Part shown: one piece after another, positions 1 through 32,777 of the stretch
How positions within the stretch are numbered: the stretch's first letter is position 1
How the letters are laid out: the number at the start of each line of letters is the position of its first letter
Source of the DNA: Anaerolineales bacterium
Lineage (GTDB): Bacteria; Chloroflexota; Anaerolineae; Anaerolineales; UBA4823
NCBI GenBank assembly: GCA_016932955.1
Contig: JAFGBV010000184.1
Coordinates: forward strand, 1 to 32,777
Direction: 5' to 3'
Length of the DNA stretch: 32,777 nt
The notes under the pieces: model-generated
The model's database searches: none
What the model was told of the DNA's origin: nothing
What the model saw: only the letters and a program-made list of their open reading frames with translations
Position numbers and translations under genes: made by a program

Positions 1-9
1 CAGAGGGCA

Positions 10-91
10 GGTATGGGGGTGTTTTGCGGGCTCCGCCCGCAAAACACCCCCATATATCGGCCCCACCACGGTCAATCCCAGAGAGCCAAAT
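10..91 (+). repeat. Left copy of 82-bp terminal inverted repeat with long hairpin
   Basis: Positions 10-91 match the reverse complement of 32696-32777 at 80 of 82 positions by eye. Inside it, 12-31 and 35-54 form a perfect 20-bp stem around a 3-nt TCC loop. Such a unit could be a dispersed palindromic (REP/MITE-like) repeat at which an assembly broke, or the end of a composite element. No transposase is encoded in the window. Confidence 0.9.
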
Positions 92-165
92 AAATCTTCA
101 TGGACCACTGCGCATCACCGTTACAGGTTACATTTATACCAATGTAATAAGACACTATATATTAT

Positions 166-203
166 TTGACACCTTGGATGATCATCCTATCATATACTAT
201 AAT
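166..203 (+). promoter_or_regulatory. Predicted sigma70-type promoter for the NifX-like gene
   Basis: A perfect TTGACA (166-171) is followed after 16 nt by TATCAT (188-193). An overlapping alternative is TTGGAT (174-179), 18 nt, TATAAT (198-203). The gene starts at 423, so the leader would be about 215 nt. The stretch 92-422 holds no convincing gene; its short ORFs lack ribosome sites and family resemblance. The segment 194-211 is 15/18 identical to 1066-1083 in the promoter of the XRE-cupin gene, hinting at co-regulation. Confidence 0.55.
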
Positions 204-422
204 ATTAGTTGGCCATACCGGCGAACAACAAGAAAAAAAAACCATGCAAAAAACCGCACTATCCAGGCGAAAGTCTGCTCATCGAAGCCCACCTGCCTCA
301 CTGCTGGTAAAATACCGGCCATGCAGCTTCGCGGTCGCTGCTGATCATGTGCACGGCAGATGAAAGCGACCACCCTACTGCACGCCATTTCAGATTAGAT
401 CATCTATCTTAAAGGAGACCAT

Positions 423-839
423 ATGACAACTGTTTCAAATCTCAAAGTTGCTGCCATCACAGATGATGGAAAAACCATCAGCCAACATTTCGGTCGCGCC
501 CAATATTATCTGGTCGCCACGATTGAGAACGGACAAATCGTCCACCGGGAGCTGCGCAACAAGCTGGGGCATTATCACTTTGCAGACCAACCCCACACCG
601 AAGAACAGCCCGGACAACTGCACGGCATGGATTCCGCCTCGCATAACAAACACCTGCAAATGGCCGAAGCCATTGCCGATTGTGAGGCTCTGCTGTGCCG
701 CGGCATGGGCATGGGCGCCTACGAGAGCATGAAGGTAAGCGGCATCCGACCAGTGGTGACGGATATTGCCACCATTGACGATGCAATCAAAGCCTATGTA
801 GATGGTACTATCGTTGACCAGACAGAACGGCTGCACTAA
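423..839 (+). CDS. NifX/NifB-type dinitrogenase FeMo-cofactor domain protein
   Basis: 138 aa. The N-terminal strand and the HFGRA motif at residues 22-26 match the dinitrogenase iron-molybdenum cofactor family (Nitro_FeMo-Co, PF02579), small RNase H-fold proteins that hold Fe-S or Fe-Mo clusters. Residues about 50-77 form a His-rich insertion. The C-terminal half contains the Cys-Arg-Gly-Met-Gly run and the VVTDIATIDDAI segment typical of the fold. The ATG has a strong AAGGAGA site about 5 nt upstream. No nitrogenase genes are present, so a general metal-cluster carrier role is more likely than nitrogen fixation. It leads a region with MinD-ferredoxin ATPases and MoeA, consistent with cofactor handling. 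Confidence 0.88.
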   Translation: MTTVSNLKVAAITDDGKTISQHFGRAQYYLVATIENGQIVHRELRNKLGHYHFADQPHTEEQPGQLHGMDSASHNKHLQMAEAIADCEALLCRGMGMGAYESMKVSGIRPVVTDIATIDDAIKAYVDGTIVDQTERLH

Positions 840-886
840 GAACCAATCCAAATCTAGATTTGTGGTGCACTAACCCAACTGGCTAA

Positions 887-929
887 CCTACTCGCCGTCT
901 GTCGAAATGGATGACTGGCGGCGAGTAGG
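887..929. terminator. Strong hairpin downstream of the NifX-like gene
   Basis: 887-899 pairs with 917-929 (13 pairs, one G-U wobble) around a 17-nt loop. It lies 48 nt after the stop codon at 839 and before the promoter of the next gene. There is no U-tract, so it may be a processing or pausing structure rather than a classic Rho-independent terminator. Confidence 0.5.
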
Positions 930-1021
930 CATTAACTGCTCAATTCACGCAAAGCAATCTTGATCCCGCACTGTAATTTAGGTTGGATCACACATTGTAA
1001 TAGAGACAAATACCGCCCGAA

Positions 1022-1083
1022 ACAACCATAGTTATAGTTGCCTATATTGTAATATATGCCCTTGTACACTATAATACTGGTTG
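1022..1083 (+). promoter_or_regulatory. Predicted promoter with palindromic operator for the XRE-cupin gene
   Basis: TTGTAA (1047-1052) and TATAAT (1070-1075) are spaced by 17 nt. A perfect inverted repeat TATATT-GT-AATATA (1043-1056) overlaps the -35. A larger imperfect dyad, from about 1022 (CAACCA) to 1083 (TGGTTG), encloses the whole promoter. The regulator starts at 1127, so autoregulation is an obvious possibility. Confidence 0.6.
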
Positions 1084-1126
1084 TCTTATTGGCCTTACAG
1101 GGTTTGCGATTAGAAGGACTCATAAA

Positions 1127-1840
1127 ATGCGTAAGCTCAACCTACAGGATGAACCAGGCAATCATGTTCATCAACGTCGCCGCCGCCGGGGTGACTTTCT
1201 CGAGGCGTTGCGACAAAGCCAGGCAGCCGGGCATGTTCCAATCGTAGATGTTGGGCAAAGACTGCGCGAGACACGGACCCAGTGCGGTCTCACCATTCGC
1301 GACCTGGCAAAGAAAAGCGGCCTGAATGTCAATACACTCAGCATGATCGAGAATGGCAAAGCATCTCCAAGCGTAGAGACTCTGCAGCAGCTTTCCTATA
1401 CCCTGGAGATACCCATTGCCGCCTTCTTTGAGGAAAACAAGCCAACGAATAAGATCGTGCACTACAAAGCAAGCCAACGCCCAAGTATCACCTTCGCCCA
1501 CGGATTGTTAGAAGATCTGGGCACTGGAATGCCCCGGCGTGGCGCTGAAACATTCCTGGTAACACTCAACCCTGTTTCGAACAGCGGCGATGACTTCATT
1601 GTTCATACAGGGCGTGAGACCGTTTTCTGCCTCGAAGGGGAATTAACCTACACCATTGAAGATCAAACGTTTGTCTTAGAGCCAGGCGATAGCCTTTCCT
1701 TTGAGGCCCATCTACCACACCGTTGGCAGAATACAGGCACCACACCAGGTCGTTCTTTGTTGGTGCTCTGCCCCTCCGACGAACAGGATCGCCCAACCGA
1801 ACGACACTTTATGCCAGAGACCACTCGTTCCGATATCTAA
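1127..1840 (+). CDS. XRE-family transcriptional regulator with cupin sensor domain
   Basis: 237 aa. Residues about 42-100 are an XRE helix-turn-helix (typical LSMIENGKASPSVETL recognition region). Residues about 150-215 are a cupin_2 barrel with the conserved PGDS and H/W positions. The first 40 residues are basic (five Arg in a row at 17-21) and unusual. The ATG is preceded by AGAAGGA. A paralogue with the same architecture lies at 22142-22822, so the locus carries two related cupin sensors. This architecture usually senses a small ligand through the cupin; the ligand here is unknown. A palindrome overlaps its promoter. Confidence 0.92.
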   Translation: MRKLNLQDEPGNHVHQRRRRRGDFLEALRQSQAAGHVPIVDVGQRLRETRTQCGLTIRDLAKKSGLNVNTLSMIENGKASPSVETLQQLSYTLEIPIAAFFEENKPTNKIVHYKASQRPSITFAHGLLEDLGTGMPRRGAETFLVTLNPVSNSGDDFIVHTGRETVFCLEGELTYTIEDQTFVLEPGDSLSFEAHLPHRWQNTGTTPGRSLLVLCPSDEQDRPTERHFMPETTRSDI

Positions 1841-1848
1841 TCAATCAC

Positions 1849-1890
1849 GGGGGCACGTGGAAAAGGCGTAGGCAAGGGCTGCGTGCCCCC
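1849..1890 (+). other. GC-rich hairpin between XRE-cupin and zinc-ribbon genes
   Basis: 1849-1857 (GGGGGCACG) pairs perfectly with 1882-1890 around a 24-nt loop. It sits 9 nt after the stop at 1840 and 24 nt before the next start, without a U-tract. It may be an intra-operon processing or stability element, or a partial terminator. Confidence 0.5.
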
Positions 1891-1913
1891 AGAACAGAAA
1901 AAGGAGAAAAACA

Positions 1914-2141
1914 ATGTCAAACCCAGATTTTCGCGGTAGAGGCGGCCAGGGTGGCCGCGGCCAGGGTGGCCGCGGGCAAGGTGGAGGCGGGCGTGGCCAG
2001 GGCGGCGGCAACAGACCCGGCGCCGGCCCCAGTGGCAACTGTGTTTGCCCAAGCTGCGGGCACAAAGAACCACACATGGCTGGGCAACGCTGCATTGACC
2101 GCACCTGCCCCAAATGCGGAACAAGGATGATTCGCGAGTGA
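1914..2141 (+). CDS. Gly/Arg-rich mini-protein with C-terminal zinc ribbon
   Basis: 75 aa. Residues 1-40 are a low-complexity Gly-Arg-Gln tract built from repeats of the GGRGQ type (visible in the DNA as repeated GGCCAGGGTGGCCGC units). The rest carries two Cys pairs, CPSC and CPKC, plus another Cys between them, as in a rubredoxin-like zinc ribbon. An AAAGGAG site precedes the ATG. The stop lies 4 nt before the MinD-ferredoxin ATPase, so the two are almost certainly co-translated. Small Gly-rich Cys proteins commonly neighbour FeMo-co domain proteins and MinD-ferredoxin ATPases; their role is not established. An RNA- or metal-binding accessory role is a guess. Confidence 0.8.
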   Translation: MSNPDFRGRGGQGGRGQGGRGQGGGGRGQGGGNRPGAGPSGNCVCPSCGHKEPHMAGQRCIDRTCPKCGTRMIRE

Positions 2142-2145
2142 GCAT

Positions 2146-3018
2146 ATGATTATCACGATTGCAAGCGGCAAGGGCGGCACCGGTAAAACCCTGGTGGCCA
2201 CCAGCTTGGCGTTGAGCCTGGCGATGGCGCACCCCGAAAAGCCACCCTTGATCCTCGACTGCGACGTAGAAGCGCCCAATGCCCATCTCTTCCTGAATCC
2301 AAAGCTGGATGAACAACAGGAAGTCGCACTGCTCATTCCAGAAGTGGATGAGGCAAAATGCACCCACTGTGGAAGGTGCGCCGAGGTTTGCCAATACCAT
2401 GCCATTGCTGTGCTGGGTCAGAAAACACTGGTCTTTCCGCAGCTCTGCCATGGCTGCGGGAGCTGCACAGCGCAATGCCCAGAGGGAGCGATCACCGAAA
2501 TCCCCGATCGGATGGGGGTCATCGAGCGCAGCCTGGCTGCCAGGGGCATATCTTTCGCTCGCGGCGTGCTGGATGTGGGTGAGCCAATGGCGGTGCCGAT
2601 CATTCGCCAGCTCAAAAAATGGGCCATTCCCCTGCCCGGGCAGGTGACCATCCGTGACGCGCCGCCGGGAACCTCTTGCCCGGTGGTCGAAACTGTGCGC
2701 GGCAGCGATTACCTGCTGTTGGTCACCGAGCCGACGCCCTTCGGTCTGCACGATCTCCGCCTGGCAACCCAGGTCGCCGCTGAGCTGGGCATCCCGGCAG
2801 GCGTGGTGATCAACCGCGAGAACGGTTCTTACCCGCCCCTGGATGAATTCTGCACCAACCACAACCTGCCTGTGCTGCTGCGCATTCCCTTCGAGCGTGC
2901 CATCGCCGAGGGTGTTGCCCAGGGGAAAACGCTGCTGGATATCCACCCCCAATACGAAAACGCCTTTCAGAAAATGTTCCAACAGATCACAGATAGCCAA
3001 AAGCATCAGACCACCTGA
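2146..3018 (+). CDS. MinD-superfamily P-loop ATPase with inserted ferredoxin domain (first copy)
   Basis: 290 aa. A deviant Walker A, GKGGTGKT at residues 8-15, starts the protein, as in MinD/Mrp/NifH-type ATPases. Two four-Cys clusters (CTHCGRC...C and CHGCGSC...C) interrupt the ATPase at about residues 70-115. Then come the DAPPGTSCPV switch region and the TEPTPFGLHDL segment. This matches the MinD P-loop ATPases with inserted ferredoxin (COG1149), thought to act in Fe-S or metal cofactor assembly. It starts 4 nt after the zinc-ribbon gene. A diverged second copy lies at 6728-7639. In many genomes the two copies are adjacent; here five other genes separate them. Confidence 0.92.
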   Translation: MIITIASGKGGTGKTLVATSLALSLAMAHPEKPPLILDCDVEAPNAHLFLNPKLDEQQEVALLIPEVDEAKCTHCGRCAEVCQYHAIAVLGQKTLVFPQLCHGCGSCTAQCPEGAITEIPDRMGVIERSLAARGISFARGVLDVGEPMAVPIIRQLKKWAIPLPGQVTIRDAPPGTSCPVVETVRGSDYLLLVTEPTPFGLHDLRLATQVAAELGIPAGVVINRENGSYPPLDEFCTNHNLPVLLRIPFERAIAEGVAQGKTLLDIHPQYENAFQKMFQQITDSQKHQTT

Positions 3019-3103
3019 GTACAGGATAAGGGTTTTTGGGATTGTACGCTTTTCCAGCTAACCCAAACTCGCACTAATATCGATCCGTTATCGGAGTATC
3101 CTG

Positions 3104-3610
3104 ATGAAAAATGCAAAAATGATCCTTACCACAACCATATTGACTCTGGTCGCCGTGGGGCAGATCATCCTGGCAATCCTGTTGTATGACCCAGACGCAA
3201 ACACCACCGTCATCAACCTTGGCTGGGTTATCTTGTGGCTCTCGGCCATTTTTGGCTGGCTGCCCATCCTGACATTCAGGAAATGGGGCAGTGTACCCAA
3301 AGGCAAGAGCTATATGCAAACTACCCTGCTGGTTGATCGGGGGGTGTATGCCATTGTCCGGCATCCCCAGTATCTGGCCGGGATTCTGATAGGATTGGCT
3401 CTACCGTTGATTACTCAGCACTGGTCTGTTGCCGTCTTGGGAATTGTGGCAATAGCCATTTACTACATCAATACATTTGAAGAAGAGACCTCATGCATTG
3501 AGAAATTTGGCGAACAATATCGGGAATATATGCAACGCGTCCCGCGCATCAACTTCTTGCTTGGGATTTATCGTCATTTTATAAATAGAAAGGACCACAG
3601 ATCTCAATAA
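3104..3610 (+). CDS. Isoprenylcysteine methyltransferase-like membrane protein (first)
   Basis: 168 aa. Four or five hydrophobic helices and the C-terminal signature RHPQYLAG followed by FEE-C-KFGEQYREYMQRVPR identify the ICMT/PEMT membrane methyltransferase superfamily, which uses SAM to methylate lipids or small thiols. The substrate cannot be read from the sequence. GGAG lies upstream of the ATG. The 3019-3103 gap shows no clear promoter. A second related protein lies at 6138-6698. Confidence 0.85.
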   Translation: MKNAKMILTTTILTLVAVGQIILAILLYDPDANTTVINLGWVILWLSAIFGWLPILTFRKWGSVPKGKSYMQTTLLVDRGVYAIVRHPQYLAGILIGLALPLITQHWSVAVLGIVAIAIYYINTFEEETSCIEKFGEQYREYMQRVPRINFLLGIYRHFINRKDHRSQ

Positions 3611-3613
3611 ACA

Positions 3614-4003
3614 ATGCCTCAACTAATCAAAGGCGGCAAGTGGGTATTTGGCTGGTGTATTGTTGGGCCAGGTGGCGCGATACATATTCCGCCGCAAGCC
3701 TACAACGAATACGGTTTTCAAACAGGAGAGACCCTGCTCATCACCCGCGGCAGCAAGCGCTCAGGCGGAATAGGCATCGGGCGGTCAGAAAAACTGGGAG
3801 CATCGATCTTGCAATCACGCTGCATTGGGCGAACTACGATGCAAGCCGGCGGCTGCGTGATTCTGCCGCTAGAAGCAGGCATACAGCCTGGTGAGCGCCT
3901 GCTGGCAGTGCGCGGCAGTGGATTGGCCCTTGGATTTGTCCAGCGCGGGCCAATCCTTGAAGAGGCTCTCAAACATCCCGAGATCGATACATTTTTATCG
4001 TGA
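3614..4003 (+). CDS. AbrB/SpoVT-like small protein of unknown function
   Basis: 129 aa, starting 3 nt after the ICMT-like gene. The segment IHIPPQAYNEYGFQTGETLLIT (about residues 22-43) resembles the swapped-hairpin AbrB/MazE fold, and a second similar Pro-Leu-Glu-Ala...GERLLAVRG segment (about 84-101) suggests a duplicated barrel. It lacks an obvious toxin partner. It may bind DNA, or be a structural partner of the PEP-utiliser protein that begins 7 nt after its stop. I do not recognise a named family with certainty. Confidence 0.6.
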   Translation: MPQLIKGGKWVFGWCIVGPGGAIHIPPQAYNEYGFQTGETLLITRGSKRSGGIGIGRSEKLGASILQSRCIGRTTMQAGGCVILPLEAGIQPGERLLAVRGSGLALGFVQRGPILEEALKHPEIDTFLS

Positions 4004-4010
4004 TGCTAAA

Positions 4011-5609
4011 ATGGAAACATCCAACGGCAGCCTAACTGGCAACTTCTTGTGGACAAATAGCAACTTTTGCGAAGCGCTATGTGATGTGCTAACGCCAGCT
4101 ACCCGATCGATGTGGGACATCTACCTGGATGCGGTTTCTGTCCAGCTACCCGGATACTCGTTTGTGGATGTCATCGGCGGCCGGCCCTACATCAACCTAA
4201 GCGTGCTTGCATCTGTGGGACGCGTATTTGGTATGAATGCCAGAAAGATGCTCCAGCGATCAGAAGACCTTTGGGGGCGCGTTCCTGAAGGCATAGATAT
4301 CCCCTTGCTCCCGCTGACAAATTGGCAAACGCTTCGTGCGATCTTACCTCTTCTTCTCCGGGTACACCGGAGGCTGCGGATTAGCAAGACGGATATCCAT
4401 GCATTCCTATCCAATTGTCGCACCAGGTGCCTTGAGATGAGCAGCCGAATCCGGTTAGCAAGCACACCAGCCGAATTGATCAATCTGTGGAGGAATGAGT
4501 TACGCTCATATTTCGGAAATGCCTGGCGTATCGTACGCGCTTTAGTGGACTCGGGTCATATCGGCCAACTGCGGCGTGATCTGGTTGACCTGGTAGGCAT
4601 CGCCGATGCCAACGCACTGCTTTCGAACCTGAGCGGTTCAGAGCAGCTTGCCAGCCTGGGACCACTCATAGGACTCTCCAAGGTGGCGCGCAGCGAAATG
4701 ACCCGCGAAGAATATCTGCAGCGCTATGGCCACCGCGGGCCTCATGAGCTGGAGCTCTCTGTTCCCAGGCCCGCGGAGTCTCCGCAGTGGCTCGACCAGC
4801 AGTTAGCAATATTGGCAAAATCGCCTGTTGATGTAACAAAACTCCTGGAAAACCAGCAGGCAGAATTCGATGCAACCTGGAAGCGCTTTATCCAGCGCTA
4901 TCCACGCAAAGCAAAATCGATCCAAATCCGGATCGAGCGCGCCGGGGCAAGTGCTCGTTTGCGCGAAGAGGCCCGCTCAGAGGCAACACGTGTCGTATGG
5001 GTAGTGCGTGAATTTGCGCTGCGCGCCGGCGAGCTGGCTGGCTTTGAAGACAAGCAAGACGTGTTCTTTTTATCGCTCGATGAAATGATTGCAGTTCTAT
5101 CCAGCGACATGTCGCCGGTAGCGCTTATTCCGGCCCGCAAGGAGCTTCATGCTCGCTACAATGCTCTGCCGCCTTATCCCGCAATCATCATTGGACCTTT
5201 TGACCCATTTGAGTGGGCTGCTGACCCTAATCGGCGCAGCGATGTTTTTGACGCGCGCACCCCAGTCGTTCCTGCAGCCAGTAAGATCACCGGTTTTGCT
5301 GGCGCATCCGGGACCGTTGAAGGGCTCGTGCGCCGCCTGGATAGCCCAGAGGAAGGCGAACAACTCCAACCGGGCGAAATCCTGGTCACCGCTACGACCA
5401 ACATCGGTTGGACGCCACTGTTCCCGCGCGCCTCAGCAGTCGTGACCGATGTCGGCGCACCGCTGTCGCATGCCGCCATCGTCGCCCGCGAGCTGGGCAT
5501 CCCGGCCGTCGTCGGCTGCGGCAACGCAACGATGCATTTACACACTGGCGACCGGGTGCGCGTCGATGGCGGGCTGGGGATTGTGGAGATCATCGAAAAA
5601 ACAAAATAA
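4011..5609 (+). CDS. PEP-utiliser (swivelling His domain) protein lacking ATP-grasp
   Basis: 532 aa. The C-terminus (about residues 440-525) is a PEP-utilising mobile domain with the phospho-His region (GAPLSHAAIVARELGIPAVVG), as in PEP synthase, PPDK and rifampicin phosphotransferase. The N-terminus (LWTNSNFCEALCDVLTPATRSMW) matches the central part of rifampicin-phosphotransferase/PEP-synthase-like proteins. No ATP-grasp domain is present here or next door. The frame is open back to 3891, but those codons overlap the AbrB-like gene; ATG 4011, just after its stop at 4003, is the natural start. The partner supplying phosphate, if any, is unknown; it could be a phosphotransfer or inactive scaffold protein. 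Confidence 0.82.
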   Translation: METSNGSLTGNFLWTNSNFCEALCDVLTPATRSMWDIYLDAVSVQLPGYSFVDVIGGRPYINLSVLASVGRVFGMNARKMLQRSEDLWGRVPEGIDIPLLPLTNWQTLRAILPLLLRVHRRLRISKTDIHAFLSNCRTRCLEMSSRIRLASTPAELINLWRNELRSYFGNAWRIVRALVDSGHIGQLRRDLVDLVGIADANALLSNLSGSEQLASLGPLIGLSKVARSEMTREEYLQRYGHRGPHELELSVPRPAESPQWLDQQLAILAKSPVDVTKLLENQQAEFDATWKRFIQRYPRKAKSIQIRIERAGASARLREEARSEATRVVWVVREFALRAGELAGFEDKQDVFFLSLDEMIAVLSSDMSPVALIPARKELHARYNALPPYPAIIIGPFDPFEWAADPNRRSDVFDARTPVVPAASKITGFAGASGTVEGLVRRLDSPEEGEQLQPGEILVTATTNIGWTPLFPRASAVVTDVGAPLSHAAIVARELGIPAVVGCGNATMHLHTGDRVRVDGGLGIVEIIEKTK

Positions 5610-5621
5610 GGAACCTCACCG

Positions 5622-6101
5622 ATGAACCTGATTATTCACCTGCTGATTTACTACCTCCTGCTATCCATCTTGCTGTATGGCTCATTGGCCTATAACCCGC
5701 GGATGTGGTTACACCGCATGCCGCCCGCAGTCATCGCAAAAGTGCCGCCCAAAACTCCTCGCGAAAGACAACTCCTTCTGATGACCGTTGCTGCTCCATT
5801 CTTCCTCCTATTGATAGGCTATCCAGTCATCTATATTCTTCAACAACAAGAAGCCAACTGGCTGAGTTATTTCCTGATCCTCTGCGCCTTTTGGGCGGGA
5901 TTTGATTTGTGGGATACGCTGATCCTCGACTTGCTGATTTTCTGCAAGCTCACCCCGCGCTTTATCATCATTGCAGGGACAGAGCGTGAAGATTATGCGA
6001 CCATGAAATACCACCTGGTTAGCGGTGCAAAAGGACTGATCATATCTGTCATTGCTTCAGCAATTCTGGCAACGATCCTGTTTTTCATCAAGCTCGCCTG
6101 A
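5622..6101 (+). CDS. Orphan integral membrane protein
   Basis: 159 aa with about four hydrophobic segments (residues about 3-23, 50-72, 80-102 and 133-155) and short polar loops. I recognise no catalytic motif. AAGGAAC precedes the ATG, and the gene starts 12 nt after the PEP-utiliser protein. It is sandwiched between that gene and the second ICMT-like protein, so it probably belongs to the same unit, perhaps as a membrane partner. Confidence 0.75.
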   Translation: MNLIIHLLIYYLLLSILLYGSLAYNPRMWLHRMPPAVIAKVPPKTPRERQLLLMTVAAPFFLLLIGYPVIYILQQQEANWLSYFLILCAFWAGFDLWDTLILDLLIFCKLTPRFIIIAGTEREDYATMKYHLVSGAKGLIISVIASAILATILFFIKLA

Positions 6102-6137
6102 CACAAATCGCTAATCTGTGCCAGCAGGAGGTATCCC

Positions 6138-6698
6138 TTGGAACTGTTCCCGAACCTGAAAATTGGCTGGCTGAATGGCTGGCTGGCAATCGTTCTGCTC
6201 GGATTGACAGATGGCGTCCTGTTCCTGTCCTTTCCCAAAAAAGTGGTCACGCGGCTCTTCGACCGGTCAGGCTGGAGCTCACAGCAGAGAGCGTTCACCA
6301 TCGCCGGTAAGCTTTGCGCGTTTGCATGCCTGGCATTGATCACATTCACACCGTTGAAAATTGGTCAGCCTGTCTTTGTGATTGGAGCACTCGTGATCGC
6401 ACTTGGGCTCATCGGCCTGGTGAAGGCGCTATTTGATTTCAAGAACACGCCGCTGGACGAACCGGTGACGCGCGGCCTATATCGCCTATCCCGCCACCCC
6501 CAAATTGTCATGGCCTCACTGGTGATTCTGGGTGCCTGCATTGCGATTGGTTCGTGGTTAGCGCTGGCCTTTTGGGCAGCCGCCAGGGTGCTGGAGCATT
6601 ATGGAATCATCGCCGAGGAAGAAATTTGCCTGAAGCAATATGGAGAGCCTTACCGCGACTATTTGAAACGCATACCACGGTATTTTTTATTCTTCTAA
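6138..6698 (+). CDS. Isoprenylcysteine methyltransferase-like membrane protein (second)
   Basis: 186 aa from a TTG start with an excellent AGGAGGT site (6127-6133) 4 nt upstream; no better ATG exists. Five or so hydrophobic segments precede the family signature LYRLSRHPQIVMASL and the terminal EEEICLKQYGEPYRDYLKRIPRY. It is related to the 3104-3610 product but longer at the N-terminus and with a different first helix, closer to NnrU-like/ICMT proteins. Two such methyltransferases in one operon suggest successive methylation or two related lipid substrates; this is inference. Confidence 0.83.
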   Translation: MELFPNLKIGWLNGWLAIVLLGLTDGVLFLSFPKKVVTRLFDRSGWSSQQRAFTIAGKLCAFACLALITFTPLKIGQPVFVIGALVIALGLIGLVKALFDFKNTPLDEPVTRGLYRLSRHPQIVMASLVILGACIAIGSWLALAFWAAARVLEHYGIIAEEEICLKQYGEPYRDYLKRIPRYFLFF

Positions 6699-6727
6699 TC
6701 TGAAACGCCTGGGAGGTAGAATTCTTA

Positions 6728-7639
6728 ATGAAACAACTTGTAATCCTCAGTGGCAAGGGCGGCACCGGCAAAACCAGCCTGGCAGCAGCCTTTGCTCACC
6801 TGGCACATGATGGGTACCCGACCATCCAGGCCATACTGGCTGACGCAGACGTGGATGCAGCCAACCTGGAACTGGTGTTGAAACCCGAACGCCTCGAGAC
6901 GCATGATTTCACCGGCGGGTCGGTGGCTATCATTGACCTGGCGCTCTGCCAGGGCTGCGGTACATGCGAACAGGTCTGCCGCTTCGATGCTGTCTTTTCC
7001 ACGCCAGACGGCTACCAGGTGGACCCCATCGCTTGCGATGGCTGCGCCGCCTGTGTCTATCAGTGCCCCGAGCAAGCCATCCATATGGTGCTGCAAAACG
7101 CCGGGCAGTGGCATCGCTCCATGAGCCGCTATGGGCCGCTTTTCCATGCCGACCTTTTCCCCGCACAAGAGAACTCCGGCAAGCTGGTGACCCTCGTCAA
7201 GCAAAATGCCCGCCTGCTGGCGCTGGACACCAACAGCCAGGCGTTGATCGTGGATGGCCCGCCTGGCATCGGCTGCCCGGTGATCGCCGCAGCAGCCGGC
7301 GCCGACCTGGCCATCATCGTCACCGAGCCCACCCTGGCTGGCGTTCACGATCTCAAGCGCATTTTGCAGACCACTACACACTTCCGCATTCCCTCACTGG
7401 TAGTGATTAACAAAGCCGATATTTATCCGCAAGGAGCGGCTCAAATTGAAGCGCTCTGCGCTGAATTGGGGATCGATTTGATCGGGCAGATCCCCTTTGA
7501 CCCCACCGTCACCGAGGCAATGTTGAATGGTGAGCCGGTCACTGCCTACCGGGCTGAGGCGCCTTCTAGCCTGGCATTGGCAGCCATCTGGAAGATTGTT
7601 GCCGAGCGATTGGTATCAACAGGAGGCTCTCATGGCTGA
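6728..7639 (+). CDS. MinD-superfamily P-loop ATPase with inserted ferredoxin domain (second copy)
   Basis: 303 aa. Walker A GKGGTGKT at residues 9-16. Inserted clusters CQGCGTC...C and CDGCAAC...C lie at about 75-120, followed by the DGPPGIGCPV switch and TEPTLAGVHDL. It shares the layout of the 2146-3018 protein but differs throughout, so the pair is old rather than a recent duplication. GGGAGGT lies upstream of the ATG. It overlaps the MIP18-family gene by 8 nt, tying both to Fe-S or metal cluster assembly. Confidence 0.92.
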   Translation: MKQLVILSGKGGTGKTSLAAAFAHLAHDGYPTIQAILADADVDAANLELVLKPERLETHDFTGGSVAIIDLALCQGCGTCEQVCRFDAVFSTPDGYQVDPIACDGCAACVYQCPEQAIHMVLQNAGQWHRSMSRYGPLFHADLFPAQENSGKLVTLVKQNARLLALDTNSQALIVDGPPGIGCPVIAAAAGADLAIIVTEPTLAGVHDLKRILQTTTHFRIPSLVVINKADIYPQGAAQIEALCAELGIDLIGQIPFDPTVTEAMLNGEPVTAYRAEAPSSLALAAIWKIVAERLVSTGGSHG

Positions 7640-7961
7640 TCCAGAAGCTTTGCGCCAGGCGATTATGGAGCGATTATCTAAAGTGATCGACCCAGAAACC
7701 GGTGTGGATGTGGTGCGGATGCGTTTAATTGAAGACTTAACCGTAGACCAAAACGGGCGCGTGAGCTACAAATTCCGCCCCTCGTCGCCTTTTTGCCCCA
7801 TTGCCATCCCGCTATCGAATGAGATCCAGCAAGCCGTGGCGGAGGTCGAAGGCATCACCGAGCAGAACCTGGAAATTGTCGGCTTCGCGCTCGGAGATGA
7901 GCTGATGAATATGCTGAAACAGGCCATGAAAGAAACAAACCCCGGCAAGGACGAGGCGTGA
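7632..7961 (+). CDS. MIP18/DUF59-family Fe-S assembly protein
   Basis: 109 aa. The opening EALRQAIMERLSKVIDPETGVDVVRMRLIEDL is the classic MIP18 (PF01883) signature found in SufT, PaaD and the N-terminus of Mrp. The CPIAIPL segment provides the conserved Cys. The frame is open upstream, but ATG 7632 follows AGGAGG (7621-7626) and overlaps the ATPase gene by 8 nt, a coupling arrangement. It probably assists cluster transfer together with the neighbouring ATPase. Confidence 0.88.
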   Translation: MADPEALRQAIMERLSKVIDPETGVDVVRMRLIEDLTVDQNGRVSYKFRPSSPFCPIAIPLSNEIQQAVAEVEGITEQNLEIVGFALGDELMNMLKQAMKETNPGKDEA

Positions 7962-8166
7962 GAAAATAATACCACCCCCTGCTTACTTTCTAAAAGGAAA
8001 TCCAACCTCACCAGCTTCACCACACGCTGCCAGTGCAGACGCCTGCAGCAAGCCCTGCACAGCCTGCGGATAAAACAGGCTTGCAGAAGCCACTGATCCG
8101 TCCCGCTACGGCGATTTCCAGAGAACCCCAATACTTTCCTAATATTCTAGTGAGAGTGGTAGAATC
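7962..8166 (+). other. 205-nt non-coding leader with hairpin
   Basis: No gene is evident. 8048-8054 (GCAAGCC) pairs with 8078-8084 (GGCTTGC) around a 23-nt loop that can extend the stem with a bulge. It is the largest gap between 1.9 and 12.7 kb, sitting just before the metal-chelation gene. It may carry a promoter or a structured leader; I cannot match it to a known riboswitch class. Confidence 0.4.
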
Positions 8167-8904
8167 ATGAGAATTTTGGATGATTTGATTAACAATATAA
8201 GCATAGACGCCCCCGTGCGCTCCATCCTGGTCGGCGTCCACTGGACCGTCGTTTGCAGCCACCGCTGCGGAATGGCCTGCACCTTGCCAGATAACCACGC
8301 CCACAGCCATTCTCAGGTGAGAGACGTGGGCTGTCTGCATCATAAAAGCGCCCGCGAATTGGCAGAATATGCTCGCTCTGACAACCCGCTGGAAGCCAGC
8401 ATTGGCGTAGCCGCCATCAACTCGCTGCTAGACATGGACCAAAGCCGCGCAGTTGAAATCAATGCTGGCGAGGTGCTGATCGAGCATGGCCGAGAAAAGA
8501 ACGTTGCCCTCATCGGGCATTTCCCGTTCATCCCCAAGCTGCGTAACGCAGTCGGGCAATTGTGGGTCATCGAGCAGCGCCCGTTGCAAGACGATTATTC
8601 CGCCGAGGACGCTGCAGAGTTGATCCCCCAGGCAGATGTGGTCGCCATCACCAGCAGCGCTCTGATCAACCACACGGTAGATGGCTTGCTAGAGCTTTGC
8701 CGCCCCCAGGCGCTGGTGATGATGCTGGGACCCAGCACACCTCTCTCGCCACTGCTGTTCAATCACGGAGTGAATATTCTCTCCGGGTCCTCTATTGTGG
8801 ATGAAGCCGCAGTGCTCCGTACCGTTGGACAGGGAGCAATCTTCCAGCAAGTAGAAGGGGTGCGCTTATTAACCTTCAGGAGAGAATCATGGAATTCACC
8901 ATGA
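8167..8904 (+). CDS. DUF4213/DUF364 putative heavy-metal chelation protein
   Basis: 245 aa. The N-terminal part (residues about 1-90, with a Cys/His-rich CSHRCGMAC...HAHSHS stretch) matches the DUF4213 region. The C-terminal part (GHFPFIPKL, VIEQRP, AITSSALINHTVDGLL, MLGPSTPLSPLLF) matches DUF364 (PF04016), a Rossmann-like family named for putative heavy-metal chelation. Such proteins often accompany Mo/W or siderophore-type uptake and cofactor genes, which fits MoeA downstream. Its end overlaps the TrmO-like gene by 16 nt. The Shine-Dalgarno site is weak (GAGAGTGG). Confidence 0.85.
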   Translation: MRILDDLINNISIDAPVRSILVGVHWTVVCSHRCGMACTLPDNHAHSHSQVRDVGCLHHKSARELAEYARSDNPLEASIGVAAINSLLDMDQSRAVEINAGEVLIEHGREKNVALIGHFPFIPKLRNAVGQLWVIEQRPLQDDYSAEDAAELIPQADVVAITSSALINHTVDGLLELCRPQALVMMLGPSTPLSPLLFNHGVNILSGSSIVDEAAVLRTVGQGAIFQQVEGVRLLTFRRESWNSP

Positions 8905-9332
8905 AGCCCATCGGCATCATTTACTCGCCGTTTAAGGATAAAGCCCAAACCCCCATCCAGCCCAACCGCTCGCAGGCAGTAGGGCAAGTGGAGGTGTATT
9001 CCAAATTTGCCGGTGGCTTAGAAGGCCTGGAGGGGTTCTCATACATCTTTTTGCTGTACGCCTTCCACCAGTCAAGTGGCTATACCCTGCAGGTGCAGCC
9101 ATTTCTTGATCATGAATTGCACGGCCTGTTTGCCACGCGCCACCCCTGTCGCCCGAACCCGATTGGGTTGTCGATCGTCCGCCTGCTGGCTTGCCACGAT
9201 AATATCCTCGAGATCGAAGGGGTCGATGTGCTGGACGGCACACCCCTGTTGGATATCAAGCCCTATGTGCCGGATTTTGATGTCAGAACCGACGTCCAAA
9301 CAGGCTGGTATGCGCAACGGAGTAAACGATAA
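8889..9332 (+). CDS. trmO: TsaA/TrmO-family SAM-dependent methyltransferase
   Basis: 147 aa. PIGIIYSPF, GLEGFSYIFLLYAFH and the signature RHPCRPNPIGLS match the UPF0066/TrmO family, whose E. coli member N6-methylates t6A37 of tRNA. AGGAG lies 6 nt before ATG 8889. The gene overlaps DUF364 by 16 nt and ends 1 nt before the thioredoxin-VKOR gene. In prokaryotes this family also recurs in molybdenum-cofactor neighbourhoods, so a non-tRNA substrate is possible here; the symbol is given by family only. Confidence 0.82.
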   Translation: MEFTMKPIGIIYSPFKDKAQTPIQPNRSQAVGQVEVYSKFAGGLEGLEGFSYIFLLYAFHQSSGYTLQVQPFLDHELHGLFATRHPCRPNPIGLSIVRLLACHDNILEIEGVDVLDGTPLLDIKPYVPDFDVRTDVQTGWYAQRSKR

Positions 9333-9333
9333 T

Positions 9334-10539
9334 ATGCTAAATAGATTGATTACTTGTATTCTATTGTTGCCTGTTTGGTTATCATCTGGTTGGTCATCTT
9401 CCTCGGCTTCAGATCAAGCAGTGGTCTATGCAGTGTTGTTTTACTCACCCAACTGCGGTCACTGCCACCTTGTGATTACCGAAGCGTTACCCCCCCTGTT
9501 CGAGAAGTACAGTGAGCAGTTGTACATCGTAGGCGTGGATATTTCCCAGGCCGGAGGCCAGGCTTTATTTATGGCTGCATTGGACCATTTTGGCCTGGAG
9601 AGCGGCGGCGTGCCATTTTTAGTGGTCGGAGATACCTACCTGGTCGGCTCACGAGATATCCCAGAGCAATTCCCTGGCTTGATCGATCAATACCTGGCTC
9701 AGGGCGGCGTGGATTGGCCAGCCATCCCCGGCCTGGCTGAAGCGTTGCAGGCCCCGCAGCCGACCGAGGCATCTACAACACCCACCTCCCCGCCCGAGCC
9801 CACCCAAACCGCCCCTCCTCCCGCCATCCCAGATACACCCATACCTGCTATCATCGCCTCACCACCACCGACATCTCCTGTGCTGACACCCACAGCAGGG
9901 CTGATCATCACAGGCGAGTCAACCAGCAGCCCAGGGACCAATTTCGCCCGCGACCCAGGCGGAAATACAATCTCCGTTATCGTCCTGTTAGCCATGCTCC
10001 TTACGCTTGGCAGGGCAGTCGTCGTTTTTCTACGATCAACCGCTGCCAACCCGATTGGATCATTGGATTGGCTGGTGCCTGTGCTGTGCGTGGTGGGCAT
10101 AGGTGTAGCTGGCTACCTGGCATATGTTGAGACCGCCCATGTAGAGGCTGTCTGCGGTCCGGTGGGCGATTGTAACACCGTCCAGCAGAGCGAATACGCC
10201 CAGCTGTTCGGAATTTTACCCATTGGCACCTTAGGCGTGGTCGGTTATGTTTTGATTATCCTCTCCTGGCTGGCGAAACGGTTGGCCAACCGGCGACTGG
10301 CAGCTTATGGCGCCTTCGCAATGTTCGGCATGACAACCTTTGGCCTGCTGTTCTCAATCTACCTGACCTTCCTTGAGCCGTTTGTCATCGGCGCCACCTG
10401 CGCCTGGTGCCTGACCTCGGCTGTTATCATGACTGCCTTGTTCTGGCTCAGCCTGTTGCCCGGCAAAGCAGCTTTATCTTATATTCTGAATGGAGAAAAT
10501 TATGCCTACAATCGATCAAGTTCTCAACGCGCTCTCTAA
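9334..10539 (+). CDS. Thioredoxin-VKOR fusion, disulfide-forming membrane protein
   Basis: 401 aa. A signal-like N-terminus (residues 1-26) leads to a thioredoxin-like domain with C41-G-H-C44. A Pro/Thr-rich linker (about 145-205) connects to a hydrophobic vitamin K epoxide reductase domain with the loop Cys pair (CGPVGDC) and the quinone-proximal CAWC motif. VKOR proteins oxidise periplasmic thiols and pass electrons to quinone. The frame is open upstream, but ATG 9334 gives a clean signal peptide 1 nt after trmO. In the better-known bacterial fusions thioredoxin follows VKOR; here the order is reversed. It could serve heme c or other Cys-rich exported proteins encoded downstream. Confidence 0.9.
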   Translation: MLNRLITCILLLPVWLSSGWSSSSASDQAVVYAVLFYSPNCGHCHLVITEALPPLFEKYSEQLYIVGVDISQAGGQALFMAALDHFGLESGGVPFLVVGDTYLVGSRDIPEQFPGLIDQYLAQGGVDWPAIPGLAEALQAPQPTEASTTPTSPPEPTQTAPPPAIPDTPIPAIIASPPPTSPVLTPTAGLIITGESTSSPGTNFARDPGGNTISVIVLLAMLLTLGRAVVVFLRSTAANPIGSLDWLVPVLCVVGIGVAGYLAYVETAHVEAVCGPVGDCNTVQQSEYAQLFGILPIGTLGVVGYVLIILSWLAKRLANRRLAAYGAFAMFGMTTFGLLFSIYLTFLEPFVIGATCAWCLTSAVIMTALFWLSLLPGKAALSYILNGENYAYNRSSSQRAL

Positions 10540-11560
10540 AGTCAACGATCCCGAGCTGCACCGCAGCCTGACGGATCTGAAAATGGTGCGCAATGTGCAG
10601 GTGAGTGAGCACACCGTGGAGGTAACCATCGCACTCACCATTCCCAACTGCCCACTCAAAGCACAGATCGAATCCGATGTGCGTGCTGCCATCACCGCTC
10701 TGCCAGAAGTGGAAGAGGTGGTGGTTCACATGACTTCCATGACCGATGAAGAGCGCAAAGCGATCCTAGGCGAGCCGCAAGCAGGCAGTGCCGAGGCCTA
10801 CAATCGTATTCAACGCGTGGTGGCAGTGATGAGCGGCAAGGGCGGCGTGGGCAAATCGCTCGTCACCAGCCTGCTGGCTGTTGCCCTGGCCCAATCCGGC
10901 TACCGCGTGGGAGTGCTAGATGCGGATATCACCGGCCCCAGCATTCCCAAATTATTTGGACTGCGCGGCCCTTTGGAGGGCGGCCCGGTGGGGATATATC
11001 CGCTCACCAGCGCCGCGGGGATCAAGGTGATGTCGATCAACCTGGTGCTTAATGACGAAGCCCAGCCTGTAGTGTGGCGCGGCCCCTTGATTGGCAAAGC
11101 CATCACCCAGCTATGGGGCGATGTGATGTGGGGCGATCTGGATTACCTGCTGGTAGACCTGCCCCCTGGCACCTCCGACGCCTCACTCACCACAATGCAA
11201 TCCCTGCCCCTGAATGGGATCATCATCGTCACCACGCCACAAAGCCTGGCTTCATTAATAGTGCGCAAATCAGTGCACATGGCGCAGCTTGTGGGTGTGC
11301 CGGTGGTGGGCATCGTAGAGAACATGGCATTTTTCAAATGCCCGGATACCGGCAAGCAGCACCAGATCTTTGGCCCCAGCCACACTTATGAAGTAGCCCA
11401 AGCCGCAGGCGCGCCGGTGTTGGCGCAGTTGCCGATCAATCCGCTGGTGACCAGCCTGTGCGATGCCGGCAAGGTGGAGGCCGTGACGTTAGCAGAGACC
11501 CCAGCGCTACTGGAGGCTTTCCTACAGGTGATTCCGGCGAAAGCCACGCCTCCTGGTTGA
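10502..11560 (+). CDS. mrp: Mrp/ApbC-type Fe-S cluster carrier ATPase
   Basis: 352 aa. Residues 1-80 are a MIP18 domain. Residues 105-345 are an Mrp/NBP35 ATPase with GKGGVGKS at 112-119, ITGPSIPKLFGL and DLPPGTSDASL. Cytosolic carriers of this family deliver [4Fe-4S] clusters. The usual CxxC near the C-terminus appears as CPDTG, with only one Cys. An in-frame ATG also occurs at 10490, but GGAG at 10492-10495 favours 10502. The start overlaps the VKOR gene by 38 nt. It is followed by MoeA, so it probably helps mature the Mo/Fe-S enzymes of the locus. Confidence 0.92.
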   Translation: MPTIDQVLNALSKVNDPELHRSLTDLKMVRNVQVSEHTVEVTIALTIPNCPLKAQIESDVRAAITALPEVEEVVVHMTSMTDEERKAILGEPQAGSAEAYNRIQRVVAVMSGKGGVGKSLVTSLLAVALAQSGYRVGVLDADITGPSIPKLFGLRGPLEGGPVGIYPLTSAAGIKVMSINLVLNDEAQPVVWRGPLIGKAITQLWGDVMWGDLDYLLVDLPPGTSDASLTTMQSLPLNGIIIVTTPQSLASLIVRKSVHMAQLVGVPVVGIVENMAFFKCPDTGKQHQIFGPSHTYEVAQAAGAPVLAQLPINPLVTSLCDAGKVEAVTLAETPALLEAFLQVIPAKATPPG

Positions 11561-11571
11561 TAGAGAAATAG

Positions 11572-12777
11572 GTGATCTCTTTTGATCATGCTTACCAGCT
11601 AACGCTGGAACACATTCACCCCCTCCCGCCAGAAACTGTGGGGTTGCTGGCCGCGGCTGGGCGCATCGCCGCCCAAGATTTCCTGGCAAAGGTAGATGTT
11701 CCCTCCCTGGATGTTTCCTTGAAGGATGGATATGCTATCCTGTCAACGGATATTTGCAATGCCAGCCCCACATCGCCAGTGAACTTAACCCTGGCTGGAA
11801 ACCTCGCTGCCGGTGACGCATGGGAAGGCCTTGTACACCCAAGCCAGGCAGTACGCATCTTAAGCGGAGCGCCGCTTCCGCAAGGTGCAGATGCCGTTGT
11901 GGCAGAGGAATTCACCCAGCTGCTGCCAGATGGTCTGCGCGTCTTAAACCACGCCGAACCTGGGCGCAATGTTCTGCGCCGGGGTGCAGATATCCAGGCC
12001 GGTCAACGGGTCGTTTCAGCCAGGCAAAAGTTTCATCCAACAGTCATTGGCCTCCTGGCTGCTGCGGGATACCAGGAGGTGCAGGTTATCAGACGCCCCC
12101 GCGTGGCAATTATCGCCACAGGGGATGAGGTGCTGGCGCCTGGCCAACCCATCATCCCAGGCAAACTATACGCCAGCAACTTGTTCACCTTAGCAGCCTG
12201 GTGCCAACGCTTTGGGTTTGAGGCTGAGACGTTCGTGCTCCCCGACCATGCAGACACCATCCGCAGGGTCCTGCTAAAATGCCTGGAGCAGTCTGACGTG
12301 GTGCTCACCAGCGGTGGCGCCTGGCAAGGCGAGCGCGACCTGGTGGTGCAGATCATGGATGCACTTGGCTGGCGTAAAATCTATCACCGGGTTCGGATGG
12401 GCCCAGGGAAAGCAATCGGCTTTGGGTTATACCAGGGTAAGCCGGTCTTCTGCCTGCCCGGCGGGCCGCCATCCAACCATATGGCTTTTCTCCAGCTTGC
12501 TCTCCCCGGGATGCAAAGACTGGCAGGTGAGCAAAAACCAGGCCTGCCCCACCTGCACGCTATCATGGCAGAAACAGTGTCTGGTCAGGTGGATTGGACG
12601 CAGTTTATCCACGGACAGTTGGTAGAAGAAAGCCAGCACCTGCTTTTTCAACCCCTGCGCTATCCGAGCCGGCTTCAGGAAATGGCGCATACAGATGCAA
12701 TCGTAAGAATTCCAGAAGGCACCGGGGAGATCTCTGCAAACAGCACGGTCATGGTGCAGGTGTTGGCAAACCAATAA
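11572..12777 (+). CDS. moeA: Divergent MoeA-like molybdopterin molybdotransferase
   Basis: 401 aa from GTG. MoeA inserts molybdate into molybdopterin-AMP. Domain order is that of MoeA: an N-terminal linker domain, an MPT-binding domain with IATGDEVLAPGQPI, TSGGAWQGERD and FCLPGGPPSNH, and a C-terminal beta domain. Several hallmark positions differ from classic MoeA: DVSLKDGYA replaces the usual DNSAMDGYA, and LPGGPPS replaces LPGNPVS. It may be a paralogue specialised for a particular enzyme or metal (Mo versus W). It lies 11 nt after mrp and ends the maturation block. Confidence 0.88.
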   Translation: MISFDHAYQLTLEHIHPLPPETVGLLAAAGRIAAQDFLAKVDVPSLDVSLKDGYAILSTDICNASPTSPVNLTLAGNLAAGDAWEGLVHPSQAVRILSGAPLPQGADAVVAEEFTQLLPDGLRVLNHAEPGRNVLRRGADIQAGQRVVSARQKFHPTVIGLLAAAGYQEVQVIRRPRVAIIATGDEVLAPGQPIIPGKLYASNLFTLAAWCQRFGFEAETFVLPDHADTIRRVLLKCLEQSDVVLTSGGAWQGERDLVVQIMDALGWRKIYHRVRMGPGKAIGFGLYQGKPVFCLPGGPPSNHMAFLQLALPGMQRLAGEQKPGLPHLHAIMAETVSGQVDWTQFIHGQLVEESQHLLFQPLRYPSRLQEMAHTDAIVRIPEGTGEISANSTVMVQVLANQ

Positions 12778-12875
12778 ACCCTGGTGTGCGCCTGTTTGAT
12801 GAAAAGTCTGGTACATTGTAGCGGTTTCACGGATACCCCAGAAAACAAATTGCCATAACAGACATTTCAATACGA

Positions 12876-12932
12876 TTTATTGATTAATTCGCACAATAAA
12901 TAGTATAATCTGTGGCAGCTAAAGGGTATAAT
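12876..12932 (+). promoter_or_regulatory. Promoter with overlapping operator-like dyad for the respiratory operon
   Basis: TTGATT (12880-12885) and TATAAT (12904-12909) are spaced 18 nt. A second TATAAT lies at 12927-12932. A perfect dyad, TTTATTG (12876-12882) and CAATAAA (12894-12900), 11-nt spacer, overlaps the -35 and could bind a dimeric regulator such as the LysR, XRE-cupin or another factor. The cytochrome gene begins at 13153. Confidence 0.6.
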
Positions 12933-13014
12933 AACCAATATGTTTGTGCTTTCTAATAGACCGCTCTTTGCCCCGCAATACTGTCAAATATGTTATGTCT
13001 CATTGGGAATTGCT

Positions 13015-13058
13015 GTGAGAGATGGCAGGCGTGGGAGTTCCGCCTCGCCCCACCTCAC
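13015..13058 (+). other. Structured 5' leader hairpin of the respiratory operon
   Basis: GTGAG (13015-13019) pairs with CTCAC (13054-13058). Within it, GGCAGGCG pairs with CGCCT-c-GCC around a 9-nt loop. It sits in a 5' leader of roughly 230 nt, about 95 nt before the start codon. The wider gap 12778-13152 holds no convincing gene. It might be an attenuator, RNA switch or stability element. Confidence 0.5.
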
Positions 13059-13152
13059 GTTATGTTAGTTTACCTGAAAACTTGCTCAACATTTGGAGCA
13101 GGGAGTGCACACAAAACCCAACAACTTTTGCGTGCTCCCGGAGGAGGCATCG

Positions 13153-13965
13153 ATGCAGCGTAGGAACATTATTTTCATGATCGTTGGCGCCGGCATCTTT
13201 CTGGTGGTAGCAAGCGGCTTCTGGCTGGCAACAGCCACACCAGCCAGCGCCCAGTGCGGCTCGCAAGCATCATCGTGCAAGAACTGCCACGAGGTGCAGG
13301 GAGAGATGTCGGTCAATAACGACGGTACCGCATGGCACACCTCGCACGCCTTTGGCGATTTCTGCTATATCTGTCATGCTGGCAATAACCAGGCTACAGA
13401 TAAAGCAGAGGCGCATACCGGCATGCTACCACCACTCTCGGATGTAAAGGCTTCTTGTATACAGTGCCATCCAGATGATCTGCAGGAACGCGCTCAAGTA
13501 TATGCAACCGCACTCGGCGTAGAAATCGGGGCTGAAGACACCGCACCAGCCAGCGATGATAGCCCTGCAGGATCCGAGCAGCCCGCTGCCGTTATTGCAG
13601 CGCCACCGGTAACCGAGATCAACCTTGATGACCCCAACTTGATTGACTACGTTCAGCGCTATGATGAGATTGTCTTGGGCAAAAAGAAGGTCAACTGGGG
13701 CAACATCATTTTGCTGGGAGTGATCGGCTTGGTGGTCGTGGGCGGAGGTGGGCTTGTAATCAAGAATGAGAAGTGGCTGGATTTCTCTGCCCTGGATAAA
13801 TATCCCGCAGATGTATTAGCCATGCTGCCAGCCATTACCAGCCTAAACCCACGCACTCGCAAGGCGCTCCACAAAGCATTGAAAAACCCTCCTGAGCTGG
13901 AGAAAACGCTGGGGCTGATCAACACAACAGAACACGATCAAAAGACTGGGGAGAAAACGCAATGA
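13153..13965 (+). CDS. Membrane-anchored triheme cytochrome c
   Basis: 270 aa. Residues 5-33 form a signal or anchor helix. Three heme c motifs follow: CKNCH 42-46, CYICH 71-75 and CIQCH 102-106, with extra His at 62, 65 and 88 as possible distal ligands. A Pro/Ala-rich spacer leads to a second hydrophobic helix (about 183-203) and a cytosolic tail of some 65 residues. ATG 13153 has GGAGG (13142-13146) at good spacing; an in-frame TTG at 13093 is less likely. It overlaps the first YeeE half by 4 nt (ATGA). It probably exchanges electrons with a periplasmic substrate or partner; the unusual tail may contact a cytosolic protein. Confidence 0.9.
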   Translation: MQRRNIIFMIVGAGIFLVVASGFWLATATPASAQCGSQASSCKNCHEVQGEMSVNNDGTAWHTSHAFGDFCYICHAGNNQATDKAEAHTGMLPPLSDVKASCIQCHPDDLQERAQVYATALGVEIGAEDTAPASDDSPAGSEQPAAVIAAPPVTEINLDDPNLIDYVQRYDEIVLGKKKVNWGNIILLGVIGLVVVGGGGLVIKNEKWLDFSALDKYPADVLAMLPAITSLNPRTRKALHKALKNPPELEKTLGLINTTEHDQKTGEKTQ

Positions 13966-14507
13966 AAGCGATCTTGAATTACATTCGGAAAGAAACCTGG
14001 TCGCCCTACGTGGCTGGAATATTTCTGGGGCTGGTCGGCATCCTGGCTGTCTGGCTGAGTAATAATCTGCTTGGGGCATCGGGTGCGTTCGAGAACCTGG
14101 CCGGCATGCTGGGCAAGGCCGTGGCGCCCGACACCTTCGACAACCTCTATTTCAACTTCATCATGCCGCCCGGCATCACCTATGGCGTCATCATGGCTGT
14201 CGGTTTATTCTTTGGCGGTTTGGTCGGCGCAGCTACCAGCGGCACGTTGAAGTGGGGCAAGAAAGATGCCGCCAACAGCGACGCTCAATGGCGCCGAACT
14301 TTTGGCCCGCAAGTTTGGAAACGCTGGTTGCTGGCTTTTGTCGGCGCAATCATCCTGGAGTATGCCGCCGGGATTGCTGGCGGGTGCACCAGCGGCTTGG
14401 CAATTTCAGGCGGCATGCTGCTCGCGCCAGCGGCTTTCCTGTTCATTGCCGGGATGTTCGCCTCTGGCATTGTCACCGCCCTGATTATCTATCGCAGGAG
14501 GTACTAA
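13962..14507 (+). CDS. YeeE/YedE-family transporter, first half protein
   Basis: 181 aa with four or five hydrophobic helices and the conserved GGCTSGLAISGG Cys motif (about residues 143-154), as in the sulfur-transport DUF395 family (YeeE/YedE; TsuA imports thiosulfate through Cys relays). It is half the size of a full-length YeeE such as the one at 24260-25297. Its partner half starts 1 nt after its stop and carries the predicted selenocysteine. The start overlaps the triheme cytochrome by ATGA, implying translational coupling. Confidence 0.88.
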   Translation: MKAILNYIRKETWSPYVAGIFLGLVGILAVWLSNNLLGASGAFENLAGMLGKAVAPDTFDNLYFNFIMPPGITYGVIMAVGLFFGGLVGAATSGTLKWGKKDAANSDAQWRRTFGPQVWKRWLLAFVGAIILEYAAGIAGGCTSGLAISGGMLLAPAAFLFIAGMFASGIVTALIIYRRRY

Positions 14508-14508
14508 A

Positions 14509-15060
14509 ATGGCTGATTCAATCGCAGCATTGTTCCTGGGCTTCTTCTTCGGCTTTGCGCTCAACAAAGCCGGGTTGACCAAATACCACAAGATCGTCAA
14601 TGTTTTCCGCTTCACCGACATGGCAGTGCTCAAATTCATGATGACCGCCCTGGTCGTTTCCATGAGCGGGCTCTACATCCTGCGCGGCCTTGGCTTAATC
14701 ACCTTCCCCAACGTGCCCGCCACTTATATCGTTGGCAACCTGATCGGCGGGCTGATCTTTGGCATCGGTATGGCCCTCACCGGTTACTGACCCGGCACCT
14801 GCATCGCCGGGTCCGGCGAAGGAAAAATTGACTACATTGTCCCTGGTTTGCTGGGTTTTCTGACGGGCGCGATCCTCTATGGCCTCACCTATGAGCAGGT
14901 TTTTCCGCAAATCTCGAAACTGGCCAATTACGGCAGCGTTGTCATACCTGATATCTGGAATCTCAATCCCTACTTGACTGCGCTGGCATTTGCCCTGATC
15001 TCGCTGCTGCTGTTCTACCTGATCGATCGCGCCGGTTTGCAGCGCAAAGAAAAAGAATAG
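14509..15060 (+). CDS. YeeE/YedE-family transporter half with predicted selenocysteine (UGA 14788-14790)
   Basis: 183 aa if UGA at 14788-14790 (residue 94) is read as selenocysteine. Upstream residues 1-93 end in GIGMALTGY. In-frame downstream residues resume with PGTCIAGSGEGKIDYI and two more hydrophobic helices up to TAG at 15058. The family motif here is GYCPGT, so the UGA replaces the conserved transport Cys exactly. A hairpin with a GGUC loop follows 19 nt after the UGA. Reading the UGA as a stop would give a 93-residue stump and leave a homologous 3' half untranslated. Alternatives are a nonsense mutation or a sequencing error; the SECIS-like hairpin and intact downstream frame argue against both. 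Substrate could be thiosulfate, another sulfur species or a selenium compound. Confidence 0.87.
14788..14819 (+). promoter_or_regulatory. Bacterial SECIS element with UGA selenocysteine codon
   Basis: The UGA (14788-14790) is followed after 19 nt by an apical loop GGUC (14810-14813). It is closed by a perfect 6-bp stem, TCGCCG (14804-14809) with CGGCGA (14814-14819). In E. coli fdhF the GGUC-type loop lies 18 nt after the UGA. The loop starts with G and contains GU, as SelB recognition requires. The sequence also allows an exclusive 8-bp alternative stem (14789-14796 with 14806-14813). Confidence 0.8.
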
Positions 15061-15106
15061 CAAGAGTCCGCAATCGACCTATATAACCAGCATCGTGGAG
15101 ATAACC

Positions 15107-17335
15107 ATGTCAAAGCAATTATCACGACGCGACTTCCTAAAACTGAGCGGGCTGGCTGCTGGCGCCATAGCCGCTACAAAGTACATCCCCCCGCCAGTAG
15201 CGCGGGCAGCGCACCAGAATGGGCATATCAATGCTGCCGGCGATGGCTACATCCCCAGCATGTGTGAAATGTGCGTCTGGCGCTGCGGCCTGCTTGCCAA
15301 GGTCAAAGATGGGCGCGTGGTCAAGTTAGACGGCAACCCCGATCATCCTCACTCGCGCGGGAATCTCTGCACCCGCGGGCAATCTGGACTGATGAACACT
15401 TATGACCCAGACCGCGTACTGACCCCGCTCATTCGGGTAGGCGCACGCGGCGCAGGCTTGTTCCGCAAAGCTTCGTGGGACGAAGCCCTCGACTTGACCG
15501 CCAGCAAGATGCTCGAGATCAAAAACCGCTACGGCCCGGAGGCGATGGTCTTTTCATCCACCCACAACCTGAGCCAGGTGCAGTTCGAGAATCTACTTTA
15601 TGCTTTCGGGTCACCCAATTATGGTACACAGCGCAGCCTGTGCTTCAATGCCATGATCACCGCCTTTTTACTCACCTATGGCATTGAAGAACCTGAGCGC
15701 AATTATGACAATGTCGAGTTCATCCTGTTGGTCGGCCGCAACCTGATGGAAGCGATTTCCACATCCGAAACATCGCTGCTGTCGCAAGCGTTGGATCGGG
15801 GCGCCAAATTGGTGTATCTGGATCCTCGTTTCACAAAGACCGCCTCCAAATCTGCCGAGTGGATCCCCATTCGGCCAGGCACAGACTCAGCCTTCTTATT
15901 AGCGATGATCCATGTCATTGTAATGAATGATTTGGCTGATTGCGAGTTCGTGAAGCAATACGTGATTGGCTGCGATGATATTCAGGATGCCATGCGCAGC
16001 TATACGCCAGAGTGGGCTTCGCAGAAAACCGGCGTGCCGGCTGCTACCATCGAACGGGTGGCGCGTGAATACGCCGCCGCCAAGCACAATGCCCTGGCGC
16101 ACCCCGGTTGGCGCACCTCCAATTTTGTCAATTCCTTCCAAACCGAACGGGCTATTGCAACCCTCAACGCACTGAGCGGCAACGTGCTCACCCCCGGCGG
16201 CTGCCTTTCGGCTGATGTCGCCGGAGAGAGCGCCGGCTTGGGTGCGCCGTCCCAGCCGCCTTACCCTCGTGTTTCTGCGCTGCGTCTGGATGGCACACCC
16301 TGGAAATATCCGCTTGTTCCGCTTAAGTTAGGTGTTTTTCAGGAACTGCGGGATGCGATCATCACCGGCGAGCCATACCAGGCGCACGGCTGGTTTATCT
16401 CCCGGCAGAACCCCATCCTGGCTTTACCAGACCGCCAAAGAACCCTGCAAGCGTTTGGTAAAATGGATTTTATCGCCACAGTGGATATCATCTTGAATGA
16501 CACAGCCTGGTACTCAGATGTGGTTCTGCCCGAAGCATCTTACCTGGAACGCTATGATCCCCTGCTGACTGTGGGCGGAAAAGCCTTCATCCGCCAGCCG
16601 GTGATTGAGCCGCAGGGTGAAGCCAAATCTGCCCTATGGATTTACAAACAGCTCGGAGAACGCCTGGGTTTGGGGGATTATTTTCAATATGACGATGAAG
16701 AAGATTACATTCGCCAACAAATTGCCCCCCTCGGCGCCAACCTGCAGGAGTTAAAATCCAAGGGTTACATTGAAACACAACCAGCCGAAGAGAGCAAAGA
16801 AATTGTTTTCAATACACCCTCTGGCAAAATAGAGATCTATTCAGAAACATTGGCCAATGCTGGCTTCTCACCCTGGCCCACCTGGGAAGAGCCCCCCCAA
16901 CCCCCGCCAGATCAATTTTACTTGCTCACCGGGAAGGTAGCGCAGGCTACGCAGTTTGGCACACAGAATAACCAGCTACTGCACAAATACTCAGACGAGC
17001 CGCGCTTGTGGATGAACAATGCAGTTGCGCAGTCCCGCGGGTTGGTGGATGGGGATTGGGTCGAAGTGACCTCCCCCGTGGGAAAAGTTCATATCCCCTT
17101 GCATGTCACCAAAGGCATCCGGCCAGACTGTGTTTACATGACGCCTGGCTATGGTCATCTATCGAAAGGGCTAACAACCGCCTATGGCATTGGGGCCAGC
17201 GACTCCGTCTTGCATGTCACCTATACGGATCCCATCAGCGGCGGGCAGGCATTGAGTGAGACTTTCGTATCGATCAAGAAAATCCCAGGAACCCAGCCCG
17301 CCCCGTCGCCCAAACCGCTCTATGCAGGAGAATAG
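15107..17335 (+). CDS. Psr/Phs-type molybdopterin oxidoreductase catalytic subunit, TAT-exported
   Basis: 742 aa. TAT motif RRDFLKL at residues 7-13 is followed by an Ala-rich helix. The N-terminal [4Fe-4S] motif CEMC-x3-C...C (about 47-87) is typical of the DMSO-reductase superfamily. Cys179 in SLCFNA is the probable Mo ligand, as in polysulfide/thiosulfate reductases (PsrA/PhsA). The C-terminal dinucleotide-binding domain contains GKVAQATQFGTQNN. ATG 15107 follows GGAG; an upstream GTG at 15095 is less likely. With the B and C subunits it should form a quinone-linked complex on the outer face of the membrane. The substrate (thiosulfate, polysulfide, tetrathionate, or an oxyanion such as selenate or arsenate) cannot be fixed from sequence. 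Confidence 0.9.
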   Translation: MSKQLSRRDFLKLSGLAAGAIAATKYIPPPVARAAHQNGHINAAGDGYIPSMCEMCVWRCGLLAKVKDGRVVKLDGNPDHPHSRGNLCTRGQSGLMNTYDPDRVLTPLIRVGARGAGLFRKASWDEALDLTASKMLEIKNRYGPEAMVFSSTHNLSQVQFENLLYAFGSPNYGTQRSLCFNAMITAFLLTYGIEEPERNYDNVEFILLVGRNLMEAISTSETSLLSQALDRGAKLVYLDPRFTKTASKSAEWIPIRPGTDSAFLLAMIHVIVMNDLADCEFVKQYVIGCDDIQDAMRSYTPEWASQKTGVPAATIERVAREYAAAKHNALAHPGWRTSNFVNSFQTERAIATLNALSGNVLTPGGCLSADVAGESAGLGAPSQPPYPRVSALRLDGTPWKYPLVPLKLGVFQELRDAIITGEPYQAHGWFISRQNPILALPDRQRTLQAFGKMDFIATVDIILNDTAWYSDVVLPEASYLERYDPLLTVGGKAFIRQPVIEPQGEAKSALWIYKQLGERLGLGDYFQYDDEEDYIRQQIAPLGANLQELKSKGYIETQPAEESKEIVFNTPSGKIEIYSETLANAGFSPWPTWEEPPQPPPDQFYLLTGKVAQATQFGTQNNQLLHKYSDEPRLWMNNAVAQSRGLVDGDWVEVTSPVGKVHIPLHVTKGIRPDCVYMTPGYGHLSKGLTTAYGIGASDSVLHVTYTDPISGGQALSETFVSIKKIPGTQPAPSPKPLYAGE

Positions 17336-17338
17336 CCG

Positions 17339-18118
17339 ATGGATCATAAATATGGTTTCTTAATTGACGCCTCACGCTGTATCGACTGCCGCGCCTGTCT
17401 TGTGGCATGCAGCGTGGAAAATAACGTACCCATGAAGAACACCCGCATCTGGATCCACGACACCGGCATCATGGGAGAATATCCCCATCTGCAGCGCTAT
17501 TCTGCTCCGTTTCACTGCATGCACTGTATAGATCCATCTTGTGTATCCGCCTGCACAGTCGGCGCCCTGCAGCAAAGTTCAGACGGTATTGTCATCTATG
17601 ATCAAGATCGTTGTATTGGCTGCCGTTACTGCATGTACGCCTGTCCCTTCGAGGTCCCCAACTTCCAATGGGCTGAGCGCATGGCTTTGATCATCAAATG
17701 CGACCTGTGCATCTCTCGCCTGGATGAGGGCAAGCAACCGGCGTGTGCGGCCACCTGCCCCACCCGCGCGATTCAATTTGGCAAACGGGATGAAATGCTG
17801 AACATGGCTTATCGGCGCATCGAGGAAAATCCACAGCGCTACATTAGCCATGTGTATGGCGAGCACGAAAACGGCGGCACCTCCACCTTTTACATCTCTC
17901 CCGTTCCCTTCGAGCAGCTTGGCTTCCCAACCACAGAACAAACCGAGTCCCCGGCGCATTTCAACCGCCTGGTCACCCACGGCACACCCACTGTCGCCGC
18001 AGGCGTGGCGATTGGCATGGCGGCCGTTTACCTGGCCATTAAGCGCCAGGCGCAAGACAATGCCGCAACAGAGGCAGAACATGCCCAAACTTTGCATGAG
18101 GCGAGAGAGGAGGATTAA
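17339..18118 (+). CDS. Four-cluster ferredoxin subunit (PsrB/HybA-like) with C-terminal anchor
   Basis: 259 aa. Four Cys groups are visible: CIDCRACLVAC, CMHCIDPSCVSAC, CIGCRYCMYAC and CDLC...CAATC. These match the electron-transfer B subunit of Mo-bisPGD enzymes. After residue 210 a hydrophobic helix (TVAAGVAIGMAAVYLAI) anchors it, as in HybA or FdnH. No TAT signal, so it probably rides out with the A subunit. It starts 3 nt after the catalytic gene and ends 3 nt before the NrfD-like gene. Confidence 0.93.
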   Translation: MDHKYGFLIDASRCIDCRACLVACSVENNVPMKNTRIWIHDTGIMGEYPHLQRYSAPFHCMHCIDPSCVSACTVGALQQSSDGIVIYDQDRCIGCRYCMYACPFEVPNFQWAERMALIIKCDLCISRLDEGKQPACAATCPTRAIQFGKRDEMLNMAYRRIEENPQRYISHVYGEHENGGTSTFYISPVPFEQLGFPTTEQTESPAHFNRLVTHGTPTVAAGVAIGMAAVYLAIKRQAQDNAATEAEHAQTLHEAREED

Positions 18119-18121
18119 GCC

Positions 18122-19312
18122 ATGCTGGCGATAATCATCAAGGAATTGCGCAGCTTACCACGCTTCACTTTAGTTCTTGCCTTGCTAACAGCGTTTGGGC
18201 TGGGTGCAGGGTTTTACCGCCTGTATGCCGGGCTGGGCGACACCACCAATATGAGCAAGGTTTTCCCCTGGGGCATCTGGATTAGTTTTGATCTGACAAC
18301 AGTGGCGCTTTCCGGCGGTGCCTTCACCCTCGCCGCACTGGTATACATCTTCCACATGCACGACCTCCACGCTGCAACGCGGCCCACCGTGCTGTTTGGG
18401 CTGCTGGGGTACGGCTCTGTGCTGGTAATCCTTTTCTTCGACCTGGGACGCTGGGACCGCTTCTGGCATTTCCTGGTTTACCCCAATATCAACTCAGCAT
18501 TATTTGAGGTCAGTTGGTGTATTGCCATTTACTCAACCATTCTCTTCTACGAATTTAGCCCCGTCATTGTCGAGCGCTTTGGCAATCTCAAATTACTGAA
18601 CCTCATCAAAAAGCTCACCGTTCCCATGGTAATTGCCGGGGTTACACTCTCATCGATGCACCAGTCCTCACTAGGAACCCTCTTCATCGTCATGTCGCCG
18701 CGCTTGCATCCCCTTTGGTATTCCATGCTCATGCCGGTGTTCTTCCTGATCTCATCCATCCCGGCAGGTATCTCCCTGATCATCATCGGCTCGATCGTCA
18801 GCGATTACCTCTTCGGTCATTCGCTCAGCCAAAGGGTGATCGAAAAGTTGGGCTGGCTGGCGCCCTGGGTGCTGGGGTTCTACCTCGCCCTGAAACTTGG
18901 CGAGCTCTTAGTGGTCGAAGAGCTGGAGTTACTCTTTCACAGCGGCATTTATAGTGTACTTTTTGGAGCTGAGCTGGTGATTGGAGTGATCATCCCGATC
19001 ATCTTGTTCTCTATCCCAAAAGTGCGCTGGAGCCGCGCTGGTTCATTGGTGGCTGCGCTCTTTGTGGCTGCTGGCACCGTACTGAATCGCTTTAATGCAA
19101 CCTGGTTTTCCATCAAACCGTTGAACGGTGTCATCTACATCCCTACCTGGATAGAAGTAGCCCTCCTGGTGGGAGTTTTCTGCGGCGTGCTATTGATTTT
19201 CACCCTCATTTCCCACTACTTCCCGGTGTTTGTCGAAACCATGCCAACAAAAAAGCATCAACCAGCCGCCACCGCCGTGTTGCAGCCTGCGAATTCTCCG
19301 ACCGGAGATTGA
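18122..19312 (+). CDS. NrfD/PsrC/HybB-like membrane quinone-interacting subunit
   Basis: 396 aa, mostly hydrophobic with about ten helices. KVFPWGIWISFDLTTVALSGGAF, FDLGRWDRFWHFL and the helix pattern match the NrfD/HybB family, which binds quinone next to the B subunit. HybB-like length. It overlaps the next gene by 4 nt (TTGA), so the Mo complex and the cytochrome b are translationally coupled. Confidence 0.92.
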   Translation: MLAIIIKELRSLPRFTLVLALLTAFGLGAGFYRLYAGLGDTTNMSKVFPWGIWISFDLTTVALSGGAFTLAALVYIFHMHDLHAATRPTVLFGLLGYGSVLVILFFDLGRWDRFWHFLVYPNINSALFEVSWCIAIYSTILFYEFSPVIVERFGNLKLLNLIKKLTVPMVIAGVTLSSMHQSSLGTLFIVMSPRLHPLWYSMLMPVFFLISSIPAGISLIIIGSIVSDYLFGHSLSQRVIEKLGWLAPWVLGFYLALKLGELLVVEELELLFHSGIYSVLFGAELVIGVIIPIILFSIPKVRWSRAGSLVAALFVAAGTVLNRFNATWFSIKPLNGVIYIPTWIEVALLVGVFCGVLLIFTLISHYFPVFVETMPTKKHQPAATAVLQPANSPTGD

Positions 19313-20349
19313 GGTTGCGCCCCACCTTCTTCCATCACCTGCACCCCCCCACCATCCCCGCCGCGCAAGCGCGCTGGCGCTATACCCTGGGTGCCGGCGG
19401 TACAGCCGTCTTTCTTGTGCTGGTGCTGGTTGTCAGCGGCGCGCTGGAAATGTTCTTTTATATCCCCACACCCGCCGAAGCCGCACTTTCCATACAAACA
19501 CTGACCTATTCTGTGCCCTTTGGCGGGTTGCTGCGCAATATCCATTTCTGGTCAGCGCAGCTATTGCTCATCGTGAGCGCAGTGCACCTGGTGCGCGTTA
19601 TTTTTACCGGCGCCTATGCTCCGCCGCGGCGCTTCAACTACCTGCTCGGCTTGCTCCTTTTCGTCTTCGCCATCCTCTTCGATTTTTCCGGCTACATGCT
19701 GCGCTGGGACCAGGGCATCCAATGGGCGTTGGTGGTGGGAACCAACCTGATCAAGTCCATTCCCCTGCTTGGCAACGCCCTCTATCAAATCCTTGTCGGC
19801 AGCGCTCAGCCCGGCCCAGCCACGCTCATCCGCTTCTACGCCTGGCATATCTTCGGCCTCACGCTGCTGGCAGGCATTGCGCTGTTCTGGCACATCTTCC
19901 GCGTGCGCCGCGACGGCGGCATTGCAGTCCCCCCCCCAAAGATGCGCGCCGCGCCAGAACGTATTTCGCGCTCCGAGCTGCTGCGCCGCGAAGTTGCCGC
20001 CATGCTGTGGGTGGGCGCAGCCCTGCTTCTACTTGCCGCTTTTGCACCCGCACCCATTGCCCCCGTCATGACCGAGGTCACCGCACAGGTCAAGGATGCC
20101 CAGGCGCCCTGGTTCTTCTTATGGGTGCAGCAAATGCTCAAGTGGGGCGACCCCTTCTTTTGGGGCGTCTTTGTCCCGCTCATTCTCCTGTTGCTCCTCG
20201 CCCTGATTCCCTATGCCTTACCCCAACCCGCAGCAGGCGAGCTGGGCCGCTGGTTTCCCAAATCAAACCGCCTGGCGCAGATCACGTTGGCTGTGATCGC
20301 AGCCCTGGTGCTCTTATTCACGCTCCTGGCGCTTGGATCCCCGGCGTAA
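19309..20349 (+). CDS. Diheme cytochrome b6/subunit IV-like protein
   Basis: 346 aa from TTG (GGAG upstream). Two His pairs with the spacing of cytochrome b6 are visible: H and H+14 in NIHFWSAQLLLIVSAVH, and H and H+15 in WHIFGLTLLAGIALFWH, preceded by TLIRFY, so both b hemes can be bound. The stretch between them (FDFSGYMLRWDQGIQWALVVG...IPLLGNAL) also follows cytochrome b6. The C-terminal part resembles subunit IV, but PEWY at the Qo site reads APWF. A cytochrome b attached to a Mo-oxidoreductase operon and to a Rieske gene implies a composite quinol-handling complex. Confidence 0.92.
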   Translation: MRLRPTFFHHLHPPTIPAAQARWRYTLGAGGTAVFLVLVLVVSGALEMFFYIPTPAEAALSIQTLTYSVPFGGLLRNIHFWSAQLLLIVSAVHLVRVIFTGAYAPPRRFNYLLGLLLFVFAILFDFSGYMLRWDQGIQWALVVGTNLIKSIPLLGNALYQILVGSAQPGPATLIRFYAWHIFGLTLLAGIALFWHIFRVRRDGGIAVPPPKMRAAPERISRSELLRREVAAMLWVGAALLLLAAFAPAPIAPVMTEVTAQVKDAQAPWFFLWVQQMLKWGDPFFWGVFVPLILLLLLALIPYALPQPAAGELGRWFPKSNRLAQITLAVIAALVLLFTLLALGSPA

Positions 20350-20350
20350 G

Positions 20351-21619
20351 ATGAACCGTATCCTTCTCCCTGCCGCTGCAGCACTCCTCATCACCTCTGG
20401 CCTGGTTTGGTGGTTGGCAGGGCGCGCCGTTAAGCCCATCACCCTCATCCCCACCCTGACCGGGCAGGTTGAATACTGCCTCACCTGCCACGCCGACCTG
20501 CCGGAGATCAGCCCCTCCCACCCGCTCGAAGCATTTGGCTGCGTGCTCTGCCACGGCGGCGAGCGCCTCGCGCTGGATGCCGACCTGGCCCACAGCAGCA
20601 TGCGCGGCGGCGCAAATCCATCAGATCTGATGGTGGTCGAGCAATCCTGCGGTGGAGAGGCCTGTCATAGCGGCGCAGCCGCTGAACAACGTGACCATAT
20701 CCAACGTGTGATGACCAGCATCCAAACCACCTATACTGGCGCCATCACCAACATACGCTACACCTTCGGAGCGCAGGCTGATCAATCCCCACTTTTCGGG
20801 ACTTTTGCAGTGACCGATACAACCTTACCCTCCCACACTGGCATCCTCAGCCTGGATGCCTTTGACCCCCAGTCAGAAACCAACCCCTTCCTGCACGCCT
20901 TTGGCCAAAACTGCCTCACCTGTCATATCAACGCCCAACCAGCCGCAGGAAAACAATACCAGCGCCTCACAGGCTGCGCAGCCTGCCACTCGCCGATGCT
21001 CACCCCCAGCGGAGAGCAAAGTGAAGATGGCAAACAACACATCCTGACCACAGCCATTTCTTATGCCCAGTGCAACACCTGCCACAACCGCGGCAATTAC
21101 GACCTGCGCAGCATGACCTTCGTCGAACGTTCCGACCCGCAACGCACCCGCCTCGAAAGCTACTACCAGCCCATTGCCCAATTCACCTTGTGCGAATACA
21201 CCCTGGACTGCGTTGACTGCCACACCCGCACCGAAGCCATGGGCAATGGCGACATCCATGCCACCGAGGCCGATATCCAGTACATCCAATGCAAAACCTG
21301 CCACGGCACCTTGAACGAGCTGCCCCTGACACACACCATCACAGATCCAGAGGAGATCGCCTTCCGATTGGCTTTGTTAAACCCGCTGACAACGCTGCAG
21401 GTTGGTGATACCATCATCGTCAGCCAGCAAGGCGAACCTCTCTGGAATACCCGCCTCTTACCAGATGGCACCTACGCGCTGATCGGCAAAGCCACTCACC
21501 AGCAGTTCATCTTTCGCCCGGTACTGGGCAGCGGCTGCCTGCAAGACCCCGCCCAGCAAGCATCACACTACTGCCACGAATGCCATGCCGTGGATCGCAC
21601 CGCAATCGAGGAGCATTGA
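20351..21619 (+). CDS. Multiheme cytochrome c (eight CXXCH plus one CX4CH)
   Basis: 422 aa. Residues 1-24 are a signal/anchor. Heme motifs: CLTCH 43-47, CVLCH 64-68, then CX4CH (CGGEACH, 100-106), followed by CLTCH, CAACH, CNTCH, CVDCH, CKTCH and CHECH. That gives eight canonical sites and one extended site of the cytochrome c3 type. ATG 20351 lies 1 nt after the cytochrome b stop; an in-frame TTG at 20333 is inside that gene. The role is probably to carry electrons between the cytochrome b/Rieske unit and a periplasmic acceptor or donor. Close relationship to a named octaheme enzyme is not evident. Confidence 0.92.
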   Translation: MNRILLPAAAALLITSGLVWWLAGRAVKPITLIPTLTGQVEYCLTCHADLPEISPSHPLEAFGCVLCHGGERLALDADLAHSSMRGGANPSDLMVVEQSCGGEACHSGAAAEQRDHIQRVMTSIQTTYTGAITNIRYTFGAQADQSPLFGTFAVTDTTLPSHTGILSLDAFDPQSETNPFLHAFGQNCLTCHINAQPAAGKQYQRLTGCAACHSPMLTPSGEQSEDGKQHILTTAISYAQCNTCHNRGNYDLRSMTFVERSDPQRTRLESYYQPIAQFTLCEYTLDCVDCHTRTEAMGNGDIHATEADIQYIQCKTCHGTLNELPLTHTITDPEEIAFRLALLNPLTTLQVGDTIIVSQQGEPLWNTRLLPDGTYALIGKATHQQFIFRPVLGSGCLQDPAQQASHYCHECHAVDRTAIEEH

Positions 21620-21620
21620 G

Positions 21621-22037
21621 TTGGCCCAATTATCCCGCCGCGATTTTGTAAAGCTCGCCACACAGGCATTACTCACTGCCAGTGGACTGCTTGGGCTGAA
21701 CGCATTCATTCGCCTCGTGTCTGCTCAAACCTCAGCACCTCCACCAACGCAATTTGATCTTGGCCCAGCCTCCAGCTACCCGCTTGGCTCTCGTACGGTC
21801 ATACCAGATGTTCCCGCAATCCTCTTGCATACTGAGGCGGGGTTTTCTGCCCTAAGCCTGGTTTGCACGCACCTGGGATGCACGCTAGACCAAACCTCAG
21901 ATGGGTTTACCTGCCCCTGCCATGGCTCTCAGTTCGGGGCAGATGGGTTTCTCCAGCGCGGCCCGGCAAAACAACCCCTGGCTCCCTTACCCATCGAGCA
22001 GAATGCTGAGGGTCATCTGATTTTGCGCATTGATTGA
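21621..22037 (+). CDS. TAT-exported Rieske [2Fe-2S] protein
   Basis: 138 aa from TTG at 21621 with GAGGAG upstream (21608-21613). The N-terminus has TAT motif RRDFVKL followed by a hydrophobic helix, as in bc-type Rieske proteins. The cluster motifs CTHLGC and CPCHGSQF bind a [2Fe-2S] centre with two Cys and two His each side. The start lies 1 nt after the multiheme stop. It makes the operon resemble a bc/b6f complex appended to a Mo enzyme. An alternative upstream reading frame start at 21585 is in a poor context. Confidence 0.92.
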   Translation: MAQLSRRDFVKLATQALLTASGLLGLNAFIRLVSAQTSAPPPTQFDLGPASSYPLGSRTVIPDVPAILLHTEAGFSALSLVCTHLGCTLDQTSDGFTCPCHGSQFGADGFLQRGPAKQPLAPLPIEQNAEGHLILRID

Positions 22038-22102
22038 GAGGTATGGATGGACCACGAACCGGATATCTTTGTCTTGCAAGCCGAGCTTTGCCTCTCGCTT
22101 TG

Positions 22103-22123
22103 CCCGGATGCACCGCATCCGGG
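22103..22123. terminator. Compact GC-rich hairpin between Rieske and XRE-cupin genes
   Basis: CCCGGATGC (22103-22111) pairs perfectly with GCATCCGGG (22115-22123) around a 3-nt loop and is followed by only three Ts. It could terminate or attenuate transcription from the respiratory operon, leaving the regulator expressed at lower level. Confidence 0.55.
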
Positions 22124-22141
22124 TTTGAAAGGATGATGTTT

Positions 22142-22822
22142 ATGTTACCCAAAATGATACAGGCAAAAGCTAACCCGCAGGTGCAAGAGGAGCATTCCAC
22201 ACTAGGCAAACTCACACCGCACACGCAAGAATCTTGCTGTGACAATGCCTCATTGGTCAGTAAACGCCTGCGCCACTTGCGCCGAGAGCAGAGAATGAGC
22301 ATTCGCGCCCTGGCTGCCAAATGCGGCCTGAGCGCCAATACCCTCAGCCTGATCGAAAACGGGCGTACCTCTCCTAGCGTACATACGCTCCAGCTACTGG
22401 CCCTCGGCCTGGGCGTTCCATTGGTCACTTTTTTTGAGGAAGAAAAACCAGAGCCTGCCCTTGTCTACCAAAGAGCCGGACAACGCCCCCTGATGCACTT
22501 TAGGAACGGATCACTGGAAAAACTAGGCGAGGGATTGCCTCCCCTGGGCGCTGAACCAATCCTGGTCACACTCGATCCAGGACAGGCAGATGCTCAAGAG
22601 ATCAGCCACGTTGGGCGCGAGTTCATTTACTGCTTGTTTGGAAAGGTGATCTGTACCGTTGCAGGTCATGAATACCCGCTTTCGCCAGGCGACTCTCTCC
22701 TCTTTGACGCCAGCGCGCCGCATTGTTGGCGAAATGCCGTTCCCGATTCATCCAAGCTGCTCGTCTTATTTTGCCCCATGGAAGCACATGACCAACCCGC
22801 CGAGCGACACCTGGATCGTTGA
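22142..22822 (+). CDS. XRE-family regulator with cupin sensor (paralogue of the first)
   Basis: 226 aa. HTH region RLRHLRREQRMSIRALAAKCGLSANTLSLIENGRTSPSVHTL near residues 40-90 and a C-terminal cupin with PLSPGDSLLFD and PHCW. Its sequence aligns along its length with the 1127-1840 product (both end in a DQPAERH/DRPTERH block), so they are paralogues. Three in-frame ATGs occur at 22133, 22136 and 22142; AAAGGA at 22128-22133 suits 22142. The longer frame upstream is shadowed by the Rieske gene. It likely senses a ligand shared by both regulators and may control the adjacent respiratory operon. Confidence 0.9.
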   Translation: MLPKMIQAKANPQVQEEHSTLGKLTPHTQESCCDNASLVSKRLRHLRREQRMSIRALAAKCGLSANTLSLIENGRTSPSVHTLQLLALGLGVPLVTFFEEEKPEPALVYQRAGQRPLMHFRNGSLEKLGEGLPPLGAEPILVTLDPGQADAQEISHVGREFIYCLFGKVICTVAGHEYPLSPGDSLLFDASAPHCWRNAVPDSSKLLVLFCPMEAHDQPAERHLDR

Positions 22823-22834
22823 GAGGAGATAAGC

Positions 22835-23764
22835 ATGGTGGATATTGATAAGTTAAGAACTTTTCTGCGGGCTGCCGAAACATTAAATTTCTCCGAGACT
22901 GCCAAGCAGCTCCACATGAGCCAGCCAACCGTGAGCAACCAGATCAAAATGCTGGAAAAGAGCATGGGAGTAGAGTTGTTCATCCGCACCAACACTGGCC
23001 TCGTCCTCACAGAAGCAGGGCGTTTGCTTTTACCCTGGGCGCGCCGCCTGCTGCATGATACCAATAACATGCAGGCAATGATGGCCTCCATCCAGGCTGA
23101 TATTGTCGGGGAGCTGCGCATTACCTGCAGCACAACTGCCGGCAAATACGTTCTCCCCCAGATGGCTGCGCGTTTCTGCCAGCTTTACCCAAATGTCAAA
23201 GTCCGTATCCTGGCCTGCACACCAGAGGATGTTACACTCAGGCTGCTCGAGGGCGAAGCACACATTGGCGTGTTGAGCCGGGAAATCCTGAACGCAGGGC
23301 TAGAACTGCAGCAGTTCTTTCGCGATACCATTACCTTGATCGTGCCAGCAGGTCATCGCTGGGCAAAGCGCAAGGTAATTGAAGCAAGCGAATTACTAGA
23401 AGAGCCCATTATCATCCGCGAGGAAACCTCTGGAACGCGCCGCGTTGTGCTTTCTGAACTGGCCAAATATGATATTGGATTGAATGATCTGAATATATTT
23501 ATGGAACTTGGCAACGCCGAGGCCATCGTGCGCACGGTAGCGGCAGGTTATGGCATTGCCTTTGTCTCCAAGTTAGCCACCGCTTGCCCGTTGGAACGCG
23601 GTAATGTGGTGGATATCCATGTCGAGGGATTGAGTCTGCGGCGTACGATTTACATGGTGCGTAAATTAAACAGCAACCCGCACAGACCACGCGACGCATT
23701 CTGGGGTTTCATCCATGCCCCTGAAAATGTTGACCTTATTCAACTGCCCGAAGGGGCATCTTAA
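22835..23764 (+). CDS. LysR-family transcriptional regulator
   Basis: 309 aa. The N-terminal winged helix (TFLRAAETLNFSETAKQLHMSQPTVSNQIKMLEKSMGVELFIR) and the C-terminal periplasmic-binding-like domain identify LysR. Residues 90-300 resemble CysB/CbbR-type effector domains, often sensing a small metabolite. GAGGAGAT lies upstream of the ATG. It ends the + strand block, 12 nt after the XRE-cupin. It is a candidate activator of the 12.9-kb promoter, or of the convergent operon. Confidence 0.94.
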   Translation: MVDIDKLRTFLRAAETLNFSETAKQLHMSQPTVSNQIKMLEKSMGVELFIRTNTGLVLTEAGRLLLPWARRLLHDTNNMQAMMASIQADIVGELRITCSTTAGKYVLPQMAARFCQLYPNVKVRILACTPEDVTLRLLEGEAHIGVLSREILNAGLELQQFFRDTITLIVPAGHRWAKRKVIEASELLEEPIIIREETSGTRRVVLSELAKYDIGLNDLNIFMELGNAEAIVRTVAAGYGIAFVSKLATACPLERGNVVDIHVEGLSLRRTIYMVRKLNSNPHRPRDAFWGFIHAPENVDLIQLPEGAS

Positions 23765-23812
23765 CCTTAGAAGAGAACATTCCTCCCGCAACCCAATCTC
23801 ACGTTGAATAAC

Positions 23813-23855
23813 ATTACCAGCTCCCCACCGAAACCTTCAATGAGGAGCTGGTAAT
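23813..23855. terminator. Bidirectional terminator-like inverted repeat between convergent operons
   Basis: ATTACCAGCTCC (23813-23824) pairs perfectly with GGAGCTGGTAAT (23844-23855), leaving a 19-nt loop. It lies between the stop of the LysR gene (23764) and the stop of the DsrE-like gene (23876), so both strands would end here. Confidence 0.7.
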
Positions 23856-23875
23856 CAGTCAATTTCTGCAATAGC

Positions 23876-24238
23876 TTAGAACACGTACGTCATTGCAGCC
23901 CCTTCAGCCTCCATCAGGAACGGCGGGGCTTTTTCGATGAGGATGCGGGGATCGCGCAGGTCTTCCGGCTTGACACCCTTGTTTTCCAGCGCCAGCTCGC
24001 AAAGCACCACTCTCGCACCCAGGTCAAGGATATCATTGATCAGCTTGAGAGGATCGGGCATGCCTTTGGGCACACCCAGTTTCTCAATCTCGCCCTTGAG
24101 CGTCCACTTGGTGCCGGCCGGGCAGAAGAAAATATGTACTTCGTAATCCAGGGCCAGGCCCGAAGATGCAAAGATCAGTGTAGGCATGATGTTCTTGGCC
24201 TCATCGCCATTGCATACAACAACCATTTTTTGAGTCAT
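23876..24238 (-). CDS. DsrE-family sulfur-relay protein (last gene of operon)
   Basis: 120 aa. The fold begins MVVVCNGDEAKN with an Ala-rich central region, and VVLCELALENKG holds the conserved Cys. It matches DsrE/DsrE2-like proteins, which carry persulfide sulfur. It is a paralogue of the 25627-25998 product; both end in a MEAEGA/FEAEGA block. It follows a full-length YeeE, giving a YeeE-plus-sulfur-carrier set. AAAGGAGA lies before its ATG. Confidence 0.88.
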   Translation of the reverse strand: MTQKMVVVCNGDEAKNIMPTLIFASSGLALDYEVHIFFCPAGTKWTLKGEIEKLGVPKGMPDPLKLINDILDLGARVVLCELALENKGVKPEDLRDPRILIEKAPPFLMEAEGAAMTYVF

Positions 24239-24259
24239 ATTCTTTCTCCTTTGTGCTTC

Positions 24260-25297
24260 TTATGCATTTTTGCGAACAAAAATTAAATATGCTGCCAGCC
24301 AGGCGCCAAGAACAATAGATATCGCGCCTACCAGCGAGCCAATTCCCAGTTGTGGCAACCCGCTCAAGATGTGGGTCACATTACAGCCAGCCGAGGTGAC
24401 CGCACCAAAGCCCATGAGCAAGCCGCCCCCAAAAGTCTGAGCGATCAGCCCCCAACCCGGCCAGCGGATCTTGAATTCGCTGGCAATCAGAGCGGCAATC
24501 AAGGCGCCCACGATAATGCCTAGAACCAGCCAGGAGTCCCATCCAATCTTCGATTCTGGCACCGCCAGGATAACCTTGACAATCCCAATCCATCCGGAAG
24601 TGATCGCAAGCGGGTAACTGCGCCCTGCTAACGATGAAAGGTAGAAAGCCAGCATATTGATCAGGCCAATCACTACTCCCGTTGCCAGCCAGCCCCAACC
24701 CTTCTTGAAGATGCGCTTGCTCAGGGGCAGGTTGCTTTTGGCTTCCGCATCTTCCTTGTTCCTCTGCGCCAGTACGTACCAGATGACAGCCGCAATGATT
24801 ACGACAGCAAAGGCAACAACCCAATGTGGCAAACCCAGGATATTTGCCAGGGTCGGATTCGCTTCACCGACCATGACTTTTGTATTGGTTTGCAGAGCAT
24901 CTTTGATCGGCTTCAAAAAACCCATCGCAGTCAGATACGCGCTGAGCGTCAGGCCAATCAGTGCAGATAATGCACTCACCATCCCCTCACCAACCCGGTA
25001 AGTGACGCCGCTGGCGCATCCGCCTGCCAAGACCATGCCAATGCCAAAGATGAAGCCTCCAACCAGATTCGCCCCCCAGAAGAATGGCGTGGGGCTGATC
25101 TTGATCAATCCCGCCAGAGCCATCGCCGCAAAGCCAAACATTCCCACCAGAATGGCCATAAGAACCGACTTCAACAGTGTATTGTCTTGAAGCAAGATAG
25201 CATCTCGGATGGCGGAATTCATACAGAAGCGCCCGCGCTGTAGCGCAAAGCCGAACAAAATTCCTACAAGTAAACCGCTCAATATTGCGATAGTCAT
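24260..25297 (-). CDS. Full-length YeeE/YedE-family sulfur transporter
   Basis: 345 aa with about nine helices in two homologous halves. Conserved Cys motifs are GRFCMN near the start, GGCASGVTYRVGEG near residue 95, and SAGCNVTH at about 310. This is the family of E. coli TsuA/YeeE, which imports thiosulfate (YedE has been linked to selenium metabolism). Unlike the + strand split pair it uses Cys, not Sec. The genes around it (TusA upstream, DsrE on both sides) form the known YeeE-TusA-DsrE module. Confidence 0.92.
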   Translation of the reverse strand: MTIAILSGLLVGILFGFALQRGRFCMNSAIRDAILLQDNTLLKSVLMAILVGMFGFAAMALAGLIKISPTPFFWGANLVGGFIFGIGMVLAGGCASGVTYRVGEGMVSALSALIGLTLSAYLTAMGFLKPIKDALQTNTKVMVGEANPTLANILGLPHWVVAFAVVIIAAVIWYVLAQRNKEDAEAKSNLPLSKRIFKKGWGWLATGVVIGLINMLAFYLSSLAGRSYPLAITSGWIGIVKVILAVPESKIGWDSWLVLGIIVGALIAALIASEFKIRWPGWGLIAQTFGGGLLMGFGAVTSAGCNVTHILSGLPQLGIGSLVGAISIVLGAWLAAYLIFVRKNA

Positions 25298-25329
25298 TGT
25301 TATTCTCCTGGTGATACGAGGGGAAATGG

Positions 25330-25581
25330 TTATTTGAGGCCGTGTGCTTCAATCAGCATACGATGGTTAGGGCCGCCAGTCTGCTCAACGGATATCAACT
25401 TGTGGCCGCTCTTCTTCAAGTTCCGTGGAATGCGCTCAACCGAAAGCGGGTAATCCAATAGAACTTCCAGGATCTCTCCTTTTTTCATTTTCTTGAGCGT
25501 GGTCATCGTATCCATATCTGGGTAGGGACAAATCTTCCCGCACACATCCAATGTTTTTGTGGGAACAATATTTTCGCTCAT
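25330..25581 (-). CDS. TusA-family sulfur carrier, CPYP type
   Basis: 83 aa. The CPYP motif (residues 18-21) replaces the usual CPxP variants and carries the persulfide Cys. The C-terminus follows the TusA/SirA fold (IPRNLKKSGHKLISVEQTGG). AAGGAGAAAAT precedes the ATG. It is 32 nt from the YeeE gene and 45 nt from the DsrE gene. A second TusA (CPGP) is encoded at 31896-32147. Confidence 0.93.
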   Translation of the reverse strand: MSENIVPTKTLDVCGKICPYPDMDTMTTLKKMKKGEILEVLLDYPLSVERIPRNLKKSGHKLISVEQTGGPNHRMLIEAHGLK

Positions 25582-25626
25582 GACAAGATTTTCTCCTTAG
25601 AGTAAGATTTTTCGGTGAACAGCCAA

Positions 25627-25998
25627 CTAATAACTGAACACCATTTTTGCGCCTTCAGCTTCGAAAAGGAAAGTGGATGCCATCATCACTTCCACGCCTT
25701 CTACCAGGTCTTCAGCCTTCATATCCCAAACAGATAAGCCAAGTTCGCACAGGATAATGCGACCATCCAACACCTGGATGGCATCCAGCAGTTCCACGGG
25801 GTTTGGTTGGCCTTTCAGGCCCTGGAATTTCTCCAGTTCGCCTTTTGCCAATATCTTCGCACCGCCCGGTTGAACAAAGAACAACACCTGATCGCCCGTC
25901 GACGCAATTGCTGCCCCCATCACAAGAGCTGCCATAACACTCTGGGGGTCATCGTGGTTCAAAATCACTGCAATTTTTGCTAAGCTTTCGTCAGTCAA
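25627..25998 (-). CDS. DsrE-family sulfur-relay protein (first copy of operon)
   Basis: 123 aa. The opening KIAVILNHDDPQSVMAALVMGAAI and the Cys in IILCELGLSVWDMK match DsrE-like proteins. The ATG has GAGGAGG upstream. It starts after a 119-nt gap (25999-26117) that may hold its own promoter. Probably accepts sulfur from the neighbouring TusA. Confidence 0.88.
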   Translation of the reverse strand: MTDESLAKIAVILNHDDPQSVMAALVMGAAIASTGDQVLFFVQPGGAKILAKGELEKFQGLKGQPNPVELLDAIQVLDGRIILCELGLSVWDMKAEDLVEGVEVMMASTFLFEAEGAKMVFSY

Positions 25999-26117
25999 AG
26001 TAAGCCTCCTCGCATGATATCTGGGGTGGAATGCCTTTTACTGGCAATCATCATTCAACAGCGGCAGCTTCTGCTTGCCGTGTTGTTATAACGCTGGTAT
26101 TCGCAGGTATTCTCCAA

Positions 26118-26576
26118 TCAGTCAGTAATGCTAATAATCTGAGCACACTTGCTGATCAGACGTTCGCCAATTACCTCCGCCATTTTTTTCATAAAGTAGT
26201 AGCCATAAGAAGGGTTGTTGTCGAACAGGATGCGCAACTTCTCGCCATCAAAGACAATCAGGTGTGCATCCTGCGCAGCGTAAGCGCCCATCTTATAAAT
26301 ATGGGGAGCAACAATGGAAGACCATCCCACAATCTCCCCTTTGGCGAGAGGCTCTAGTTCCTGAACTTTCTGATCACCTTTACTCCCCATATTCATCGTG
26401 AGAACGACGGATCCATCCAGCACCAGAAACAAGTTTTTGGCTACCTCGCCTTCAAAGAACAATTGTTGACCAGCCTTGACTTCCTTTTTTTCTGCAAGCA
26501 TGGCAATTTGCTTGAGCGTTTCTGCGTCCTGGTTAAAAAAGAGCTGGTAGAACCTGAGAGTTTCTGGGGAAATCAT
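26118..26576 (-). CDS. Cyclic-nucleotide-binding-domain protein without DNA-binding domain
   Basis: 152 aa. A Crp/FNR-type sensor barrel is clear (EVKAGQQLFFEGEVAKNLFLVLDGSVVLTM...GEIVGWSS...). The protein ends after helix C at RLISKCAQIISITD, so there is no winged helix as in CRP/FNR. AAGGAG 5 nt before ATG 26576 decides the start; the frame is open another 84 nt. It follows the QmoC-like gene and may bind a nucleotide or act on the complex rather than DNA. FNR-type Cys clusters are absent. Confidence 0.88.
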   Translation of the reverse strand: MISPETLRFYQLFFNQDAETLKQIAMLAEKKEVKAGQQLFFEGEVAKNLFLVLDGSVVLTMNMGSKGDQKVQELEPLAKGEIVGWSSIVAPHIYKMGAYAAQDAHLIVFDGEKLRILFDNNPSYGYYFMKKMAEVIGERLISKCAQIISITD

Positions 26577-26622
26577 ATGTACTCCTTTCTTCACCGCACT
26601 GAAGGATTGGGAAAACCCGCAA

Positions 26623-27786
26623 CTAATCGGAACCCGCCGGCGCAAAAGCTTCCTGAGCACTCTTTTGCTGCAAGGCTTTTTCTTTCACTGCCTGAAAGTA
26701 GATTGCAAAAGGCCGATAAGCAAGGTGTGACCACTTGCCAAACGGCACTTCTAACACTAACATGGGAGTTAAGATCGCCAGGTGGGCAGCATACATGTAA
26801 TACGTGGGCAACGGCATTTCTAGGTAGCGGAAAGTATGCACCAAAATGCCACTGGCTGTGGTCAGGAGCAAGAGGATTGGGAAGATCCAATCGCTCAAAT
26901 GCGAAAAGCGGTGCATTTGGTGTTCTTTCTTGATCCGCCCCCACAGAATATCGGCGCCGCCATACAAAAGTACAATGGTGGCATAATAACCCAACCAACG
27001 TTGTGGGTGATAGATGGGATAGATATTATCCGTCTGGAACCAGGGCAGGAAGCCAACCACCAGGGCAAACATCAACAGATACCCGCTGACCAATAACAGG
27101 TGATTGCGCCAACGTTTCTTCTGGATGAGTCCCTTTTGTTCCTCATCGCATTTTTCAAACCTTCTTTGAGTCACAAAATGATAGATCAGATTCCAGGCCT
27201 GAGTGATATAGATCGAGAAAGGAATTTTGACATCGAAGCCCTTGCGCAGGGTGAATACGTACATACGGAAGATATTGGAGAGCAGAAAGAACGAGAGGAA
27301 TGCAGCCAATACCCAGTCGCCGTAGTGAATACGCTCCACTGGAGCAAAGGTGTTCAGTGCAACCCGATCAGTTTCCATCGGCCCCGCGAAGAAGACAAAC
27401 ATCAGCACGATGAAGATCGCCACGACCAAGATCGAACCGATCTCCCAGGCAGCAGAAGTGTAGAACTTTCGTCCCAGGCCGGTCCAATCGTACTGAGCGG
27501 TGAGCCAGCGCCGCATAGCCATCATCGTCTCGCCAGGTTCGGCTTTCTGTGGACAAGTATCCGAGCAATCCCCACAGTAATAACACAACCATGGATCCAG
27601 GCTGGATATCATGCGGTCTTTTATGCCCATTTGTGATAGCCGGATCATATTCCGCGGGAAATTATATTCGTCGCTGGCCAGGGGGCAGATGGCAGTGCAG
27701 TTGCCGCAGTTAATACATTTTTCCACCCCAACAGCGCCGTATTCTTTCAACTCTTCCATCAAGTTTGGATCTACACGCCGGCTCAT
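26623..27786 (-). CDS. QmoC/HdrCE-like membrane Fe-S cytochrome b subunit
   Basis: 387 aa. Two [4Fe-4S] motifs (CINCGNCTAICP about 24-35; CYYCGDCSDTCP about 68-79) form the HdrC-like part. Residues 110-370 are a membrane domain with about six helices, HdrE/NarI-like, that can hold b hemes and reach the quinone pool. Length and architecture fit QmoC, the membrane subunit of quinone-interacting oxidoreductases. It overlaps the small winged-helix gene by ATGA. No aprAB is visible in the window. Confidence 0.9.
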   Translation of the reverse strand: MSRRVDPNLMEELKEYGAVGVEKCINCGNCTAICPLASDEYNFPRNMIRLSQMGIKDRMISSLDPWLCYYCGDCSDTCPQKAEPGETMMAMRRWLTAQYDWTGLGRKFYTSAAWEIGSILVVAIFIVLMFVFFAGPMETDRVALNTFAPVERIHYGDWVLAAFLSFFLLSNIFRMYVFTLRKGFDVKIPFSIYITQAWNLIYHFVTQRRFEKCDEEQKGLIQKKRWRNHLLLVSGYLLMFALVVGFLPWFQTDNIYPIYHPQRWLGYYATIVLLYGGADILWGRIKKEHQMHRFSHLSDWIFPILLLLTTASGILVHTFRYLEMPLPTYYMYAAHLAILTPMLVLEVPFGKWSHLAYRPFAIYFQAVKEKALQQKSAQEAFAPAGSD

Positions 27787-28088
27787 GCCTCCACCTCCTG
27801 CGCCCGCTGGTAAAGCGGGTAATCACCGCACATGCCTGTTTCGATGACAATACCATACTTTTTCAGGGCTGCCACAAACCAAAGTACCTCATGGGTGGGC
27901 TTGCCGATCTCGGCAGCGATCTCTGGCACTGTTTTAGGGGTATCACGGATAAACTGGCAAATGGCGTTTTGCATTTGCTTTTGTTCTTTCATCATGGTTT
28001 GTGACTGCGCAACTGTTGTGCTGTGTGCCTCGCGCAGCCGTTTGAGAATCTCACCGCGCGAAGGGGTTTCGCTTTTCTGGTCGCTCAT
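27783..28088 (-). CDS. Small winged-helix protein embedded in the Qmo-like operon
   Basis: 101 aa. A basic/Gln-rich N-terminal helix (residues 1-45) precedes a winged-helix-like region (ICQFIRDTPKTVPEIAAEIGKPTHEVLWFVAALKKYGIV), with CGDYPLY at the wing. It overlaps its neighbours by ATGA on both sides, so it is translated stoichiometrically with the QmoB- and QmoC-like subunits. That argues for a structural or assembly role in the complex as much as for DNA binding. Not a known Qmo subunit as far as I recall. Confidence 0.8.
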   Translation of the reverse strand: MSDQKSETPSRGEILKRLREAHSTTVAQSQTMMKEQKQMQNAICQFIRDTPKTVPEIAAEIGKPTHEVLWFVAALKKYGIVIETGMCGDYPLYQRAQEVEA

Positions 28089-30139
28089 TTTCCAGCCTCC
28101 ATCAAAACCGGCAAATCCATAGCGATGGCATCCACCATTGCCTCATACTGCGCCAGGGTCCATGCCTGAACGTCAATCGCCCGGTTCGGGCAGGCGCCCA
28201 CACAGGCGCCGCAGCCGGTGCAGTTCGCCGGGGTCACCACGGCCCGTTGCACTTCCACGCCATTCTCCACAAAGGTCTGCAAGGCGATGGCGCCCTCTTC
28301 CTGGCAGGCTTCCACACAGGCTCCCGTACCGTTACACTTCGCCAAGTCCACATGGGCCACAAAGGGCGGCAGTTCCACCCTGCCCAGCCCCAGCAAACTG
28401 GCTACTTTGGCTGCCGCGGCTGAGGCTGCCGCCAGGCTCTCCTGGATATTCATCGGACCTTGTGCTGTGCCCGCCAGCACAATACCACGCACCGCCATTT
28501 CCACCGGGCGCAGCTTGGGATGCGCCTCCAGCAGGAAGCGATCCGCCCCGCGCGAAATTTTGAGCATATCCACCAGATTATCGATCTGGCGCGGCATCAT
28601 CCCCACTGCCAACACCACCAGGTCAACCGGGATCTCGATCTCTTCGCCATAGGTGAGGTAATCCTTCACCCGCACCAAAGCCGGGTATGTGTCTCCTGGT
28701 TCGGCCGCAACCACTTCGGGGCGTTCATCGCCATGGTAGCGAACGAAGCGCACCATGGCATTTTGTGTTTGGCGATAGATCTCCTCGTGTCCGCGTCCAT
28801 AGGAGCGAATATCCTGGTACAGTTCGTAGATGTTCAACTTGGGGAAACGCTGGCGCATTTCGAGCGCAGTGTGCAGCGATGCTGTGCAGCAAACACGCGA
28901 GCAGTAGTTGTTCACCTGCCCATCGGGTTGCGGCTCATGTACGCCATCGATTTCTCGACTGCCCACGCAGTGGATCAGACCTACGTTGCGCACGGGCTTG
29001 CCATGCCAGGTCAGCGCTTCACCATCTTTCACCATCGCCAGGTGGCGGATCAACTGCGGCAGGGTGATCACCTGGGGCAGTACACCGTAGCCATACTCGC
29101 CCTGGTGCGGTTCGTAAGGATCGAAGCCGGTTGCCAGCACAATAGCGCCAGCCAGCACTTCATAGGGCTGCAGTTTATCTTCAAGTACCACAGACTGTCC
29201 ATTCACCTGGATGGGTTCTCCATTGTAATGCTCCCAATCCACCGCTGGGGTAGATGGGTAACAGCCGGGGTACGTGCGGTAGATCACCTTGCGCTTTGTC
29301 AGACCGTAATCGAAGTCATCGGGCGTTTCCTGGGTGCAGGCTGCCATCAAGGCTTCAGCCATCTCATCGCTGATACCGCGCGCATGCTGGGTGATCTGAA
29401 CATTGAAGTTGCCCACATACCCAGATACACCCGTCACCTCGGCCTGGGTAAACACGGTGATATTCTCGTGGGCGACGACCGCCTGGATCAAATCACCCAG
29501 CAATTGCCGAGGTTTCTCATTAGTGGGGAAGGTCGATTCTAACTGTGCCATGCGCCCGCCCAGGAAGGGAGATTTCTCCACGAGTGTCACGCGGATGCCC
29601 TGGCGGGCAATATCCAGCGCGGCGCGCAAGCCAGCCACCCCACCGCCGATCACCAGGGCCTGTTTTTCGGCGCTCAGGCGGATTGGGTCAAGGGGGGTCA
29701 GCAAACGAGCTTTGGCGACGCCAGCAGCCATCAAACGCATGGCCTTCTCGGTTGCACCCTCTTTATCGGTGTCATGCACCCAGCTATCTTGCTCGCGGAT
29801 ACCGACATGGTGATACAGGAATGGGTTCAGCCCAGCGCGCATCACCGCGCCGCGGAAAGTCTGCTCGTGTAGCGAAGGGGCGCAGGCGCCGATGACGACG
29901 CGGTTGATGCCCATCTCTTTGATGTCCTGCTCAATGATGGCCTGCCCGGCATCCGAGCAGAACGACGGATCCGTACGAGAGACCACCACATGGGCCATTT
30001 TGCCGACCATCTTGGCCACACGCTCACACTGCACCACGTGGCTGATGTTGCCGCCACAGTGACAGGTGTATACGCCAACGCGCACTTCCTCAGCATCAGA
30101 GGGAGCGGCGCTTTCGGGGTTTTCAATTTTCTCAGGCAT
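28085..30139 (-). CDS. QmoB/HdrA-like flavin and Fe-S electron-transfer subunit
   Basis: 684 aa. N-terminal HdrA-type CHCGGNI segment, then GGGVAGLRAALD FAD site, a CSRVCC cluster region, and a C-terminal ferredoxin pair. The second of the pair, CTGCGACVGACP, is complete; the first (CNGTGACVEAC) lacks one Cys. This is HdrA/QmoB-like. Real QmoB also carries a C-terminal MvhD domain; here that is a separate gene (31450-31887). ATG 30139 overlaps the upstream gene by 8 nt; the frame is open further to 30406 but runs over that gene. Confidence 0.9.
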   Translation of the reverse strand: MPEKIENPESAAPSDAEEVRVGVYTCHCGGNISHVVQCERVAKMVGKMAHVVVSRTDPSFCSDAGQAIIEQDIKEMGINRVVIGACAPSLHEQTFRGAVMRAGLNPFLYHHVGIREQDSWVHDTDKEGATEKAMRLMAAGVAKARLLTPLDPIRLSAEKQALVIGGGVAGLRAALDIARQGIRVTLVEKSPFLGGRMAQLESTFPTNEKPRQLLGDLIQAVVAHENITVFTQAEVTGVSGYVGNFNVQITQHARGISDEMAEALMAACTQETPDDFDYGLTKRKVIYRTYPGCYPSTPAVDWEHYNGEPIQVNGQSVVLEDKLQPYEVLAGAIVLATGFDPYEPHQGEYGYGVLPQVITLPQLIRHLAMVKDGEALTWHGKPVRNVGLIHCVGSREIDGVHEPQPDGQVNNYCSRVCCTASLHTALEMRQRFPKLNIYELYQDIRSYGRGHEEIYRQTQNAMVRFVRYHGDERPEVVAAEPGDTYPALVRVKDYLTYGEEIEIPVDLVVLAVGMMPRQIDNLVDMLKISRGADRFLLEAHPKLRPVEMAVRGIVLAGTAQGPMNIQESLAAASAAAAKVASLLGLGRVELPPFVAHVDLAKCNGTGACVEACQEEGAIALQTFVENGVEVQRAVVTPANCTGCGACVGACPNRAIDVQAWTLAQYEAMVDAIAMDLPVLMEAGK

Positions 30140-31427
30140 AGACGGCCTCTTTTTGATGTTCGCGAATATATGCCGAGGCAGCAGACGCCGCCGAGCTGGC
30201 GGTGACGATGCTGTCCACAATGTCCATCGGGCCCATCGCCGCGCCGGTGACGAAAATTCCCGGCCGGGCAGTGGTGCATGGACTGGCATTGGGCGAGGGG
30301 ATATCAATGAATTTATCGCTGCCGAGGGGCAGGTTAAACGTCTGGTTAGCGCCAGGGTAAGGCAGCATGCCCAACGAAAGCACAACCAGGTCATGGGTGC
30401 GTTCAATAATGCGGCCTTCCTCGGTCAGTTCCACCTTTACAACCGGGTTCTGCTCATCATCCTCGCGAATAGAAGCCACTTTGCCGCGGATAAACTCCAC
30501 ACCCATCGCCTGGGCATTCTGGTAAAACTGCTCGTAGCCTTTGCCGAAGGTGCGGATGTCCATGTAATAAATGGTGATCTCCGCCAGGGGCAAAGCGCCA
30601 GAGATGAGCATAGCCTGCTTGATGGCGTACATGCAGCACACCCGCGAGCAGTATTCCACGCCCAGTGAGGTGTCGCGCGATCCAGCGCACTGCACGTAAG
30701 CAATGGAAGATGGCTCTTTACCGTCGCCAGGGCGCAGCACGCGACCATAAGGGCCCGTAGGCGCCAGGAAGCGCTCCATCATCAGTGGATCGATCACGTT
30801 GTGCAAAGTGCCGCCGCCGTATTCCTTTTTCGCGTCCAGGGGCGTCAGTTCAAAGCCAGAGGCCATGACTAAAGCCGCAGTCTGAATCTCAAAAGGCTCA
30901 GGCTCTTGAGAAAAATCCACTGCTTTTGCTGCGCAGACCTTCTCACATTTACCACACAGGATGCAGTAATCCATGTCTAGCACGGCTACCTGCGGCACAG
31001 CGGTTGAAAAGGGCACGCGGATGGTGCGATATGCGCCCAACCCCCGGTCAAACGGGCTAGAAACAGTGATGGGGCAGGCATACTCGCACTCACGGCAACC
31101 GGTGCATTTGCTGGCATTCACATAGCGTGGTTTCTGCACCACATCCACGCGGTAGCCGCCGTCTGCTTCTTGCAGAGACTGCACTTCGCAGTAGGTGAGC
31201 AATTTAATGTTTGGGTGGTGCGCCACCGCGGACATCTTGGGAGTAGTGATGCACGAGCAGCAGTCCAGGGTGGGGAAAACCTTACTGAGGGTGATCATCT
31301 TGCCGCCGATGCTAGGCTCGCGCTCCACCAGCGCCACCCGAAAGCCCTGGTCTCCCAGGTCCAAGGCTGCCTGCATCCCGGCAATCCCGCCGCCGATCAC
31401 CAGGGCGTCTACTTTTATGTTATCCAA
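30132..31427 (-). CDS. QmoA/HdrA-like flavoprotein
   Basis: 431 aa from TTG at 31427 with AAAGGAG upstream. The Rossmann GGGIAGMQAALD binds FAD, CCSCITTP and a CSRVCC group mark HdrA-like cluster loops, and two [4Fe-4S] ferredoxin motifs (CTGCRECEYACP, CILCGKCEKVCA) follow. Length and layout match QmoA, which with QmoB and QmoC links quinone and cytosolic Fe-S donors. Encoded upstream of the QmoB-like subunit with an 8-nt overlap. Confidence 0.92.
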   Translation of the reverse strand: MDNIKVDALVIGGGIAGMQAALDLGDQGFRVALVEREPSIGGKMITLSKVFPTLDCCSCITTPKMSAVAHHPNIKLLTYCEVQSLQEADGGYRVDVVQKPRYVNASKCTGCRECEYACPITVSSPFDRGLGAYRTIRVPFSTAVPQVAVLDMDYCILCGKCEKVCAAKAVDFSQEPEPFEIQTAALVMASGFELTPLDAKKEYGGGTLHNVIDPLMMERFLAPTGPYGRVLRPGDGKEPSSIAYVQCAGSRDTSLGVEYCSRVCCMYAIKQAMLISGALPLAEITIYYMDIRTFGKGYEQFYQNAQAMGVEFIRGKVASIREDDEQNPVVKVELTEEGRIIERTHDLVVLSLGMLPYPGANQTFNLPLGSDKFIDIPSPNASPCTTARPGIFVTGAAMGPMDIVDSIVTASSAASAASAYIREHQKEAVYA

Positions 31428-31449
31428 AGCCTTGCTCCTTTCATCTCAT

Positions 31450-31887
31450 CTACGCAGCTGTGGGTGCGGTGATTTCATCTTTGACAAAGCCAATACCCTT
31501 CAAGAGGTCACTCATCTGGTTGACCTCTTTGAGGAAGGGCTTGACGCAAACGGTGCAGATCGCTGCCAGGCGCAGACGGCGGGTATCAATGCCGCGTGTT
31601 TTCATCAGCGCGTAAGTGCGGTTCACCAGGTCGGCTGTACCGTCCGCCTCCACCTTGTAGGGGCTGTCGGTGCCGCTATACATGATCATGATGGCGTCAA
31701 TGCCGCGCTCAAAAGCGCGCACAAAGAACTCCGGTGGGAACATCACCGGGCACATAATGGGCAGGATATAGGTATTAGCCGGGTATTCGGCATGCACCTG
31801 CCCGGTGGAATCAGCGCCAGCATACCCACCCGCTAGCGTGGCCAGGATCAGGATTTTGGGCTCTTTTGCCCTCGCGGTTTGTTCCAT
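31450..31887 (-). CDS. Degenerate MvhD/FlpD-like subunit of the Qmo-type complex
   Basis: 145 aa. The layout ILATLAGGYAGADSTGQ...LPIMCPVMFPPEFFVRAFERGIDAIMIMYSGTDSP...VNRTYALMKTRGIDTRRLRLAAICTV matches MvhD/FlpD (PF02662), which normally binds [2Fe-2S] through Cys motifs such as GCHPGDCHY. Here that motif is MYSGTDSPY, without the Cys pair, and only scattered Cys remain. It probably lost the cluster and became structural. It sits 22 nt before the QmoA-like gene, where the C-terminal domain of QmoB would otherwise supply this fold. Confidence 0.75.
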   Translation of the reverse strand: MEQTARAKEPKILILATLAGGYAGADSTGQVHAEYPANTYILPIMCPVMFPPEFFVRAFERGIDAIMIMYSGTDSPYKVEADGTADLVNRTYALMKTRGIDTRRLRLAAICTVCVKPFLKEVNQMSDLLKGIGFVKDEITAPTAA

Positions 31888-31895
31888 TGTTCAAT

Positions 31896-32147
31896 CTATT
31901 TCTTGCGCAGAATGAACAGCCGTTCGTAGCCCTCGCCAGCCAGCGCGCCCAGGAACTCATGACCCACCTTTTCGCACCAGCGGGGCATGTCATTCTTGGT
32001 ATTGGCATCGCCAGACCAGATCTCAAGCACTTCGCCAACCTTGACAACAGCTATGCTCTTCTTGGCCTCCAGTAACGGGCCTGGGCAGGACATGGCGCGC
32101 GCATCCACAACTTTTGCGGCCTTGATCGTGTTCAAATCGGTAGTCAT
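31896..32147 (-). CDS. TusA-family sulfur carrier, CPGP type
   Basis: 83 aa with the CPGP motif (residues 21-24), the canonical TusA persulfide site, and an acidic EIWSGDANTKND loop. AAAGGAG precedes the ATG. The gene sits upstream of the MvhD-like and QmoA-like genes, with only 8 nt between, so a sulfur carrier is translated with the Qmo-type complex. It may feed or accept sulfane sulfur. Confidence 0.93.
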   Translation of the reverse strand: MTTDLNTIKAAKVVDARAMSCPGPLLEAKKSIAVVKVGEVLEIWSGDANTKNDMPRWCEKVGHEFLGALAGEGYERLFILRKK

Positions 32148-32181
32148 CGTATATTCTCCTTTTGTTTGTTCAAATATGGAT

Positions 32182-32487
32182 TCAAGTGTTTTGTCTGTTT
32201 ATATTGGGGGCATGAAGCAAAGCGGGGCAATGATTCAGATATTCCTCATTCGCAACCCGGTAGTAAATAGTTTGTCCATCACGGCGGCTGGTCACAATGC
32301 CAGCCTTTTTGAGGATATTGAGGTGCTGCGAAACATTTTGTAGCGTGCTTCCAGCGCGAGCGGCAATCTCATTGACCGACAATTCATCCTTAGAGAGCAA
32401 CCAGAGGATAAGCAGCCGGCGGCTATTTCCAAACACCCTGCAAATTGCGGCTTGTTTTTCAGCCAGATCCAATACCATCGCATCCAT
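32182..32487 (-). CDS. ArsR-family transcriptional regulator
   Basis: 101 aa. The winged-helix FGNSRRLLILWLLSKDELSVNEIAARAGSTLQNVSQHLNILKKAGIVTSRRDG matches ArsR. Metal-binding Cys pairs typical of ArsR/SmtB are absent (only Cys near residues 16 and 88), so a redox, sulfur or other signal is more likely than a metal. It is first in the - strand operon and an upstream dyad may be its operator. ATG 32487 was chosen; an alternative ATG lies 9 nt downstream. Confidence 0.92.
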   Translation of the reverse strand: MDAMVLDLAEKQAAICRVFGNSRRLLILWLLSKDELSVNEIAARAGSTLQNVSQHLNILKKAGIVTSRRDGQTIYYRVANEEYLNHCPALLHAPNINRQNT

Positions 32488-32540
32488 TGCTCAGTTCAAC
32501 CATATTCACAAAAGATTCTGCAAGCGACTTAATTAAGCAC

Positions 32541-32589
32541 CTGCTTTAGTATAGGCAATTCTCACCTGTAACATAAGGTGAATATTGTC
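32541..32589 (-). promoter_or_regulatory. Promoter/operator region of the ArsR-TusA-Qmo operon
   Basis: A dyad TCACCT (32562-32567) and AGGTGA (32576-32581) with an 8-nt spacer lies about 75-95 nt before the start codon. On the - strand a TATACT (-10-like) follows it. It is a plausible ArsR operator overlapping the -35 region. The stretch 32488-32695 holds no gene. Confidence 0.5.
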
Positions 32590-32695
32590 ACAATCCTATT
32601 TCGTTTATTGAATAACCAGGTATAGAAAATAACTATAGCCAGTGATACATTCCTCTGCACATTAATAGAGCGCGGCTAAGTTGGATTATTGAGAG

Positions 32696-32777
32696 ATTTG
32701 GCTCTCTGGGATTGGCCGTGGTGGGGCGGATATATGGGGGTGTTTTGCGGGCGGAGCCCGCAAAACACCCCCATACC
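32696..32777 (-). repeat. Right copy of 82-bp terminal inverted repeat with long hairpin
   Basis: This segment is the reverse complement of 10-91 with two mismatches. 32733-32752 pairs perfectly with 32756-32775 across a 3-nt GGA loop. The last base of the window coincides with the repeat end, which is typical of a repeat-broken assembly but also of an element boundary. Confidence 0.9.

Follow-up and report, generated by a model that had tools for sequence, protein, structure and literature searches.

An in-frame TGA predicted to encode selenocysteine in the N-terminal partner of a half-size YeeE/YedE pair from Anaerolineae

Gene content of the locus

The window, the whole 32,777-nt stretch of Anaerolineales DNA that was analysed, carries a half-size YeeE gene that starts at ATG 14509, is preceded by AGGAGG (14497-14502), has a TGA as codon 94 (14788-14790), and stops at TAG 15058-15060. 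The gene of a second half-protein lies upstream of this start and stops at TAA 14505-14507 (Table 1). The two flanks of the TGA, when joined, match PF04143 with 74.9 bits (cut-off 27). The initial annotation had described a TGA that interrupts an otherwise intact YeeE-like frame and is followed by a hairpin, and this observation was confirmed as real. It had also placed the TGA on a conserved YeeE cysteine, in agreement with alignment A1, where the invariant residues are G80, G85, G87, G92, C/U94, and G120; the motif of the window N-half would accordingly read GYUPGTC, where U stands for the predicted selenocysteine (Sec). The whole window gave no match to Rfam at gathering cut-offs, and no tRNA gene was found in it. 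Fourteen other places in the window were considered as further in-frame TGA genes and rejected, since their surroundings, judged by eye, are unlike conserved protein.

Table 1. Features at and around the half-size YeeE/YedE gene pair
Feature	Coordinates	Strand	Remarks
Cytochrome c-like	13093..13965	+	20.8 bits with the HmcA model (cut-off 400), a weak match
C-half (PmpA-like) partner	13962..14507	+	Cys142 in GGCTSG
N-half (PmpB-like) of two-gene YeeE/YedE, predicted to contain Sec	14509..15060	+	183 aa with TGA read through; Sec94 and Cys98 (UxxxC)
In-frame TGA, predicted Sec94	14788..14790	+	Alignment A1 has nothing but Cys or TGA at this column
SECIS-like hairpin	14804..14819	+	6-bp stem, loop GGTC 14810-14813
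PhsA/PsrA-like molybdopterin oxidoreductase	15095..17335	+	Tat signal match
HmcB-like iron-sulfur subunit	17339..18118	+	
NrfD/HmcC-like membrane subunit	18122..19312	+	
Cytochrome b	19309..20349	+	Nearest model ExtP, under cut-off
Multihaem cytochrome c	20333..21619	+	Nearest model ExtM, under cut-off
Rieske protein	21585..22037	+	

Residue 94 aligns with Cys91 of TsuA, and the best Foldseek match of the N-half is the inactive TsuA mutant C91A (6lep, probability 0.99, TM 0.68). According to a previous study, TsuA (YeeE; PDB 6leo, 6lep, 8j4c, 8k1r) hands thiosulfate by hydrogen bonds along a row of three cysteines, which are spaced 8.6 and 6.7 A and of which Cys91 and Cys293 are neighbours (PMC11073785). 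Unlike TsuA, which is one full-length chain with three relay cysteines, the window N-half has no equivalent of Cys22, which aligns with Thr24, and it misses the NCBIfam TsuA cut-offs (44.8 of 400 and 24.3 of 645 bits). The early assignment to YeeE stood as far as the conserved cysteine is concerned, but the gene encodes the N-half of a two-gene YeeE and not a whole one. PmpA and PmpB have been described as half-size YeeE pairs encoded by adjacent genes, with one conserved relay Cys position each (PMC11582611). The window pair shares this build, and the N-half agrees with PmpB in comprising the N-half only, in having the TsuA Cys91 position, and in lying next to a PmpA-type gene; it differs from PmpA/PmpB in the predicted Sec and in its linkage to a PsrA/PhsA-like complex. 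The cysteine of the C-half was placed at TsuA Cys293 by multiple alignment and by the description in PMC11582611, while a PDB sequence search with the C-half returned no match and in BLASTP the first alignment paired this cysteine with the N-terminal Cys motif in the full-length YeeE that the window also encodes.

The gene order around the pair was compared in 41 close loci (L001-L040, L046). The cytochrome c gene lies upstream in 39 of them, the C-half is adjacent in 40 (the exception is cut by a contig end), the PhsA/PsrA-like gene follows in 38 and is absent only where the contig ends, and the HmcB-like gene is found in 33, with the order unchanged throughout; genes for cytochrome b, cytochrome c, and a Rieske protein lie further on in many loci. 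The loci with a Cys codon have the same gene order as those with TGA. The closest solved relative of the catalytic subunit is 2vpw from Thermus (PsrABC/PhsABC type, 455 bits). The subunit reaches 573.9 bits with the PhsA model, below the cut-off of 694, and differs further from that system in the additional cytochrome b, cytochrome c, and Rieske genes that follow it in the window.

Exchange of TGA and Cys codons, hairpin, and Sec machinery

Of 131 confirmed loci, the best 80 were compared at codon 94: 28 have TGA there and 52 have TGC or TGT. Twenty-five of the TGA loci lie on Chloroflexota-type contigs, L039 and L040 are Clostridia-type, and L042 is labelled Deltaproteobacteria. A second sample covered 396 genomes from the class to which the nearest relative belongs, and 67 of them had a match at 1e-20. 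Forty matches were better than 1e-39; a single internal TGA occurs in 29 of these, and 11 have no stop. Every stop seen in the 32 of these 40 regions that were examined is a TGA at column 94, and the remaining eight lie in genomes whose loci were already in the set. Neither TAA nor TAG occurs at the Sec column in the best 80 loci or in the close class matches, and an internal stop other than the TGA at column 94 was not found in the close group, where a real stop had been looked for. Class members listed with an internal TAG or TAA were considered as another kind of recoding, and this was rejected: of seven such or similar rows with E above 1e-39, two stop at column 178, close to where the gene usually ends, and the other rows have no stop in the realigned stretch.

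A maximum-likelihood tree was built, with the Sec column masked, from 86 of 121 loci (E below 1e-25, weaker ones dropped), including 52 TGA loci with the window among them and 34 Cys loci. The tree requires nine label changes, seven of them forced by well-supported branches, compared with 27 for shuffled TGA/Cys labels on the same tree, although the bootstrap had not settled and long branches, including L044, L040, L041, L042, and L108, are placed unsurely. The expected U/C exchange between homologues at this column is thus borne out. Cys98, which forms UxxxC with the predicted Sec, is present in 51 of the 52 TGA rows, the exception being L040, versus 19 of the 34 Cys rows. In a small Anaerolineae branch (L037:10268, L101:2296, L107:2207), GVCAAP replaces GYCPGT around the same cysteine.

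The codons downstream of the TGA are under purifying selection: compared with seven TGA relatives, window codons 3' of the TGA gave dN of 0.08-0.24 and dS from 0.74 to saturation, and the comparison with L022 yields no meaningful dN/dS ratio. A nonsense mutation, a decaying pseudogene, or a sequencing error at a Cys codon could in principle produce the same picture, because TGA is one base away from TGC and TGT and gene callers end the protein there. However, the same TGA recurs in separate assemblies in both samples described above, no TAA or TAG takes its place, selection continues downstream, and the hairpin is kept, so that we give this explanation almost no credence; the proviso of the initial annotation that the TGA might be a sequencing error is answered by the same recurrence.

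The hairpin consists of the 5' arm TCGCCG (14804-14809) and the 3' arm CGGCGA (14814-14819), and the gap from the TGA is 13 nt to the stem and 19 nt to the loop. The 6-bp stem and GGUC loop claimed at the outset are present, with the spacing within one base of that claim. Taken alone, the window stem does not reach significance (p = 0.17 by synonymous shuffling). When the 45 nt that begin at the TGA are folded, the minimum-energy structure is a competing helix that uses bases beside the TGA; in the fold from 14800 onward the SECIS-like stem is the best one. The support for the hairpin therefore comes from the comparison across loci. We scored uninterrupted stems whose loop starts 13-28 nt after the codon and has a G in its first two bases, against synonymous codon shuffles, in 74 close loci (E below 1e-40); this score was devised for the present analysis, and loci that are related do not count independently. 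The 51 TGA loci scored 17.5 versus 10.9 for the shuffles (0 of 500 shuffles as high), and the 23 Cys loci 10.5 versus 11.4 (446 of 500 as high), indicating that the hairpin is kept beyond synonymous shuffles at TGA loci and not at Cys loci. A stem of at least five pairs with a loop beginning with GG was found in 46/51 TGA and 6/23 Cys loci, and the full six-pair stem in 42/51 and 3/23 (L003, L082, L085), respectively. Thirty-six loci have a 3-nt loop; their first stem pair is C-G in 23, T-A in seven, A-T in two, and unpaired in four, and most of the remaining pairs hardly vary. In L040 the stem differs but the layout is retained.

One of the three Cys loci with a full stem, L085 (2201-2755), has TGT at the Sec column and an intact hairpin, while its close, nearly identical sister L086 has TGA. 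Both genomes (G422 and G393) carry SelA and tRNA-Sec, and L085 has the look of a locus that changed from Sec to Cys recently and still carries its old hairpin.

Sec machinery was searched in the genomes of relatives, not in the window's own genome, covering 41 genomes (27 TGA, 14 Cys) and then 31 more (22 TGA, 9 Cys). In the first set, SelA exceeded the cut-off in 25/27 TGA and 11/14 Cys genomes, SelB was found in 23/27 and 11/14, and tRNA-Sec in 22/27 and 9/14. The tRNA-Sec was counted at 60 bits or more: 5 of 14 control genomes also exceed the 47 bits that the family has as its own cut-off, as do G035 and G039 at 47-48 bits, and matches of 45-53 bits were taken as tRNA-Ser-like; G038, at 58 bits, is ambiguous. 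All 27 TGA genomes have at least two of the three components when partial matches are counted (SelA in G009, tRNA-Sec in G007, SelB in G027), and the nearest relative, G001, has all three, while none was found in three Cys genomes (G035, G037, G039) by the limits used. In the second set, SelA exceeded the cut-off in 20/22 TGA and 8/9 Cys genomes. Of the TGA genomes below it, G337 has a tRNA-Sec of 76 bits and G144 has only a SelA fragment (208 bits) and no good tRNA-Sec; the Cys genome G368 has neither SelA nor tRNA-Sec. Taken together, at least one component is present in 49/49 TGA genomes, in G144 only as the fragment, and the machinery searched for is absent from 4/23 Cys genomes and 0/49 TGA genomes, several of which are close kin. 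Most Cys genomes carry the machinery as well, and the link between the Sec form and the presence of machinery is weak. The presence of Sec machinery that the initial annotation called for was thus found in relatives, and the counts refer to them.

Besides Sec, the TGA might be read as Trp or another residue through a changed code or leaky readthrough. Among the 120 database matches listed, the Sec column holds Cys in 115 and Trp in five, with no open TGA form. The five Trp entries (P0002, P0006, P0007, P0031, P0090) are probably TGA genes called with a code in which TGA is Trp. These calls are gene-caller output and not protein data, whereas 15 of the 52 TGA genes themselves terminate in TGA, Cys is otherwise the sole residue at the column across the 52 aligned rows, and SelA, SelB, or tRNA-Sec is present in the TGA genomes; a reading without Sec is therefore highly improbable.

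Two Sec positions in the YeeE/YedE family

Previous studies catalogued a Sec-containing YeeE/YedE (PF04143) with the motif GUxSG, for example WP_012471001.1 (PMC13188914), and listed the family as a selenoprotein without giving a motif (PMC9312934). Whether a Sec-containing YeeE had been catalogued, a point on which the initial annotation was undecided, can thus be answered in the affirmative, with a different motif. The catalogued form and the window protein are alike in belonging to PF04143, in having Sec, predicted in our case, at a conserved relay-type Cys, and in a SECIS-like hairpin. Compared by the published motif alone, GUxSG would correspond to the C-half, while the window has GYUPGTC in the N-half; its C-half carries Cys in GCTSG, and the GUxSG Sec motif is absent from the window pair. 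Full-length YeeE proteins also have GCASG at the Cys91 place, so WP_012471001.1 could be of another build.

The C-half codon is readable in 50 TGA loci and is Cys in 49 of them and TGA only in L042 (GUTSG). From the phylum to which the genome of L042 belongs, 395 genomes were sampled, and a C-half match was present in 126; 42 of the matches listed, L042's included, have one TGA. In all 35 that were examined of the other 41 (L124-L158), the TGA lies in GU(P/T)SG of the C-half and the adjacent N-half has Cys, while five C-half loci of the same phylum without TGA have Cys in both halves. The hairpins of the C-half type scored 14.7 versus 8.0 for shuffles in 36 loci including L042 (0 of 300 as high), and 9.6 versus 7.6 in the five Cys loci (12 of 300 as high). 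These loci suggest that Sec occupies either of two positions, those of Cys91 and Cys293, and in L042 both. On sequence grounds, the window type, with GYUPGTC in the N-half and a Cys partner, represents a second predicted Sec site in the family.

In L042 (2140-3110), both half-genes contain a TGA, in GUTSG of the C-half and GFUPGTC of the N-half, with a hairpin downstream of each; its N-half frame is shorter than those of relatives, and its genome (G027) carries SelA, tRNA-Sec, and a partial SelB. A TGA listed in G025 (C10, L121) was considered as a relay Sec and rejected, since both relay positions there are Cys.

No report of the N-half Sec form was found in the titles and opening abstract lines of the literature on Anaerolineae/Chloroflexota selenoproteins and PmpA/PmpB, and a literature search found no paper on a Sec-containing YeeE in Chloroflexi. 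Term searches of PMC2398784, PMC5029168, and PMC12013277 likewise showed no report in the text they covered, though GYUPGT may have been listed earlier. That the family contains a selenoprotein was known before; what appears to be new is the N-half as its site, together with the motif, the lineage, and the either-or placement.

Possible role in sulfur transfer

The Sec reading is near the limit of strength that can be reached from sequence alone, which attests the Sec coding, its position, the paired half-genes, and the conserved neighbourhood. The explanation we regard as probable, and hold with good confidence, joins a hairpin-directed Sec94 in the N-half of a two-subunit YeeE/YedE with a sulfur pore that works with the PsrA/PhsA-like complex. 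SelB and tRNA-Sec would decode UGA 94 as Sec, directed by the downstream hairpin. Sec94 would stand in for Cys91, which comes second among the cysteines of the relay proposed for TsuA, and the adjacent C-half would supply the Cys at the place of Cys293, with the third TsuA cysteine (Cys22) absent. The two halves may form one transmembrane pore for sulfane sulfur or thiosulfate, and the pair may work together with the respiratory complex encoded beside it. A selenolate donates hydrogen bonds poorly and is strongly nucleophilic, and Sec is ionised at neutral pH and readily attacks S-S bonds. This chemistry would make a transient Se-S bond likelier here than a hydrogen-bond relay of the TsuA type, and such an intermediate might pass sulfane sulfur to or from the partner Cys142.

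A wider scheme is also conceivable, to which we lean less than to its alternatives: a two-subunit channel would have two relay positions, lineages would place Sec on one or the other (on the C-half in one phylum, on the N-half in Anaerolineae and the two Clostridia-type loci, on both in L042), and sulfur would be passed through Se-S bonds to or from a polysulfide-reductase-like complex. The suitability of a selenolate for covalent sulfur transfer over hydrogen bonding would then favour a hand-to-hand passage by Se-S bonds.

The initial annotation had proposed a Sec-dependent sulfur or selenium channel, and we infer both the transport role and the substrate. The Sec assignment could be right and the pair could still move a selenium compound. 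The cytochromes encoded nearby show similarity to ExtP, ExtQ, and ExtM, which belong to an operon for selenite/tellurite reduction, in every case under the model cut-off, and one YedE branch has been linked to selenium (PMC5322559), a link that had been taken as support. However, the N-half stays far below the cut-offs of the selenium-linked YedE models TIGR04112 and NF033796 (25.2 of 200 and 33.9 of 350 bits), so this link to selenium metabolism gives little support. Moreover, the neighbouring catalytic subunit is nearest to thiosulfate/polysulfide reductases, TusA, DsrE-like, and Hdr-like genes occur in the same window, and Cys forms occur in the identical gene order. The surrounding gene set points to sulfur as the putative substrate, and transport of selenium appears unlikely, with a small chance of being correct.

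Alternatively, Sec94 might act with the complex in redox sensing or in electron transfer, through a Sec94-Cys98 switch, instead of in transport. The enrichment of Cys98 in TGA rows would suit such a role, as would the constant position of the pair beside the respiratory complex in close loci that reach that far. Against it stand the homology and fold match to a transporter that needs the same residue (PMC11073785) and the lack of Cys98 in the TGA locus L040; we consider the switch a minor contender, and the sulfur pore preferable.

In many Anaerolineae, a putative sulfur-moving membrane half-protein thus appears to bear Sec where a related transporter needs a key Cys. The published YeeE model is built on hydrogen bonds from Cys to thiosulfate, and the occurrence of Sec exactly at relay positions, with at least nine Sec/Cys changes on the tree, suggests that the chemistry of the residue matters. 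Natural Sec/Cys pairs such as the nearly identical L085 and L086 suit a direct test. Because gene callers end at the TGA and the 120 matches listed include no open TGA form, annotated genomes probably understate how often the Sec form occurs.

Other genes of the window were also recorded. On the minus strand, 23876-32487 holds sulfur-handling genes, including those for a DsrE-like protein, a cyclic-nucleotide-binding protein, Hdr-like proteins, and FlpD; the full-length YeeE (24260-25297), TusA (25330-25581), and a second DsrE-like piece; and a second TusA (31896-32147) and an ArsR-type regulator. Parts of this set also lie near the half-gene pair in L001 and L014. Upstream of the cluster, at 10490-12777, genes for an Mrp-like Fe-S ATPase and MoeA were identified, which fits a molybdoenzyme.
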